The position numbers were made by a program, and so were the translations under genes. Under the pieces are notes generated by a model. It made no database searches. It was not told where the DNA came from and worked only from the letters and a program-made list of their open reading frames with translations. Below, one piece after another: positions 1 through 64,000 of a stretch of 64,000 nt of DNA; the stretch's first letter is position 1; the number at the start of each line of letters is the position of its first letter. Source of the stretch: Rhodopseudomonas palustris (GTDB taxonomy: Bacteria > Pseudomonadota > Alphaproteobacteria > Rhizobiales > Xanthobacteraceae); assembly GCF_013415845.1 (NCBI RefSeq), contig NZ_CP058907.1, forward strand, positions 4,402,001-4,466,000, given 5' to 3'.

Positions 1-62
1 CCCGATACACCTGTTTGGAAGGTCGCGCAGGTCGGCGGACGTCTCCGCCAAATCGCGGCGAA

Positions 63-356
63 TTAGTAGCAGATCACCCGGCCGTAAACCGGATTGAACA
101 CGCACCCACCGTAGCCACGATAGTAACCACGGCCACGGCCGCGGTAATAGCCAGGGCCCCAACCGCGGCCACGACCGTAATAGCCGCGCCCACGGCCGCG
201 ACCACGGCCGCGCTGGGCCTCAGCCTTGTTGGTGCTGGCGGTCAGGAACAGCGCCGAGGTTCCGACGAGGCTGAAGCCGTAGATCGCGGTGAGCGTGACG
301 GCGGCGAGAACGCGCGCCGTCCATCCCTTGCGGGCCTTGGAAGCAGTTTGAGCCAT
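63..356 (-). CDS. Gly/Arg/Tyr-rich small exported or membrane-anchored protein
   Basis: Encodes about 97 residues. I do not recognise a named family. The N-terminus is basic (MAQTASKARKGW) and is followed by a hydrophobic stretch (about residues 16-40), which suggests a signal peptide or single membrane anchor. The rest is a low-complexity tract of RG, RGY and GYY units (about residues 47-85), and the protein ends in a short Cys-containing tail (GGCVFNPVYGRVICY). The start at 356 is chosen because the frame upstream is unlike protein and a GGAGAAG-type ribosome site sits just before this ATG. The repeats are encoded by near-repeated ggccacggccgcg units, so slippage could change the tract length. 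Function unknown; a wall- or surface-associated role is only an inference. Confidence 0.6.
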   Translation of the reverse strand: MAQTASKARKGWTARVLAAVTLTAIYGFSLVGTSALFLTASTNKAEAQRGRGRGRGRGYYGRGRGWGPGYYRGRGRGYYRGYGGCVFNPVYGRVICY

Positions 357-786
357 ATGGATTCTTCTCCCGGTCGTTGAGCAGGTTACCGTCATGTCCC
401 GTTGTTGGTGGGGTCGTGCGGGGAGACGGTTCAAATGCGCGGGGTCAATGCGTCCCCAGATCGGCCTCGGCCGTCAAGCTTATGATCAAGCTACGGTTTT
501 GGTCAAGCCGCGATCGGCGCTGAACGCGACCTGAAGGTGCCAAACGTCGAAACCACAAGGTTGTTCCTTCGCCAGCGGCAGGATGCATTCGAATCGCGCG
601 TGCAGTGCGGAATCGATCGACGATCATCTTCGGGAATGCCGTTTGCCGGGCGCGCGTCTCACCGATGTCCAACTTTGCTGGTCCAGCTATAGTGCCATTC
701 AACTGAACCGCATTGCGATGCGGATCGACTGTCAGGTGACGACCCTCGCCTCACCCGCGCCGCTCGCGCGCACAACAAAGCAGCCC

Positions 787-2592
787 ATGTCCCGTCAGCA
801 CACCTACATCCTCGGCCTCAACACCTACGACCACGACGTCAGCGCCTGCCTGTTGCGTGACGGCGAGATCGCCTTCGGCATCGCCAAGGAGCGCATCACC
901 CGCGAGAAGCACGCCTCCGGGTTTTACAAGGAAGTCGTCGACTACTGCCTGAGCGCGGAAGGCATCACCATGGCAGACGTCGATCTGGTTGTGCGCAACT
1001 GCTACATCCTGCCGGTGCCGGAGATGGAAGACCGCCTGATCTTCCAGGACATGCCCGGCTTCCTGCCGGAACACGAGCGCGGCACGGCCCGCAGCCACCC
1101 GCTGTTTCGCAATCACACCAACAAGGTGGCGGCGATCTCGCATCACCTCGCGCACGCCTATAGCGCGTTCGCGCCGTCTCCGTTCGAAGAAGGCGTGGTG
1201 ATGATCGTCGACGGCGTCGGCAGCTACCGGGCCGATGTCGACGAACCGTTTCCCGGCGACGACGCCTCGCCACTCGCCCGCGAATCCGAGAGCTACTACA
1301 AATTCAGCGGCACCAAGCTGGAATGCCTGAAGAAGGTCTGGATGGAGCCGGAACGCGGCTTCCTCAGCGACGAATTCTACAACATGCCGGGCCTCGGTGC
1401 GTATTACAGCCGCGCCTCGACCTACGTGTTCGGCGACTGGAATAAATGCGGCGAACTGATGGGGTTGGCGCCTTACGGCCGTCCCGACGCGATCCCGCCG
1501 ATGCTGCAGTTCGAGAATAACAAGCTCACCGTACCGCGTTGGACGCCCGAGCTGAACCAGCCCTACATCATGGACAGCCCCGGCAAGTGGGAAGACAGCC
1601 CGTCGATGCGGCACTGGGAAGATCTCGCTTGGCGGGTGCAGGACGATACCGAGCGGGTGCTGCTGGAACGCGCGCGCTGGCTGCGCGAAACCACCGGCGC
1701 CAAGAACCTGTGCATCGCCGGCGGCGTCGCGCTGAACTGCGTCGCCAATGGCCGGATCGCCCGCGAAGCCGGTTTCGAGAATGTCTGGATCCAGCCGGCG
1801 GCCGGCGACGACGGCATCGCGATCGGCTGCGCCTATTACGGCCATCTGGTGATCCAGCAGAAACCGCGCGGCTTCGAGATGAAGCACGCTTACGTCGGCA
1901 GGCCCTATGCAGATGCCGAGGTCGAGGAAGCGACCCAGCGCTTCTTCGTCAAGCCGCAGATCAACGTTGTCCGCTCGAGCGAGGTTTATAAGGAAACCGC
2001 GCGGCTGCTCGCCGATCAGAAGGTGATCGGCTGGTTCCAGGGCCGCTCCGAGTTCGGCCCCCGCGCGCTCGGCCATCGCAGCCTGCTCGCCGATCCGCGC
2101 AGGGCCGAGATGAAGGACATCCTCAACAGCCGGGTGAAGCACCGCCAGCCGTTCCGCCCGTTCGCGCCGATCGTCTTGAAGGAGCGCGCGGACGAGATCT
2201 TCGAGGGCAAGGGCGACTCGCCGTTCATGCTGATGGCCAAACCGGTGGCGCCGGCCTGGCGCGACAAGATTCCGGCCGTGGTCCACGTCGACGGCTCGGC
2301 GCGCGTACAGACGGTGGACGAGGAGACCGCTCCCGACCTCTATTACATCCTCAAGGAATTCGAGGCGCTGACCGGCGTGCCGGTGCTGGTGAACACCTCG
2401 TTCAACATCAAGGGCGAGCCGATCGTCGAGACGCCGCGCGACGCGATGGCATGCTTCCTCACGACGGGGATCGACCATCTGGTGATGCACGACACCATCG
2501 TGTCGAAGAACAAGGCGCACCGCTTCATCAACCCGGTGCTGCAGGTGTATTCCGACGTCACCAATCTGGTGCGGTCGACCACCGCGGCTTGA
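787..2592 (+). CDS. Carbamoyltransferase, NodU/CmcH family
   Basis: About 601 residues, normal for NodU/CmcH/HypF-like O-carbamoyltransferases, which move a carbamoyl group from carbamoyl phosphate to a sugar or antibiotic hydroxyl. Visible features are the N-terminal glycine-rich ASKHA-type start (YILGLNTYDHDVSACLL), the metal-binding HHLAHA motif at residues 119-124, and the family hallmark EFGPRALGHRS near residues 422-432. The C-terminus has the usual GVPVLVNTSFNIKGEP segment. The frame is open from 583, but homology begins only at the ATG at 787, so that start is chosen. It converges with the MurJ-like gene with no bases between the two stop codons. By neighbourhood it probably decorates a surface polysaccharide; the acceptor is unknown. 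Confidence 0.9.
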   Translation: MSRQHTYILGLNTYDHDVSACLLRDGEIAFGIAKERITREKHASGFYKEVVDYCLSAEGITMADVDLVVRNCYILPVPEMEDRLIFQDMPGFLPEHERGTARSHPLFRNHTNKVAAISHHLAHAYSAFAPSPFEEGVVMIVDGVGSYRADVDEPFPGDDASPLARESESYYKFSGTKLECLKKVWMEPERGFLSDEFYNMPGLGAYYSRASTYVFGDWNKCGELMGLAPYGRPDAIPPMLQFENNKLTVPRWTPELNQPYIMDSPGKWEDSPSMRHWEDLAWRVQDDTERVLLERARWLRETTGAKNLCIAGGVALNCVANGRIAREAGFENVWIQPAAGDDGIAIGCAYYGHLVIQQKPRGFEMKHAYVGRPYADAEVEEATQRFFVKPQINVVRSSEVYKETARLLADQKVIGWFQGRSEFGPRALGHRSLLADPRRAEMKDILNSRVKHRQPFRPFAPIVLKERADEIFEGKGDSPFMLMAKPVAPAWRDKIPAVVHVDGSARVQTVDEETAPDLYYILKEFEALTGVPVLVNTSFNIKGEPIVETPRDAMACFLTTGIDHLVMHDTIVSKNKAHRFINPVLQVYSDVTNLVRSTTAA

Positions 2593-4122
2593 TCAGCCGC
2601 GCAGCAGGCGCTTGATCCAGCGCGGCCCGAACAGGATCAGGATTGCGGCGCCGTAGATGACGGCGCCGACCAGGATCAACAGCGCCAGCGCGGCTTCGCT
2701 GCGCAGTGCAGGCAACAATGCGAGATACGGCGGCGCCAACCAAGCGGTCAGCCACAACGCGGCGCCGAGCAAAACGCCGATGATGCCGAACTTCAGGATC
2801 GCGCGCACCAGCTCCCGATCGAACTCCAGATAGCCGGCACGCACCGAGAAGAAGATCACCAGCAACAGATTGATCCAGGCTCCTGCAGCAGTCGCGAGGG
2901 CCAGACCGACCTGTGCCAGCGAGCCCATCAGCGCGAATTTCAGCACGACGTTGGTGGCGACGCCGGTCAGCGCCGCCTTCACCGGCGTCGCAGTGTCCTT
3001 GCGCGCATAGAACGGCGCGACCGCGCTGCGGATCAGCACGAACGGGATCAACGCGATCGCATAGGCCGCCAGCGTGGTCCCGGCGGAGATCGCATCGGCG
3101 CGGGTAAAAGCGCCGCGCGCGAACATCGCCCGCATGATCTCGTCCGGCACGGTGAGGAAGGCCGCGACGAACGGCACCGAGAACAGCAGCGTGAATTCGA
3201 ACGCGCGGCGCTGCGACGCCTTGGCGCCAACATCATCACCAGCGGTGAGCTGCCGCGACATCTCCGGCAGCAGCACGGTGCCGATCGCGATGCCGATCAC
3301 GCCGATCGGCAACTGGTTGAGCCGGTCTGCATAGTACAGCGCCGACAGCGCGCCGGCCGGCAGGAAGGTCGCGATGATTGTGTCGGCGAAAAGCGCAAGC
3401 TGGGTGCCCATCGAACCAAGCGTCGCCGGGCCCAGCGCGCGGAAGAATGCGCGGACGTCCTCGTCGAGCTTCGGCCTGGCGAACCTCGGCAGGCCGCCAT
3501 GCAGCGACAGGTCGCCGGCGAGCAGGAAGTACTGCAGTACACCCGAAATTAGCACCCCCCACGCGGCGGCGTGGCCGGCGCTCGGAAAGAACGCAGCGAG
3601 CGTCAGCGTTGCCATCATCGAGATGTTGAGGAAGATCGACGCGGCTGCCGCCGAGGCGAAGCGCTGCATCACATTGAGGATGCCACCGTACAGCGTCACC
3701 AGCGTGATCAGCAGCAGATATGGAAAGGTGATCCGCGTCAGCTCGATCGCCAGCGCGCGCTGCTCCGGATCGTCGGTGAAACCCGGCGCCAGGATGCTCA
3801 TCATCTGCGGCATGAAGGCGAGCGCAACGGCGAGCAGCACCAGCTGCGACAGAAACAGCAGGGTGAAGATACGATCGGCGAACAGCTTCGCCGAGGCCTC
3901 GCCCTTCTCGCCGTGGACATGCGCATAGGCCGGCACGAAGGCAGCGTTGAACGCACCCTCGGCGAAGATCGCGCGGAAATGATTCGGCAGTCGCAGCGCG
4001 ACGAAGAACGCATCCGCCACCGGACCGGCGCCGAGGATTGCCGCCAGCATGATGTCGCGGGCAAACCCGGTCAGGCGCGACAGTAGGGTGAAGCCGCCGA
4101 CGGTGAAGATGCGCTTGAGCAT
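2593..4122 (-). CDS. murJ: MurJ/MviN-type lipid-linked precursor flippase
   Basis: 509 residues with many hydrophobic helices (14 expected for the family) and the MOP-superfamily N-terminus (TVGGFTLLSRLTGFARDIMLAA). MurJ flips undecaprenyl-linked lipid II across the inner membrane for peptidoglycan synthesis. Conserved family segments include the arginine-containing first helices (GFARD), the FRAIFAEGAFNAAFVPAY loop and the late FYARKDTATPVK segment. The gene sits among polysaccharide genes rather than beside glnD or mutS, where alphaproteobacterial murJ is often found. It could therefore be a paralogue dedicated to another lipid-linked oligosaccharide. Its 3' end abuts the carbamoyltransferase, and a palindromic repeat lies just upstream. 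Confidence 0.88.
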   Translation of the reverse strand: MLKRIFTVGGFTLLSRLTGFARDIMLAAILGAGPVADAFFVALRLPNHFRAIFAEGAFNAAFVPAYAHVHGEKGEASAKLFADRIFTLLFLSQLVLLAVALAFMPQMMSILAPGFTDDPEQRALAIELTRITFPYLLLITLVTLYGGILNVMQRFASAAAASIFLNISMMATLTLAAFFPSAGHAAAWGVLISGVLQYFLLAGDLSLHGGLPRFARPKLDEDVRAFFRALGPATLGSMGTQLALFADTIIATFLPAGALSALYYADRLNQLPIGVIGIAIGTVLLPEMSRQLTAGDDVGAKASQRRAFEFTLLFSVPFVAAFLTVPDEIMRAMFARGAFTRADAISAGTTLAAYAIALIPFVLIRSAVAPFYARKDTATPVKAALTGVATNVVLKFALMGSLAQVGLALATAAGAWINLLLVIFFSVRAGYLEFDRELVRAILKFGIIGVLLGAALWLTAWLAPPYLALLPALRSEAALALLILVGAVIYGAAILILFGPRWIKRLLRG

Positions 4123-4191
4123 GAGGCGCTTCTACAGGAAGTCGCGACACCGCAAAATAGGAATGGCTGGCTACGGTCCCCTCACACGGGA

Positions 4192-4293
4192 GTCATTCCG
4201 GGGCGCGCCCGTCAGGGCGCGAACCCGGAATCCCGATGTGGGTAAAGGCAGAGATTCCGGGTTCGCTCGCTCACGCGAGCGCCCCGGAATGAC
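4192..4293. repeat. Palindromic intergenic repeat, family A (copy 1)
   Basis: The outer arms are perfect inverted repeats: GTCATTCCGGGGC at 4192-4204 and its complement at 4281-4293. Inside are further stems, including GGGCGCGCCCGTCAGGGCGCG, AACCCGGAATC pairing with GATTCCGGGTT, and GCTCGCTCACGCGAGC. The whole unit can fold as a branched hairpin. A related copy with the same outer arms lies at 62408-62513. This is a REP/BIME-like element between the murJ-like and aminotransferase genes. Confidence 0.8.
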
Positions 4294-4307
4294 GACGGCT
4301 AAAGGCC

Positions 4308-5459
4308 TTACCGCCCCAGCGCGCCGCGCACGGCCTGGATCACGCGATCCTGCGTCGGCGCGTCGAGATAAGCGTGCATCGGCAGGGCGATGACGTCACG
4401 CGACAGCCGCTCGCACACCGGCAGGCCGCCATCGGCAACCGGGAAGCCGCGATACGCGGTCTGCTGATGCATCGACTTCGGATAGTAGATCGCGGTCGGG
4501 ATGCCTTGCGCCTTCAGCGCCGCGGCAAAACCATCGCGATCGACGCCATGCGGCAGCCGGATGGTGTACTGCGCCCACACCGAGGTGCAGTCCTCGGCAA
4601 GCCGCGGAACGGTGACAACATCGGCGAGCGCCTTCGAATAGCGCTCGGCGACGACGTTGCGCGCCGCGATCTCGTCTTCGAAGATCGTCAGCTTCTGCAG
4701 CAGGATCGCGGCCTGAATGGTATCGAGACGGCCGGTGAGGCCGAGCCGGACGTTATCGTATTTGTCGCTGCCCTGGCCGTGGACGCGAACGCTCTTCAGC
4801 GCCTCGGCGAATTCGGAATCGTCGGTGAAGATCGCGCCGCCATCGCCGAAGCAGCCGAGCGGTTTGGCCGGGAAGAAGCTGGTGGCGGTGGCGAGGCCGA
4901 AGCTGCCGAGCTTCTGGCCGCGATGGCTGGCGCCAAAGCCCTGCGCCGCGTCGTCGAGCACGAACAGCCCTTCATCGGCTGCGACCGCGCCGACCGCGGT
5001 GTGATCGGCGGCTTGGCCGAACAGGTCGACCGGAATGATCGCCCGCGGCTTCAGCCCGAGCTTCTTGGCGGTACCGATGCCGCGCTTCAGCGAGGCGATG
5101 TCGATATTGAAGGTGACTTCGTCGACGTCGACGAACAGCGGCGTCGCGCCGGTCAGCGCCACCGCTTCACCGGTCGCGCAGAAGGTGAACGAGGGGCACA
5201 GCACCGCATCGCCGGGACCGATGCCCTTGGCCATCAGCACCATCAGCAGCGCATCGGTGCCGCTGGAGCAGGTCACGACATGGCGCGCGCCGGCAAACGC
5301 GGCAAGCTTTGCCTCCAGCTCGATCACTTCCGGACCGTTGAGGAACTGGCAATGGTTCAGCACCTTGCCGACCGCCTCGTCGATGCCGGCCCCTAACCTG
5401 CGGCGCTGAGCGCCGACATCGATGAAGGGCACCGGGTCGTTGCGGAGATGCTGATTCAT
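4308..5459 (-). CDS. DegT/DnrJ/EryC1-family sugar aminotransferase (WlbC/WbpE-like)
   Basis: 383 residues. This is a PLP-dependent aminotransferase acting on keto-sugar nucleotides. Typical features are SSGTDALLMVL for cofactor phosphate binding (about residues 65-76), the aspartate in FVLDDAAQGFGA (about residue 170), and the PLP-binding lysine K199 in SFFPAKPLGCFGDGGA. It lies 57 bp downstream of a Gfo/Idh/MocA oxidoreductase on the same strand. That pairing is the classic 3-dehydrogenase plus 3-aminotransferase module that makes a 3-amino sugar nucleotide such as UDP-GlcNAc(3NH2)A. The partner acetyltransferase and 2-epimerase are not in the window, so the end product is not fixed. Confidence 0.9.
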   Translation of the reverse strand: MNQHLRNDPVPFIDVGAQRRRLGAGIDEAVGKVLNHCQFLNGPEVIELEAKLAAFAGARHVVTCSSGTDALLMVLMAKGIGPGDAVLCPSFTFCATGEAVALTGATPLFVDVDEVTFNIDIASLKRGIGTAKKLGLKPRAIIPVDLFGQAADHTAVGAVAADEGLFVLDDAAQGFGASHRGQKLGSFGLATATSFFPAKPLGCFGDGGAIFTDDSEFAEALKSVRVHGQGSDKYDNVRLGLTGRLDTIQAAILLQKLTIFEDEIAARNVVAERYSKALADVVTVPRLAEDCTSVWAQYTIRLPHGVDRDGFAAALKAQGIPTAIYYPKSMHQQTAYRGFPVADGGLPVCERLSRDVIALPMHAYLDAPTQDRVIQAVRGALGR

Positions 5460-5516
5460 GGGTCCTTGCCGGGTTCGGATGACGGGAAAGCGCTGAGGAT
5501 CTATGGCGTTTTCGGT

Positions 5517-6512
5517 CTAGCCGGCGGCGCGGCGCGGCGCGGCAGCGGTCGCCGCGGGCCGGGCGGGCTGATCGAGACACTGAATCGCGATTTCGAGGCT
5601 AGCGACGCCCTCCTCGCCAGTGACGGCGGGAGGACCGTTGCTGCTCACCGCATTGACGAAGGCAATCAGCTCGGCGCGCAGCGGCTCGTCGTGCCCGACC
5701 GGAAGATGCCGCATCGAATAGCTGCCGTCGGCCTTGAAGCCGAAGCACTCCGTGACCTGACGGGTCAGCAGGTCGCCCATCACATATTTGCCGCGGGTCG
5801 CGACCGTCACGGTGCGCGCCTTGAACGGGGTCAGCCAATTGGTGTTGATGTGGGCGAGCACGCCCGAAGCGGTGCGGAACTGCAGCAGCGCGATGTCCTC
5901 GCGCTCGGCGATCGCGCTCGAAAGCTGCGGCTGCACCTCGGTGATCTCCGAGTCGGTGAACCAGCGGATCAGGTCGATGTCGTGGACGGCCAGATCGATC
6001 ACCACGCCGACGTTCGACATCCGCGGCGGGAACGGGCCGACCCGAGTGATGCCGATCGACAGGATGTCCTCGTCGCGAATCGCCTGCTTGATCGCCGCGA
6101 CCGCCGGATTGAAGCGTTCGACATGGCCGACCATCAGGGTGACGCCGGCCTTCTCGGCGGCGGCGACGATCTCGCGGCCTTCGGCCACCGTCGAGGCAAT
6201 CGGCTTCTCGACCAACACGTGAATACCGCGACCGATGCAGGTCAGCGCCACTTCGTGATGCAGGTGGGTGGGGGCTGCGATGGTCACCGCGTCGACCCCC
6301 GCCAGCAGCAATTCGTCAAGCGTTGCGAAGGTCTTACAGCCGATCAGCTCGACCGCGCGGTCGCGGTGTTCCGGTAGCGGATCGACGATCCCGACCAGCG
6401 AAACGCCCGGCAGCCCAGCAAGCACACGCCCATGGTTGGTGCCCATCACCCCAGCGCCGATTACGCCGATCCGGAGCGAGGGGGTTTTGGCCGTTTCAGT
6501 GCTGGAAGTCAT
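5517..6512 (-). CDS. Gfo/Idh/MocA-family sugar-nucleotide 3-dehydrogenase (WlbA/WbpB-like)
   Basis: About 331 residues. The N-terminal Rossmann motif GVIGAGVMGTNHGRVLAG binds NAD(P). EKPIAST carries the conserved catalytic-region lysine, and GVVIDLAVHDIDL carries the conserved histidine. The frame is open to 6593, but the leader is non-homologous Arg/Pro-rich sequence, so the ATG at 6512 (MTSSTETAKT) is chosen. With the downstream aminotransferase it probably oxidises C3 of a UDP-N-acetyl-hexosamine or uronic acid and hands the keto sugar on. The family also includes inositol and other sugar dehydrogenases; the neighbour makes the nucleotide-sugar role most likely. Confidence 0.87.
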   Translation of the reverse strand: MTSSTETAKTPSLRIGVIGAGVMGTNHGRVLAGLPGVSLVGIVDPLPEHRDRAVELIGCKTFATLDELLLAGVDAVTIAAPTHLHHEVALTCIGRGIHVLVEKPIASTVAEGREIVAAAEKAGVTLMVGHVERFNPAVAAIKQAIRDEDILSIGITRVGPFPPRMSNVGVVIDLAVHDIDLIRWFTDSEITEVQPQLSSAIAEREDIALLQFRTASGVLAHINTNWLTPFKARTVTVATRGKYVMGDLLTRQVTECFGFKADGSYSMRHLPVGHDEPLRAELIAFVNAVSSNGPPAVTGEEGVASLEIAIQCLDQPARPAATAAAPRRAAG

Positions 6513-6652
6513 GGCATCGCGCCTTGGAAATGGAAGGTGCGGCTTCCTAGCACGCGGCCACAGATGTGGCGAATGTTCGGGAAACCTACCCAAACACGTT
6601 TTGATTCAATTGATTACACGGAAGGCCTGAGCTGCGAATTAGATGCAGGAAA

Positions 6653-7645
6653 CTACACCCTGTGGTAGTCGCGAAACCATCTTACGAAAGCGCGGACCCC
6701 GTCCTCGATCGGGGTCGAAGGCCGGAAGCCGACGTCCCGGAACAGGGCTTCGACGTCCGCAAACGTCTCCGGCACGTCGCCTGGCTGCATCGGCAGCATC
6801 TCCTTGATCGCCGGACGCCCAAGCTCGCGCTCAAGCAGCGCGACCACATGCATCAACTCTTCCGGGCTGTGGTTGCCGACATTGTAGACCCGAGCGGGCG
6901 CACCGCCGTTCTGGCCGGGCTCGGCGGTCGGCACCAGCGTCATCAGCTTAGTCACGACGCGGGTGACGTCATCGACGAACGTGAAGTCACGCCGCATTTT
7001 GCCGTGGTTGAACAGCTTGATTGGACGCCCTTCGGTGATGGCCCTGGCGAACAGGTAGAGCGCCATATCCGGCCGGTACCATGGTCCGTAGATCGTAAAG
7101 AACCGCAGGCCGGTGGTCGGCAGCCGGTACAGATGGCTGTAGCAATGCGCCATCAACTCGTTGGCTTTTTTGGTCGCCGCATACAGGCTGATCGGGTGGT
7201 CGGTCGGATCATCCACCGAGAACGGCAGCTTGGTATTGGCGCCGTAGACCGACGACGAGGACGCGTAGATCAGGTGGCTGCAGCCATTGTGCCGGCAGCC
7301 CTCCAACACGTTGAGGAAGCCTTCCAGATTGGAGTCGGCATAATCGTGCGGATGGCTGAGCGAATGCCGCACCCCGGCCTGGGCAGCGAGGTGGATCACC
7401 ACGGGAAAGCGGTGTTTTGCGAACAAGTCCGCGATCGCCGCCCTGTCGGACAGATCGGCACGCACAAAGCTGAAACCGGGATAAGGCGTCAGCAGATCGA
7501 GCCGGGCCTGCTTCAGCGCCGGGTCGTAATAGTCGTTGAGGCTGTCCAGGCCGACCACCACGTTGCCAGCCTCCAGCAACTCGCGGGCGACGTGATACCC
7601 GATGAAGCCTGCCGCTCCCGTGACCAGGACCGCTGTCTCTGCCAT
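6653..7645 (-). CDS. NAD-dependent epimerase, UDP-glucuronate 4-epimerase-like
   Basis: 330 residues. It is an extended short-chain dehydrogenase with the NAD motif TGAAGFIGYHVA at residues 9-20. It also has the active-site serines ASSSSVYG and YAATKKANE (the Tyr-x3-Lys pair). The segments DSLNDYYDPALK and FTIYGPWYRPDMAL are characteristic of UDP-glucuronate 4-epimerases (LpsL/Cap1J type), which make UDP-galacturonate for LPS or capsule. It lies upstream of the oxidoreductase/aminotransferase pair on the same strand with a gap of about 140 bp, so co-transcription is possible. Distinguishing it from UDP-Glc/GlcNAc 4-epimerase rests on these segments only. Confidence 0.87.
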   Translation of the reverse strand: MAETAVLVTGAAGFIGYHVARELLEAGNVVVGLDSLNDYYDPALKQARLDLLTPYPGFSFVRADLSDRAAIADLFAKHRFPVVIHLAAQAGVRHSLSHPHDYADSNLEGFLNVLEGCRHNGCSHLIYASSSSVYGANTKLPFSVDDPTDHPISLYAATKKANELMAHCYSHLYRLPTTGLRFFTIYGPWYRPDMALYLFARAITEGRPIKLFNHGKMRRDFTFVDDVTRVVTKLMTLVPTAEPGQNGGAPARVYNVGNHSPEELMHVVALLERELGRPAIKEMLPMQPGDVPETFADVEALFRDVGFRPSTPIEDGVRAFVRWFRDYHRV

Positions 7646-7827
7646 CTCGTTTCCGCCCCTCGCGATCCGATGCGCGCCTGTTTAGCCAACTGGCTGCCAC
7701 AGCGGCAAGGGGAACCGAGGCGCTATTGCCAGATCGGACGCAAGTCCCTACCAAGGCGGCGGCTTTCGCAATGGCCGGGCGCCGCTCGCTCTTGACGATC
7801 TGTTAACTTCCGACCCAGCGATCTCTC

Positions 7828-8787
7828 ATGCGCCGGTTTCTGCTTTCAGCAGCCAAGATCCTGGTTTCAGCGGCGCTCTTGTATCTAGCGCTCCGGAAGA
7901 CCGATTTTGCCGCCCTCGCCGTACGGATCGACGCGACCAGCTTGGGCTGGCTGGCGGCCGCGGTCGCTGCCACGATCTTCCAACTGTTCGTCAACGCCGT
8001 GCGCTGGCGCGCGATCGGTGCGTGCTGCGAAGCACCGCTGACGACCGGACGATCGATGCGCTACGCGATGATCGGTTCCTTCTTCAATCAGACGTTGCCG
8101 TCCGCAATTGGCGGTGACGCGGTGCGGGTCTGGCTACTTGCGCGGGCCGGCGCCGGTTGGCGCGCCGCCACCTATTCGGTGTTCGTCGATCGGGCGACCG
8201 GATTGATCGCCTTGTCGGCGATCATCTTTGTGACACTGCCGTGGACGCTGCGATTGATCGACAATGCGGACGGCCGTCTCGGATTGATGCTGCTGGATTT
8301 TGCCGCACTCGGCGCCGGCGTCGTGTTCCTGACCTTGCCGTTTCTGCGGTTTGGCTTGCTCGACCGGATCTGGGCCACCCGCCATATGCGTGGCTGCTCC
8401 GAAGTCGCCCTGAAAGCTCTATCGTCTCCGAAAAGCGCGGCGATCCTGATCGCCACTTCTTTGATCATTCCGATCCTTGCGGTGGTGATCGCCTGGTGCG
8501 TGGCTCGAGCGATCGAATCGCCAAGCAGCTTCGTGCAACTGTTCGAACTCGTCCCGCCGATCATGCTGATCACCATGATCCCGATTTCGATCGCCGGCTG
8601 GGGCGTGCGCGAAGCCAGCATGGGATTGGCGTTCGGTTACGCCGGCCTCAACCCCAGCGACGGCGTGGCAGTGTCGCTGCTGTTCGGTGCCGTGTATTTC
8701 GTCGTCGGCGGCATCGGCGGGCTGATCTGGATCATGAGCGCCGAAAAAGCCGCAAAGGGCGATGCGCCGATCGAGGTTCCGGAGTAG
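7828..8787 (+). CDS. UPF0104/LPG-synthase-like integral membrane protein
   Basis: 319 residues with about eight hydrophobic segments. The N-terminus has the typical SAAKILVSAALLYLALRKTDF start. The NQTLPSAIGGDAVRVW motif and the YSVFVDRATGL segment are hallmarks of the UPF0104 flippase-like family, which is related to the membrane domain of lysyl-phosphatidylglycerol synthases. The late GWGVREASM segment is also typical. Members often sit in polysaccharide or glycolipid loci and are presumed to handle lipid-linked substrates; no reaction is established here. It is followed 57 bp later by a WecA-like gene on the same strand. Confidence 0.8.
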   Translation: MRRFLLSAAKILVSAALLYLALRKTDFAALAVRIDATSLGWLAAAVAATIFQLFVNAVRWRAIGACCEAPLTTGRSMRYAMIGSFFNQTLPSAIGGDAVRVWLLARAGAGWRAATYSVFVDRATGLIALSAIIFVTLPWTLRLIDNADGRLGLMLLDFAALGAGVVFLTLPFLRFGLLDRIWATRHMRGCSEVALKALSSPKSAAILIATSLIIPILAVVIAWCVARAIESPSSFVQLFELVPPIMLITMIPISIAGWGVREASMGLAFGYAGLNPSDGVAVSLLFGAVYFVVGGIGGLIWIMSAEKAAKGDAPIEVPE

Positions 8788-8844
8788 CGCGATGCGCAGC
8801 GTCACAGGTGACAAAATGTCCTTCACTGCCAGGCTGAGCGACTA

Positions 8845-9861
8845 ATGGGAACAAGCCTGGTCGCGCTGCTCGCCTTTATGTCCGCAACATTCGGATGCGC
8901 CTTACTCACCTGGGCGCTGATGCCCCTATTGGCCCGCTACGCGCTGGCCCGCCCGAACGCGCGCTCGTCGCACAAGATTCCAACACCGCAGGGCGCCGGA
9001 ATTGCAGTCGTCGCAGCGACGCTGGTCGTCACCACATTCTCTGTCGGACCGACAACTCCCGCGTTCCTGGGATTAATCCCGCTGTTCGTTGCAGCAATCG
9101 TGATCGGAATTGTCGGCGCGGTCGACGACATCCGGCCGATCCCCGTGCTGCCACGGTTTGCGCTCCAGGCACTGTGCGTCGGAGCGGTCGTGCTCACATT
9201 ACCCTCCGACCAGCAGATCATCCCCGCCCTACCGCTGTGGCTCGAACGCGCGGCGCTGCTGATCGGCGGCTTGTGGTTCGTTAACCTTGTCAACTTCATG
9301 GACGGGCTCGACTGGATGACGGTCGCCGAAGGCGTGCCGGTGACGGCCGCCCTGGTGGTTCTCGGCTTGCTCGGTGCGCTGACGCAGTCCCCTATGCTAC
9401 TTGCGGCTGCGCTCGGCGGAGCGCTCCTTGGTTTCGGGCCTTTCAATCGGCCGGGAGCTGCGAAAGTCTTTCTTGGCGACGTCGGCAGCTTGCCGATCGG
9501 GCTTCTCCTCGGCTGGTGCCTGCTGCAGCTCGCCTTGCAGGGACACGTCGCGGCGGCACTGCTCTTGCCGCTGTACTACCTCGCCGACAGCACCCTTACG
9601 CTGCTGCGACGGGTGCTACGCCGCGAACCGTTCTGGCTAGCGCACCGGTCGCATTTCTACCAACGAGCCACAGACAACGGCTTTTCCGTCCGCGAGGTTG
9701 TTGGGCTTGTCTGCCTGGCAAACTTGGCATTGGCAGCGCTAGCGGGAATATCAATTGCACTGAATTCCGGCGCCGCTGATGGCATACTAATTGGTGTAGG
9801 CAGCGCAATGGTCGGGGCTCTGTTGATGAGGTTCGCACGCTGTAAGGGCGTGACGCTTTAG
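8845..9861 (+). CDS. WecA/MraY-family polyprenyl-phosphate sugar-1-phosphate transferase
   Basis: 338 residues, polytopic. Family signatures are the N-terminal RPNARSSHKIPTPQGAGI (the S-H-x3-T-P-x-G-G-like stretch), GAVDDIRPIPVLPRF (the Asp-Asp motif), and the NFMDGLDWM and VFLGDVGSLPIG motifs that bind nucleotide and metal. HRSHFYQRA is the cytoplasmic His-rich loop. It would transfer a HexNAc-1-phosphate (GlcNAc, FucNAc or similar) from UDP to undecaprenyl phosphate, starting O-antigen or another polysaccharide. It converges with the WbpM-like dehydratase gene, whose product could supply the donor sugar. Confidence 0.88.
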   Translation: MGTSLVALLAFMSATFGCALLTWALMPLLARYALARPNARSSHKIPTPQGAGIAVVAATLVVTTFSVGPTTPAFLGLIPLFVAAIVIGIVGAVDDIRPIPVLPRFALQALCVGAVVLTLPSDQQIIPALPLWLERAALLIGGLWFVNLVNFMDGLDWMTVAEGVPVTAALVVLGLLGALTQSPMLLAAALGGALLGFGPFNRPGAAKVFLGDVGSLPIGLLLGWCLLQLALQGHVAAALLLPLYYLADSTLTLLRRVLRREPFWLAHRSHFYQRATDNGFSVREVVGLVCLANLALAALAGISIALNSGAADGILIGVGSAMVGALLMRFARCKGVTL

Positions 9862-9873
9862 TTGCACGCCTCA

Positions 9874-11799
9874 CTACGACGCTATAGCGTTCGGTTCGAC
9901 CCGAAATTCAGGCACCGCCCCTTTCAAGATCGCGAGAACCTCGTCGTGGTGCCCTGCTTTGATCGCGCTTTCGAGTGCGGCGAGTCCTTCGCGCAGCGCT
10001 GGCAAAGGCAGTTCGTTTGGACACGCTGCCATAATGCCCGGAATGCCGATCTGCGTGGTGGGTTCATGTTCGGCGAACAGAATTTCGTGCAACCGTTCAC
10101 CCGGGCGGACGCCGGTGAAAACGATCTCGATGTCGTAACCGGGCTGCAGACCCGACAGCCGGATCATCCGTTCTGCCAGTTCGACGATCTTCACCGGCTG
10201 GCCCATGCTCAGCACGAACACAGACGCCTCGGCATGCTTTGACCTAAGAGCGTGGGTCGCAGCAGTGATGACAAGATCGCAGGCCTCGCGGATGGTCATG
10301 AAGTAGCGCACCATGTCCGGATGCGTCACTGTCACCGGTCCACCGGCTTCGATCTGCGCCTTGAACTTCGGCACAACCGAGCCGTTCGACGCCAGCACGT
10401 TGCCGAACCGCACCGAGATCAGCCGCATTGCCGGCTTGTCACCCAGAGAAGTGGTGAGTTCACGATCGAGCGCCTGGCAATACAGTTCGGCGAACCGCTT
10501 GGTGAGGCCGAGCATCGACACCGGCTCGATCGCCTTGTCGGTCGAAATCATCACCATCGCCTCGGCGCCGGACGCTCGCGCCGCATCGGCCACGTTGACC
10601 GAGCCGAAAATATTGGTCTTGACGCCCTCGCCCCAGTCGCGCTCAAGGATTGGCACATGCTTCAGAGCGGCGGCGTGGAACACAAGATCAGGTTTGAAGT
10701 CGTTAAACAGCTGAAATATACGTGCGCGATCGCGGATATCTGCGATCCGGCCCTCGATTTTTGTGCTGCTCGCTCGGGCAGCTAAGGCTTCGGTTGCAGC
10801 GTAAAGCGCGGGTTCCGAATGCTCGATTACCAGCAACCGGGCGGCACCAAAAGTGGCGACTCGGTCGCACATTTCGTGCCCTATCGACCCCCCGCCACCC
10901 GTAACCGCGATCGCTTTTCCGCGAAGCAATTCCTCCAGTCTGGAGTAGTCGATATTAACACTGGGCCTCAGCAAAAGATCCTCGACAGCAACCGGTGCCA
11001 AGCGCGGTGCGTCGCGGCTTTCTTCGAGCGAAGGCAACCGACTGACTGTGAGTCCCAGCTTGCGAGCCTTCATCAAAATCGCCTCGGGCTCAGCGTCTTT
11101 CTCAAACGCTGACGGCGTCATCACCACATGGCGGATCGGCCTATTCCGACCAGCAAAATCCTGCACGACATCCGCCAAATCGTCGAGCCCACCAAGCACG
11201 GGAATGCTGCGGATTGACTGCCCCCGATCAGATGACGCGGGGGACAAAATGCCGACCGCCCAAAGTCTGTTGACCGCTCCACTTTCAATACCTCGCAGAA
11301 ACACCTCTGCATCAGCAGCCCGGCCAACCAATAGCGTCGGCGCTGCATCCGTCCGGCGAGCCTTGTTTCGCGTGCGGGTGTAGCGGAAGTAGCGATAAGC
11401 GAGGCGGGAACCTGCGAGGAAGAACACCTCGAGAAACCAATACAAAACGATCGTGGTTTTCCCGAGGAAGAACGCACCGTAGATATTCGGCGCAAGAAAA
11501 ATGTAGTCAAGCACCAGAAGTGCAACTGTCAAAGTGGTCGCTGCTCTCAAAATGTTGAGCAGGTCAGGAATCGAGATGAAACGCCACTTGGTCGTGGTTA
11601 GCTGAAAAACATAGCAAACAAAGAAACTGAAGAAGACGAAGTAGGGCAGAACGTTCAGCAACAGCGGCAGACGATCGACCAGATTCTCGCCATCGAACCG
11701 AAGATAAAAACTGAGAAGGACTGCCGCTGCGGTAGCCAAGGCATCGTGGGCAGCGATCAGCCAATTCCGATACGAAAACGAAGAAATAGGTGCCAACAT
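9874..11799 (-). CDS. WbpM/CapD-type membrane nucleotide-sugar 4,6-dehydratase
   Basis: About 641 residues. The N-terminal third has four hydrophobic segments, followed by a first Rossmann-like domain and a C-terminal extended-SDR catalytic domain. The NAD motif reads VTGGGGSIGHEM instead of the usual GGTGSIG, a mild variant. The family active site STDKAIEPVSMLGLTKR is present, with Met in place of the SDR tyrosine, as in UDP-GlcNAc 4,6-dehydratases of the WbpM class. The product would be a UDP-4-keto-6-deoxy sugar for QuiNAc/FucNAc-type residues. The frame is open to 11922, but that overlaps hldE with Cys/Arg-rich sequence. The ATG at 11799 leaves 31 bp after hldE and precedes the first membrane helix. 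Confidence 0.9.
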   Translation of the reverse strand: MLAPISSFSYRNWLIAAHDALATAAAVLLSFYLRFDGENLVDRLPLLLNVLPYFVFFSFFVCYVFQLTTTKWRFISIPDLLNILRAATTLTVALLVLDYIFLAPNIYGAFFLGKTTIVLYWFLEVFFLAGSRLAYRYFRYTRTRNKARRTDAAPTLLVGRAADAEVFLRGIESGAVNRLWAVGILSPASSDRGQSIRSIPVLGGLDDLADVVQDFAGRNRPIRHVVMTPSAFEKDAEPEAILMKARKLGLTVSRLPSLEESRDAPRLAPVAVEDLLLRPSVNIDYSRLEELLRGKAIAVTGGGGSIGHEMCDRVATFGAARLLVIEHSEPALYAATEALAARASSTKIEGRIADIRDRARIFQLFNDFKPDLVFHAAALKHVPILERDWGEGVKTNIFGSVNVADAARASGAEAMVMISTDKAIEPVSMLGLTKRFAELYCQALDRELTTSLGDKPAMRLISVRFGNVLASNGSVVPKFKAQIEAGGPVTVTHPDMVRYFMTIREACDLVITAATHALRSKHAEASVFVLSMGQPVKIVELAERMIRLSGLQPGYDIEIVFTGVRPGERLHEILFAEHEPTTQIGIPGIMAACPNELPLPALREGLAALESAIKAGHHDEVLAILKGAVPEFRVEPNAIAS

Positions 11800-11830
11800 C
11801 GCCCGCCCTGCAATCAGATAGTGTGAATAG

Positions 11831-13300
11831 TTATTGCCCCTCGCGCGCCCGCGCCACCAGTGAGGTGGTACTGAAACCCGGCAGCACGTCGACCAGCAGC
11901 ACGTCGCCCCCCTTGGCCGCAACGATCTCGTGGCCGACCACCTGCTCGCGGGTGTAGTCGCCGCCTTTGACCAGGACGCTCGGCTCGATCCGCGTGATCA
12001 GCCGGAGCGGGGTATCTTCTTCAAAGATCGCCACCAGGTCGACCGCTTCGAGCGCGGCCAGGACCTCGGCGCGGGCGCGTTCGTGCTGCACCGGCCGGCT
12101 TTCGCCCTTCAGCCGGCGCACCGAGGCGTCGCTGTTCAGCCCGACGATCAGCCGATCACAAGCACCGCGCGCTGCGGTCAACACCTTGACGTGGCCCGGG
12201 TGCAGAATGTCGAAGCAGCCATTGGTGAAGCCGACCCGAAGACCTTCGCGGCGCCACTGCTTCAGCCGCTCGTCGAGCTCGGCATCGCTGCCGATGATCT
12301 TCTCTTCCGCCGCCAGCGAGGCATGCGGCAGGATTCGCCGGCGTAGTTCGGCCGGCGTCACCACCGCGGTGCCGTTCTTGCTCACCGCGACCGCCGCTGC
12401 CGCACTCGCCGCGCGCATCGCGGTGGCCCAGTTCGCCCCGGAAGCCAACACCACGGCCAGCACAGCCGCCACCGTATCGCCGGCTCCGGAGACGTCCCGC
12501 ACCTTTACCGGCAGCGCCGGCACATGGATCGGTTCGCCCCCGCGCGGCACCAGCGTCATGCCGTGCTCGCTCTTGGTCACCAGCATCGCCTCGCATTCGG
12601 CGAGCGCCATCGCATCCTGAGCCGCCGTGGCAATCTCGTCATCGGTTGCTGCTGCGCTTCGCGTCGCCGCGGTGAATTCCTTGCGGTTCGGCGTCAGCAG
12701 CGTGGCACCGCGATAGATCGCGAAGTTGGCGCTTTTCGGATCGACGATCACGCGCTTGCCGAGTTTTTTGGCGGCATCGATCGTGTCGCGAATAACCCGC
12801 GCCGTCAGCACGCCTTTGGCATAGTCGGACAGCAGCACGATGTCGGCACGGGCAAGCTGCGGCAGGATCGCATCGAGCAGGCGTTGCTCGACGTCCGTAG
12901 CGGCCGGCGCCGCCGTCTCCCAATCGGCCCGCAGCATGTGGGTCGAAAAGTGCTCGGAGACGAACCGCACCTTGCGGGTGGTCGGCCGCGACGCATCGCG
13001 CACCAACACCGGCTCGATCCGTGGCTCGCTGCCGAGTTCGGTTTCCAAAAGACGCCCGGTAGCGTCATCGCCGATCAGGCCGACGAAGATGCAGCGCGCA
13101 CCAATCGCCGCGATATTGCGGGCGACGTTACCGGCGCCGCCGATATTGGTTTCGCTGCGTTGAACCGCGATCACCGGAGCCGGAGCTTCCGGAGAAATCC
13201 GCGACACCTCGCCATAGACGAACTCGTCGAGCATCAGGTCGCCGACGCACAGGACGGTCTGACGAGCGATCGCTTGCAGCAGGGCGTCGAAGCTGAACAT
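11831..13300 (-). CDS. hldE: Bifunctional heptose-7-phosphate kinase / ADP-heptose synthase
   Basis: 489 residues with both domains of HldE (RfaE). The N-terminal PfkB-type kinase (about residues 1-320) has [22 protein letters not shown] and the anion-hole/catalytic [12 protein letters not shown]. The C-terminal nucleotidyltransferase has [18 protein letters not shown] with its HxGH motif. It phosphorylates D-glycero-beta-D-manno-heptose 7-phosphate at C1 and, after GmhB removes the 7-phosphate, attaches AMP. It lies 24 bp downstream of hldD on the same strand, so they form an operon. The fused form is common in proteobacteria. Confidence 0.96.
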
Positions 13301-13324
13301 CCGAATCCAAACGGTTGCGTGCGA

Positions 13325-14305
13325 TCAGCGGAAACGATCGCTGCGGTCGAGGTAACCAGTGACGTAAGACGTGACCGCCTCTTCGAGCGGGGTGAATCCG
13401 CCATTGTAGCCAGCGGCACGCAGCCGGTCGCCCTCGCTCTGGGTGAAGTATTGATAGCTGCCGCGAATCTGTTCCGGCATGTCGATGTACTCCATCTGCG
13501 GCGGCGTGCCGAGCGCCGCATAGGCGGCCAGGATCAGGTCGCGGAAGCTCCGGGCATGGCTGGTGCCGACGTTGAAGATGCCGCTGACGCTAGGCGAAGC
13601 GAACAGCCACATCATCACCCGCACTACGTCGTCGACATAGATGAAGTCGCGGCGCTGGTCGCCGTCGGCAATACCGTCGCGGTGCGACTTGAACAGCTGG
13701 ACCACCCGGCCGGACTTGATGTCGTCGAACCGCCGCGCCAGCACGCTGGCCATGGTGTCCTTGTGGTATTCGTTCGGGCCGAACACATTGAAGAACTTCA
13801 GGCCGGCCCATTGCGGCGGCAGCTTGTGGCCCTTGGCGGCGCGCTCGGCGACCACCAGGTCGAACAGATGCTTGCTCCAGCCATATAGGTTCATCGGCCG
13901 CAGCTGTTTCAGCGCGGCCAGCGAGAAATCATCGTCGAACCCGTGTTCGCCGTCGCCATAGGTCGCCGCCGACGAGGCGTAGATCAGCGGCGTGCCGGTC
14001 TCGGTACACCAGTCCAGCAGCCGCAGCGACAGCCGGAAATTGTTCTCCATCACCATGTCGCCATCGGTGGCGGTGGTCGCGGAGATCGCCCCCATGTGAA
14101 AGACCGCATCGAGCTTGCGGCCTTTCAGCCAGTCGGCGAGTTCCGCCGGCGGCACGAAATCGGCCAGCTGCCGCTTGGCGAGGTTCTTCCACTTGCCGTC
14201 GTGGCCGAGAAAGTCGGACACAGCGACGTCGGCCCGACCGGCGTCGTTCAGCGCCGCGACCAGATTCGATCCGATGAACCCGGCGCCCCCGGTGACCAGC
14301 AGCAT
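13325..14305 (-). CDS. hldD: ADP-L-glycero-D-manno-heptose 6-epimerase
   Basis: About 326 residues. It is an extended SDR with the N-terminal NAD motif VTGGAGFIGSNLVAAL. The segments DFLGHDGKWKNL and FNVFGPNEYHKDTMASV, the active-site ASSAATYG, and the YGWSKHLFD Tyr-x3-Lys motif are all typical of HldD (RfaD). It converts ADP-D,D-heptose to the L,D form used by WaaC and WaaF. The ATG at 14305 follows a GGAG site with good spacing; the longer frame to 14368 adds non-homologous residues. It is divergent from waaF across about 180 bp, which must hold promoters for both directions. Confidence 0.95.
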   Translation of the reverse strand: MLLVTGGAGFIGSNLVAALNDAGRADVAVSDFLGHDGKWKNLAKRQLADFVPPAELADWLKGRKLDAVFHMGAISATTATDGDMVMENNFRLSLRLLDWCTETGTPLIYASSAATYGDGEHGFDDDFSLAALKQLRPMNLYGWSKHLFDLVVAERAAKGHKLPPQWAGLKFFNVFGPNEYHKDTMASVLARRFDDIKSGRVVQLFKSHRDGIADGDQRRDFIYVDDVVRVMMWLFASPSVSGIFNVGTSHARSFRDLILAAYAALGTPPQMEYIDMPEQIRGSYQYFTQSEGDRLRAAGYNGGFTPLEEAVTSYVTGYLDRSDRFR

Positions 14306-14488
14306 GACTTCTCCGCCTCGATTTGCGCGGCCACCTTTGCCCCACTCCGCCCGGGCAGGCAACTTCAACTCTGAATTGCTGTGAATGCGGAATGGGCTCG
14401 GCGCGAAATGCCGGCTGGACGCGGGCCGCCGCAGGCGCTAACCGGCTGGGCCGATCAGCCCCTGCTAGGCAGGGCAACAGAACAAGCG

Positions 14489-15565
14489 ATGAATTACGAA
14501 TCACTCAAAGCCAGCCTGGCGACCGCGCCGGACCGCAACGAGACCAGCCCGGTGCTGCTGGTCCCGTATATGTGGATCGGCGATTTCGTGCGCTGCCACA
14601 CCGTGGTGCGGGTCCTGAAGGACCGTTGGCCGAACCGGCCGGTCGACGTTCTCACCACCACGCTGTGCGCGCCGCTGGTCGACTACATGCCCGGCGTCCG
14701 CCAGGGCATCGTCTGGGACCTGCCGCGCAGCAAGATCTCGCTGTCTGAAGAGCGGGCGCTGGCGGCGAAGCTGCGGCAGCAGGGCTACGGCGCCTCGGTG
14801 GTGATGCCGCGCACCTTCAAATCCACCATCGCCCCTTGGCTTGCCGGTATCCCGAAACGCACCGGCTTCATCGGCGAGGTCCGGTTCGGCCTGCTCAATG
14901 ACTGGCGGCGCGGCGAGAAGGCGCTGCCGCGGATGATCGACCGCTGCGCCGCGCTGGCGCTGCCGCCCCTGCCCGAACTGCCGCTGGATTGGCCCGAACC
15001 GCAGCTTCAGGTGCCGGAAGCCGAAATCGCGGCCTGGCGGCAGGCGAACGGCCTGTACGGTCGGACCGTGGTGGCGCTCGCGCCCGGCGCCGTCGGGCCG
15101 GCGAAGCGCTGGAGCTATTACGTCGAGGCGGGCAAGGCGCTGGCCGAGCGCGGTTTTGAGGTCTGGGTGGTCGGCGGCCCGGGCGAAACCGTCAAGGCGC
15201 AGGAAATCGTCGCGGCCGGTGGCCCGAATGTCCGCGACCTCACCGGCACCAACCTGCGCAACGGCATCCTGGCGCTGGCGGCGGCGGACCTGGTGATCTC
15301 CAATGATTCCGGGCTGCTCCACGTCTCCGCGGCGATCGGCAGCCGGACCATCGGCATTTTCGGCCCGACCAGCCCCTGGCATTACGCTCCGCTCAACCCG
15401 ATCGAGACGGTGATCCAGGCGCCCGGGGATATCCCGTGCCGGCCCTGCCACAAGCCGATCTGCCGAATGGAGCACCACCGCTGCATGCGCGACATCGCGG
15501 TCGAGGACGTGACCACCGCGGCGCTGCAAGCGCTGCAGGCCGCCGGCATCGCACCGGCGGTCTGA
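14489..15565 (+). CDS. waaF: LPS ADP-heptosyltransferase II (glycosyltransferase family 9)
   Basis: About 358 residues. GT9 features are the N-terminal VPYMWIGDFVRCHTVVRVLKDR acceptor-domain start, the LAPGAVGPAKRW segment and the ADP-heptose-binding region LVISNDSGLLHVSAAIGSRTIGIFGPTSP. The C-terminal cysteine cluster (CRPCHKPICRMEHHRCM) matches WaaF-type proteins. It adds the second heptose to the LPS inner core. The frame is open from 14381, but MNYESLKASL at 14489 aligns with family starts and is chosen. It is 69 bp upstream of gmhA on the same strand and probably forms an operon with gmhA and gmhB. Confidence 0.92.
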   Translation: MNYESLKASLATAPDRNETSPVLLVPYMWIGDFVRCHTVVRVLKDRWPNRPVDVLTTTLCAPLVDYMPGVRQGIVWDLPRSKISLSEERALAAKLRQQGYGASVVMPRTFKSTIAPWLAGIPKRTGFIGEVRFGLLNDWRRGEKALPRMIDRCAALALPPLPELPLDWPEPQLQVPEAEIAAWRQANGLYGRTVVALAPGAVGPAKRWSYYVEAGKALAERGFEVWVVGGPGETVKAQEIVAAGGPNVRDLTGTNLRNGILALAAADLVISNDSGLLHVSAAIGSRTIGIFGPTSPWHYAPLNPIETVIQAPGDIPCRPCHKPICRMEHHRCMRDIAVEDVTTAALQALQAAGIAPAV

Positions 15566-15634
15566 GCCCTTGGGTTGCGCCGGCCTCCGCCCTGCGCTTT
15601 ACCAGGGCCTTGAGCTTCAGCCTTCAGGTGTGAC

Positions 15635-16222
15635 GTGAGCCAGGACAAGATCGCCGCCCATTTCCAGCTCTCGCTTGCCGCCATGACTGCGGCCGCCGGC
15701 GATGCGGCTCTGCTGGCGGCGTCGCGGGCGATCGCGGCGGCATCGATCAAGGCGCTGAAGCAGGGCCGCAAGATCCTGCTCGCCGGCAATGGCGGCAGCG
15801 CTGCCGACGCCCAGCACATCGCCGCCGAGATCATCGGCCGCTACAAGCGCGAGCGCGCTGCCTGGCCGGCGGTGGCGCTGACCACCGACACTTCGGCGCT
15901 CACCGCGATCGCCAATGACTACGGCTTCGAGCGCGTGTTCGCCCGGCAAGTCGAAGGTCTTGGCCAGCCCGGCGACGTCTTCATCGGCATCACCACCTCC
16001 GGGCGCTCGCCCAACATCCTCGCGGCGCTCGAGGTGGCGCGTCAACGCGGCCTCGTCACCGTCGGAATGACTGGCCCGAGCGGCGGATCGATGGGCGCGC
16101 GGTGCGATCATCTCCTGGTCGCGCCTGGACCCGAAACCGCATTGGTTCAGCAGATCCATCTGATGGCCGCGCATGCGATCTGCGACGAGATCGAGGTCGC
16201 GCTCGGAACGCCAGCGCCATGA
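15635..16222 (+). CDS. gmhA: Sedoheptulose-7-phosphate isomerase
   Basis: 195 residues starting at a GTG codon. It is a SIS-domain enzyme with [27 protein letters not shown] near residues 48-75. The [28 protein letters not shown] segment and the [12 protein letters not shown] phosphosugar-binding loop are typical of GmhA. It makes D-glycero-D-manno-heptose 7-phosphate from sedoheptulose 7-phosphate, the first step of ADP-heptose synthesis. Its stop codon overlaps the gmhB start in an ATGA arrangement, which implies translational coupling. Confidence 0.95.
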
Positions 16223-16761
16223 CTGCGTCCGCGCCGTGCCGTCCCGCCGCCTTTCTCGATCGCGACGGCGTCATCAACTACAACGATCATTATGTCGGCA
16301 CGCGCGAACGCGTGCGATGGATGCCGGGCATCGCCGCGGCGATCCGGCAACTCAACACGGCCGGCTACTACGTCTTCATCATCACCAACCAATCCGGCGT
16401 CGCGCGCGGCATGTTCAGCGAGGACGACGTCCGAGCCTTGCATCGCTGGATGCTGGATGAGTTGAATACCCAAGGCGCGCGGATCGACGATGTGCGGTTC
16501 TGCCCGCATCATGTCGAAGGAACGCTCGACGCCTATCGGGTGGCCTGCGAGCATCGTAAACCGGGCCCGGGCATGATCCTCGATCTGGCCAAGACTTGGC
16601 CGGTGGACATGACGCGCAGCTTCGTGATCGGCGACAGCGCAAGCGACGTTGAAGCCGCGAAGGCTGCCGGCATTCCCGGTTTTCGCTTCGAAGGCGAAGA
16701 CATCGACGTCTTCGTCAAACAGGTTCTGATCGAGATGCAGCGCGCCGCTGCATCCAACTAA
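16219..16761 (+). CDS. gmhB: D-glycero-D-manno-heptose-1,7-bisphosphate 7-phosphatase
   Basis: About 180 residues. It is a HAD-superfamily phosphatase with the nucleophile motif [11 protein letters not shown] (D14 and D16), the second motif [13 protein letters not shown], and the late aspartates in [17 protein letters not shown]. The zinc-loop region [25 protein letters not shown] carries Cys and His residues as in GmhB. It supplies the 1-phosphate for the second HldE reaction. The start overlaps the gmhA stop, and the 3' end overlaps the convergent waaC stop by four bases (CTAA). Confidence 0.93.
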
Positions 16762-17702
16762 CCGAGTAGCTGCTCCGCCGCCTCGATCGCCTGCCGCGCC
16801 GAGGGGCCACCGCTCTTGCCGCCGAGCACCCGCAGCGGGCCGCTGCCGACCGGGCCTGTCAGTCCTGGATCGGTCGCCACATAGATACCGACCAGCGGCA
16901 CCCGATACGCGGCGGCCAAATGCAGCAGGCCAGTATCAACCCCGATCACCACCATGGCGCCGGCGATCACGCCCGCGGTAAGATCGAGCGACTGACGCGG
17001 CAACACGCGACTTCCGGGAATCGCGCTCGACAGCCGTTCGGCGGTCTGCCGCTCGGTCTCGGTGCCCCACGGCAGCACCGGCTGCAGCCCGCGGCCCTGC
17101 AGCCAGCGGCCGGTTTCGATCCAATCCTCGGCGCGCCACTCTTTCGACACCCGCGAGGTGCCGTGCAGCAGCAACGCGTAAGGCGTATCGCCGCTCCGGG
17201 CCGGCTTGATCAGCCCGTAGTCGATCTCGTCCACCGGCTGATAGCCGAGCGACAGCCCGGTGAGGGTGCGATTGCGTGTGACCGCGTGCAGCGATCGGCT
17301 AACGCCGTGACGAACGGTGTAAAATCGCGACGCCAGCGGCTCACGGATGCTCTGCGCGTCGTAGCCATGGCGCTCGCCTTGCGCGAGCCGGGCGATGATC
17401 GCCGAGCGGATCAAGCCCTGGGTGTCGATCACCTTGTCGAATTCAGGCTCACGCAAGCGGGTGTTGAAATCGCCGATCTCGCGCCAGGTGGCGCGACTCG
17501 CCAGATGCGACCGCCAGCGCCGCGTCGCCACCTGGATCACCTCGGTCACGGATGGATGCAACCGCGCCAGCGGCGCGAACGCCTCCTCGACCACCCAGCT
17601 CATGCGCAAGCCCGGCAGCGCGCGCGCAGCGTCCGCGATCGCGGGCATTTGGTGCACCACGTCGCCGAGTGAAGACGTCTTGATGATGAGGATGTCCGAC
17701 AT
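16758..17702 (-). CDS. waaC: LPS heptosyltransferase I (glycosyltransferase family 9)
   Basis: 314 residues. The segments KTSSLGDVVHQMPAI, WVVEEAFAPLARLHP, IDTQGLIRSA and REPLASRFYTVRHGV are specific for WaaC and separate it from WaaF. The C-terminal donor site is VVIGVDTGLLHLAAAYRVPLVGIYVATDPGLTGP. It transfers the first L-glycero-D-manno-heptose onto Kdo. It is transcribed opposite to gmhAB and divergent from galE across about 180 bp. Confidence 0.94.
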   Translation of the reverse strand: MSDILIIKTSSLGDVVHQMPAIADAARALPGLRMSWVVEEAFAPLARLHPSVTEVIQVATRRWRSHLASRATWREIGDFNTRLREPEFDKVIDTQGLIRSAIIARLAQGERHGYDAQSIREPLASRFYTVRHGVSRSLHAVTRNRTLTGLSLGYQPVDEIDYGLIKPARSGDTPYALLLHGTSRVSKEWRAEDWIETGRWLQGRGLQPVLPWGTETERQTAERLSSAIPGSRVLPRQSLDLTAGVIAGAMVVIGVDTGLLHLAAAYRVPLVGIYVATDPGLTGPVGSGPLRVLGGKSGGPSARQAIEAAEQLLG

Positions 17703-17884
17703 TGACGCAAAAGGCCCGCAATTGCGCGGTCCTCGTTACAGGATTGACAACCATAGAGTCGAATCCCCGGCAAAAACGCTGGCAATTCGCCGCTGAGGCC
17801 GCCCCGCTATACCGCAATTCCATTGTTTGTCGACAGCCTGGCGCAAATGCGCGAGACGAACCAGCACCTTGGACGGAAACCACG

Positions 17885-18898
17885 ATGACCGTACTCGTCA
17901 CCGGCGGCGCCGGTTACATCGGAAGCCACACGGTTCTGGCGCTGGTCGAGGCCGGCGAAAGCGTGGTGGTGATCGACAATCTCTCCACCGGCTTTTCGCG
18001 GTTCATGCCTGAAGGCGTTCCACTGTTCATCGGCGATGCCGGCGACGAAAATCTGGTCGACGGCGTGATCGCATCGCATCGCGTCGATGCCATCATCCAT
18101 TTCGCCGGCTCGGTGATCGTCTCGGATTCGATGCGCGATCCGCTCGGCTATTATCGCAACAACACCTCGACCTCGCGGAGCCTACTCAGCGCAGCCACGC
18201 GGCGTGGCGTCAAGAACTTCATCTTCTCCTCGACCGCTGCGGTGTACGGCAATCCCGACCACATTCCGGTCGGAGAAGATGCGCCGACGCGGCCGCTATC
18301 GCCCTATGGCCGCTCCAAGCTGATGACCGAGATCATGCTGCATGACGCGGCGGAGGCCTACGGCGTCAACTACGTGGCGCTGCGCTACTTCAACGTCGCC
18401 GGCGCCGATCCGTTGGGCCGGGTTGGTCTCGCCACCGAGGGCGCCACGCACCTAATCAAGATCGCCGTGGAAGCCGCGACCGGGCAGCGCAGCCGGATCG
18501 ACGTCTACGGCACCGACTATCCGACGCCGGACGGCAGTTGCATTCGCGACTTCATTCACGTCACCGATCTTGCCGAAGCGCACGGCGCCGCGCTCGGTTA
18601 CTTGCGCGCGGGTGGCGGCCCGGTGACGCTGAACTGCGGCTACGGCCATGGCTATTCGGTGTTCGAAACCATCGACGCGGTGAAGCGCGTCGCGGGCCGC
18701 AACTTCGCCGTCGCCGCGGCACCGCGCCGGCCCGGCGACATCATGACGATGATCGCCGACACCAACCGAATCCGCCGCGAGCTGGATTGGACCCCGCGCT
18801 ACGACGATCTCGACACCATTGCGGCACACGCTTTGGCATGGGAGGAAAAGCTCCTGCGCCAGCGCCAAGCGGTTGAATTGCAAGCAATTCCGGCCTGA
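17885..18898 (+). CDS. galE: UDP-glucose 4-epimerase
   Basis: About 337 residues. Features are the NAD motif VTGGAGYIGSHTVLAL, IHFAGSVIVSDSM, the active-site FSSTAAVYG with SPYGRSKLMTE, and DYPTPDGSCIRDFIHVTDLA with its GalE-typical DGSCIRDYIHV-like signature. It interconverts UDP-glucose and UDP-galactose for surface polysaccharide. The frame is open from 17702, but the first 61 codons are unlike protein, so the ATG at 17885 is used. The C-terminus (LAWEEKLL) is normal. Confidence 0.94.
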   Translation: MTVLVTGGAGYIGSHTVLALVEAGESVVVIDNLSTGFSRFMPEGVPLFIGDAGDENLVDGVIASHRVDAIIHFAGSVIVSDSMRDPLGYYRNNTSTSRSLLSAATRRGVKNFIFSSTAAVYGNPDHIPVGEDAPTRPLSPYGRSKLMTEIMLHDAAEAYGVNYVALRYFNVAGADPLGRVGLATEGATHLIKIAVEAATGQRSRIDVYGTDYPTPDGSCIRDFIHVTDLAEAHGAALGYLRAGGGPVTLNCGYGHGYSVFETIDAVKRVAGRNFAVAAAPRRPGDIMTMIADTNRIRRELDWTPRYDDLDTIAAHALAWEEKLLRQRQAVELQAIPA

Positions 18899-19019
18899 CA
18901 GCAAGTTTGATTCCTCCGTTTTGGCTTGAAAATCCGGCCCATCGGGGGCAAGGACTCCGCCGAGACGCACGCCTTCCTCGCGCGCGACCCTTGTCCGACG
19001 CCGTCGATGGAACGCGGGA

Positions 19020-20822
19020 ATGACCGAAGCCCCACGCAAGATTACTGACGACCCGTATGGTGCGTGGCACCTCATCCGCCGGCTGGTGATGGAACAGGCG
19101 TCCGCCTATTGGCGGCGCTACGCGCTCGCCTTCGGCCTGATGGCGATCGCTGCCGCGGCGACCTCCGGCTCGGCCTTTCTGCTCGGCAAGGTGATCAACC
19201 AGGCCTATGTCGACCGCGACCTCCAGGGCATCATGTTCTGGTCGATCGTCACCCTTGTGGTGTTCAGCCTGAAGGGCGCGGCGACCTACGGCCAGTCGGT
19301 GATCCTCACCCAGATCAAGAACGCGATCCTGGCCAACAATCAGCGCCGGATGTTCCACAAGCTGATGAGCGAGAGCATCGGCTTCTTCTCGCAGCGGCAT
19401 TCATCCGAGTTCCTCGCGCGCCTCACCGCCGGCGCCAACTCCGTCACCGAAGTGCTCAACCTGCTGATCAATGCGATCGGCCGCGATCTGTTGTCGCTGA
19501 TCGGCCTGGTCATCGTGATGGTGGTTCAGGATCCGTTCATGGCGCTGTTCGGCCTTCTGGTCGCGCCGCCGGCCGCGTTCGTGGTGCGTAAGCTGGTGAA
19601 GCGCGTGAAGGGCCTGGCGCTGACGCAGTTCACCGGCAACGCGCAGATCCTCGAGACCATGCAGGAATCGCTGCAAGGCATCCGCACCGTGAAGGCGTTC
19701 TCGCTCGAAAAGACCATGAGCGACCGGATCGACGCCAACATCGCCGCGGTGCAGGCCAACGCCGACAAGATGGCGAAGGTGTCGAACCGCTCCAGCCCGC
19801 TGATGGAAACGCTCGGCGGCTTCGCGGTGGCGGCGTCGCTAATGTATGGCGGCTACCGCGTGGTCGCGACCGGCGCGACGCCCGGCGAGTTCTTCTCGTT
19901 CCTGACAGCGTTCCTGCTCGCCTATGAACCGGCGAAGCGGCTGGCGCGGCTCAACATCGAACTCAACAGCGGCCTGGTCGGCGCGCGGATGCTGCTCGAG
20001 ATCATCGACAGCCCACCGAGCGAGCCGGACGACAGCCACAAGCCGGCGCTGGAACTCACCCAGGCGCGAGTCGAATTCGACCACGTCTCGTTCGCTTATC
20101 GGCCGGACGAGCCGGTGCTGAACGCAATGAGCTTCGCCGCCGAGCCCGGCAAGATGACCGCACTGGTCGGCCCTTCCGGCGGCGGAAAGTCGACGGTGCT
20201 GGCGCTGCTGCTGCGCTTGTACGAAGTACAGTCCGGCGAAATCCGGATCGACGGACAGTCGACCTCGACCGTGTCGCGCGAGTCGCTGCGGCGGCAGACC
20301 GCCTATGTCGGCCAGGACGTCTATCTGTTCCGCGACACCGTCCGCGCCAACATCGCGTTCGGCAAGCTCGGTGCCACCGAGGACGAGATCGTCGCCGCCG
20401 CCAAGGCCGCCTGCGCACACGACTTCATCATGGGCTTCCCGCTCGGCTACGACACTCCGGTCGGCGAACACGGCGCGCAACTGTCCGGCGGCCAGCGCCA
20501 GCGCATCGCGGTCGCCCGCGCGCTGCTGCGCGATGCCCCGATCGTGCTGCTCGACGAAGCCACCGCCGCGCTCGACTCTGAGTCGGAGAAGCTGGTGCAG
20601 GAGGCAATCGATCGTCTTGCCCGCGGCCGCACCACCATCGTGATCGCCCACCGGCTGCACACCATCATGCATGCCGATTCCATCCTGGTGGTCGAAGCCG
20701 GCGAGATCGTCGAACAGGGCCGCCACGACGACCTGCTGCGCCGCAGCGGCCGCTATGCCTCGTTCTTCCGGCTGCAGCAGCGGCATGCCGCGCCGCTGGC
20801 GCCGGCCGACGCCACCGCCTAA
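19020..20822 (+). CDS. MsbA-like lipid/polysaccharide ABC exporter (fused TMD-NBD)
   Basis: 600 residues, a half-transporter. The N-terminal six-helix exporter domain (about residues 25-325) is followed by an ATPase domain with Walker [19 protein letters not shown], the signature [16 protein letters not shown] and Walker [17 protein letters not shown] with the H-loop VIAHRLHT. It is expected to work as a homodimer in the inner membrane, flipping lipid A-core or another lipid. The location beside the heptose/core genes favours the MsbA role. A general multidrug exporter remains possible, since exporter subtypes cannot be separated by eye. Confidence 0.88.
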
Positions 20823-20883
20823 CCTGATCGGACTTCCCCGCGCCACTCCCCGCCCCCTCACCCAAAGCTTGCGAAAGACACTC

Positions 20884-21576
20884 ATGAGCAATGCTGGTTT
20901 CGTGATCGCCCCACCGCCGCAGCCCACTCTCGCCGTCGCTGGGACAAGCGACCGCTTTCCGGTCCGCCGGATCTGGTGTGTCGGCCGCAACTATCTCGAG
21001 CACGTCCGCGAGATGGGCAATGACGAGCGCCAGCCGCCGTTCTTCTTCGCCAAGCACGCCGACATGGTCACGCCCGACGGCGCCACCATCCCGTATCCGC
21101 CGCTGACCAAGGACCTGCATCACGAGGTCGAATTGGTGGTGGCCCTGAAGAGTGGCGGGCTGAACATTCCGGTCGAGCGCGCGCTCGATCACGTCTGGGG
21201 CTATGCGGTCGGCATCGATCTTACCCGCCGCGACCTGCAGATCGCCTCGCGCAAGAAGGAGCAGCCCTGGGAGATCGGCAAGTCGTTCGACGCCTCAGCT
21301 CCGTGCGGCGCGCTGCGCCCGGCCTCCGAGATCGGCCATCCGGCCACCGGCAAGATCTGGCTGTCGGTCAACGGCACTGAGCGGCAGACCGGCGATCTGT
21401 CGGAGATGATCTGGAACGTTCCGGAGATCATCGCGAAACTGTCGGGGCAGGTCGAGCTCGCCGCCGGCGACATCATCATGACCGGTACCCCAGCCGGCGT
21501 CGCGGCGCTGTCCCCCGGCGATGCGATCGCCTGCGGCATCGACGGTATCGGCACGCTCAACGTCACGATAGGCTAG
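20884..21576 (+). CDS. Fumarylacetoacetate-hydrolase-family protein
   Basis: About 230 residues. FAH-superfamily features are [31 protein letters not shown], the metal-binding acidic residues in [22 protein letters not shown], and [17 protein letters not shown]. Members hydrolyse or decarboxylate acylpyruvates and related beta-diketo acids; this short form is near acylpyruvase/oxaloacetate-decarboxylase-type members. The substrate cannot be told from sequence. It lies 61 bp after the ABC exporter on the same strand, but a functional link is not evident. Confidence 0.87.
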
Positions 21577-21800
21577 TCGGCCTGACCGGGTCGGCCGATC
21601 GACCGTTAGCCGTTAGCCCGGCGATCCGGCTGACATCGCCGTCGCGGCCTTCGAGATAGATCAGCGTCGGCCGCAACACCGTGTAGCCGAGGCGATGGGC
21701 CGCGCAGGCCGCGATCACGCGCACGTCGTCGGCGCCCCAGTCGCGAATGAAGGCGCGCTCTCCACGGTCGCAGGCGTGCAACTCCACGGCTCGGCTCGGC
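21563..21800 (-). pseudogene. Remnant of an NAD-dependent epimerase-like gene
   Basis: In this stretch the minus strand encodes AACAAHRLGYTVLRPTLIY followed by EGRDGDVSRIAGL. That is the TILRPTLIYG-GRDGNVS-IA core of a nucleoside-diphosphate-sugar epimerase family. The Rossmann start and the C-terminus are missing, and the flanking codons are unlike protein. The 3' end overlaps the end of the FAH-family gene. I read it as a decayed fragment left when neighbouring DNA, including the large defence-like gene, was gained. The boundaries are approximate. Confidence 0.45.
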
Positions 21801-22063
21801 GGAACGAATCCGGGATTTGATTCGCTGCTATTAATGGCGGTTGAACAGCAGGAATAAGGGCGCGATCGCGCAAAAGCCCCAGCGACCGAGCGAGCGCAAC
21901 GATCGGCAGACTGCGTCAGAGGGAGCCCCCTGGCCGCTCCGTCCGAAAGCTGTTCGGTAGCGGAATGCTCTGGAGAACCAATCTGACCTGTCGAAGACTG
22001 CACACTTCATGCTTGCGGATGAATTTTCAATGCCGCAATGATTGCAGTGAGGAGTGACGTTGG
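21801..22063. other. Intergenic stretch upstream of the DUF4011 gene
   Basis: No gene is seen here. With the epimerase remnant it makes a gap of almost 500 bp between the FAH-family gene and the large helicase gene. It holds the presumed promoter of that gene, and a GAGGAG ribosome-binding sequence lies at about 22048-22053. No tRNA end or clear attachment repeat was found. Confidence 0.4.
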
Positions 22064-25000
22064 GTGATGAAGGCTGAAAGTGAATTCGCCGAACTTGCAG
22101 CTGACAGTGCGAGTTCGAGTGCGCAAGACCAAACCGTAAAGATCGAAGCCAATCTGGCTGAGAAATTCACCTTCGCCTCGCATCAGAATTCGATTCCCGT
22201 CCTCCGCGCGGTTGCGATCAGCAACGCGAGCCAAGAGCCGCTAGAGAGGCTGCGTCTGGAGCTGGTTTCTAGCCCCAAATTTCTGCGGCCAAAGACCTGG
22301 ACGATCGACAGGATTTTCGCGGGCGACCGACATACGCTCAGCGACCGACGCGTGGATCTGGATCCCTCTTATCTGGCCGGCCTTGATGAAGCCGAGGCAG
22401 GTGACATCACCTTGCGGCTGCTGCAGGCAGATACCCTCATTGCTGAGGTCGTCCGTCCAGTGCGCCTGCTGGCCCGTGATGAATGGGGCGGCGTGTCTGA
22501 CATGGCACAGCTCCTTCCGGCGTTTGTGATGCCGAACGACCCGACAATTCACAGGGTGCTGCGATCGGCAGCCGAACGCCTTGCCTCGCATGGCCACTCA
22601 TCGGCCCTGGACGGCTACCAGAGCAACGATCCGAAGCGCGCCTACATGCTCGCGGCAGCAGTCTATTCGGCGATCGCGGCACTGGGACTGCACTACGCCG
22701 AGCCGCCTGCCAGTTTCGAGAAGCGCGGGCAGAAAGTGCGCGGACCGAGCAAACTGATCCAAGACCAGCTCGGGACTTGCCTTGACGTTACGCTTCTGTT
22801 CGCTGCGGCCCTAGAGGCCGTCGGTTTGAATCCTGTCACCGTCTTGCTCGACGGACATGCGTTTGTCGGTGTGTGGCTCGTTAAGCGCACCCTGCCGAAA
22901 ACCATCGAAGACGATGTTAGCGAACTCCGCAAGGCAATCGCTGCCCGCGAGTTTATCGTGTTCGAAACGACCGGGGTCACGCACCGACCTGCGATGACGT
23001 TCGAACAAGCCAGGAAAATCGGCGAAGACAAACTCAAGGAAGAAGCGCTGCAGCCCTTCGTGGCCGCAGTCGACGTGGCGCGCTCGCGCTCGTCCGGCAT
23101 CTTGCCATTGGCATCCCACACGCCGAGGACGGAGGCGGTGGTCGATGAGGAGGAGACGTCCGCCGAACTCCCTCTGCCCCCCGAACCAGACATTCTCTCG
23201 CCGGCCGACCAAATCGACGAGAAGCCGACCACGCCGGAGGGACGTATCGAGCGCTGGCGATCTCGGCTGCTCGATCTATCGCTCCGCAACCGCCTGCTGA
23301 ATTTTTCCGAGGGCAAACGGGCGATCCCCTTTGTATGCCCCGATGTCGCCTATCTCGAAGATCGTCTGGCCGAGGGAGCTTCGATCAAGATCATTTCGCT
23401 GCCCCAACAGAATCCATTGGGCGATCGAGACGCCTCCCTGCATCGCGATCGGCGCGGCGACGACCTACATCGGACGTTCGCGGCTGAAGCGTTGAAGCGA
23501 GATGAACTCTCCTCCAAGCTCGAGCCCAAGGATCTGTCGGCCAGGCTGACCGATTTGTATCGTCAGGCTAAGAATGACCTGACCGAAGGTGGTACCAATA
23601 CGCTTTATCTCGCTGTCGGAATCCTGAAATGGAAGAAGACGCCGGCCGACGAGAGAACCTATCGCGCACCGCTACTGTTGCTGCCGGTGAAGCTCGAACG
23701 CTCGGGCGCGTCCGATCGCTTCCGCCTGAAATTTCACGAAGACGAGCCACAGCTGAATGCGACCTTGCTGCAATTCTTGAAGCGGGATTTCGACGTCTCG
23801 CTTCCGGACTTTCGCGAAGGCCTTCCGAAGGACGACAAAGGCATCGATGTTTCGAAGGTGCTCGACAGCGTGCGCCGCACCGTGCGCGACGTCCCGGGCT
23901 TCGAAGTCGTCGACGACATTGCGCTGTCGACCTTCTCTTTCGCCAAATATCTAATGTGGAAGGATCTGACCGACCGCGTCGCGGCGCTGCGGCAGAATCG
24001 TGTCGTTAAACACCTGATCGATAATCCCGATCGGATACTCGACGGCGCTGACCAGCCATTTCCGGATGCAGCCGATATAGATCGGAAGTACGCCTCGGCC
24101 GATCTGGTGTTGCCACTTTCGGCGGACTCGTCTCAGATCGCCGCATGCCTCGCTGCCGCGCAGGGGCGGGACTTCGTCATCATCGGTCCGCCCGGCACCG
24201 GCAAGAGCCAAACGATCGCCAATATGATCGCGATGTGTCTGGCCGCAGGCAAGACCGTGCTGTTCGTCGCAGAGAAGACGGCGGCTCTCGACGTCGTGTA
24301 TCGGCGTTTGCGGGAGCACCGGCTTGGCGACCACTGCCTTGAGCTGCATTCCAGCAAAGCGGATCGAAAGCACTTCTTCGGCCAATTGAAGAACTCGTGG
24401 GAGAAGCGCGCGGCCAATCGCGAAACCCAATGGGTCACGCTCAATCATCGGCTGCAGATCCGGCGCGACGAGCTGAACGCTTACGTCGATGCGCTGCATC
24501 GCCAGTCACCGAATGGACTGACACCGTACGCCGCGATCGGCATCGCGACTCTCGGACAAGACGACTATGCGCCGAAGTTCGAGTGGACAAGCAAGGACAC
24601 CCACGACGCGAAGGCCTACGCGGAACTGCAAGACCTAGCCGGCGACCTCGGTCGGACTTATGCGGCCGTGACTGTCCGTCCCGTGCTCCGTCTGCTGCAT
24701 GTTGAAGAATGGACCAATGCCTGGCAGGAAAAGCTGCTGACGGCAGCACGGGCTCTCGCGCGGGCCGCCACTGCAGCGCGTACGGCGCTAGCCGGGATCA
24801 GTCCCCGCCTCGGGCTCGATGGCTTACAGGACTGCCGTGCCGACGGCTTGAAATACTTCGCCGACCTCGCGCAGGATCTGATCGCAACCTCCGGCGAAAA
24901 TCACACGATCATTCTGCATCGCGACTTCGCCGCGCTGGCCCGCGCACTGTCCGAGCTTGAAACAGCGATTTCTGCCTACCGCCATAGTGAAAGCGGCCTG

Positions 25001-28000
25001 TCGGTCCGCTACGCGCCCGACACCGTGGCACGCATTCCGATCGCCGAGATCGAGCGCGACTGGCATGAAGCGAAGGCAGCCATGTGGCCGAAGTCCTGGC
25101 TCGCGACGCGGCGCGTGAAACGGCTGCTCGGATCATACGCCGGAACCAAGACGACAGACCCCGCCACCGACATTGAACTGCTCCGGGATCTGCAAGCAAA
25201 GCTTCAATCGATCCAAAGCAATGCGATCGCCCAAGCCCCGCTGGCCTTCAACGGCCTCGATACCGACTGCAAGGCGCTGACAGACCATCTGGAAAAGGCG
25301 GAACGGCTACGGACCTCGCTGGTTCAGCTCGGTGAGTTTGCCGGCGATGTGCAAAAGGTCGCGGCCAGCATCGCCGCCAACCTGAAGGGACAGGTCAACC
25401 AGCCGCAGCTTTCGGCCGCCAGGGACTATCTGGCCCGCTACCAGGAATTGAAGGCTTGCATCGCCAACTTCGAAGAAGCGGCCGGTCTGCCGCTTGACCG
25501 CAACGACGATGACTTTCTCAGCACCGTCATTCGGCAGATGGACGAGATAGAACATGCCCGCACGTTATTCCGCGATTGGTCATCGTGGTGCTTGGTCCGC
25601 AAGCGCGCCATCGCACGCGGACTGGCTCCTCTGGTGCAAGCTATTGAGACCGGCGCCGTTCCGACCGACCGCAGCGTGTCGGCATTCAGGCTTGGCTACG
25701 CGCGCTGGTGGCTGCCGCTTGCGATCGACGATAGCGCAGAGCTCCGGAACTTCCGCCGCTTTGCACACGAAAATGCGGTCGAGGATTTCAACGCGGTCGA
25801 TGACCTCGTCCGCGCCCACGCCAGCGATAAGATCGTCAGTGCTTTGGCGCATGGTCTTCCGTCCTCCGAGTCGGTGCCTCGGCAATCCGAACTGGGGCAG
25901 CTGCGGCATCAGATGGGCCTGAAGCGGCCAAGCCGTTCGATCCGCGAGATGATCTCCGCGATGCCGGAAAGTTTCGGCAAGCTCGCGCCGTGCGTGCTGA
26001 TGTCACCGCTGTCGATCGCGCAGTATCTTCCACCCGATCAAGCGCTGTTCGACATCGTGATTTTCGACGAGGCATCACAGATCGCCACCTGGGACGCGGT
26101 CGGCGCGATCGCGCGCGGCCGGCAGACGATCATCGTGGGCGATCCCAAGCAATTGCCGCCGACGAGCTTCTTCGGTCGGGTCGACGATCAAGATGACAGC
26201 GTGCCTGAGTTCGATCGGGATCTCGAGAGTATCCTCGATGAAACGCGGGCTTCAGGGCTCCCTGTTCGGCACCTGCGGTGGCACTACCGAAGCCGCCATG
26301 AGTCCCTCATCGCGTTCTCCAACTGGCACTACTACGACAATCATCTCGTCACTTTCCCGAGCCCGGTGACGGAGGATCGCGCAGTCTCGCTGAACCTTGT
26401 TCCGACCGGAATCTACGATCGTGGCAAGAGCCGCACTAATCGTGAAGAAGCACGCGCAATCGTCACCGACATCCGAATCAAGCTGAAGAGCTGGCTCGGC
26501 TTGCCGGAGGCCGAGCGCCCAACTGTCGGTGTCATCACGTTCAATGCCCAGCAGCAGGCGTTGATTCAGGACCTGCTCGACGAGGTGTGCCGTGCGGATC
26601 CCGACCTTGAATGGTTCTTCTCCGACGACCGGATCGAGCCGGTGATCGTGAAGAATCTCGAGAACATCCAAGGCGATGAGCGCGACGTGATCTACTTCTC
26701 GATCACCTTCTGCCGCGATGCCGCCGGGAAGCTGCCGATGAATTTCGGCGCCATCAACAACGACGGCGGCGAACGGCGACTGAACGTGGCGGTCACGCGC
26801 GCCCGAAGTGAACTGAAAGTGTTCTCGGGCATCCGGGCCGACGACATCGATCTCGACCGCAGCAAAGCAATGGGCGTGCGTCATCTGAAGGCGTTTCTCG
26901 ACTACGCGGCGCGTGGCGCGATCGCACTGCCCGCGCAGGACGAGGGATCGCTCGGAGAGACCGAGTCTCCATTCGAGCAGGCAGTGGCGATCGCGCTCGA
27001 AGCCCGCGGTTGGCAGGTGGTGACACAGGTCGGTGTATCCGGCTTCCGGATCGATCTTGGCATACGCCACCCCGATCATGCGGGGCTGTATCTCGCCGGC
27101 ATCGAATGCGACGGCGCCACTTACCATAGTTCCGCGACGGCCCGGGACCGCGACAAGGTGCGCGAGCAGGTGCTGCGTGGTTTGGGCTGGAATATCCTGC
27201 GGATCTGGTCGACGGACTGGTGGTTCAACGCGACCGACGCGATCGAGCGTATCCATACAGCCTTGAACGATTTGTTGGCGGTAAGCCGCGCCGACCTAGG
27301 CAATACTGAATACGCCGGTGAATCGGCGGACGGCAGCACCGGCAGCTTTGCGGACGAGATCGACCTCTCGGTCGATATCTTCGACACACAACAGTCGGAG
27401 GGGCAGAAGAAAGACGGTGAGCCCCCCTGCGCCGCTGACGACGAAGCGGAGCCTTCGCCTTCGCCCGCGCAGCAGGTGAGCGAAGCTCGGATTGCGTCGG
27501 TCGGTCATGCCGCTAAAGAAAGCCGCACAACTTTCCGCATTGTCGATCTCTCCGGCTTCAAGACGGAGGCGGATCGCTTCTTCGAGTTTTCGTACCGTCC
27601 GACGATCGAGGCACTGATCGATGCCGTGATGACCGCCGAAGCTCCGGTGAGGGAGGACGCCCTCGCTCAGCGCATCGCACGGGCGCATGGCTGGCTGCGG
27701 ACGGGCGCGCGCATTCGCGATCAGGTGTCACGTCACCTTGAGAACTACGAGCAGACGAACGAAACGCCCGGCTCGTTCCTGTGGCTGCCGGGCACGGTGA
27801 CTGAACGCCTTACTTTTCGCAGGCCTCACGGCCCCGATCACCGCCGACCTCTGGCTGAAATCGCTCTCGCGGAATTGGTCGACTTTATCCTGGCGCACAC
27901 GCATGCGCTCGACGAGGACGACCCGCCCCTGGTCTATGCCCGACTTCTGGATATCGAAAGACTGGCGGCTCCATCGCGGGAGCGGCTTCAGGAGGCGATC

Positions 28001-28027
28001 GAGAAAGCCCTAACACTGAAGGACTGA
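22064..28027 (+). CDS. DUF4011 / superfamily 1 helicase / Vsr-like nuclease / DUF3320 defence-type protein
   Basis: 1987 residues. An N-terminal region with a transglutaminase-like core comes first, with Cys239 in GTCLDVTLLFAAALEA and His265 in LLDGHAFVGVWL. The DUF4011 signature RWRSRLLDLSLRNRLLNF lies near residues 396-413. Helicase Walker A is GPPGTGKSQT (708-717), Walker B is IVIFDEASQ (F1334-D1335-E1336), and late motifs include WHYRSRHESL, GDERDVIYFS and NVAVTRAR. From about 1635 a small Vsr/MTES_1575-type nuclease follows (SPFEQAVAIALEARGW, FRIDLGIRHPD, GIECDGATYH), then DUF3320 (about 1824-1905). This resembles the single-gene DUF4011-helicase-Vsr anti-phage systems (Hhe). GTG 22064 or ATG 22067 could be the start. 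Confidence 0.88.
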   Translation: MMKAESEFAELAADSASSSAQDQTVKIEANLAEKFTFASHQNSIPVLRAVAISNASQEPLERLRLELVSSPKFLRPKTWTIDRIFAGDRHTLSDRRVDLDPSYLAGLDEAEAGDITLRLLQADTLIAEVVRPVRLLARDEWGGVSDMAQLLPAFVMPNDPTIHRVLRSAAERLASHGHSSALDGYQSNDPKRAYMLAAAVYSAIAALGLHYAEPPASFEKRGQKVRGPSKLIQDQLGTCLDVTLLFAAALEAVGLNPVTVLLDGHAFVGVWLVKRTLPKTIEDDVSELRKAIAAREFIVFETTGVTHRPAMTFEQARKIGEDKLKEEALQPFVAAVDVARSRSSGILPLASHTPRTEAVVDEEETSAELPLPPEPDILSPADQIDEKPTTPEGRIERWRSRLLDLSLRNRLLNFSEGKRAIPFVCPDVAYLEDRLAEGASIKIISLPQQNPLGDRDASLHRDRRGDDLHRTFAAEALKRDELSSKLEPKDLSARLTDLYRQAKNDLTEGGTNTLYLAVGILKWKKTPADERTYRAPLLLLPVKLERSGASDRFRLKFHEDEPQLNATLLQFLKRDFDVSLPDFREGLPKDDKGIDVSKVLDSVRRTVRDVPGFEVVDDIALSTFSFAKYLMWKDLTDRVAALRQNRVVKHLIDNPDRILDGADQPFPDAADIDRKYASADLVLPLSADSSQIAACLAAAQGRDFVIIGPPGTGKSQTIANMIAMCLAAGKTVLFVAEKTAALDVVYRRLREHRLGDHCLELHSSKADRKHFFGQLKNSWEKRAANRETQWVTLNHRLQIRRDELNAYVDALHRQSPNGLTPYAAIGIATLGQDDYAPKFEWTSKDTHDAKAYAELQDLAGDLGRTYAAVTVRPVLRLLHVEEWTNAWQEKLLTAARALARAATAARTALAGISPRLGLDGLQDCRADGLKYFADLAQDLIATSGENHTIILHRDFAALARALSELETAISAYRHSESGLSVRYAPDTVARIPIAEIERDWHEAKAAMWPKSWLATRRVKRLLGSYAGTKTTDPATDIELLRDLQAKLQSIQSNAIAQAPLAFNGLDTDCKALTDHLEKAERLRTSLVQLGEFAGDVQKVAASIAANLKGQVNQPQLSAARDYLARYQELKACIANFEEAAGLPLDRNDDDFLSTVIRQMDEIEHARTLFRDWSSWCLVRKRAIARGLAPLVQAIETGAVPTDRSVSAFRLGYARWWLPLAIDDSAELRNFRRFAHENAVEDFNAVDDLVRAHASDKIVSALAHGLPSSESVPRQSELGQLRHQMGLKRPSRSIREMISAMPESFGKLAPCVLMSPLSIAQYLPPDQALFDIVIFDEASQIATWDAVGAIARGRQTIIVGDPKQLPPTSFFGRVDDQDDSVPEFDRDLESILDETRASGLPVRHLRWHYRSRHESLIAFSNWHYYDNHLVTFPSPVTEDRAVSLNLVPTGIYDRGKSRTNREEARAIVTDIRIKLKSWLGLPEAERPTVGVITFNAQQQALIQDLLDEVCRADPDLEWFFSDDRIEPVIVKNLENIQGDERDVIYFSITFCRDAAGKLPMNFGAINNDGGERRLNVAVTRARSELKVFSGIRADDIDLDRSKAMGVRHLKAFLDYAARGAIALPAQDEGSLGETESPFEQAVAIALEARGWQVVTQVGVSGFRIDLGIRHPDHAGLYLAGIECDGATYHSSATARDRDKVREQVLRGLGWNILRIWSTDWWFNATDAIERIHTALNDLLAVSRADLGNTEYAGESADGSTGSFADEIDLSVDIFDTQQSEGQKKDGEPPCAADDEAEPSPSPAQQVSEARIASVGHAAKESRTTFRIVDLSGFKTEADRFFEFSYRPTIEALIDAVMTAEAPVREDALAQRIARAHGWLRTGARIRDQVSRHLENYEQTNETPGSFLWLPGTVTERLTFRRPHGPDHRRPLAEIALAELVDFILAHTHALDEDDPPLVYARLLDIERLAAPSRERLQEAIEKALTLKD

Positions 28028-28033
28028 CGCCAC

Positions 28034-29071
28034 TCACCTCATCGTCGCCGCCTCGCAGCGCGGCGTGAGGGCTGGCACCAGGGTCGGTGCGGGGTCGTGG
28101 CAGGCGCGGCAGATGACGCGGTTGCGGCCGGCGTGTTTGGCATCGTACAGCGCCTGGTCGGCGGCTTTCATGAGATCCGAGACGTCCTTCATGCTCGGCA
28201 GCGCGGTTGCGACACCGATGCTGACGGTGGCGGGGATCGCGTGCGAGGCGACCACCAGCGCGTTGCCGGCGACCTCGCGGCGCAATCGCTCGGCGACGAC
28301 TTCCGCCTGCGCCAGATCGGTTTCCGGCAGCAGCAGCGCGAACTCCTCGCCGCCGAGCCGCGCCAGCACGTCGCAATCCCGCTTGCAGTCGCGGGCCAGC
28401 CTGGCGAGATGCACGATCATCTCGTCGCCGACCTGATGACCGAAGCCGTCGTTGATCGCCTTGAAGTAATCGATGTCGATCATCAGGAACGACATCGGCC
28501 GCTCGTAGCGGCGGGCACGCGACCATTCGCGGTCGGCCAGCGTCAGGAAGTGACGGCGGTTGTACACGCCGGTCATCCCGTCGGTCGTCGCCAGACGCTC
28601 GAGCTCCTCGGCGTTACGCACGATGTCGGTGACGTCGCTGTAGATCAGCATCCGGCCGCCGCCGGGCAGCACCGCGAGATGACAGCGCAGCGCGGTGCCG
28701 TCGGTCATCGCCAGATCCATCGGCTTCGGATCGCCGGATTGCACCCAGGCCAGCCGCCGCGACACGTAGTCCTCGAGATTGACGGCGACCGCCTGCGCGG
28801 AGGCCGCCAGCATCTCGGCGTAGAGCGGACGGTTCTGCCGGATCTCCTCGGCGCTGTTGGCCCTGAACATCACATGCAGCACCGGATTACTGTAAACGGC
28901 GCGCAGCTCTTCATTGAGGATCAGCAGCCCGGCGTCGACATTGTCGAGCGCTGCATACAGCGTCTCCAGCGCCTGCCGGGCCTCGGCCAGCTCGCGCTGC
29001 AGCCCCGCGATCTCCGGCTCGTCCGGCGATCCCGCGCTGTGATGCGTTTCCTCAGGTCGTCTCTTGTGCAT
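28034..29071 (-). CDS. PAS-GGDEF diguanylate cyclase
   Basis: About 345 residues. A short coiled-coil-like N-terminus (LQRELAEARQALETLYAALD) leads into a PAS-like sensor (LLILNEELRAVYSNPVLHVMF). The C-terminal GGDEF domain follows, with DIDYFKAINDGFGHQVGDE and the active site LARLGGEEFALLLPE. An RDCD product-inhibition site (RxxD) lies five residues before GGEEF, so c-di-GMP feedback is likely. No membrane segment is seen, so it should be cytoplasmic. The ATG at 29071 (MHKRRPEETH) is chosen over the longer frame, whose extra residues look random. It ends 6 bp from the convergent DUF4011 gene. Confidence 0.9.
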   Translation of the reverse strand: MHKRRPEETHHSAGSPDEPEIAGLQRELAEARQALETLYAALDNVDAGLLILNEELRAVYSNPVLHVMFRANSAEEIRQNRPLYAEMLAASAQAVAVNLEDYVSRRLAWVQSGDPKPMDLAMTDGTALRCHLAVLPGGGRMLIYSDVTDIVRNAEELERLATTDGMTGVYNRRHFLTLADREWSRARRYERPMSFLMIDIDYFKAINDGFGHQVGDEMIVHLARLARDCKRDCDVLARLGGEEFALLLPETDLAQAEVVAERLRREVAGNALVVASHAIPATVSIGVATALPSMKDVSDLMKAADQALYDAKHAGRNRVICRACHDPAPTLVPALTPRCEAATMR

Positions 29072-29386
29072 TGTCACGCCTCCGGGACGCGCCAGTGACT
29101 CACTTACACCACGGGTTGCACGGCAGCGGACAACAACTGATGAACTGCAAAGCAGCATTTCGGCCGCGTGGTTAATATACAATAAAGTTGGTGGCAGCAG
29201 CGCATCACCAACGGCGGCACATCGTCCGCGAGAAGCTCGACGTTAGATTCAATTACCAGCGATCAGATAATCGGCTCATGTCACCGATCCTTGATACCCC
29301 CAGGATCGACGGTGTGAACCAGTTCACAGCACTGCGTGCCGTCTCGAACTACAGTGAGCGAAGTAGCTGGTTCGGGAGCGAGCATC
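29072..29386. other. Divergent intergenic region
   Basis: About 315 bp between the divergent diguanylate cyclase and small membrane-protein genes. It must hold promoters for both. The only clear element is the CRP-type palindrome at 29313-29328; no ORF with a good ribosome site was seen. Confidence 0.5.
29313..29328. promoter_or_regulatory. Perfect CRP-type operator (TGTGA-N6-TCACA)
   Basis: The 16-mer TGTGAACCAGTTCACA is symmetrical apart from its two central bases and matches the canonical CRP consensus exactly. It lies 58 bases before the ATG of the membrane-protein gene at 29387. A Crp/Fnr-family regulator is encoded just beyond that gene (29885-30598). That protein keeps the Arg-Glu pair of the CRP recognition helix, so it is a plausible ligand for this site. 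Confidence 0.6.
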
Positions 29387-29845
29387 ATGGATACGATCAG
29401 GCATTTGACGCAACTCATCGAGCGGATCGGTCTTGCCATGGCAGGGCTTGCTTGCGGCACATTCGTCTCGGCTTCGGTCGGTCATGCCGACATCGGCGTC
29501 CTTCAGTCCGAATGGGCGTCGCTCGCGATCGTGCTGGCAGGCGGGGTCGGCTTTGCCGCCGCGAGCGGACTTCAGTACGGCGAGAGACGACGCTCGGGAA
29601 TCGATCCGGTTTGTCTGCTGTGCGCAACCGGCACGTTTCTGACCTCGGTCATGGCTTTGACATCGGTCGCCGTGCTCGTCATAGGCGCAGACCCTCCGGC
29701 CGTTTGGCTTTCCCTGCTTGCCGCCAGCTGGATCGGCGGAGTGGTCCTGCAGATCGCGGCGGCGGGGGTGGCGCGCTATGGTGAGGTTCGACCGCCTCGG
29801 CGGTCGAACCTTGTGGCGCCCAGTCAGCTTCGCGACGCCGCCTGA
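29387..29845 (+). CDS. Hypothetical small integral membrane protein
   Basis: About 152 residues, family not recognised. Hydrophobic segments are visible near residues 14-30, 45-60, 77-102 and 108-128, suggesting four membrane helices. A Pro-Arg-rich cytoplasmic-looking tail (VRPPRRSNL) follows. The start at 29387 has GGGAG a few bases upstream. The CRP-type palindrome upstream suggests global regulation. It is convergent with the Crp/Fnr regulator gene. Function unknown. Confidence 0.6.
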   Translation: MDTIRHLTQLIERIGLAMAGLACGTFVSASVGHADIGVLQSEWASLAIVLAGGVGFAAASGLQYGERRRSGIDPVCLLCATGTFLTSVMALTSVAVLVIGADPPAVWLSLLAASWIGGVVLQIAAAGVARYGEVRPPRRSNLVAPSQLRDAA

Positions 29846-29884
29846 GGCCCGCCGGCTTCTCGTCCAAGAGACGACAAGCAACAA

Positions 29885-30598
29885 TCAGCCTTCACCCGCA
29901 ACCGCGTGGAGGGCGTCAGGCTGAACGATCTCCAACGTCTGCGGTCCAAGCCTGATCCACCCTTGCGAGGCCCAGCGCGCCAGCAGCTTGTTGACGCTTT
30001 CGCGCGACATGCCGGCCATCTCGCTGACCTGCTGCTGCGTCAGCTGGAGACGTAGCGGAGCCCGATCGGTGTCACGCTCTGCCAGCCGCATGATCGTGCC
30101 GGCGAGCCGGGCCGACATCGACTGCAGCATCAACCATTCGACCTGCTGGCTGGTCGCGCGAACCCGCCCACAGAGCAGAACGATGAGCTTCATCATCAGC
30201 TGCGGCTGCGTGTCGATCAGTTCGAAAAGATCTCGCCGCGCGATCGATAGCAGAACGGAGTCGCTGTGGGCGATGGCGTCCGTTGTCCGTGGCAGCCCAT
30301 CCAGCACGGCCACCTCGCCGAAGACCTCGCCACTGCCGATCAGATTGAGCATCGCGGTGCGTCCATCGGTGGAACCCGAGCTCACCCGGATTGCGCCTTC
30401 GACCACGACAAACAGAGCATTCGCGTCGTCTCCCTTGAGGAAGACGGTTTCTCCGCGGCTGAACCTGACGAGACGGGCGGCGCGACAGAGCTGGTCGAGC
30501 GCTTCGGGCGCAAGATCCTGAAACAGCCGTTGGGCACGAACGACATCAGATGTCTTGGTCGACCTGCGGCCCAGGTTCGTTGTCATCGACGTCATCAT
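29885..30598 (-). CDS. Crp/Fnr-family transcriptional regulator
   Basis: 237 residues. The N-terminal cyclic-nucleotide-binding-type beta-roll (about residues 20-140) has GETVFLKGDDANALFVVVEGAIRV and SGEVFGEVAVLDGLPRTTDA, which includes the GE-x6-7-R-T phosphate-binding-cassette pattern. That favours cAMP or a similar ligand. There is no N-terminal cysteine cluster, so it is not an Fnr-type iron-sulfur sensor. The C-terminal HTH is QLTQQQVSEMAGMSRESVNKLL. Its recognition helix keeps the CRP Arg-Glu (RES) but has Lys where E. coli CRP has its third contact Arg. It may act on the TGTGA-N6-TCACA site nearby. Confidence 0.88.
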   Translation of the reverse strand: MMTSMTTNLGRRSTKTSDVVRAQRLFQDLAPEALDQLCRAARLVRFSRGETVFLKGDDANALFVVVEGAIRVSSGSTDGRTAMLNLIGSGEVFGEVAVLDGLPRTTDAIAHSDSVLLSIARRDLFELIDTQPQLMMKLIVLLCGRVRATSQQVEWLMLQSMSARLAGTIMRLAERDTDRAPLRLQLTQQQVSEMAGMSRESVNKLLARWASQGWIRLGPQTLEIVQPDALHAVAGEG

Positions 30599-30681
30599 TC
30601 TCTCGACGGGCCTCGGTCACCAACGAGACGTCAAGCCCGCTCCGCCTAGCACGCCACATCGCGAGGACCGCTCGCCGGCAC

Positions 30682-30708
30682 CAGAGCGGAGCTCTACGCT
30701 CCGCTCTG
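30682..30708. terminator. Perfect 11-bp hairpin downstream of the radical SAM operon
   Basis: CAGAGCGGAGC (30682-30692) and GCTCCGCTCTG (30698-30708) pair perfectly around a 5-base loop. The hairpin lies about 34 bp after the stop of the 178-aa gene (minus strand) and upstream of the Crp/Fnr gene. There is no U-tract on either strand. It could be a transcript-stabilising 3' structure, a factor-dependent stop or an operator rather than a classic intrinsic terminator. Confidence 0.4.
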
Positions 30709-30741
30709 CCATCCAGAATGGTTGTCACAATGCCAGCTGGA

Positions 30742-31278
30742 TCACCCCAGCCGATCGGCGCAGCGGACCGGCTGATAGATCTGCTGACTATTTGCGGCAC
30801 CGCGCTCACGATCGCGATAGCTCGACAGATCGTGGATCAGACGGGCAAAATCAGAGCCCGCGTGCATCGCATCGTTGAACGTCTGCAGCGCCGCCAGCGT
30901 CCGGAATGCCCAGATCGTGCGGTAGAGGCCACTGCCCTTCTCGCTCGTCGACGAAACGGCGTAGGTCCCGCGATAGGTGATCCCTTCCGGAGTCACATGG
31001 TCGAGTTTCTGCTCATTGGCAATCAGCCATTTCCGAAACTCGTCATGCTTGTTGAACGGAACATCGTAGCCCCATTCGATCACCAAAGCTCCCAGCAAGA
31101 CACTGTCGTTCAGGAGACTCTCGATCTCCTGCTTGCCTTCACCATGCTTGAGCAGATCGCAAAACGGGAAGAATCCACCCGATCGAACCTCCGGCTCGAT
31201 TGCCGCAACGGTCGGGGACACCAGCGTTTCGCCAGCGATCAAACTGGCAGCCAGTCCGGAAGACTCGATGTTGGCCAT
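30742..31278 (-). CDS. Uncharacterised 178-aa protein in a radical SAM/PqqD operon
   Basis: About 178 residues; I do not recognise it. The first 40 residues are low in charge (SSGLAASLIAGETLVSPTVAA) and end in GGFFPFCDLL. The rest looks globular, with alternating strands and helices (LLGALVIEWGYDVPF, GITYRGTYAVSS, YRTIWAFRTLAALQTFND, FARLIHDLSSYRDRE), somewhat like a dimeric ferredoxin-like barrel. It ends QQIYQPVRCADRLG. ATG 31278 is chosen because AAGGAG lies 7 bases upstream. It starts 2 bp after the PqqD-like stop, so it is translated with the operon. It could be the substrate of the radical SAM enzyme (N-terminal leader-like part, two cysteines) or an accessory enzyme; the sequence does not decide. 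Confidence 0.65.
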   Translation of the reverse strand: MANIESSGLAASLIAGETLVSPTVAAIEPEVRSGGFFPFCDLLKHGEGKQEIESLLNDSVLLGALVIEWGYDVPFNKHDEFRKWLIANEQKLDHVTPEGITYRGTYAVSSTSEKGSGLYRTIWAFRTLAALQTFNDAMHAGSDFARLIHDLSSYRDRERGAANSQQIYQPVRCADRLG

Positions 31279-31280
31279 GA

Positions 31281-31577
31281 TCAATCTCCTTGTTGTGTCA
31301 GTTCGATCAATCCCTGTTCCTGCAATCGTTGAAGTCCAGCTCTGAGGTGATTTCGTGCCTCCTCCTCCGGGTTCTTTGTCGCAACCTGTTCAACGTATTT
31401 TTGCTCGATCTGCTCGGCGGTGCTGCCGTCGCAGAGTTCGAGGATGAACCACGCGTTGAGATTCAGCATGAAGAGCTTCGGCGGATCCGGCCGAAACACT
31501 ACGCAGCTCTTCATTTCCTTAAGTGGTCGCAGTCGGAGGTTTTGGGTGTGGTTGTAACAGCCATTCGGGTAGGACAC
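31281..31577 (-). CDS. PqqD-like RiPP recognition element protein
   Basis: 98 residues if the GTG at 31577 is the start. PqqD-family features are the early strands LRLRPLKEMKSCVVFRP, the LNLNAWFILELCDGSTAEQI core (LN-x3-IxELCDG-T) and a helical C-terminus. PqqD-like proteins bind the leader of a precursor and present it to a partner radical SAM enzyme. The gene overlaps the radical SAM 3' end by 59 bp and has GGAG 9 bases before the GTG. A shorter form from ATG 31514 would lack the first beta strands, so the longer start is preferred. It is not a PQQ locus: no pqqA, B, C or E is present. Confidence 0.82.
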   Translation of the reverse strand: MSYPNGCYNHTQNLRLRPLKEMKSCVVFRPDPPKLFMLNLNAWFILELCDGSTAEQIEQKYVEQVATKNPEEEARNHLRAGLQRLQEQGLIELTQQGD

Positions 31578-32562
31578 GCAGGTCTACTCCCCTGTTCAGC
31601 ACCTTGTCGAACGGATCGGGGGCGTCCCAAGCCCCGTGAAACGCATAGGCCGTCGCACGGCACCCCCCGTGCGAACCCTGGCTGGATGCACAACTCGGAC
31701 AGCTATCCGTAACGCGCCCGGATCTCAGTTCCCGGTAAAGCGGATGCTCCCAGGTCTCCATGAACGAGACCCGCTTGATATTGCCGTAGTTGACGTACTC
31801 GCGCAGATAAGCGCAGCCGATCGAGTCTCCGAATGCATTCACCGCCGCCATCTGCCAGCAAGAATTACCGTCATTCGGATGCCACGACTGCATCAGCTTC
31901 ATGCCGGAAGGCAGGCGAAGCGTATCGAGCGCCGCATGCATCTCGTCCAGGGACAGCGCAAACTCAGCCCAGCGATACTTCATCCGGCCAAGCGGATAAG
32001 GGCGCAAAACGCCGGCAGTTTTGACACCAAGCTCGTCGGCAAGATCGATGTAGCCTTGAAGATCGGCAACGTTCTTCCGGTTGAGGATGCACAGGGTCTG
32101 CACCTCGATGCCGGCCTGCAACATGGATCGGATCCCATCGCAGGCGCGAGCGTGGCTTCCGGACACGCCCGTAATTTCGTCATGCACCTGCGCCCGGGAG
32201 CTGAATAGGTCAACCAGCACGATGCCGACCCGGATGCCCCTCAGGTATCGCGCCGTCTGCGGCGTGATCAGCGTGCCGTTGGTCCGCACCTCCGTAAGAA
32301 AGCGACCCGAGGCCGACGCCAAAAACGGCAGGAAGTCCGGCCGATGAAACGGCTCACCGCCTTCGATGTAGAGATAGATGACGCCGAGTTCGGCAATCTC
32401 ATCCAGAAAGCGTGACCACTCTTCACCGTTCAATTCCGAACCCGCCTTGGCAGGCGAGCAATCGGAATAACAGTGCTGACACGCGAGGTTGCAGGTCTCA
32501 GTAAAACAGATCGAGAGCTTCAGTGGCCTCTCGAGGGCAAATGGATTCTCGATTTGCGCCAT
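31519..32562 (-). CDS. Radical SAM/SPASM-domain peptide- or protein-modifying enzyme
   Basis: 347 residues. The radical SAM cluster motif is C24-x3-C28-x2-C31 (TETCNLACQHC), and IEGGEP (66-71) is the SAM-binding GGE motif. C-terminal SPASM/twitch cysteines are C235, C250, C288, C291 and C301, which should hold one or two auxiliary iron-sulfur clusters. Such enzymes form carbon-carbon or thioether crosslinks, epimerise residues, or mature enzyme subunits. The next gene encodes a PqqD-like leader-binding protein, which supports a ribosomally made substrate. It is divergent from the zinc-ribbon/cyclase gene across about 120 bp. No ribosome site of good quality is visible before its ATG. Confidence 0.88.
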   Translation of the reverse strand: MAQIENPFALERPLKLSICFTETCNLACQHCYSDCSPAKAGSELNGEEWSRFLDEIAELGVIYLYIEGGEPFHRPDFLPFLASASGRFLTEVRTNGTLITPQTARYLRGIRVGIVLVDLFSSRAQVHDEITGVSGSHARACDGIRSMLQAGIEVQTLCILNRKNVADLQGYIDLADELGVKTAGVLRPYPLGRMKYRWAEFALSLDEMHAALDTLRLPSGMKLMQSWHPNDGNSCWQMAAVNAFGDSIGCAYLREYVNYGNIKRVSFMETWEHPLYRELRSGRVTDSCPSCASSQGSHGGCRATAYAFHGAWDAPDPFDKVLNRGVDLRVLPEWLLQPHPKPPTATT

Positions 32563-32684
32563 GGCCGTGAACCATTTCGCTGTGAGATGAACGAATCTAA
32601 GCCCCTGTCGTCCAATGTTCGATCGTTAGAGATGGGAGTGAGCAAATCATACTATCGTCTAAATAGCAACGGACACTAATCAGT

Positions 32685-35600
32685 ATGCGTTGCTCTGCCT
32701 GCGGCTTGTCGGCCCCGACGGAGGCGAGCTTCTGCCCACGATGTGGCGCAAAGCTCAGCCTGCATTGCCAGAGTTGCGGATTCCGAAGCCCACTCGGGTC
32801 GCATTTCTGTGGCGGCTGCGGCGCTTCACTGGTCGAGGCTTCTGGGCCGACCGTCACCAGCGCGTCAGGAGGTATTGCCGCCGATCGCGATCAGCGGCCC
32901 GAGCGGCGTCAGGTGACGATTCTGTTCGTCGATATGATCGGCTCGACCGAAATGTCGGTCCGTCTCGACGAAGAAGAATTCAAGGACATCATCTATCGCT
33001 ACCGCGATATCTGCGCGAACGCGGTACGTCAGTTCGATGGCTGCATCGTCCGCTATATCGGCGACGGCATCCTTGTGTGTTTCGGTTTTCCCTTCGCCCA
33101 TGAGGACGACCCGATCCGAGCCGCACGCGCCGGCCTTGCACTTCTCGATAATCTGCAACGCCTCAATTCCGAGCAAGAGACGAAGGCGATCCAGGTGCGG
33201 ATGGGCATGCACACCGGCATCGTCATCGCGGGCGACCTCAGATCCTCGGACACTTTCGAGGCAATGGGGATTCTCGGCGAGACCCCCAATATCGCCTCGA
33301 GGGTGCAGAACCTCGCCGCCCCCGATCGTCTGGTGATCACCCTGGAAACCGCGCAACTCCTCGGCGAACGGTTCGACCTTATCGATCTCGGATTGCAGCA
33401 GGCGCGCGGCGTCGATGGTCCGTTGCATCTGTTCGAGGTCGCCGGGGAGCGGACTGAGGCGACCAGGGAACGGCCTCCTGCCAGCCACAAGATGATCGGT
33501 CGTCAGCAGGAACTGGCGCTGTTGCAGGACCGCTTCTTCCGCGCACAGGACGGTGAAGGCCAGGTGGTGCAGATCACCGCCGAAGCCGGCGCCGGCAAGA
33601 CGAGGCTGGTGCGGGAATTCAAGGCACGCCTCGATCCAGCGGCGTTTCTGCCGATGACCTGCTACTGCTCGGCATACAGCCGCTCCAGCGCATTCTATCC
33701 GATCATCGAGATGATACGTCGCGTCGTGAAGCCTGATGGCGACGCAGACGCCGAGGCAATGTCGGCAAACCTGCAGCGCTCCTTCGTTGGCCTGGAAACG
33801 ATCACTCCGGAGGCCACGGCGCTGGTTGCCGAGCTGCTCGAGTTGCCGGTATCCCCCGCGATCAAGGACATTCCGCCGGCCCGGCGGCGCGAGCTTCTGC
33901 TTGAGGTGCTGACGCAGTGGGTACTGAGACAGTCCGAGGACGTTCCTGTCATCCTCGTCGTCGAGGATCTGCATTGGGCAGACGCTTCCACCACCACCCT
34001 GCTTCGGCACATCGTGGGGCGGCTGTCGAATTGGCGGGTGATGGCCATTTTCACGTTCCGGCCCGAATTGACGGCCGAATGGCTGCTGGGATCGCAAGTG
34101 ACAAGGCTGGGTCTGCGCCGCCTCTCCAAGAACGAGGCAAGAGCGCTGACCGCACAGATTGCCGACGCCTCGACCATGACGGCAGAGATCATCGCGTCGA
34201 TCGTCGCCAAAACCGGCGGGATTCCGTTGTTCATCGAAGAGCTGACCAAAGCAGTTCTCGCCGGGGCTTCTTCCGCCGATCATGATCCGGCGCGATTGAC
34301 GGCACTGGTCGACAGCATTCCATCCACGCTCCGGGGGTCGTTGGCCGCCAGACTCGACCGCCTTCAGATCGCAAAGCCGCTGGCGCAGGTCGCCGCGACG
34401 TTGGGCCGGACCTTCGACAGCAAAGTGTTGGCGGCCGTCACCGGAGAGAGTCAGCCCGCGCTCCGCGCGCAGCTCGATGAATTGCTGCGTCAGGGCTTCA
34501 TCCATCAGCACGGAACGCAGGTTCAAGCCAAATACTCGTTCAAGCACGCACTGATTCAGGAAGCTGCCTACGACTCGCTGCTCAAGAGCGAGCGGCGATC
34601 GATGCATCGCAGGATCGCGGAAGTCATCTCCACGCAATTCGCCGACGTCGTCGCGGCGACTCCCGAGGTCCTGGCCGAACATTATGCGGCCGCAGAGCTC
34701 GCGGAATTGGCGATCGCGCATTGGGAAGCGGCCGGCAACAAGGCTGCCGAGCGTTCGGCCAATGTCGAGGCCGCCAGCCATTTCGCAAACGCCCTCGCGG
34801 TCCTTCGCCGAATGCCCGACACGACCGAGCGGGCGCGTCGGGAGTTATCGCTCGAGCTGCAGCGCGGCTCGCAACTTCTCGCCATCAAGGGGAATGCCGC
34901 CCCTCAGGTGGAGGAGGTGTTCACCCGCGCCTACCAACTCAGCTGGAGACTGGGCGAGCACCGGCTGCTGTTCAGGGCCCTCTACGGGCTGATGATGTTC
35001 TTCATCGTCCGAGGTCAGCTTGAGAAGGCGCATCAATGCGGGGTGCGCTTGATCGAACAGGCAGAACGCGCCGGCGACGATGGCCTTCAATTGCAGGCCA
35101 AGCGGCCGCTTGGCCTGACGCAGTTTTACCTCGGCCAGTTCAGCAGCGCGAAGGAGACCTTGAAACAGGCGCTCCAGCTATACGACCCCGATCGGCATCA
35201 TCACCATCGGTTCGAATATGGCTCCGACCCGGCCGTCCTCGCGCAATGCAATCTCGCCTGGACCGAGTGGTTCGTCGGCTTACCAGATACTGCGATCGCA
35301 GACAGCGCACAGGCGATGGCGCGGGCGATCCAGCTCAACCATCCGCACAGCCTCGGATTTGCCCTCAGCTTCGAAGCCTCGATCAGGCAGAGCCGTGGTG
35401 AACCGAAGGAAGCGCTCCAGGCAGCCGAGCAGGCGATTCAGATCGGTCAGAGCTACCGCTTCCCCTACTGGAGCGCCTGGGGACGGATCTTGCGCGGCTG
35501 GGCCATCGGCAGGCTGGACCGTCCCGCATCAGGCGCGGCCGAAATCAAAGCCGGGCTGGAAGATTATCGCGCCACAGGCGCCGAGCTGATCCGGCCCTAC

Positions 35601-36002
35601 GGCCTGATGTTGCTCGCAGAGACGCTCGGTACCGATGGCGCGCTCGAGGATGCCTTGGCCATGCTGAACGAAGCGCTCGACATCACCGAGACCAACAGGA
35701 CGCTGTTTTGCGGGCCGGAGCTGTACCGGCTTCGCGGATCGTTGTTGCTGGCGGCGGATCCACACGACGATGCAGGCGACGAGAATCTCAAGAAGGCGGT
35801 CGATCTGGCACACGAGCTCGGGTCGCCAATGCTGGAATTGCGGGCCCTCGCCAGTCTCGTCTCGGCTTCACCGCACCGAGGCAGCTCGGCTCCGCTCCAG
35901 CGGCTCGAGCGGCTGCGCGATGCCATGACCGAAGGCTTCGCCACAGCCGATCTGGCCGAGGTCGCGCGCGTCATCAAACTCGCGGCAACGCATCGACGCT
36001 AG
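32685..36002 (+). CDS. Double zinc ribbon - class III cyclase - AAA/STAND ATPase - TPR-like signalling protein
   Basis: 1105 residues. Two N-terminal zinc ribbons (CSACG...CPRCG and CQSCG...CGGCG, residues 3-46) are followed by a class III nucleotide cyclase domain. That domain has the first metal Asp in FVDMIGSTE (D83), the second in IGDGILVCFG (D127), and the transition-state region GETPNIASRVQNLA. Next is an AAA/STAND ATPase with Walker A AEAGAGKT (K305) and Walker B-like VILVVEDLHWAD. A long alpha-helical TPR-like C-terminus follows. It probably makes cAMP in response to an unknown signal. The architecture is frequent in rhizobial relatives. Being divergent from the radical SAM operon and near a Crp-type regulator is suggestive only. 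Confidence 0.88.
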   Translation: MRCSACGLSAPTEASFCPRCGAKLSLHCQSCGFRSPLGSHFCGGCGASLVEASGPTVTSASGGIAADRDQRPERRQVTILFVDMIGSTEMSVRLDEEEFKDIIYRYRDICANAVRQFDGCIVRYIGDGILVCFGFPFAHEDDPIRAARAGLALLDNLQRLNSEQETKAIQVRMGMHTGIVIAGDLRSSDTFEAMGILGETPNIASRVQNLAAPDRLVITLETAQLLGERFDLIDLGLQQARGVDGPLHLFEVAGERTEATRERPPASHKMIGRQQELALLQDRFFRAQDGEGQVVQITAEAGAGKTRLVREFKARLDPAAFLPMTCYCSAYSRSSAFYPIIEMIRRVVKPDGDADAEAMSANLQRSFVGLETITPEATALVAELLELPVSPAIKDIPPARRRELLLEVLTQWVLRQSEDVPVILVVEDLHWADASTTTLLRHIVGRLSNWRVMAIFTFRPELTAEWLLGSQVTRLGLRRLSKNEARALTAQIADASTMTAEIIASIVAKTGGIPLFIEELTKAVLAGASSADHDPARLTALVDSIPSTLRGSLAARLDRLQIAKPLAQVAATLGRTFDSKVLAAVTGESQPALRAQLDELLRQGFIHQHGTQVQAKYSFKHALIQEAAYDSLLKSERRSMHRRIAEVISTQFADVVAATPEVLAEHYAAAELAELAIAHWEAAGNKAAERSANVEAASHFANALAVLRRMPDTTERARRELSLELQRGSQLLAIKGNAAPQVEEVFTRAYQLSWRLGEHRLLFRALYGLMMFFIVRGQLEKAHQCGVRLIEQAERAGDDGLQLQAKRPLGLTQFYLGQFSSAKETLKQALQLYDPDRHHHHRFEYGSDPAVLAQCNLAWTEWFVGLPDTAIADSAQAMARAIQLNHPHSLGFALSFEASIRQSRGEPKEALQAAEQAIQIGQSYRFPYWSAWGRILRGWAIGRLDRPASGAAEIKAGLEDYRATGAELIRPYGLMLLAETLGTDGALEDALAMLNEALDITETNRTLFCGPELYRLRGSLLLAADPHDDAGDENLKKAVDLAHELGSPMLELRALASLVSASPHRGSSAPLQRLERLRDAMTEGFATADLAEVARVIKLAATHRR

Positions 36003-36214
36003 ACGATCGGGGGCTGAAGGCGTCACCGGGGCGCCTTCGCGCGCGTTGGAACCGCGATGAGGAACCAATGGCGCCGCGACCAGTATTGGCCTAAAAGAGC
36101 CCGACCTCCCATTATCGGCGGCTTGTGCGACCGTGCATCGTCCAAGTCCCGCCGGTCGACCGATCCGGTCCCGGGATTTCCCATTCGGCGTGATCGCCCA
36201 GAAGGTTGTCGTTC

Positions 36215-38290
36215 GTGACATTTCCGACCAGTCCCCCGCCGCTCGCGCGAGCTTTGGCGGAGCGCAATTATCTACAGGCGACGCCGGTGCAGAGCGCTGT
36301 GCTGGCGCCGGACACCACCGGCCGCGACCTCCTGGTCTCGGCTCAGACCGGCTCTGGCAAGACCGTGGCTTATGGCCTCGCGATCGCGCGGGACCTGTTG
36401 GGCGACGCCGAGCAGTTTGCGCCCGCCGCAGCGCCGCTGGCACTGATCGTGGCGCCGACCCGCGAGCTGGCGCTGCAGGTGCATCGCGAGTTGAGCTGGC
36501 TGTATCGCCACGCCGGCGGGCGGATCGTCTCCTGCGTCGGCGGCATGGACCCGCGCCGCGAGCAGCGCGAGCTGGCAGACGGCGCCCACATCGTGGTCGG
36601 CACGCCGGGGCGGCTGTGCGACCATCTGCGCCGCAACCGGCTCGACGTCTCGCAGCTTAAAGCCGTGGTGCTCGACGAGGCCGACGAGATGCTCGATCTC
36701 GGCTTCCGCGAGGACATGGAGTTCATCCTCGAAACCACGCCGGAAACCCGCCGCACCCTGCTGTTCTCGGCGACGCTGCCGCGCGGCATCATCGCGCTGG
36801 CCAAGACCTATCAGCACGACGCAATGCGGATCGAGGTCGAAGGCGCCGAAGGCGGCCACGCCGACATCGAGTATCGCGCCATCCGCATCGCGCCGAATGA
36901 CGTCGAGCACGCCGTCGTCAACGTGCTGCGCTACGTCGAATCCCCGACCGCGATCGTGTTCTGCAACACCCGCAGCGCGGTGAACCATCTGCAGACGGCG
37001 TTGCTGGAACGCGGCTTCGCCGTGGTGGCGCTGTCCGGCGAACTCACCCAGAACGAACGCACCGGCGCGCTCAACGCGCTGCGCGACGGCCGCGCGCGCG
37101 TCTGCGTCGCCACCGACGTCGCGGCGCGCGGCATCGATCTGCCGAACCTCGGCCTCGTCATTCACGCCGAGCTTCCGAACGACGCCGAAGTGATGCAGCA
37201 TCGTTCGGGTCGCACCGGCCGTGCCGGCAACAAGGGCATCAGCGTCCTATTAGTTCCGCCGGCACGGCGGCGGCGCGCCGAGTTGCTGCTGCAGCTCGCC
37301 GGCATCGAGGCGAACTGGGGCACCGCGCCACAGGCCGACGAGATCCGCAGCCTCGATCAGCAGCGCATGCTGCAGGACCCGCTGTTCACCGAAGAGCCGA
37401 CCGCCGAAGATCAGGCCCTGGCGCAGGCGCTGCTCGCCGAGCGCTCGCCCGAGCAGATCGCGGTCGCGCTGGCCAGGGTGGTGCGGGCCCGGATGCCGGC
37501 GCCCGAGGACATTCTCGATCCCGGCGAGCGGCCGGCCCGCGGCCGCGACGAACGTCCCGGCAAGACCGCGCGCGAACCGCGCGATCACGAGGCGCGCGAC
37601 AAGGCTCCACGGTCTCGGTCGGCCAAGGCCGGCGAGAAACACGCGATCACGGGCGGCGTGTGGTTTCGCGCTGCAATCGGCAAGCGCAAGAACGCCGAAG
37701 CCCGCTGGCTGCTGCCGATGATCTGCCGCCGCGGCGGCATCACCCGGCAGGACATCGGCGCGATCCGCATCCTCGACACCACCACCGAATTCGAGATCTC
37801 GTCCGCCGCTGCCGACGCCTTCGCAGCGCAGATCAAGCGCCCCGATCACGACGACAACATCCGGATCGAGCCGCTGATCGGCGCCAAGCCGATCCCGCCG
37901 CGCGACGACAACCGCCCGCCGCGGCAGGACGCGGACCGCAAGCCTGATCGCGAGGCACGGCGCGCCAAGCGGCCGGCGTCGTGGTCGCCGCTGTCCGGCG
38001 AACCGCTGCCCGATCCCCGCGAACAGGACGCGCCGCGCCCCGGCAAGCGCGTGCCGCACGACGACGCTCCGCGCGGCGGCAAGCCGGCGCGGTTCAAAGA
38101 CAAGGGATTCAAGACGCGCGGCGAGGACGCGTTCGAGGGCGATTTCAAAGCCAAGCCGTTCAAGACCGACGGCTTCAAGGCGGGCAAGGCGAAGGGCGAC
38201 AAGCCGGCCTATGTCAGCAAGGCCCGCCGCGCCGATCCGTCGGCCAAGAACCCACCGTTCAAGAAGAAGGCGAAGAAGAAGTTTCGCTGA
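36215..38290 (+). CDS. DEAD-box ATP-dependent RNA helicase with DbpA-type RNA-binding domain
   Basis: About 691 residues. Motifs in order are the Q-motif region QATPVQSAVL, AQTGSGKT, PTRELALQVH, TPGRL, VLDEADEMLDLGF, SATLPRG, ATDVAARGIDLP and HRSGRTGRAG. After an Arg/Asp-rich linker there is a DbpA-type RRM (GVWFRAAIGKRKNAEARWLLPMICRRGGI). The tail is long, Lys/Arg/Asp-rich and repetitive (FKDKGFKTRGED, FKAKPFKTDGFKAGKAKGDK), ending KKKAKKKFR. It is CsdA/DeaD-like and should act in ribosome assembly or RNA turnover, especially in the cold. The frame opens at TTG 36206, but GTG 36215 has AAGG at better spacing, so the start is uncertain. Confidence 0.9.
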   Translation: MTFPTSPPPLARALAERNYLQATPVQSAVLAPDTTGRDLLVSAQTGSGKTVAYGLAIARDLLGDAEQFAPAAAPLALIVAPTRELALQVHRELSWLYRHAGGRIVSCVGGMDPRREQRELADGAHIVVGTPGRLCDHLRRNRLDVSQLKAVVLDEADEMLDLGFREDMEFILETTPETRRTLLFSATLPRGIIALAKTYQHDAMRIEVEGAEGGHADIEYRAIRIAPNDVEHAVVNVLRYVESPTAIVFCNTRSAVNHLQTALLERGFAVVALSGELTQNERTGALNALRDGRARVCVATDVAARGIDLPNLGLVIHAELPNDAEVMQHRSGRTGRAGNKGISVLLVPPARRRRAELLLQLAGIEANWGTAPQADEIRSLDQQRMLQDPLFTEEPTAEDQALAQALLAERSPEQIAVALARVVRARMPAPEDILDPGERPARGRDERPGKTAREPRDHEARDKAPRSRSAKAGEKHAITGGVWFRAAIGKRKNAEARWLLPMICRRGGITRQDIGAIRILDTTTEFEISSAAADAFAAQIKRPDHDDNIRIEPLIGAKPIPPRDDNRPPRQDADRKPDREARRAKRPASWSPLSGEPLPDPREQDAPRPGKRVPHDDAPRGGKPARFKDKGFKTRGEDAFEGDFKAKPFKTDGFKAGKAKGDKPAYVSKARRADPSAKNPPFKKKAKKKFR

Positions 38291-38345
38291 ACAGTGACGC
38301 CACCTCGGCAAGACGGCGACCACACGACCACTCCGATCGTTCCTC

Positions 38346-38436
38346 GTCATGGCCGGGCTTTGTCCCGGCCATCCACGTCTTTGTCGCGCGGCGTCGCTGC
38401 AAAAACGTCGATGCCCGGCACAAGGCCGGGCATGAC
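38346..38436. repeat. Palindromic intergenic repeat, family B
   Basis: The outer arms are GTCATGGCCGGGCTTTGTCCCGGCCAT on the left and ATGCCCGGCACAAGGCCGGGCATGAC on the right. Each forms its own hairpin (GGCCGGG...CCCGGCC and GCCCGG...CCGGGC), and the two ends are mutually complementary (GTCATG/CATGAC). It lies between the helicase and acyl-CoA dehydrogenase genes and may help end transcription from both convergent genes. Confidence 0.75.
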
Positions 38437-38501
38437 GCGTTGCTAATGGTGGAGTGCGCCGCCTTACGCCGGGCGCCTCAGGATTACGCTGAAGTAATCG
38501 C

Positions 38502-39773
38502 TTACAGCGTCAGTTCGTGGCGGCCGACGACCATCCAGTGCACTTCGTCCGGACCGTCGGCGAAGCGGAGGTGGCGGACGTCGGTGTACATCTCGGCGAG
38601 CGGGGTCCACTGCGAGATGCCGGTGGCGCCGTGCATCTGGATCGCCTGGTCGATGATCTTGCAGGCGCGCTCCGGCACCATCGCCTTGACCATGCTGACC
38701 CAGACGCGCGCTTCCTTGTTGCCGAGCACGTCCATCGCTTTGGCGGCCTTCAGCACCATCAGCCGCATCGCTTCGATCTCGCAGCGCGCCTGAGCGATGA
38801 TCTGCAGATTGCCGCCGAGATGCGCCAGCTTCTTGCCGAACGCCTCGCGGGTCAGGCCGCGCGCCACCATCAAGTCGAGCGCCTTCTCGGCCTTGCCGAT
38901 GGTGCGCATGCAGTGATGGATGCGGCCGGGGCCGAGCCGGAGCTGCGAGATCTCGAAGCCGCGGCCTTCACCGAGCAGGATGTTTTCCTTCGGCACCCGG
39001 ACATTGTTGAAGCGCATGTGCATGTGGCCGCGCGGCGCGTGGTCGTGGCCAAACACGTGCATCGGACCGAGCACTTCGACGCCGGGGGTGTCGACGGGCA
39101 CCAGGATCTGCGACTGCTGCTTGCTGGGCGCCGCGGTCGGATCGGTCTTGACCATCACGATCATGATCTTGCAGCGCGGATCGCCGAGGCCGGAGATGTA
39201 GTACTTCTCGCCGTTGATGACCCACTCGTTGCCGTCGAGCACGGCCGAAGTCGAGACGTTCTTGGCGTCCGACGAGGCGACGTTCGGCTCGGTCATTACA
39301 TAGGCCGAGCGGATCTCGCCGTCGAGCAGCGGCTTCAGCCACTTCTCTTTCTGCTCAGGGGTGCCGACGCGCTCCAGCACTTCCATGTTGCCGGTGTCCG
39401 GCGCCGAGCAATTCATCACTTCGGAGGCGAGCGGCGCCTTGCCGAGTTCGGCAGCGATGTAAGCGTAGTCGAGATTGTTGAGGCCCTCACCGGTCTCGGC
39501 GTCGGGCAGGAAGAAGTTCCACAGCCCTTGCTCCTTGGCCTGCGCCTTGGCTTTCGCGAGCAGATCGAGCTGCTCCTGGCTGAACGACCAGCGGTTCGGG
39601 TTCTTCGCTTCGGCGATCTCGAACTCGTGCTGCATCGGCTCGACGACGTCGGCGATGAACTTCTTGACATGGTCGTAGAGCGGCCGGACGGCTTCGCTCA
39701 TCCGCAGATCGTTGAGTGCGTCTTCGGGCGCGAGCGTGTAAGGGGTCTGGCGGGGGACGTAGGCCGTCTGCAT
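38502..39773 (-). CDS. Acyl-CoA dehydrogenase family protein
   Basis: About 423 residues, slightly longer than the usual 380-390 and in the size range of the ACAD10/11-like bacterial subgroup. FAD- and substrate-binding segments are YVMTEPNVASSDAKNVSTSA and INGEKYYISGLGD, followed by RLGPGRIHHCMRTIGKAEKALD. The C-terminal QMHGATGISQWTPLAEMYTDVRHLRFADGPDEVH is typical. It oxidises an acyl-CoA and passes electrons to ETF; the chain preference cannot be read by eye. ATG 39773 has GGGAGAA upstream; the longer frame adds non-homologous residues. It stands alone, convergent with the helicase gene. Confidence 0.92.
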   Translation of the reverse strand: MQTAYVPRQTPYTLAPEDALNDLRMSEAVRPLYDHVKKFIADVVEPMQHEFEIAEAKNPNRWSFSQEQLDLLAKAKAQAKEQGLWNFFLPDAETGEGLNNLDYAYIAAELGKAPLASEVMNCSAPDTGNMEVLERVGTPEQKEKWLKPLLDGEIRSAYVMTEPNVASSDAKNVSTSAVLDGNEWVINGEKYYISGLGDPRCKIMIVMVKTDPTAAPSKQQSQILVPVDTPGVEVLGPMHVFGHDHAPRGHMHMRFNNVRVPKENILLGEGRGFEISQLRLGPGRIHHCMRTIGKAEKALDLMVARGLTREAFGKKLAHLGGNLQIIAQARCEIEAMRLMVLKAAKAMDVLGNKEARVWVSMVKAMVPERACKIIDQAIQMHGATGISQWTPLAEMYTDVRHLRFADGPDEVHWMVVGRHELTL

Positions 39774-40422
39774 GGTGTTCTCCCTTTTGCTTTTCTTGAG
39801 CGTTGGCGACCATCCCGCCTGGATGGCTGCCCGATCGTTATAGACGTCGGCGAATGGAGTTGTCTTTCGGTTTTTTTGCGACACTTGCCGACGAACGATC
39901 GCGTAGCGTCGCCAATTCCGGCAGCCGGACAATCATCGGCGACATCACCTCAGACCGCCGGTCGTGCTACCCTGCTCACTGCTGCACTGCAGATGCTCCA
40001 CATGCGGTCGCCGGCAACGAACCAACCGCCGCCCACACGCTGAGCCTTACGGAGAGCCGCGCGTATCACGACCAGCACCACCGGCACCCGCGCACAATCC
40101 GGCAAGTATCGCGACGGCGGACGAGCCGGACATCCAGGCTGCGCCGGTCCCCCTCGCCGGCGAGGATTCGATCCTTGCGCTGCGTGCAAGGGTGGCGCGA
40201 TCGGATCTACGCCGATCCCCGTTTTACGGTGATCAGGGCACGCCGCTCGGCCTGATCGGCACAGATCGCGCTGCGCCAGCGAAATGCGTGGATACTCCAG
40301 CGTAATCGGCGCACGGTGCGCCGATCGACGCCTCGCCACAGGGTGAGTCGTCGAATGCAGCGCCGATCGCGCCGACATCAGCAATCAGGCTGCTGCCTCA
40401 CTCGATCAAACAGGAGATTGCG
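39774..40422. other. Long intergenic region without a recognisable gene
   Basis: About 650 bp. Several reading frames stay open on both strands, but none has a convincing ribosome site or a protein-like composition. I see no RNA gene. It contains the upstream region of the acyl-CoA dehydrogenase (minus) and of the small Lys-rich gene at 40423 (plus). Confidence 0.4.
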
Positions 40423-40560
40423 ATGGCCAAAGGCGAACAGAAGAGTAATCGGGAAGCCAAGAAACCCAAGAAGGAAAAGGTCAAGACGATCGCCGCGGCG
40501 CCGAGTCAGAAGCCCGGTGGCTGGCAGCCCTCTTTCGACTCCGGCAAGAAGAAGAAATGA
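40423..40560 (+). CDS. Small Lys-rich hypothetical protein
   Basis: 45 residues: starts MAKGEQKSNREAKKPKKEK, has an Ala/Pro-Ser middle, then GGWQPSFDSGKKKK. CAGGAG lies 7 bases before the ATG. The protein is strongly basic and likely disordered. Very similar short Lys-rich proteins are common in rhizobial relatives, where they are annotated as hypothetical. A nucleic-acid-binding role is possible from charge alone but unproven. Confidence 0.65.
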   Translation: MAKGEQKSNREAKKPKKEKVKTIAAAPSQKPGGWQPSFDSGKKKK

Positions 40561-41028
40561 CCGGCGACATTCGATCGAACGCATCGGCAACCGGGTTTCG
40601 TCAAGGCCAACCGCCGACGAGATCAAGATATTCAAGCCTTTGAGGACATTCAGTCGTCAGCCGTGACGGGCGCCTCGCCCGCACGGCGGCGATGGATGAT
40701 GATTGGTGGCTCTGATTTCAACCTTAATTGGACGGGGCATCTTATACGGGGCAGCGGTCGGATTTCGCTCCGCGCGAACGATCCAATCACACGACGCCAC
40801 CACGTCATTCCGTGCGCACGAAGCGCAAATTGTAATCCGAACGCCATCCGGAACCTGCATCGTCGCGCTTTCCGCCGGCGTGAGCGCAGCCTAGCGTTTG
40901 ATGCCCCCCGGATGATTGATAGCGTCATAGCGCAGCTCGGACGTATCTTGTTGCGGTGATCCTCGCATCATCGTCCTGCCGATCTGTAAGATCGCGCTCG
41001 AACTGATCACCCGGCCTGACGTCGGCTC
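40561..41028. other. Intergenic region, no gene seen
   Basis: About 470 bp, less GC-rich in places than the flanks. Open frames exist on both strands, but none looks like protein. Together with the decayed gene that follows it appears to be eroding sequence. Confidence 0.35.
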
Positions 41029-41386
41029 AAGCTGCTGATCGCCAAATGGTTCGTGTTCTGGGGTGTCGGCATTCGTCGGATCATGGCCGGCGTGCCGCAG
41101 ATCCTGCGGCCGTCCTTCACCGCATCGATTCTCGGCCTGAAAGACCCGGCAGCCGACAAGATCGTGGCCGAGCTCGGCTACGCAATGTCTCGATCGGTCC
41201 TGCCGGCGCCACGAGCCTGTCGTTCGCGCCCTGGACCGCCCCGGCCGGCGGCCTGCTCGGCCTTGCCGAGATCAGGCACGCGATGAAAACCACGCGCGCT
41301 GCGCTGAGGAAAACCCGGCGATGGCCACCGACCTGCTGGTCGCCGCGGCCACCGCGGTCTATTTCGTCGCACTGGTCGTGCGATAG
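41029..41386 (+). pseudogene. Frameshifted DUF6790-like membrane protein remnant
   Basis: Three consecutive frames together read KLLIAKWFVFWGVGIRRIMAG...LKDPAADKIVAELGYAM, then SIGPAGATSLSFAPWTAPAGG with GLAEIRHAMK, then AMATDLLVAAATAVYFVALVVR followed by a stop at 41384-41386. That order matches a small membrane protein family (DUF6790-like). Frame breaks fall near 41187 and 41310, so no intact product can be made. No clear start codon is visible before 41029. Confidence 0.55.
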
Positions 41387-41425
41387 AGGCTTCGCTCAGC
41401 CCCGGACTTGAGGATGCGCGGCTGC

Positions 41426-41701
41426 CTAGCCGACGCGCTCCTTGACCTCGGGCAAAGGCGGCTTGCGCTCGAACGGCTTCTTCTTCGGCGGCGCGGGCAG
41501 CAATCCTTCGCGGATCGCCTTCTTTCGCGCCAGCTTGCGGGCGCGGCGGACCGCTTCCGATTTCTCGCGCGTCTTGCGCTCCGACGGCTTCTCATAGGAG
41601 CGCCGCTGCTTCATCTCGCGGAACACGCCTTCGCGTTGCATCTTCTTCTTGAGAACGCGGAGCGCCTGGTCGACGTTATTGTCGCGAACAATTACCTGCA
41701 A
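41426..41701 (-). CDS. rpsU: 30S ribosomal protein S21
   Basis: 91 residues. The N-terminus [25 protein letters not shown], followed by [20 protein letters not shown], is classic S21. The C-terminus is extended with Lys/Pro-rich sequence, as is usual in alphaproteobacteria. S21 joins the 30S subunit near the anti-Shine-Dalgarno site. The gene is monocistronic here with about 280 bp upstream. Confidence 0.96.
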
Positions 41702-41977
41702 TCATTCCTCCTCGATGAGCCACGAACTGCAACAGGCCCCGCATCGCAGTTCACCTGCGCGGGAGCCAATTTGCGAATTTCGGGAGTCTCGCGACGCCTG
41801 CATGCGCAGCGTCGGACGATCGACATCTCCGCGTCGCAGAGATGCAATATGCTGATCTTGACGTGACCACTATCCTGCAGCCGTGTCAATCGATTACCCC
41901 CCCGCGGACGGTCTCCGGACCGTGTCGGCGAAGGCTGCGGCGGCCGAACGGTCACGCCGACTGTGCGCCGACGACGG

Positions 41978-42346
41978 TTAGTTCATCGGCTTGCGACGGT
42001 CGCGCATGAACTCCTCGATGCGCTGGCTGGCGCTGGCGAGGCCGGCGTTCGGTGCAAGTTGAAGGAAAGCCCGTTGGATCGACTCCATTTCCGACTCGAC
42101 TTGATCGTACGGAATTTCGAGATCGCGCAGTCGCAGCTCTGCGGCCGCGTCGTTCATATTGCGCAGCGCGATCAAGAACTCGCCTCGTAGCCAGATCTTG
42201 AACGTCTCCACCCACCTGTCGCCGAGTTCGCCGTCACTGACGTTCGAGAGCAGGCGGCCTCGCGACAGATAGTCGCGGGTTTCCTTCATATCCTCGGACT
42301 GAAGGAATTGGCTGGTTAGATCGTAATCGTCGTCACCAGACATCAT
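41978..42346 (-). CDS. Hypothetical acidic helical protein
   Basis: 122 residues, family not recognised. It is charged and predicted mostly helical (SQFLQSEDMKETRDYLSRG, DRWVETFKIWLRGEF, YDQVESEMESIQRAFLQL), with no cysteine or membrane segment. Two adjacent ATG codons (42346 and 42343) can start it; GGGAG is better spaced for the second. It lies in a run of very small genes. Confidence 0.6.
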   Translation of the reverse strand: MMSGDDDYDLTSQFLQSEDMKETRDYLSRGRLLSNVSDGELGDRWVETFKIWLRGEFLIALRNMNDAAAELRLRDLEIPYDQVESEMESIQRAFLQLAPNAGLASASQRIEEFMRDRRKPMN

Positions 42347-42372
42347 GAACTCCCGGATCGCTCACGCCGCCG

Positions 42373-42546
42373 TCATCTTGGCATCGAGACGGCATCGACA
42401 TGCTCGCAGCGCAGTTTCTGCTTCTGCTGCTGGAGATCCTGGATGGTGACGCGCACCAGCGCATCGACGTACACATCCATCGTTGGGTTTTCCAAGCCCT
42501 TCAGCCTGGTCACCATATCGTCCAATTGTCTGCAACGGCTGCACAT
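42373..42546 (-). CDS. Small hypothetical protein with CxxC
   Basis: 57 residues, starting MCSRCRQLDDMVTRLKGLEN and ending in a helical Gln/Lys-rich part (IQDLQQQKQKLRCEHVDAV). The composition is protein-like (coiled-coil-like helices), and GGGAG sits a few bases before the ATG. The CSRC motif with a later Cys-His could bind metal. It is on the same strand as the 122-aa gene, ending 27 bp before that gene's start. Confidence 0.5.
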   Translation of the reverse strand: MCSRCRQLDDMVTRLKGLENPTMDVYVDALVRVTIQDLQQQKQKLRCEHVDAVSMPR

Positions 42547-42843
42547 GAGCACTCCCAGTCAGGGGCGGGAGCGCAACCGGCGTCCTCGTCACCGGCAAAT
42601 GCCGAGCGCAAGGCGGTGATGCTGATGACCATACGCGCACGCTTAGCAATCTCCTAGCGCCAAGTGTCCCTGATACCGTCCCAACAGCTCATTCGCAGCT
42701 GCGCTGGCCATCGAAGCTGACGCGGATACCGGCGTTTGCTACTCACCGGCTGACGTGCTACGCAAAAATCATCGCCGCGCGGATTGATGCAGGTTGCGGC
42801 GACTGAGAGACACGCCAGTGCTCCCGCCTCAGAGGGAGCGATC

Positions 42844-43116
42844 ATGGGCGTTATCATCTATCCGCTCCATTTCATTCGAGAGTTCCACCGACGGCTGACG
42901 GTTCACTTCACCCGTCTACATCGCCGCACGTCGAATCCGCTCGGAACGGACGTCTGCACCTGCGGACAAACCATCACCGCACCGACCGGATCAACCTATT
43001 CCAAAGGTCGCGCGATCAACGCATGGCACTGCAACGCCTGCGACCGTCGTTGGAACACTTTTTCGGAACTCGGCTTCGACAAGGGCAAAGAGAGATCAGA
43101 TGTCCCCAAATCATAA
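42844..43116 (+). CDS. Small hypothetical zinc-ribbon-like protein
   Basis: About 90 residues. An amphipathic basic N-terminus (YPLHFIREFHRRLTVHF) is followed by CTCGQ...WHCNACDRRW, a two-knuckle Cys pattern suggesting a zinc ribbon. GAGGGAG lies 6 bases upstream of ATG 42844; the longer frame from 42784 lacks support. The 3' end overlaps the next small gene. Confidence 0.55.
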   Translation: MGVIIYPLHFIREFHRRLTVHFTRLHRRTSNPLGTDVCTCGQTITAPTGSTYSKGRAINAWHCNACDRRWNTFSELGFDKGKERSDVPKS

Positions 43117-43198
43117 GCTGAAAGACTGGCTGGTGCCGCCGGTCGTGGTGCCGATCCTGTTGTTCATCCAGGTCATCGTCGCGATTTTGCTGCGCTGA
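43100..43198 (+). CDS. Very small single-span membrane protein
   Basis: 32 residues: MSPNHKLKDWLVPP, a hydrophobic segment (VVVPILLFIQVIVAILL), then a terminal Arg. It overlaps the zinc-ribbon gene by 17 bp, with AGAGAG upstream, so translational coupling is likely. A charged N-terminus and one helix make a plausible inner-membrane small protein. Function unknown. Confidence 0.45.
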   Translation: MSPNHKLKDWLVPPVVVPILLFIQVIVAILLR

Positions 43199-43389
43199 TC
43201 ACAGCCCAGGCTCGGCTGTATGGCTGGGCGGCGGCCGGCCTTTAGATAATTGCCGATCGCCCGGGAACGTGCTGTCGGCCGGGCTGTTGAGTTGGCTCGA
43301 TAGGGCGCCTCTTCATGCCCATTGCGACCACGGCGATGCCAAGCGCGCCGCGGGTTCAGACCTCAGCCATGCGGTCGAAAGGGACCATC

Positions 43390-43578
43390 ATGAACAAGCA
43401 CAGGTCCAGGCCAGCCCAGTTCCGCAATTCGGTCGATATGAACGACAAGGTTCAGGTCAAGGTGCTCCGTAAGCGCCTCAAGCTGTCCGAAGCGCAGTTT
43501 GCCGATGCGGTCGAGAAGTCGGGCAGCTCGATCGCAGCTCTGGTCAAGGAAGCGACCAACCTCAAGCTCGCAAACTAA
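43390..43578 (+). CDS. DUF3606-like small protein
   Basis: About 62 residues. The pattern of a strand-like start (SVDMNDKVQVKVLRKRLKLSEAQFADAVEKSGSS) followed by a helix resembles DUF3606: E/Q-V-x6-K/R-x-L-S-x2-Q-F-x2-A-V-x3-G. These small Rhizobiales proteins are of unknown role. ATG 43390 begins a basic leader (MNKHRSRPAQF). Confidence 0.6.
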   Translation: MNKHRSRPAQFRNSVDMNDKVQVKVLRKRLKLSEAQFADAVEKSGSSIAALVKEATNLKLAN

Positions 43579-43649
43579 TCGGATATCCTGGACATGCGGC
43601 CGGCAGTTCCCGCGCGTCGGCGTCGCTCATCCGCATTCAGGGCGACTGC

Positions 43650-45698
43650 ATGAGCGAGGCAGGCGCGGAGCGGCCATCGCCACCACGTTGGGACGAGCAG
43701 GAGCGGCTTTCCGCGCTGGAACGCTACGGCATTCTCGACACACCGCGCGAGCCCGATTTTGACGATATCGTCCAGCTCGCTGCGGACACCTTCGGCGCGC
43801 CGATCGCGGCGGTGAACCTGATCGCCAGCGGCCGGCAATGGTTCAAGGCCGAGATCGGGCTCGGCGCGAGCGAATTGCCGCTTGATGTCTCGATCTGCGC
43901 CCATGCGATCGTGCAGAGCGGCACCATGGTCGTACCGGATACGCGGCAGGATACGCGGTTCGTCGACAATCCACTGGTCACCGCAGCCGGCGGCCTGCGC
44001 TTCTATGCCGGCGCCTTGCTGAAGACGCCGGAAGGCCTCCCGCTCGGCACCGTCTGCGTGCTCGATCGCGAGCCGCGGCCCGCGGGGATATCCGATCTCC
44101 AGCGGCGGACGCTGGAGGTGCTCGCCCGCTTGGTGATGACCCAGCTCGAGATGCGTCGGGTGATCGCGCTGCAGGACGCGCATGCGCGGCAGCTCGAGGC
44201 TGAGATGCGGGAACGCAAACACGCCGAAGCCGCGCGCCGCTCGTCCGACGACCGCTACCGCGCACTGTTCGATTCGATCGACACCGGCTTCTGCATCATC
44301 GAGGTGGCGTTTGGTGCGGACGGCGTCGCATCGGACTATCAGTTCATAGAGACCAACTCGGCGTTCATGCAGCAGAGCGGCCTTGCCGATGTCGAAGGCA
44401 AGTGGATGCGCCAGCTGGCGCCTGGCCATGAACAATATTGGTTCGACACCTATGGCGAGGTCGCAAGGTCGGGCATACCGATCCGCTTCAAGAAGCCGGC
44501 CAAGGCGCTGGACGACCGATGGTTCGACGTTCACGCCTTCCGCATCGGCGATCCGGGCGACCGGCTGGTCGCGGTCCTGTTCAACGACATCACCGCGCGG
44601 CGCCGTGGTGAGCTGCGCCGTGACGCGCTCCTGAAGATGGGCGATCAGCTGCGTTCGCTCACCACCATTCAGGACATGACCGGCATCGCCTCGGAGATCG
44701 TCGGCCGCGCGCTCGGCGCCGTCCGTGCCGGCTTCGGCCGCGTCGATCCCGGCGAGGAATCCGTCATCATCGAGAACGATTGGTCCGCCGCGGGCTATGC
44801 CAGCCTCGCCGGGTGGCACTCGCTATCCAATCACCCGAGCTTCGAAACCGCGAACGCGACCAAACAGCCGGTCGTAGTTGCGGACGTGGCGGCTGCCCTC
44901 CCCGATAATCTTTCTTCGCAGGCAAACGACGATCCCGGCATTGGATCGCTGGCGGTGATTCCGATCGAAAACCACGACGGCTCGACCGCGCTGTTCTTCG
45001 TCCACGTCGCCGAACCGCGCGACTGGAGCGACGACGATCTGGCCTTCCTCAGGAATGTCGGGGACCGCCTCGCCGCCGGGGTCGGTCGTCTGGATGCCGA
45101 AGCTCTGCAGCGCACGCTCAATCTCGAACTCAGCCACCGGATGAAGAACACGCTGGCGATGGTGATGGCAATCGCGCGGCAGACGCTGCGGTCGATCCCC
45201 GATCAGGCGCCGGTCGAAGCGTTCAACGCGCGGCTGCAGGCGCTGTCGACCGCGCACATGGCGCTGCTGCAACAGCACTGGACGGCGGCCAAGATCAACG
45301 AAGTCGTCAAAGGCGTAGTCGGCGCCGTCGAGGGACTGGACAGGTTCACCATCAACGGCCCCGCGGTTAGTCTGGGCGCACGCGCGACCCTGTCGTCGTC
45401 GCTGCTGCTGCACGAGCTCGCGACCAATGCGCTGAAATACGGCGCGCTGTCGGCCCCCACCGGTCGCGTCGCCATTAGCTGGAAAGTGGCGGACGAACAG
45501 TTGATCATCGAATGGCGCGAGACCGGAGGGCCGGCGATCACGCCGCCGACCCACAAGGGTTTTGGATCGCGACTGATCCAGCTCGGTTTGATCGGAACCG
45601 GGGGCGTCGAGCTCCGTTACCTCACCAGTGGCTTCGAAGCCGACTTCTCAGCCCCTCTCTCGCAGGTGCAGGAACGCAACGCGGGAGAGAACCGGTGA
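43650..45698 (+). CDS. GAF-PAS-GAF HWE-family sensor histidine kinase
   Basis: 682 residues. An N-terminal GAF domain (about 20-165: RYGILDTPREPDFDDIVQLA, SICAHAIVQSGTMVVPD) is followed by a PAS-like domain (about 200-315). A second GAF-like domain spans about 330-475, and the HWE kinase core comes last. The phospho-accepting His is H496 in ELSHRMKNTLAMV; the ATP site includes LLLHELATNALKYGAL and GFGSRLIQ. There are no membrane helices, so it is a soluble sensor. It overlaps the response regulator in a GTGA junction. The input signal is unknown. Confidence 0.9.
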   Translation: MSEAGAERPSPPRWDEQERLSALERYGILDTPREPDFDDIVQLAADTFGAPIAAVNLIASGRQWFKAEIGLGASELPLDVSICAHAIVQSGTMVVPDTRQDTRFVDNPLVTAAGGLRFYAGALLKTPEGLPLGTVCVLDREPRPAGISDLQRRTLEVLARLVMTQLEMRRVIALQDAHARQLEAEMRERKHAEAARRSSDDRYRALFDSIDTGFCIIEVAFGADGVASDYQFIETNSAFMQQSGLADVEGKWMRQLAPGHEQYWFDTYGEVARSGIPIRFKKPAKALDDRWFDVHAFRIGDPGDRLVAVLFNDITARRRGELRRDALLKMGDQLRSLTTIQDMTGIASEIVGRALGAVRAGFGRVDPGEESVIIENDWSAAGYASLAGWHSLSNHPSFETANATKQPVVVADVAAALPDNLSSQANDDPGIGSLAVIPIENHDGSTALFFVHVAEPRDWSDDDLAFLRNVGDRLAAGVGRLDAEALQRTLNLELSHRMKNTLAMVMAIARQTLRSIPDQAPVEAFNARLQALSTAHMALLQQHWTAAKINEVVKGVVGAVEGLDRFTINGPAVSLGARATLSSSLLLHELATNALKYGALSAPTGRVAISWKVADEQLIIEWRETGGPAITPPTHKGFGSRLIQLGLIGTGGVELRYLTSGFEADFSAPLSQVQERNAGENR

Positions 45699-46072
45699 CA
45701 ACCGACGAAACAAACACCCGCCTGATCGTTCTGGTCGTCGAAGACGAACCGCTGCTGCGCATGACCGCGGTGGACATGGTCGAGGAAGCGGGCTTCACCG
45801 CGCTGGAAGCCGCCGACGCCACCGAGGCGATCCGCATTCTCGAAAGCCGGTTCGACATCCGCATCGTCTTCACCGACATCGACATGCCGCGCGGGATCGA
45901 CGGCATCCGGCTCGCGGCCGTGATCCGTCACCGCTGGCCGCCGATCGACATCATCGTAACTTCCGGCCACGTCGACGCCGGCGAAGTCGATCTTCCCGCG
46001 CGCTGCAAATTCTTGCCCAAGCCCTACGACGAACGGCTGGTAATCGCCGCGATGCGCAGCTTCGCGGCTTAA
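45695..46072 (+). CDS. Single-domain response regulator
   Basis: 125 residues from a GTG that overlaps the kinase stop. It is a receiver domain with acidic pocket VVEDEP, phospho-acceptor D61 in FTDIDMP, the TSGH threonine/serine switch and FLPKPYD with the conserved Lys. There is no output domain. It probably relays phosphate from the HWE kinase or acts as a phosphate sink. Confidence 0.9.
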   Translation: MTTDETNTRLIVLVVEDEPLLRMTAVDMVEEAGFTALEAADATEAIRILESRFDIRIVFTDIDMPRGIDGIRLAAVIRHRWPPIDIIVTSGHVDAGEVDLPARCKFLPKPYDERLVIAAMRSFAA

Positions 46073-46441
46073 CGCCGTTCGATCGACCGGTGCATGTCGC
46101 CGCATCCCACCGATGGATTGCTGCGAACCGGCAATCTTCGCGCGTGTCAACCTATCAGAACGGCACACCGTTAACGACAACTAACCAATGATGCGACGAA
46201 TTAGTAACCCAGGTCGGAATCCGGCACGATCTCGCAAGGTCATGTCTCAAAATTGCAACTCGCGAACAATAATTCTGCGCCCCGCGACGACCACAATGAC
46301 AAACACTCCGTTCCGAACTTAGCAATCGACCATTGAGGATCGACCCAGGCCCACGAAACAAGAACGCCTGCATTCAGCGCCAGCCATGCGGCGAGCGTTG
46401 GATCCTCCAGAGCAATGCAAGGGCATCATTTCGGGGGCGGC
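46073..46441. other. Intergenic region upstream of the subtilase autotransporter
   Basis: About 370 bp; no gene or RNA was recognised. It is visibly more AT-rich around 46160-46320 than its surroundings and should carry the protease promoter. Confidence 0.4.
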
Positions 46442-48547
46442 ATGAGTAATTCGGAAGCGATCGACAACACGACCGCAAAGCTGCGTCTTGCGCAGAGCAG
46501 TTCTCTGCTCGCGCTCGCGCTCTTGATCGGCTCTGCGCCGGCGCAGGCGGCGGACACCGATTGGGGCTGGCTGGCGATCGGCGCCCCCGCCGCCAAGGCA
46601 CAGGGGTGGACCGGCAAGGGTGTGGTGGTCGGCGTCGTCGATACCGGCATCGACTTCAGTCACCCCGCATTGAGCGGCCGCGCCTTCGACTACAACTATG
46701 GCTCATTCGTCGCCGGGAGCAATCATCCTCATGCGACACATGTCGCCGGCATCATCGGTGCCACGGACATCAACCGGGGCATGGAGGGCGTAGCCCCCGA
46801 TGTTCGGTTCTCATCGTTGAAGATCTTCACGGGAGCCGGCGGATCCTATCTGGGCGACGCGGCCGTCGCGGACGCCTACGACGGCGCCATCGGGAGCGGC
46901 GTCCGCATCTTCAATAATTCATGGGGGTCGTCGGACTCGATCGCAAATTTCACGTCGCGCGAAGAGCTGGTGGCTCACGAGCCCCTGCTGGTCGGCGCGT
47001 TCACGCGCGCCGTCAACGCCGATGCGGTCCTGGTATGGTCGACCGGCAATGACGGTCGCAGTCAGCCGAGCTGGCAGGCCGCCGCGCCCTACTACATTCA
47101 GGAGCTCAAAGCTAACTGGATTGCGGTGACGTCGGTGGGGGAGAATGGAACGATCGCTTCCTACGCCAACGCCTGCGGCGTCGCCAAGGCGTGGTGCCTC
47201 GCCGCCCCGGGGGGAGATTTCAATCCCGGCATTTATTCGACCATCCCCGGAAACGACTACGGCTACATGTCCGGAACCTCGATGGCGGCGCCCTACGTGA
47301 CCGGCGCGACAGCGATCGCAAGGCAGATGTTCCCCAAGGCGAGCGGGGCGCAGCTCGCCCAGATCGTGCTGCAAACCAGCCGTGACATCGGCGCACCCGG
47401 CATTGATGACGTTTATGGCTGGGGCCTGCTTGCGGTCGATAACATCGTCGACACGATCAACTCGCGTGGCGCGGCGTTGTTCGCGAGTGCAGCCTGGGGC
47501 CGCTTCACCACCCTGTCGGCGATCGGCAACACGGTGCTCGACCGCATCTCCGATCTGCGCAACGGCCGGGGTGACGTCGTCACGGCTCCGCTCGCCTTCG
47601 CCGGGCAAAACGGTGTGTTCAGCCAGAGCGGCTCGAACCCGCGCAACGCCTATGCGGCGGATCTGGCGGCGGCCCCACAGCCCTCCCCGCTCGGCTTCGG
47701 CAATGTCTGGGCTCGCGGTCTGGCCGGGCGGGCCACATTGTCGGGCGGCGCGAGCTCGCCGCAGACGACGGCCGACATCAGTGGCGGCCTGCTCGGCTTT
47801 GACTTGGTCAACAATCAGAACCTGCTGGTCGGCGTCGCGGGCGGCGGATCGAATACCAATCTCACCGCGTCGGGCATCAGCGACAAGGCCGGTGCCCAGG
47901 CTTGGCATGTGCTCGGCTATGCGGCCGCGATGTACGGACCGGCCTTCGTCAACGTCGCCGGCGGTTGGAACAGCTTCGATCAGTCCTATCAGCGTCGTGT
48001 CATCCCCGGCACCGCGGGCACCGTGTTCGCGTCGACGATCAGCGCGGCGCAGTCGTCGTCCACCGACGTGGCCTATTTCTTCCAGGGACGTGGCGGCTGG
48101 ACTTTCCAGACTGAGGTCGGCCGGATCGAGCCTTACGTGCATGGCGCGACCCGCAACCAGAGCTTCGGCGGCTTCAGTGAAACCAACGCCAGCATCTTCA
48201 GTCTGTCGGTGCCCTCGGCGAGTTTATCGGAAGCCGAATATGGTGCAGGCGTGCGCTGGGCCTGCGCGCCGATCAAGACGGTGGACCAACGCGTCGCGGT
48301 CGCACCGACCATCGACCTCGCCTATGTCCGCTTCACCAACGATGGCCCGATCCAGGTCGAGACCAATTTGTTGGGCACCTCCGTGGTGGGCCAGACCGCA
48401 GCACTCGGTGCCGATGCGATCCGCGTCGCTGCCGGGCTGTCGCTGACGAGTTTGGCGGGAATTTCCGGCAGCTTCGGCTATACCGGCACCGTCCGCGACG
48501 CCGCGACCGCCCACACCGTCTCCGGCGGTCTGAGCATCAAGTTCTGA
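46442..48547 (+). CDS. Autotransporter subtilisin-like (S8) serine protease
   Basis: About 701 residues. The N-terminus has a signal-peptide-like segment (LLALALLIGSAPAQAA), followed by an S8 peptidase domain with catalytic D67 (VVDTGIDFSH), H100 (HATHVAGI) and S280 (MSGTSMAAPY). From about residue 420 the sequence becomes Gly/Ala/Ser-rich beta-strand-like (GFGNVWARGLAGRA...) and ends SGGLSIKF with a terminal Phe, typical of a type V autotransporter barrel. The protease should be exposed or released at the cell surface. ATG 46442 has a GGGGGCGG-like site upstream; an in-frame start at 46415 is possible. Confidence 0.88.
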   Translation: MSNSEAIDNTTAKLRLAQSSSLLALALLIGSAPAQAADTDWGWLAIGAPAAKAQGWTGKGVVVGVVDTGIDFSHPALSGRAFDYNYGSFVAGSNHPHATHVAGIIGATDINRGMEGVAPDVRFSSLKIFTGAGGSYLGDAAVADAYDGAIGSGVRIFNNSWGSSDSIANFTSREELVAHEPLLVGAFTRAVNADAVLVWSTGNDGRSQPSWQAAAPYYIQELKANWIAVTSVGENGTIASYANACGVAKAWCLAAPGGDFNPGIYSTIPGNDYGYMSGTSMAAPYVTGATAIARQMFPKASGAQLAQIVLQTSRDIGAPGIDDVYGWGLLAVDNIVDTINSRGAALFASAAWGRFTTLSAIGNTVLDRISDLRNGRGDVVTAPLAFAGQNGVFSQSGSNPRNAYAADLAAAPQPSPLGFGNVWARGLAGRATLSGGASSPQTTADISGGLLGFDLVNNQNLLVGVAGGGSNTNLTASGISDKAGAQAWHVLGYAAAMYGPAFVNVAGGWNSFDQSYQRRVIPGTAGTVFASTISAAQSSSTDVAYFFQGRGGWTFQTEVGRIEPYVHGATRNQSFGGFSETNASIFSLSVPSASLSEAEYGAGVRWACAPIKTVDQRVAVAPTIDLAYVRFTNDGPIQVETNLLGTSVVGQTAALGADAIRVAAGLSLTSLAGISGSFGYTGTVRDAATAHTVSGGLSIKF

Positions 48548-48711
48548 TTGCAGCTCCGCTGGCCGGCGCAGACCTTGGCTTCATGCCGAGCGTCTGTGCC
48601 GTCGCCTTTCAGAGCTGAAGTGCCCGGCGCCAGCCTGCGGCGCCGTCAGGGCAAGCGGCCTGAGTGTTGATCGAGTCCGACAAACAGGCCGTTCTTCGGG
48701 GCTATGCATAC

Positions 48712-49167
48712 TCACGCAGGCTTCGCTGGCGCGTGGCCTTCGGGCAATGCAATTGCTCTCGCAGTTGCTGTGGCCGTCGCGATCAGCCGGTGATCGGAAT
48801 CACGTAGCTCCCCTTCGAGGAACAGGATTTCGCGACCTCTGTGCACCACACGACCTCGGCCGACGAGCCGTCCCGGCCTTCCGGGCCGCATGAAGCTCAC
48901 TTTCAGCTCCAGGGTCTGCGCGATCTGGTCGCCGCCCAGAAAGGCCATCGCCGCCGGCCCCACCGTATCGTCGAGCATCGCGCTCAGAAGGCCGCCTTGG
49001 ACCGATCCAGACGGATTGAGGAAGGATTCCGTTGCCAGAAACTCGACCTCGATGCTCCCCGTTGCCGGATCGATGGCCAGCAGCTTCCAACCCAAAAGCC
49101 GCGCGGCGGGCGGCGCGGGCTGGCGGCCTTCGATCATGTCCCAGAAATATCCCACTCGCTGCGTCAT
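48712..49167 (-). CDS. PaaI/HGG-family hotdog thioesterase
   Basis: About 151 residues. Hotdog-fold features are FLNPSGSVQGGLLSAMLDDTVGPAA (the N/D-x2-G-x-V-(H/Q)-G-G segment, here with Gln instead of His) and LELKVSFMRPGRPGRLVGRGRVVHRGR. Such enzymes hydrolyse aryl- or acyl-CoA thioesters. The Gln substitution (VQGG) is common in some PaaI-like subgroups. ATG 49167 is chosen because AGGAG is 8 bases upstream. No operon partner is present. Confidence 0.85.
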   Translation of the reverse strand: MTQRVGYFWDMIEGRQPAPPAARLLGWKLLAIDPATGSIEVEFLATESFLNPSGSVQGGLLSAMLDDTVGPAAMAFLGGDQIAQTLELKVSFMRPGRPGRLVGRGRVVHRGREILFLEGELRDSDHRLIATATATARAIALPEGHAPAKPA

Positions 49168-49420
49168 CGACGACACTCCTCTGCACCGCGCCTCTCGTTA
49201 GCCGCAGAAACGAGCCGGCACCTTCACGCGACGGATATTCGCTATACGATGGCTCCTGACAGCGTGGCGTCCGCTCCACCAGCCGGCGGCCGAGCCGCGT
49301 TTCGAGGTCGTCGAGGCCGCGCGGCGCGCTACGGATGCGCGACGTCGAGCAGTGACGTTTCGGATCGGTGCCGTCACGCTGTCTCAGACCACAAAAACAG
49401 CTGCAACATCGTAGTAACCA

Positions 49421-50374
49421 TTAAGGCGCAGCCTTGTTTTCGACCCATGGCGAGCCGCGCTGGACGACGGTGTTTGCGTAGATGAGGAGCTTTCGAGCGC
49501 AGGCGACGAGGGCGTAATTGTGCGCATAGCCTCGGGCTTTGAGGCGGGCGTAGAGCGCGCACAGGGCCTTGTTCCAGCGGAAGGAGGCTGGCAGCGCCGC
49601 AGCAAACAACGAGCGTCGTAGGCGGGCTCGGCCACCGGCAATGTGGCGCTCCCCCTTACGCTTGCCGCTATCGTCGTCGAACGGCGCAAGGCCTGCGAGT
49701 GCCGCCGCCTTCTCTCGGCTGATCTGGCCGAGTTCTGGCATGCGGATGATCAGCGCCAGCGCCGTCCGCGCACCGATGCCGGGCACGCTGAGCACCAGAT
49801 CGAGACGCCGCGCCAAATCCACATGCTCGCGCAATTGGTCGTCAATGCGTTCGAGCTCGGCGAGCCGTCGCGCCTTCAGCCGATCGATGTCGTCGAGGAC
49901 CAGGCGCCGTCGCCGTGGCTCGTCGAGATGTTCGAGCCGGGTTTTGAGGCGGACAATGTCTTCTTCAATCTGCTCGACGAACGTCAGGTGATCCGCGAAG
50001 TCCGTGAGCCTTTCGTCCGCTTCGATCGACGGAGTATCGAGCAGCGCCGCACAGGCCGCGATCAGTACGGCGTCCAAGACATCATTCTTGGCGCGGCGCA
50101 GATGCAGCCGGGCGAAGTTCTTGACCTGGATCGGCTGCAACACCAGGACGACGAAGCCTTTGGCCCGCAGATGCGAGACTACGCCGCGTTCGTATCCGCC
50201 GGTGGCTTCGATACCGACCTTCGTGACGCCCGCCTTGGCCAGATCGGCGGCCAATCGTCGCCATCCAGCCGCAGCATTCGCCACTTGCCATCGCTGCTCC
50301 CGGCCATGCACCGCGACGTCGAGCTTGTCCTTGGCCGTATCGATGCCGGCCGTTCCCGTGCTAGTCTTCGTCAT
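49421..50374 (-). mobile_element. IS110-family transposase gene
   Basis: 317 residues from the ATG at 50374. The N-terminal DEDD domain has GIDTAKDKLDVAVHG, IEATGGYE and RAKNDVLDAVLIAACA. The C-terminal transposase_20-type domain has VPGIGARTALALI, LAGLAPFDDDSGKRKG and the conserved serine region GGRARLRRSLFAAALPASFRW. It is full length with no frame breaks, so the element may be active. IS110 elements lack clear inverted ends, so I could not fix its borders; the noncoding flank at 50375-50704 may include the bridge-RNA region. Confidence 0.9.
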
Positions 50375-50704
50375 CTTCGTCGACCCCTGCCTTGTGAAGC
50401 GAACCAAGTTGTTCCGGCAACCATCCGGGTCCGATGAAGGCACTGGCGCGATCACGCTACGGGGCAGTCAAAGACGACTCAGGGCGGGTACGATCCGATC
50501 GCCAGCCGCTCTGCCGCGGATGGCCGTCCGCGGCAGAGCATTCCTTTCGGAACACCCCAACGATATTCGATTTCGTTATTACAAGGGTGGGTTAGCCGAA
50601 GGCTTAACCCGCCGAAAAGCCGTAACGGCTTGCCTTGGCGCAATGGCGCATTGTGCTAAACTAACCGCCCCACGAGTTTATTTAGCTTATAACAATCAAG
50701 GGTT
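50375..50704. other. Noncoding region between IS110 and the HEPN module
   Basis: About 330 bp. It starts with the 5' flank of the IS110 transposase, where a bridge RNA would be encoded in this family. At about 50590-50625 it has an imperfect hairpin (GGGTTAGCC-GAA-GGCTTAACCC). It then becomes AT-rich towards the next gene. No protein-coding frame is supported. Confidence 0.45.
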
Positions 50705-51148
50705 TCATCGTAGTACGATTATCAAACAGCCATGAGCAGCCTGCACAGCCCCATCCAAGAGAACGTCGTTAGCAGGGTACTCACCTGCCACATGCGCAAT
50801 CCTATTCCGGAGGTTCGCAACCCTCTTGATACAGTCATCTTTGACTATTCTTGGCAGTAGGGACGGCGAAGCATTAACCAACGCATTGAGGTACCCTCCC
50901 ATATTTCGCCTATCAAGAGGAAGGGTTATCGCCTTTGATTGAACTACCGATCGAAGCGACGTTTCAAGGCAACGCGACAGATGCAACAACCCAAGTAAAC
51001 GCCGTCGGCGCAAGGGCTGCATCCCAGCTAAGCGCTTAATCTCCTGAAGCTCATCAATCACGGCCGCCTTGACCACCACATCCTGAAATCCCGGAGACGC
51101 ATTCACAAGCAGGATAAGCGTGTCGATTCGTTTACCCGAGGCTTTCAT
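50705..51148 (-). CDS. HEPN-like small protein
   Basis: 147 residues. Predicted mostly helical, with RNRIAH (an R-x4-H motif of HEPN RNases) in the segment VANLRNRIAHVAGEYPAND. Earlier helices (RRLLGLLHLSRCLETSLRSVV) fit a four-helix HEPN core. HEPN proteins often cleave RNA in toxin-antitoxin, CRISPR or abortive-infection systems. Its ATG overlaps the stop of the upstream 286-aa gene (ATGA), and AGGTGAG precedes it. The base composition is visibly less GC-rich than chromosomal neighbours, suggesting acquisition. The exact family is not recognised. Confidence 0.55.
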   Translation of the reverse strand: MKASGKRIDTLILLVNASPGFQDVVVKAAVIDELQEIKRLAGMQPLRRRRLLGLLHLSRCLETSLRSVVQSKAITLPLDRRNMGGYLNALVNASPSLLPRIVKDDCIKRVANLRNRIAHVAGEYPANDVLLDGAVQAAHGCLIIVLR

Positions 51149-52005
51149 TGCTCACCTGAACCATCGAACCCACTCGTTAGCGTTCGATACATAGAAGCGG
51201 CTTCTGACACGATACTCAGGTCGTCCGTCGGAAGCAGCGAGATGCCGGAAAATGCTAAGGCATAAACCTCTTTCCCTCTCAAAGGAAACAGATCTAGCGC
51301 ATTTGCTGCAATAGCCAGTTCAGGACCACTGTGAGGAACGGGATATGGAACTCCCCGGTCGAGCTGATACGCACTCAGCAAGCGCGCTGTGAGAGCGGCA
51401 CTCAACTGCCGCTTCAAGTTAGACTGAGTTTTCCCCGAGAGAACAGATGCATACACACCCTCAACAACGATGCGATTTCTAGGACTATAGCGCACCTCAC
51501 CCGTCGATATCCGCCAGCGATCGTGACCCATCGACGCAATCGACCGGCCATCGCTGGAGCTCCTCCTTAATACTCGTTCAGCACGGTAGGCCATACGGAC
51601 GACTCGCATGCATAGATCGAAATTCTGAGAAGACAGACTTTGTATCTCCGGCTTCATAGGTTCGGAATTTCCAAAATCATTTGGAGAATTGAGGAATTGA
51701 ACCAAGTGCGGATCAGTCTCGGTCGTGGTTAAGCCGAAGTGCGATTGCAGAAAAGAGAGACGGTGCTCTTCAGGCCGTTTAAACATCAGTACGGTGCGCA
51801 CAAATCTCGGCAATGCCAGTCGGGCAGAAATCAGCCTCGCCAAAAGGTGCGCAGGATTTCGGAGTTCGACAGCTTGCGGTACGAAAATAGCGCACAAATT
51901 GTCTGGGCCACCGACGAGCACGTCCGGCCCTCTTAGAAGAAAGGGATGATCAGGTCGCTCAACACGTTGGTTACCCGGAACAAAGTCAAAAAAGAAGAAG
52001 AACAT
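51145..52005 (-). CDS. Uncharacterised protein coupled to the HEPN-like gene
   Basis: 286 residues from ATG 52005. Family not recognised. The N-terminus (FLLRGPDVLVGGPDNLCAIF, then a VELR segment and RLISARLALPRFVRTVLMF) has an alternating strand/helix pattern. Its D28 and E47-x-R49 loosely recall a PD-(D/E)xK nuclease core, but Lys is missing, so this is weak. The C-terminal half is mixed alpha/beta (RISTGEVRYSPRNRIVVEGVYAS). The start region has poly-Phe (MFFFFFDF). It is co-translated with the HEPN-like gene and shares its lower GC. It could be a toxin partner, antitoxin or effector sensor. Confidence 0.5.
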   Translation of the reverse strand: MFFFFFDFVPGNQRVERPDHPFLLRGPDVLVGGPDNLCAIFVPQAVELRNPAHLLARLISARLALPRFVRTVLMFKRPEEHRLSFLQSHFGLTTTETDPHLVQFLNSPNDFGNSEPMKPEIQSLSSQNFDLCMRVVRMAYRAERVLRRSSSDGRSIASMGHDRWRISTGEVRYSPRNRIVVEGVYASVLSGKTQSNLKRQLSAALTARLLSAYQLDRGVPYPVPHSGPELAIAANALDLFPLRGKEVYALAFSGISLLPTDDLSIVSEAASMYRTLTSGFDGSGEQ

Positions 52006-52291
52006 GAGCAAAATTTCTCAGGACTGATATGTGCGTTCACTCGATTGAATGACAAATCCAATGACAGCTACTTAGCGCGGTAAAGGAGCCGCTCCATCAG
52101 ATCGATTTACAAACGACATGCAACGCACAAGTCTAGCTCAGAGCGACGCGGAGTATCCCATTGTTCGAATGTGGCCACTCTAGTAATCTTGCACCTTTGC
52201 ACAATACGGTCAGCAATTCACGAGAAACCTAGATCAGCTTTGCACACCACTGCAACCAATGACCTCTACTGTCTGAGATGCATTCAATTCC
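52006..52291. other. AT-rich intergenic region upstream of the HEPN module
   Basis: About 285 bp between the 286-aa gene and the IS481 left end. No coding frame is seen. It ends in CAATTCC (52285-52291), the left copy of the IS481 target duplication. Confidence 0.45.
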
Positions 52292-53560
52292 TGTACAGAG
52301 AGGGTAATCGGCTGACAGTGCCGCGGTGAGCGGGCGGCGTCAGGCGGCTACTTTGGTGGCTTGTTTTCCGGCTTTCTTTCCCTCCTTCCTTTGCTGTGAC
52401 GTGGGCAGCCCTTCGACGAAGGCGGTGGCCGGTGTGCGGCCGTTCATGCCGCGGCCCTGGTGCGGCCGGCGCTGATTGTAGCCGACCAGGTAGTCGTCGA
52501 GAACGGTCTGCATCTCGTCGATGGTTTCGAACCAGGTGCGGCGACCCTCGACCCGGAAGTGCTCGTCGAGCAGGGTGCGGTGCAGCCGCTCGACGATGCC
52601 GTTGGACTGCGGCCGCTTCACCCGTGTGGTGCGGTGGTCGATGTCCTCGAGCTGCAGGAACAGCTCGTAGGGATGCTGGTCGGGCCGGCCGCAGAACTCC
52701 CGGCCGTTGTCGGACAGCACGGTCTCGATTTTGGCGTCGTGCGCCTCGAAGGTCGGCAGCACGTCGTTGTTCATCAAATGCACGGCGGTGACCGGCAGCT
52801 TGCTGGAGTAGAGCCGGGCGAAGGCGTAGCGGCTATGGCAGTCGATCGCGGTCTGCAGATAGACCTTGCCGACACCCTTGAGCGTGCCGACGAAGAAAGT
52901 GTCGACGGCGACGAGGCTGCCGGTGTGCGGGGCCTCGATGTGGCGCTCCCGGAACTCGGGCGAGAACCGTTCGAGCAGCCTTGTCTGTTCGTCCGAGAGC
53001 TCGATGGTGCGCTCGGCGGTGGTCTTCTCCAGCCGCAGCAGCCGCTCGTGCTTGGTCAGCAGGCCATGGCGCTGCCACACCCCGCGGATGCCGCCGGCGG
53101 AGACCTGCAGGCCTTTCAGCCGCAGCTCCTGCTCGACACGCACCGCGCCGTGGCACGGGTGCACCAGGGCGTGGTCGAGCACGGCTGCCTCGATCTCGGC
53201 CGAGACGCGGTTGGGATGCGGCCCCCTGGCGCCGGGCAGCCGGTCGATCAGGCCTTCGGCGCCGAAGGTCTGGAAGTTGCGGCGGATCTCGTAGAACTGC
53301 TGCCGGGAATAACCCATCACCTTGCAGGCGCGGCTGACGTTCTGAAGATCCGTGGCCAGCTCCAGCAACGAGAGCTTGCGCCGTGCTATCTTGTCCTTGG
53401 AGGTCATGATCGTTTGTCCTTGAGGTTCGATTGGTCGTTTGGCGACACCATCAAACCCGCTCGGACGCGGCGTGACCACCGGAACCGGGCGCTCGGACTC
53501 TTGCGGTCCGCGCCCGGTTCTTTCGGGGCCAAACTGTCAGGTGATTACGATCTCAGGACA
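52292..53560 (-). mobile_element. Complete IS481-family insertion sequence
   Basis: A 1269-bp element. Terminal inverted repeats of 26 bp (52292-52317 and 53535-53560) begin TGT and share TGT...GTAATC...CTGACA; about three quarters of positions match. The flanks carry a perfect 7-bp direct duplication, CAATTCC, at 52285-52291 and 53561-53567. The single transposase gene lies inside on the minus strand. Perfect duplications and an intact gene indicate a fairly recent insertion. Confidence 0.88.
52340..53407 (-). CDS. IS481-family DDE transposase
   Basis: About 355 residues from ATG 53407. The N-terminal HTH is SLLELATDLQNVSRACKVMGYSRQQFYEIRR. The DDE catalytic domain has VAVDTFFVGTLKGVGKVYLQ (first Asp), ETVLSDNGREFCG (second Asp) and the final Glu in NGIVERLHRTLLDEHF. 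It is intact and ends in a Lys-rich tail (KEGKKAGKQATKVAA). It moves the enclosing element by cut-and-paste integration. Confidence 0.93.
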   Translation of the reverse strand: MTSKDKIARRKLSLLELATDLQNVSRACKVMGYSRQQFYEIRRNFQTFGAEGLIDRLPGARGPHPNRVSAEIEAAVLDHALVHPCHGAVRVEQELRLKGLQVSAGGIRGVWQRHGLLTKHERLLRLEKTTAERTIELSDEQTRLLERFSPEFRERHIEAPHTGSLVAVDTFFVGTLKGVGKVYLQTAIDCHSRYAFARLYSSKLPVTAVHLMNNDVLPTFEAHDAKIETVLSDNGREFCGRPDQHPYELFLQLEDIDHRTTRVKRPQSNGIVERLHRTLLDEHFRVEGRRTWFETIDEMQTVLDDYLVGYNQRRPHQGRGMNGRTPATAFVEGLPTSQQRKEGKKAGKQATKVAA

Positions 53561-53589
53561 CAATTCCGTGTCTCAGGCTCCCGATTTGA

Positions 53590-53843
53590 TAGAAGCCCCG
53601 GATCGCTCCAGGGCCTTCATGGATGGCCGGGACGAGCCCGGCCACGACGGCGTCAGGTGGATCGGCGGTGCGTCGTTCGTGACGCGCGCCCTCCTCATCA
53701 GTACCGATAATGCTCCGCCTTGAACAGTTCCTCGACCTTGACGCCGATGTAGTCGGCCTGTCCTTGCGCAGTTTTGGTGAACTTGACGCCGATCTTGGCG
53801 AGGCGCAGGCGGGCGACCTTTTCGTAGAGGGACTTCGGCAGCA
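53590..53843 (-). pseudogene. Diverged duplicate of the ahcY 3' end with its downstream repeat
   Basis: This stretch copies 55037-55299 in the same orientation. It includes the last ~48 codons of ahcY (readable minus-strand C-terminus ...KAEHYRY with a few changes), the palindrome GGCCGGGACGAGCCCGGCC and a decayed version of the terminator hairpin. It has compensating single-base indels around 53760-53780. Similarity stops abruptly near 53843. It is noncoding as it stands. The two copies form direct repeats around the 176/147-aa plus HEPN-like module. Confidence 0.75.
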
Positions 53844-53937
53844 AGAAGTGGCGAACGAGCGCGATATCCAGGACGGCAGAAGCTCCCTCAATATACTCGC
53901 CGGCGTCGCTTCGCCCAAGCGGCTCTGCGTGCTGGCC

Positions 53938-54393
53938 TCAGGTCCGCAGTTCGGATTGCCAGCGATAGAGGTCTGCTTCGAGTGCGTCGATGGAGCCGAC
54001 AGCGTTCGTGGTCCCGCCGTGAGCACAGTGATTGCGCGTTGCATAGGTTTGCAGGACGCGCCGGAATGACGGTGACTGGCTGTCCAACACCATCGCAAGC
54101 CGAGTATCGAACGGCACTTTATTCCCTCTCAACGACGGCGTGTCCCAGCCGCGCCGAGAATTCCAGTCGGGGTTGGTGATCCGCGCGTTGACAGCCTCTT
54201 CGAATTTCGAATTCACCGCCTTCTCGAATTGTCCGAACATCAGCACAAATACGGCGCGCTCCAAGATGTCGCGCCTCAATTCCATTCGATCAATGGCGGC
54301 AATGTCGCCGCTTCTCGCCCGTTCTGCGGTTTCGGATTGGTAACGAGCGAAGAACCAATCGTAGCTGGCCTTAATCTCTGGAAGCTTGTCCAT
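53938..54393 (-). CDS. HEPN-like protein of the second module
   Basis: 151 residues, mostly helical. Helices near the N-terminus (LRRDILERAVFVLMFGQFEKAVNSKFEEAV) are followed late by TYATRNHCAHGGTTNA. There RNHCAH matches the R-N-x3-H HEPN RNase motif. Its start lies 1 bp after the upstream gene's stop, so the two are translated together. The HEPN reading is from this motif and fold-like pattern, not from a database match. It differs clearly from the HEPN-like protein at 50705-51148. Confidence 0.6.
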   Translation of the reverse strand: MDKLPEIKASYDWFFARYQSETAERARSGDIAAIDRMELRRDILERAVFVLMFGQFEKAVNSKFEEAVNARITNPDWNSRRGWDTPSLRGNKVPFDTRLAMVLDSQSPSFRRVLQTYATRNHCAHGGTTNAVGSIDALEADLYRWQSELRT

Positions 54394-54394
54394 C

Positions 54395-54838
54395 TCAAAT
54401 CAAGTTCGCTAATATTTCTGGCGAAAAGGGTTCGCCTTCACGCTTCGAGCTCGTTCGGAAAATCGTCCACCGAGGAGGCTCTCCGCGCTCGGCCAAATCG
54501 ACGATGATGAATGTGCCCTTCGACGTATAAAGATCGACGCGGCCATTCGCACCGATCACCCACAACCCCTTCGGTTTGAACAGCGCGTAACCGCACTCTC
54601 CGTCCAAGCGAAGCGTCGGCTGGCTTGTCGGGGGGAGATTGAACTTCTGCATGAGTTCTTCATGCATCGAGACCTTACCGCGGTCGTCGACCTGCCATCC
54701 GTTGTCTCGCGCCCAACCGCCCACGTCGCGGAACAAATCACTAAGGCGATTTTTCCAATCCTGGACACGCTCTTCAACGTGTTGCTTGGTGACCTGCGTC
54801 TCCGTGCCACCGTCCACAACGTCGAGATCGTCGCTCAT
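54395..54838 (-). CDS. Uncharacterised protein paired with the second HEPN-like gene
   Basis: 147 residues from ATG 54838, where GGAGAG gives a good ribosome site; the frame stays open to a TTG at 54925 and the start is not certain. It has an acidic helical N-terminal half (VTKQHVEERVQDWKNRLSDLFRDVGGWARD). A beta-rich C-terminal half follows (RLDGECGYALFKPKGLWVIGANGRVDLYT, SKGTFIIVDLAERGEPPRW). Family not recognised. Genomic pairing suggests an antitoxin, inhibitor or immunity-type partner of the HEPN-like protein. Confidence 0.55.
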   Translation of the reverse strand: MSDDLDVVDGGTETQVTKQHVEERVQDWKNRLSDLFRDVGGWARDNGWQVDDRGKVSMHEELMQKFNLPPTSQPTLRLDGECGYALFKPKGLWVIGANGRVDLYTSKGTFIIVDLAERGEPPRWTIFRTSSKREGEPFSPEILANLI

Positions 54839-55039
54839 GGCTCTCCACTCCATTTCAGTAAGTTTTACCTCTGGTCGTGGCCATATCCAGATCTCCATAT
54901 TTGGAGGAAGCTGATCCGGAATCAATAACTCTTTCGGCCCTTCCGCATCCTGGGGTGGATTCGGCGTCTGCCGCTTTCAGCAGGCAGGCCTGCCCGAGCG
55001 ACCTCGATCCAAGAACCAAATTGATCATGGGACAATAAA

Positions 55040-55064
55040 AGCCCCGGAGCATTACTCCGGGGCT
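55040..55064 (-). terminator. Intrinsic terminator of ahcY
   Basis: AGCCCCGGAG (55040-55049) pairs perfectly with CTCCGGGGCT (55055-55064) around a 5-base loop. On the minus strand it is followed by TTTTATT, giving a classic Rho-independent terminator about 90 bp after the ahcY stop codon. Confidence 0.85.
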
Positions 55065-55076
55065 TCGCTGTTTCGT

Positions 55077-55140
55077 GGATGGCCAGGACGAGCCTGGCCA
55101 TGACGGCGTCAGGTGGATCGGCGACGCGTCGTTCGTGACG
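55077..55140. repeat. Palindromic repeat downstream of ahcY
   Basis: GATGGCCAGGACGAGCCTGGCCATGACGG contains a GGCCAGG/CCTGGCC hairpin; an inverted GTCGTTCGTGAC-type motif follows. Its counterpart in the duplicate is at about 53620-53685, with GGCCGGG/CCCGGCC compensatory changes that keep the stem. Confidence 0.6.
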
Positions 55141-55153
55141 CCCCCTCGCCTCC

Positions 55154-56563
55154 TCAATACCGATAATGATCCGCCTTGAACGGGCCTTCGACCTTGACGC
55201 CGATGTAGTCGGCCTGGTCCTTGCGCAGCTCGGTGAGCTTGACGCCGATCTTGGCGAGGTGCAGGCGGGCGACCTTTTCGTCGAGCGTCTTCGGCAGCAC
55301 GTAGACCTTCTTCTCGTACTTGCCCTGGTTCTGGAACAGCTCGATCTGCGCCAGCGTCTGGTTGGTGAACGACGCCGACATCACGAAGCTCGGGTGACCC
55401 ATCGCGTTGCCGAGGTTCACGAGGCGCCCTTCCGACAACAGGATCATCCGCTTGCCGTCCGGGAAGGTGATCTCGTCGACCTGCGGCTTGATGTTGTCCC
55501 ACTTCATGTTCTTCAGGCTGGCGACCTGAATCTCGTTGTCGAAGTGGCCGATGTTGCAGACGATGGCGCGATCCTTCATCGCGCGCATGTGGTCGATGGT
55601 GATGATGTCCTTGTTGCCGGTGGCGGTGACGAAGATGTCGGCGATCGGCGCCGCGTCTTCCATGGTCACCACCTGATAGCCTTCCATCGCGGCCTGCAGG
55701 GCGCAGATCGGATCGACTTCCGACACCATCACGCGGCAGCCGGCCTGGCGCAAGCTGGCGGCCGAGCCCTTGCCGACGTCGCCGAAGCCGGCGACCATCG
55801 CGACCTTGCCCGACAGCATCACGTCGGTGCCGCGGCGGATGCCGTCGACCAGCGATTCACGGCAACCATAGAGGTTGTCGAACTTCGACTTGGTGACCGA
55901 GTCATTGACGTTGATCGCCGGGAACAACAGCTTGCCGGCCTTCTCCATGTCGTACAGACGATGCACGCCCGTGGTGGTCTCTTCCGATACGCCCTTGATG
56001 TTCTTGGCGAGCGTGGCGAAGTAGCCCTTCGGCTTCTCTTTGAGGATGCGCTTGATCAGCGCGAAGAAGATCTCTTCTTCTTCCGAATTGTGCTGATCGA
56101 GGAACATGGTGTCGCCGTTCTCGGCGCGCAGGCCCTGATGCACGAACATGGTGGCGTCGCCGCCGTCGTCCAGGATCATGTTCGGGGTGCCGCCGTCCGA
56201 CCAGTCGAACAGCTTGGCGGTGTAGTCCCAGTAATCCTTCAGCGTCTCGCCCTTGACGGCGAACACCGGAATGCCGGCGGCGGCGATCGCGGCGGCGGCG
56301 TGGTCCTGGGTCGAGTAGATGTTGCACGACACCCAGCGCACCTCGGCGCCGAGCGCCACCAGTGTCTCGATCAGCACCGCAGTCTGGATCGTCATGTGCA
56401 GCGAGCCGGCGATCTTGGCGCCCTTCAGCGGCTGCTTCGGCCCGTATTCTTCCCGGGTCGCCATCAGGCCCGGCATTTCGGTCTCGGCCAGCGAGATCTC
56501 CTTGCGGCCGAACTCGGCGAGGCCGATGTCCTTGACGATGTAATCGGTGAACTTGGCGGTCAT
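55154..56563 (-). CDS. ahcY: Adenosylhomocysteinase (S-adenosyl-L-homocysteine hydrolase)
   Basis: 469 residues. Hallmarks are [41 protein letters not shown], the NAD-binding [19 protein letters not shown] and the C-terminal FKADHYRY. It hydrolyses S-adenosylhomocysteine to adenosine and homocysteine, removing the methyltransferase inhibitor. It is downstream of metK and of a methyltransferase gene on the same strand, forming a SAM-cycle group. ATG 56563 is chosen over the 14-residue longer form, which has no homology. Its 3' end is duplicated at 53590-53843. Confidence 0.97.
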
Positions 56564-56635
56564 GCGGATGGGTTTCCTGATGTCTGTGTCAGTCGAACTG
56601 AGCACTACGAACTGAATCGGGCAGTTTGAGGCAGT

Positions 56636-56795
56636 GCGCCTCGTCTCCCTCGCCCCGCTGTTGCGGGGAGAGGGCCGGGGTGAGGGGCAGCGGCAAGGCT
56701 CGGCCTCGGTGCGAGGCCCCCCTCACCCGGATCGCCGCGATGCGGCGACCCGACCTTTCCCCGCGCGCGGGGAAAGGTGAGAGACGGTGGTATCG
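56636..56795. repeat. Multi-hairpin intergenic repeat, family C
   Basis: Between metK and ahcY lie several strong stems: CCCTCGCCCCGC pairing with GCGGGGAGAGGG, CCGGGGTGAGGGG pairing with CCCCTCACCCGG, GATCGCCGCGATGCGGCGACC and CTTTCCCCGCGCGCGGGGAAAG. This CCCTCACC / CGGGGAAAGG type is common in rhizobial relatives. It may stabilise or separate the metK and ahcY transcripts. Confidence 0.7.
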
Positions 56796-56801
56796 GTCTA
56801 G

Positions 56802-57998
<1,197 letters not shown>

Positions 57999-58061
57999 CA
58001 CCAACCCCTTGTCCGCCGGACCCCGGCGGTGTTTTCGTGAAAGATAGCTATCCAGAAGATG

Positions 58062-59414
58062 TCAGTCGCGCCTGCGCGAGATGACGTAGGATTCGTCGTT
58101 GAACCAGAGACCGCTATGCTTGCGCAGAACCTCTCTGGTGGCTTCCAAATACTGGCCGTCCCGGGTCACTTCCGTGAGCCGGTCGTCCTCGATCTGCGCG
58201 ACATACACCGCGGCATTCCATGCTGCAAAGGCCGTCGAATTGCCGATCGGTCCGGTGACCTCATTGGGCAAAGCCTCCATATCGTAGCGAAAGATCGAGC
58301 GGTTATCGGCGTAGGCATTGAAGTTTAGGTCTCTACCAGCCGAGCCGAGCTCGTATTTGACCGCGCGCAACAATTCGTGGCGGCTGACCGAGAACGGGTT
58401 CTCGTCCGGCCAGATCGATTGGACGATTTCCAATCCGGGATCGTGGCCGTGGGAATGGATTCCGATCAGCCGCCCACCCGGACGCAGCGCCCGCGCCAGC
58501 GGCGCGATGATCCGCTTGGCCCGGAAGTTGACGGATGATTTCGCCCGGTAGGGCTGCGAGGCGATGATCAGGTCGAAATTGGCCTCGGTGCGGCCGGCGC
58601 GCGGGATCACCGCGTCGAGCAGGAAGCGGTGGTCCTCGCGGTACAGCACGATCGCGACCGGGCGCTCGTACACCGGCATCCCGGTGCGGGGGCTGACATT
58701 GGCGCGCCAGTTGTCCTGCAGAAACGGCGCCAGTTCGGCGATCTGGGTCTCGAATTCGCCCGAGGAGGCGCCGCGCAGCGCGACCTCATGCCAGATCATC
58801 CCGGCGGCGGCGGCCGAGGACGCCGGCGTCAGCCATGGCGCCTCGGCGTAATTCATGTTGGTGAACACGAAGACTGAGGCCGGATGCTCGAACAGCCGGT
58901 CCGGCACCTTGTCGAGCGTCAGCCGCAGGTCCTCGACGCTGAGTTCCTTGCCGGAGACGTAGAACGGTATCTGAGGAAACCGCCCATGCATCGCCCTGAG
59001 CACCCTGGCCAGAACGGTGCCATCGCCGCATCCGGCGTCGAACACGCGCAGAGCGGGCGGACGGGGGTGGATGTTGGCGAGCTCCAGTGCGACGCGGTCC
59101 GCCACCACCCGCTTTTCCCCGCAAGTATGGACGAACAATAGATATTTTTGACGGTTCTCGAAGAACCGGAAGTTGCTGCGCGGGTCCCGCCGCTCCAGCG
59201 GCACCACAAGCCCCCGCGGCGGCGGCGCAACGCCCAAGCCAGCGGCAACAAACGCCTCGATCCGCTCCAACGTATCCAGCGTAATCCGTTTACCCTCGCG
59301 CAACCGGTACACCAACTTCCCGTCGTTCACCGCCCGCCGGCCGAACGTCGTCTCGGCCATCCCAGCTTGGCGGCAGTAGTCGGAGATGCGGGTGAGAAGT
59401 TGGTCGTTGTTCAT
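58062..59414 (-). CDS. Class I SAM-dependent methyltransferase with HTH-like N-terminus
   Basis: 450 residues. An N-terminal Cro-like segment (LLTRISDYCRQAGMAETTFGRRAVND, then KLVYRLREGKRITLDTLERIEAF) precedes a Rossmann methyltransferase domain. That domain has motif I RVFDAGCGDGTVLARVLRAM and later RALRPGGRLIGIHSHG. The substrate is unknown. It lies upstream of metK on the same strand (63-bp gap), which supports a functional link to SAM supply. The longer frame to 59516 is not supported. Confidence 0.78.
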   Translation of the reverse strand: MNNDQLLTRISDYCRQAGMAETTFGRRAVNDGKLVYRLREGKRITLDTLERIEAFVAAGLGVAPPPRGLVVPLERRDPRSNFRFFENRQKYLLFVHTCGEKRVVADRVALELANIHPRPPALRVFDAGCGDGTVLARVLRAMHGRFPQIPFYVSGKELSVEDLRLTLDKVPDRLFEHPASVFVFTNMNYAEAPWLTPASSAAAAGMIWHEVALRGASSGEFETQIAELAPFLQDNWRANVSPRTGMPVYERPVAIVLYREDHRFLLDAVIPRAGRTEANFDLIIASQPYRAKSSVNFRAKRIIAPLARALRPGGRLIGIHSHGHDPGLEIVQSIWPDENPFSVSRHELLRAVKYELGSAGRDLNFNAYADNRSIFRYDMEALPNEVTGPIGNSTAFAAWNAAVYVAQIEDDRLTEVTRDGQYLEATREVLRKHSGLWFNDESYVISRRRD

Positions 59415-59621
59415 GCGGGGCGGTGGGCAGTTCCAATTCGCTGAGGTCAAATAGCACGCATTTCCCACCGCCGGAAGAGCAACGATGCGATGAGTACCGT
59501 AGATAAATCGGTGCAAATCCGATTAGGGACCCACTCGTCTGTCATTGGGAAACAGCAATCCATCTGCTAAGAGGCTGGCGAGCCCTGGCAGGGCCGGGCA
59601 GCTTACGGAACGGATTGAGCG

Positions 59622-60932
59622 ATGCGCATCACGATGATTGGGACAGGTTATGTGGGGCTGGTGTCCGGGGCGTGCTTCGCGGACTTCGGCCACCAGGTAA
59701 CCTGCGTCGACAAGGATGCCGGCAAAATCGCGGCCCTGCATCGGGGCGAAATTCCCATTTACGAACCGGGGCTTGACGAGCTGGTCGCGGCCAACGTCAA
59801 GGCCGGGCGGCTCGACTTCACCACCGACCTGACAGCCCCGGTGGGCGAAGCGGACGCGGTGTTCATCGCCGTTGGGACTCCGTCGCGGCGCGGCGACGGC
59901 CACGCGGACCTGTCCTATGTGTATGCCGCGGCAAAGGAAATCGCCGCCGCCCTGAAAGGCTTCACGGTCGTGGTGACCAAGTCGACGGTCCCGGTCGGCA
60001 CCGGCGACGAGGTCGAGCGGCTGATCCGCGAGACCAATCCCACCGCCGACGCGGCGGTCGCCTCGAACCCTGAATTCCTGCGCGAGGGCGCCGCGATCCG
60101 CGACTTCAAGTTCCCCGACCGCATCGTGATCGGGACTGCCGACGAACGCGCCCGCAAGGTGATGGGGGAGATCTACCGCCCGCTGTCGCTAAACCAGGGC
60201 CCTCTGATGTACACCGCGCGGCGCACCGCCGAGCTTATCAAATATGCCGCCAACGCGTTCCTGGCGACCAAGATTACCTTCATCAACGAGATGGCGGACC
60301 TCGCCGAAAAGGTCGGCGCCGACGTCCAGGACGTCGCCCGCGGCATCGGCATGGACAACCGGATCGGCTCCAAATTCCTGCATGCCGGCCCCGGCTTCGG
60401 CGGCTCTTGCTTCCCCAAGGACACCCGCGCGCTAGTGCAGACCGCCCATGACCACGACGTGCCAGTGCGGATCGTCGAGGCGGTCCTTGCCGTCAACGAC
60501 AACCGCAAGCGCGCAATGGCCCGCAAGGTCTCGCACGCGCTCGGCGGCAACATGCGCGGCAAGACCATCGCGGTGCTCGGCCTGACCTTCAAGCCGGACA
60601 CGGACGACATGCGCGAGGCGCCGTCGATCCCGCTCGTCACCGGCCTCACCGACATGGGCGCCAAGGTGAAGGCGTTCGATCCCGCCGGCATGGCGCAGGC
60701 CAAGGCGGAGTTGCCGGACATCACCTACTGCGAGGACGCCTACGACTGCGCCAAGGGCGCCGACGCGCTGGTGATCGTCACCGAATGGGTGCAATTCCGC
60801 GCGCTCGATCTGCCGCGGCTGAAAGCCGCAATGGCGCAGCCGATCGTGGTCGACCTGCGCAACATCTACCGCCCCGCCGAAATGGCCGAGCACGGATTCA
60901 GCTATCACAGCGTCGGCCGCGGCGACGCGTAG
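59622..60932 (+). CDS. ugd: UDP-glucose 6-dehydrogenase
   Basis: 436 residues. N-terminal NAD motif MIGTGYVGLVSGACFADFGH, VAVGTPSRRGDG-type segment, VTKSTVPVGTGDEV, and the catalytic cysteine C263 in GGSCFPKDTRAL. The C-terminal UDP-binding domain has GLTFKPDTDDMREAPSI. It oxidises UDP-glucose twice to UDP-glucuronate. It can feed the UDP-glucuronate 4-epimerase-like enzyme at 6653 although it lies some 52 kb away. Confidence 0.95.
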   Translation: MRITMIGTGYVGLVSGACFADFGHQVTCVDKDAGKIAALHRGEIPIYEPGLDELVAANVKAGRLDFTTDLTAPVGEADAVFIAVGTPSRRGDGHADLSYVYAAAKEIAAALKGFTVVVTKSTVPVGTGDEVERLIRETNPTADAAVASNPEFLREGAAIRDFKFPDRIVIGTADERARKVMGEIYRPLSLNQGPLMYTARRTAELIKYAANAFLATKITFINEMADLAEKVGADVQDVARGIGMDNRIGSKFLHAGPGFGGSCFPKDTRALVQTAHDHDVPVRIVEAVLAVNDNRKRAMARKVSHALGGNMRGKTIAVLGLTFKPDTDDMREAPSIPLVTGLTDMGAKVKAFDPAGMAQAKAELPDITYCEDAYDCAKGADALVIVTEWVQFRALDLPRLKAAMAQPIVVDLRNIYRPAEMAEHGFSYHSVGRGDA

Positions 60933-61061
60933 TTGGTCTGCCGGCGCCGCTGATTTTTCAACGTCGGCCGCTGCCGCGCGGCATCTCCTCCCCAACCTCC
61001 CGCTTCGATCTGATCGCGCTCTGCGCGCGATCCCGTCTGCGCGCGCTCATACGCAACACTA

Positions 61062-61081
61062 TTGACCGACCGTTCGGTTAA
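61062..61081. promoter_or_regulatory. Putative TetR-type operator
   Basis: TTGACCGACCGTTCGGTTAA is an imperfect inverted repeat (ACCGA...TCGGT). It lies 124 bp upstream of the ABC substrate-binding protein gene, in an otherwise GC-rich 272-bp gap. ACCGACCGGTCGGT-like boxes are typical TetR-family operators near fatty-acid and aromatic degradation genes. No TetR gene is in the window. Confidence 0.4.
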
Positions 61082-61204
61082 GCTTTACGATCAGCAGAAA
61101 GCATAAGGTGCGATCGGCGCGGTCGGCGTCGTATACAAGGCACCGGGATTGGATCAGGCCAAAGACGCTCGCAAGAAGCGCAGCCTGCAACGGAGGAACG
61201 CTTC

Positions 61205-62386
61205 ATGTCTCGCTACACGCATGTCCTGCGCAGCGTCGCCGTCGGCGCGACGGCTTTGGCGCTGTCGAGCTTTTCGCTGATGCACAGCGCGCTCGCGCAA
61301 TCCACCATCAAGCTCGGCTCGGTGCTGTCGATCACCGGCCCCGCGTCCTTCCTCGGCGATCCAGAGGACAAGACGCTGAAGATGTATGTCGACAAGATCA
61401 ACGCCGCGGGCGGCGTCGACGGCAAGAAGATCGAACTCGTCGTCTATGACGACGGCGGCGACGCCAACAAGGCCCGCACCTTCGCCACCCGCCTAGTCGA
61501 GGACGACAAGGTGGTGGCGATGATCGGCGGCTCGACCACCGGCACCACGATGGCGATGATCCCGGTGTTCGAGGAAGCGCAGATCCCGTTCATCTCGTTT
61601 GCCGGCGCGGTCGAAATCATCGACCCCGTCCGCAAATACGTGTTCAAGACCCCGCACACCGACAAGATGGCGTGCGAGAAGATCTTCGAGAACATCAAGG
61701 CGCGCAAATTTACCAAGGTGGCGATGATCTCCGGCACCGACGGCTTCGGCTCGTCGATGCGGGCGCAGTGCCTGAAGGTCGCGCCGAACTACGGCGTCAG
61801 CATCGTGGCCGAAGAAACCTACGGCCCGCGCGACAGCGACATGACGGCGCAGCTCACCAAGATCAAGGCCGCCCCGGGCGTCGAGGCAGTGGTCAATCCC
61901 GGCTTCGGCCAGGGCCCGGCGATCGTCACCCGCAACTACGCGCAGCTCGGCATGTCGTCGACGCCGTTCTACCAGAGCCACGGCGTCGCATCGAAGAGCT
62001 TCATCGAGCTCGCCGGCCCGGCGGCCGAAGGCGTGCGGCTGCCCGCCGCCGCGCTGCTGGTCGCCGACAAGCTGCCGGACAACGATCCGCAGAAGAAGGT
62101 CGTCACCGAGTACAAGGCGACTTACGAAGACACCACCAAGCAGCCGGTCTCGACCTTCGGCGGCCACGCTTATGACGGCCTCTACATCCTGGTCGACGCG
62201 ATGAAGCGGGCGAAGTCGACCGATCCGAAGAAAGTGCGCGACGAGATCGAGGCCACCAAGGGCTTCGTCGGCACCGGCGGCATCGTCACCATGTCACCGA
62301 CCGATCACCTCGGCCTCGACCTGTCGGCGTTCCGGATGCTCGAGGTCAAGAACGGCGACTGGACGCTGGTGCAGCCGGGAAGCTGA
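61205..62386 (+). CDS. Branched-chain amino-acid-type ABC transporter substrate-binding protein
   Basis: 393 residues. It has a signal peptide (about residues 1-32, ending HSALAQ) and a periplasmic-binding-protein type I fold: STIKLGSVLSITGPASFLGDPED, LVEDDKVVAMIGGSTTGTTMAMIPVFEEA and YGPRDSDMTAQLTKIKA. LivK-like proteins bind branched-chain amino acids but also amides, urea or aromatic acids. It is followed by LivH- and LivM-type permeases, so the system is a HAAT-type importer. The TetR-like box upstream suggests an aromatic or fatty-acid-linked ligand, which is an inference. Confidence 0.92.
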   Translation: MSRYTHVLRSVAVGATALALSSFSLMHSALAQSTIKLGSVLSITGPASFLGDPEDKTLKMYVDKINAAGGVDGKKIELVVYDDGGDANKARTFATRLVEDDKVVAMIGGSTTGTTMAMIPVFEEAQIPFISFAGAVEIIDPVRKYVFKTPHTDKMACEKIFENIKARKFTKVAMISGTDGFGSSMRAQCLKVAPNYGVSIVAEETYGPRDSDMTAQLTKIKAAPGVEAVVNPGFGQGPAIVTRNYAQLGMSSTPFYQSHGVASKSFIELAGPAAEGVRLPAAALLVADKLPDNDPQKKVVTEYKATYEDTTKQPVSTFGGHAYDGLYILVDAMKRAKSTDPKKVRDEIEATKGFVGTGGIVTMSPTDHLGLDLSAFRMLEVKNGDWTLVQPGS

Positions 62387-62407
62387 CCCGATGCACTGAG
62401 TTGAGTC

Positions 62408-62513
62408 GTCATTCCGGGATGCGCCCCGTCTTCGAGGCGCAGGCCCGGAATCCATACTACCTGCGGTGGTTATGGATTCCGGGCTCGCGCCTAGCGGCGC
62501 GCCCCGGAATGAC
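62408..62513. repeat. Palindromic intergenic repeat, family A (copy 2)
   Basis: It shares the outer arms of the copy at 4192-4293: GTCATTCCGGG at the left and GCCCCGGAATGAC at the right. The inner stems are GCCCGGAATCCAT pairing with ATGGATTCCGGGC and smaller hairpins (GCGCCCCGTCTTCGAGGCGC). It sits inside an ABC-transporter operon between the binding-protein and permease genes, where such hairpins often set relative expression. Confidence 0.8.
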
Positions 62514-62534
62514 GGCCTTTTTGTTGAGAGCGCC

Positions 62535-63407
62535 ATGTCCGAACTGCTGCAATTTCTGATCTCGGGGCTGACGGTCGGAGCGGTGTATGCGCTGGTCGCA
62601 CTCGGCTTCACGCTGGTCTATCACGCCTCCGACGTCGTCAATTTCGCCCAGGGCGAATTCGTCATGCTCGGCGGCATGGTCACCGTGTTTGCGTATGCGG
62701 CCGGCGTACCGCTGCCGCTGGCCGCCTTGCTGGCGGTGATCGTCGCGGTGGTCATCGGCCTGTTGCTGTACTGGCTGGCGATCGCGCCGGCCCGCGGCGC
62801 CTCGGCGGTGTCGCTGATCATCATCACGATCGGCGCCTCGATCCTGCTGCGCGGCGCAGCGCAAATCGTGTTCGACAAGCAATTCCACAAGCTGCCGGCC
62901 TTCTCCGGCGACGCGCCGATCCACCTGCTCGGCGCGGTGATCCAGCCGCAGAGCCTGTGGGTGCTCGGCGGCGCGGCGCTGGTGGTGCTGACGCTCTACT
63001 ACGTGATGGAGCGAACGCTGATCGGCAAGGCCGTGGTCGCGACCGCCGCCAACCGGCTCGCGGCGCGGCTGGTCGGCGTCAACGTCGCCACCGTGATGGC
63101 GCTGGCGTTCGGCGGCTCGGCCGCGATCGGCGCCATCGCCGGCATTCTGATCACTCCGATCACCCTGACTAGCTACGACGTCGGCACTCTACTGGCGCTG
63201 AAGGGCTTTGCAGCCGCGATGCTCGGCGGCATGGGCAATCCGCTCGGGGCCGTGATCGGCGGCCTGTTGCTGGGCCTGTTGGAGTCGTTCGGCGCCGGCT
63301 ACGTGTCGTCGACCTACAAGGACGCCATCGCCTTCATCGTCATCCTCGCCGTGCTGTTCGTCGCGCCGCAGGGGCTGGTCGGCCGTCGCACTGTCGAGCG
63401 GGTCTGA
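62535..63407 (+). CDS. LivH-type ABC transporter permease
   Basis: About 290 residues, polytopic. It has LLQFLISGLTVGAVYALVALGFTLVYHASDVVNFAQGEFVMLGG, GKAVVATAANRLAARLVGVN (the EAA-like loop) and the late FAAAMLGGMGNPLGAVIGGLLLGLLESFG motif. It is the first of two inner-membrane permeases of a HAAT-family importer. ATG 62535 is chosen; the frame extends to 62466 only through the upstream palindromic repeat. The next permease starts 3 bp later. Confidence 0.93.
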   Translation: MSELLQFLISGLTVGAVYALVALGFTLVYHASDVVNFAQGEFVMLGGMVTVFAYAAGVPLPLAALLAVIVAVVIGLLLYWLAIAPARGASAVSLIIITIGASILLRGAAQIVFDKQFHKLPAFSGDAPIHLLGAVIQPQSLWVLGGAALVVLTLYYVMERTLIGKAVVATAANRLAARLVGVNVATVMALAFGGSAAIGAIAGILITPITLTSYDVGTLLALKGFAAAMLGGMGNPLGAVIGGLLLGLLESFGAGYVSSTYKDAIAFIVILAVLFVAPQGLVGRRTVERV

Positions 63408-63410
63408 GTG

Positions 63411-64000
63411 ATGTTGAACGTGTTCGGACGCCGATCCGTCATCCTGATCGCGCTTGCTGTGGTGATGGCGGTGCTGCCGCTGCTGTTTCCATCGAGCTAT
63501 TACTTCCGCGTCGCCTCGCTGGTCTGGGTCTCGGCGCTGGCCGCAATCGGTCTCAACATTCTGATGGGTAAGGCCGGCCAGGTCAGCCTCGGCCATGCCG
63601 GCTTCTTCGGCATCGGCGCTTATGCTGTGGCGATCGGGCCGGCGCATTTGGGCCTCAACGCGCTGCTTGCAGTGCTGGTTGGCGCCCTGCTCTCCGCCCT
63701 GCTGGCATTTCTGGTCGGCCGGCCGATCCTGCGGCTGAAGGGGCATTATCTCGCCATCGCCACGCTCGGGCTCGGCGTGCTGGTGGCGATGGTCATCACC
63801 ACCGAAAGCGGCTGGACCGGCGGCCCTGACGGCATGCCGGTGCCGAAGCTGTCGTTGTTCGGCTGGCGCATTTCCGGATCGAACACCTGGTATTGGATCA
63901 CGGCCGGGCTGCTGCTGATCGGCACCTGGTTCGCACTCAACCTTGACGACACCCCCACCGGGCGCGCCTTTCGCGCCCTGCACGACAGCGAGATCGCCGC
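63411..64000 (+). CDS. LivM-type ABC transporter permease (partial, cut by window end)
   Basis: The first 196 codons, running off the window. Features are VWVSALAAIGLNILMGKAGQVSLGHAGFFGIGAYAVAI, PILRLKGHYLAIATLGLGVLVAM, and TGGPDGMPVPKLSLFGW, all LivM hallmarks. GTG at 63408 is an alternative start. The ATPase genes livG and livF probably follow beyond the window. Confidence 0.92.
   Translation, partial: MLNVFGRRSVILIALAVVMAVLPLLFPSSYYFRVASLVWVSALAAIGLNILMGKAGQVSLGHAGFFGIGAYAVAIGPAHLGLNALLAVLVGALLSALLAFLVGRPILRLKGHYLAIATLGLGVLVAMVITTESGWTGGPDGMPVPKLSLFGWRISGSNTWYWITAGLLLIGTWFALNLDDTPTGRAFRALHDSEIA

Follow-up and report, generated by a model that had tools for sequence, protein, structure and literature searches.

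The window, a stretch of 64,000 nucleotides of the Rhodopseudomonas palustris genome, carries a compact cassette of three genes on its minus strand. The first encodes a radical SAM/SPASM enzyme (rSAM) of 347 amino acids (31519..32562) and is overlapped by 59 bp by the gene for a 98-amino acid PqqD-like RiPP recognition element (RRE; 31281..31577; Pfam PqqD, 38.2 bits). The ATG of the third gene (30742..31278) lies 2 bp past the PqqD stop and opens the reading frame of a 178-amino acid precursor-type protein (P0003), the proposed substrate. This layout is as the earlier note described it. The same applies to the two genes that border the cassette, both of which are upheld by Pfam: a divergent plus-strand gene (32685..36002) for a protein of 1105 amino acids with double-zinc-ribbon, class III cyclase, AAA_16 and TPR domains, and the adjoining minus-strand gene of a 237-amino acid Crp-family regulator (29885..30598). 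For a 169-amino acid ORF on the plus strand (29336..29845), Pfam gives no match at E ≤ 1; the ORF is hydrophobic and, by reading, probably encodes a membrane protein. A CRP-type palindrome, TGTGAACCAGTTCACA, is located 5′ of this ORF (29313..29328, plus strand).

The 169-amino acid ORF and the Crp, 178-amino acid, RRE, rSAM and cyclase genes make up a 7.0-kb block (29145..36171) that holds the whole cassette and is delimited by comparison with four close genus mates (L040-L043). In these relatives, the position of the block is occupied by about 185 bp, with homology ending at about window position 29144 and restarting at about 36172. Their GGDEF gene adjoins the helicase gene, and the neighbouring helicase is 98–99% identical. 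The other nine genus stretches have no cassette gene beside the helicase; as they are without the GGDEF gene, they do not define the insertion site. Within the window’s genus, the cassette is present in 2 of 16 genomes. The window also encodes, at 22064-28027, a 1987-amino acid protein with DUF4011, AAA helicase, MTES_1575 nuclease and DUF3320 domains. Relatives of this protein are located beside the GGDEF gene in L040 and L042, and none is found in L023, L041 or L043. This patchiness points to a second variable insert adjoining the block.

The earlier note had named co-occurrence in related genomes and conservation of the three-gene order as checks on the cassette, and both came out in its favour. 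Among 391 genomes of the host’s family, five (G000, G010, G050, G157 and G173) match the profile of the 178-amino acid family at E ≤ 1e-3, and these five are also the ones that match the rSAM family at E ≤ 1e-60. The rSAM (E ≤ 1e-40) matches 2 of 385 genomes of the class (G000 and G525), the precursor profile 4 of 297 genomes of the order and a five-repeat relative 3 of 103 genomes of one further family; these genome searches score part of the first-look candidates per genome, and distant members may be missed. A protein search returned 72 relatives of the 178-amino acid protein, the named ones coming from Bradyrhizobium, Tardiphaga and Acetobacteraceae, and a profile search returned at least 99, with Mesorhizobium added.

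Nine matched genomes each carry the rSAM, RRE and precursor genes side by side. Together with five public records (four from Bradyrhizobium besides L009, and a Microvirga plasmid), this gives 14 loci, L021 (G157) being taken as the same genome as L009 and counted once. The order rSAM-RRE-precursor is kept in all 14, the window included, and holds down to 50% identity for the rSAM and 22% for the third gene. The recurrence of this order indicates that the cassette is not a product of chance. The joint presence of the genes is partly due to selection, since the precursor or the rSAM served to find the loci, whereas their conserved order and adjacency are not. In all 14 loci, comparison with P0002 or its relatives identified an RRE. 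The distances of rSAM and precursor are correlated (r 0.98), with 0 of 2000 permutations as high, a result that simple co-inheritance would give as well. As judged from these sequence comparisons, the rSAM, the RRE and the third protein, with its motif and barrel, are inherited together. The Microvirga RRE and precursor genes (L014, 9611-10579; NZ_CP016618.1) are absent from the PLSDB gene table, which describes itself as incomplete.

The rSAM scores above the Pfam cut-offs for both of its domains (Radical_SAM, 56.3 bits; SPASM, 30.3 bits). The cysteines first claimed for it, C24, C28 and C31 of the CX3CX2C motif and C235, C250, C288, C291 and C301 of the SPASM region, are all present and invariant in the nine rSAMs aligned. 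C35, right behind the CX3CX2C motif, can be added as a ninth. Among PDB sequences, PqqE matches the enzyme best. None of the best 25 of 71 NCBIfam rows for the rSAM exceeds its own cut-off. Membership in mycofactocin biosynthesis was rejected (MftC, TIGR03962, 124.1 bits vs. a cut-off of 265), as was membership in PQQ biosynthesis (NCBIfam PqqE, 93.8 vs. 381.35 bits; PqqD, 14.9 vs. 46 bits). The Pfam PqqD model (E ≤ 1e-3) picks out the cassette RRE in four of the nine genomes scanned, three of these above the cut-off. The cassette-bearing genome G525 has 18 matches to this model, far above the other eight. The window’s genome contains a further PqqD domain and a SPASM domain about 1 kb apart or less, near C1:2.106 Mb.

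The 178-amino acid protein is composed of a short N-terminal helix, a conserved motif that is disordered (residues 22–39) and a C-terminal alpha/beta-barrel-like domain. The helix (residues 6–16; codons at 31231..31263, minus strand) is predicted by AlphaFold2 at low confidence, with a pLDDT of about 50, and is a possible leader. The stretch annotated as the motif (residues 22–43, PTVAAIEPEVRSGGFFPFCDLL; codons at 31150..31215, minus strand) is one copy of a unit that is repeated in relatives. It falls in a low-confidence, disordered region in both structure models. The C-terminal domain (residues 65–168; codons at 30775..31086, minus strand) is folded, with higher confidence than any other part in both models, and is predicted to adopt a dimeric alpha/beta-barrel fold like that of the ABM monooxygenase, NIPSNAP and muconolactone-isomerase fold proteins. 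Fourteen precursors share invariant P22, V31 and R32 in the motif and W69, E89, Y102, G104, T105, Y106, T121 and W123 in the barrel domain.

The earlier note had assigned the protein to no recognised family and asked whether it might belong to a known enzyme family. No sequence family was found above cut-off: Pfam gives nothing at E ≤ 1, NCBIfam gives one chance-level row (12.3 bits vs. a cut-off of 90), and PDB sequences give no match at E ≤ 10. The C-terminal domain likewise has no Pfam match, and for the five-repeat relative the rows, all for other families, stay below their cut-offs. The ABM/NIPSNAP-like character of this domain is a matter of predicted fold. The two cysteines that the earlier note listed for the protein are not conserved. 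No cysteine column is invariant and three of the 14 precursors have no cysteine at all, making these residues an unlikely general site. Thioether chemistry of the sactipeptide or QhpD type was rejected as the general case, and thioether products are unlikely, because the precursor cysteines are not conserved.

In the Hyphomicrobiaceae-type branch of the family, tandem arrays of two to six motif copies occur in 75 of 104 proteins. These 104 were found with the five-repeat protein as query, itself counted, and have 0, 1, 2, 3, 4, 5 and 6 copies in 14, 15, 13, 19, 23, 15 and 5 cases, respectively. Several of the 14 that lack the motif by pattern have degenerate tails. The repeat unit, PxVxxVxxQVRTxxSVPF, recurs at a spacing of about 27–35 residues ahead of the folded domain. 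Profile-profile alignment places the single motif ungapped onto the final repeat of relatives that have several copies (probability 99.2%, E 1.3e-19). The repeat profile alone scores 5.5 bits against P0003, between the 99th percentile of the shuffles (1.7) and the best of 2040 shuffles (7.8). Among the 102 family members, 85 exceed the former and 14 the latter. P and R are preset in both motif patterns, that of the single-motif family and that of the 261 repeats. Six of the 102 single-motif members lack the motif by pattern and were left out; five are truncated fragments, and one is an over-long L025 ORF with its motif outside the scanned residues. A6 does not include P0076. A repeat-branch homologue, P0189, is listed with Pfam PF01642 (mutase); it may be a fusion or an artefact of gene calling.

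The repeat cores are under purifying selection, with pS/pN values of 0.72/0.04 (L030), 0.56/0.06 (L034) and 0.53/0.13 (L035); the cores of the L030 array diverge at silent sites and hardly in protein. Varying repeat number, combined with purifying selection on a disordered motif, is the signature of a substrate. The occurrence of up to six motif copies in relatives indicates that the tail is very probably the part modified by the rSAM. The 178-amino acid protein, which the earlier note had put forward as a possible substrate, is on this sequence evidence and on its co-occurrence with the rSAM very probably the substrate of that enzyme. No separate short precursor had been seen at the locus, and none emerged from a wider search: 122 small ORFs in the gaps of seven loci (about 19–111 codons, those overlapping known genes by more than 30% being left out) gave no cross-locus match at E ≤ 0.01. 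That the 178-amino acid protein is instead a third subunit or chaperone, with an unlinked peptide as the true substrate, is highly improbable: it is larger than most RiPP precursors, but this reading is opposed by the repeat-number variation, the selection on the motif and the gaps without a conserved small ORF.

The genes around the cassette vary by lineage. A related cyclase/AAA/TPR gene adjoins it on the opposite strand in 11 of the 14 loci, at 37% identity in the case of the Microvirga ossetica plasmid NZ_CP016618.1; the 19.9-kb stretches of L030, L034 and L035 contain no cyclase match. The cyclase gene had been described as a divergent neighbour; to this it must be added that it is part of the unit in these 11 loci. 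Across the window’s genome, class III cyclase domains number seven. In the Bradyrhizobium-type loci (L006, 8607-11727; L007-L010 and L022), genes for a D-2-hydroxyacid dehydrogenase and a second cyclase follow the precursor. This second cyclase has a dCache sensor domain (by Pfam in L006 and by similarity in the rest).

A related Crp gene is near the cassette in four of the 14 loci (the window, L023, L020 and L025), and the 169-amino acid ORF has a relative in L023 alone. The palindrome at 29313-29328 is the only zero-mismatch match to the CRP-type site in the window, and L023 has the same site. Across the whole window, CRP-type sites with up to two mismatches are rarer than by chance (4 observed vs. 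15.5). L020 has another perfect CRP-type palindrome, TGTGACGGGCGTCACA, at 10618-10633 near its Crp gene. An alignment of the cyclase-rSAM intergenic regions of eight loci revealed no obvious shared operator. The presence of the cyclase gene, the Crp gene and the CRP-type site suggests a putative nucleotide control of the cassette.

A subtilase gene is located beside the rSAM gene in five of the 14 loci. It sits between the cyclase and rSAM genes in L020 and L025, and directly before the rSAM gene in L030 (by Pfam) and in L034 and L035 (by similarity). In the other nine loci (the window, those of Bradyrhizobium type and Microvirga), no subtilase gene adjoins the cassette. With the L025 subtilase as query, no cassette-type subtilase was found in the window’s genome, and a partner elsewhere was rejected: G173 gave no match, and those in G000, G010 and G157 were weak S8 matches. 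Peptide release is therefore not supported in these lineages, where the tail may stay attached. One of the weak matches lies in a 710-amino acid subtilase of the window (46415-48547), which is autotransporter-like by reading and weakly similar to the cassette subtilases.

The cassette is probably a RiPP-type maturation system. In such a system, the RRE would bind the N-terminal part of the 178-amino acid protein and present the motif, V31-R32-S/T33 with the following FPF, to the rSAM. The enzyme would then place a cysteine-independent, radical-generated side-chain modification on the motif, with one modification per repeat in relatives that have two to six copies. The motif is inferred to be the unit that undergoes modification or is presented; V31, R32, S/T33 and the following FPF are candidate sites, with no preference among them. 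The subtilase of the repeat branch and of two other lineages could cut the modified tail. The barrel domain may hold the precursor, perhaps as a dimer, or serve as a carrier. Control of expression would fall to Crp and to the cyclase/AAA/TPR protein, the latter acting via cAMP or a related nucleotide.

The fate of the modified protein allows for other readings. The protein itself could be the end product, a barrel enzyme or binding protein whose tail carries an rSAM-made crosslink or cofactor and is never cut off, much like the gamma subunit of quinohemoprotein amine dehydrogenase once its leader has been removed. This is the main alternative, though a tentative one; it shares its substrate with the preferred reading and differs in the fate of that substrate, such that the two are not exclusive. 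It is consistent with the confidence of both models in the barrel domain, with the eight residues invariant there and with the nine loci that have no adjacent subtilase. It is hard to square with up to six tandem motif copies before one domain, as a single-site cofactor would not call for them, and the five loci with an adjoining subtilase also speak against it. A self-contained signalling loop, in which the excised modified tail is the ligand of the cyclase/AAA/TPR sensor and the cyclic nucleotide activates Crp, is rather unlikely. If true, a cyclase would here read a signal made by a radical SAM enzyme, a pairing not known from other systems. Less likely still, the barrel domain could be an ABM-monooxygenase-type tailoring enzyme fused to its own substrate, acting in cis on the tail, which the rSAM would modify as well. 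The fold matches of the domain do include SnoaB and putative ABM monooxygenases, and in plant burpitides the cores and the cyclase reside on one chain.

Maturation by an RRE and a SPASM enzyme is a known kind of system. The uncharacterised modification system proposed for this locus is supported by the co-occurrence of its genes, their conserved order and the motif in the candidate substrate. On the best reading, what is new is a RiPP-type maturation family with single- or tandem-motif precursors and a C-terminal barrel-like domain. Neither the single- nor the tandem-motif precursors reach a Pfam or NCBIfam cut-off. A literature search by title and abstract start, with subscription journals mostly outside its coverage, found no description of the cassette. 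The precursors would form a coherent family of substrates, patchy in distribution, for a SPASM enzyme that is unlikely to produce the familiar cysteine thioether. The natural arrays of one to six copies make the minimal recognition unit testable. RiPP systems do not usually have a folded barrel-like domain after the cores, or a cyclase gene of their own next to the operon, and these two features raise the direct question of a signalling or carrier function.

The hallmarks of RiPP-type rSAM/SPASM systems are found here: a SPASM rSAM, an adjoining PqqD-like RRE and a co-inherited precursor with leader/core-type organisation. The conserved substrate cysteines that mark sactipeptide and QhpC-type thioether systems are missing. 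With PqqA/D/E of PQQ biosynthesis, the cassette shares the PqqD-like RRE and the SPASM rSAM, but it falls below both NCBIfam cut-offs. The ABM, NIPSNAP and muconolactone-isomerase fold proteins are alike in predicted fold; the cassette protein has no sequence membership among them and bears a motif-containing tail in addition. Mycofactocin MftA/B/C (PMC3023750) is similar in its SPASM rSAM, small co-encoded partner and co-encoded precursor. Its precursor is a short peptide, however, and the cassette rSAM lies far below the MftC cut-off. Besides Microvirga, 9 of 11 plasmid matches are annotated as MftC, at 28–32% identity.

Quinohemoprotein amine dehydrogenase (PMC7876137) involves an rSAM that acts on a protein substrate: the modified QhpC loses its N-terminal leader to the subtilisin-like protease QhpE, which the cassette subtilase recalls. 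QhpD forms Cys-to-Asp/Glu thioethers (PMC7876137), whereas three of the 14 cassette precursors have no cysteine and the RRE is encoded by a separate gene. An Arg-Tyr crosslink made in another system is mentioned in PMC9062424. The same paper describes TvgA/TvgB of Halomonas, in which the rSAM TvgB modifies valine repeatedly within a repeated motif, and the likeness is that a single rSAM acts repeatedly on a repeated precursor motif. TvgA has TVGG repeats in its C-terminal region (PMC9062424), whereas the cassette places its PxVxxVxxQVRTxxSVPF unit before a folded domain and adds a stand-alone RRE.
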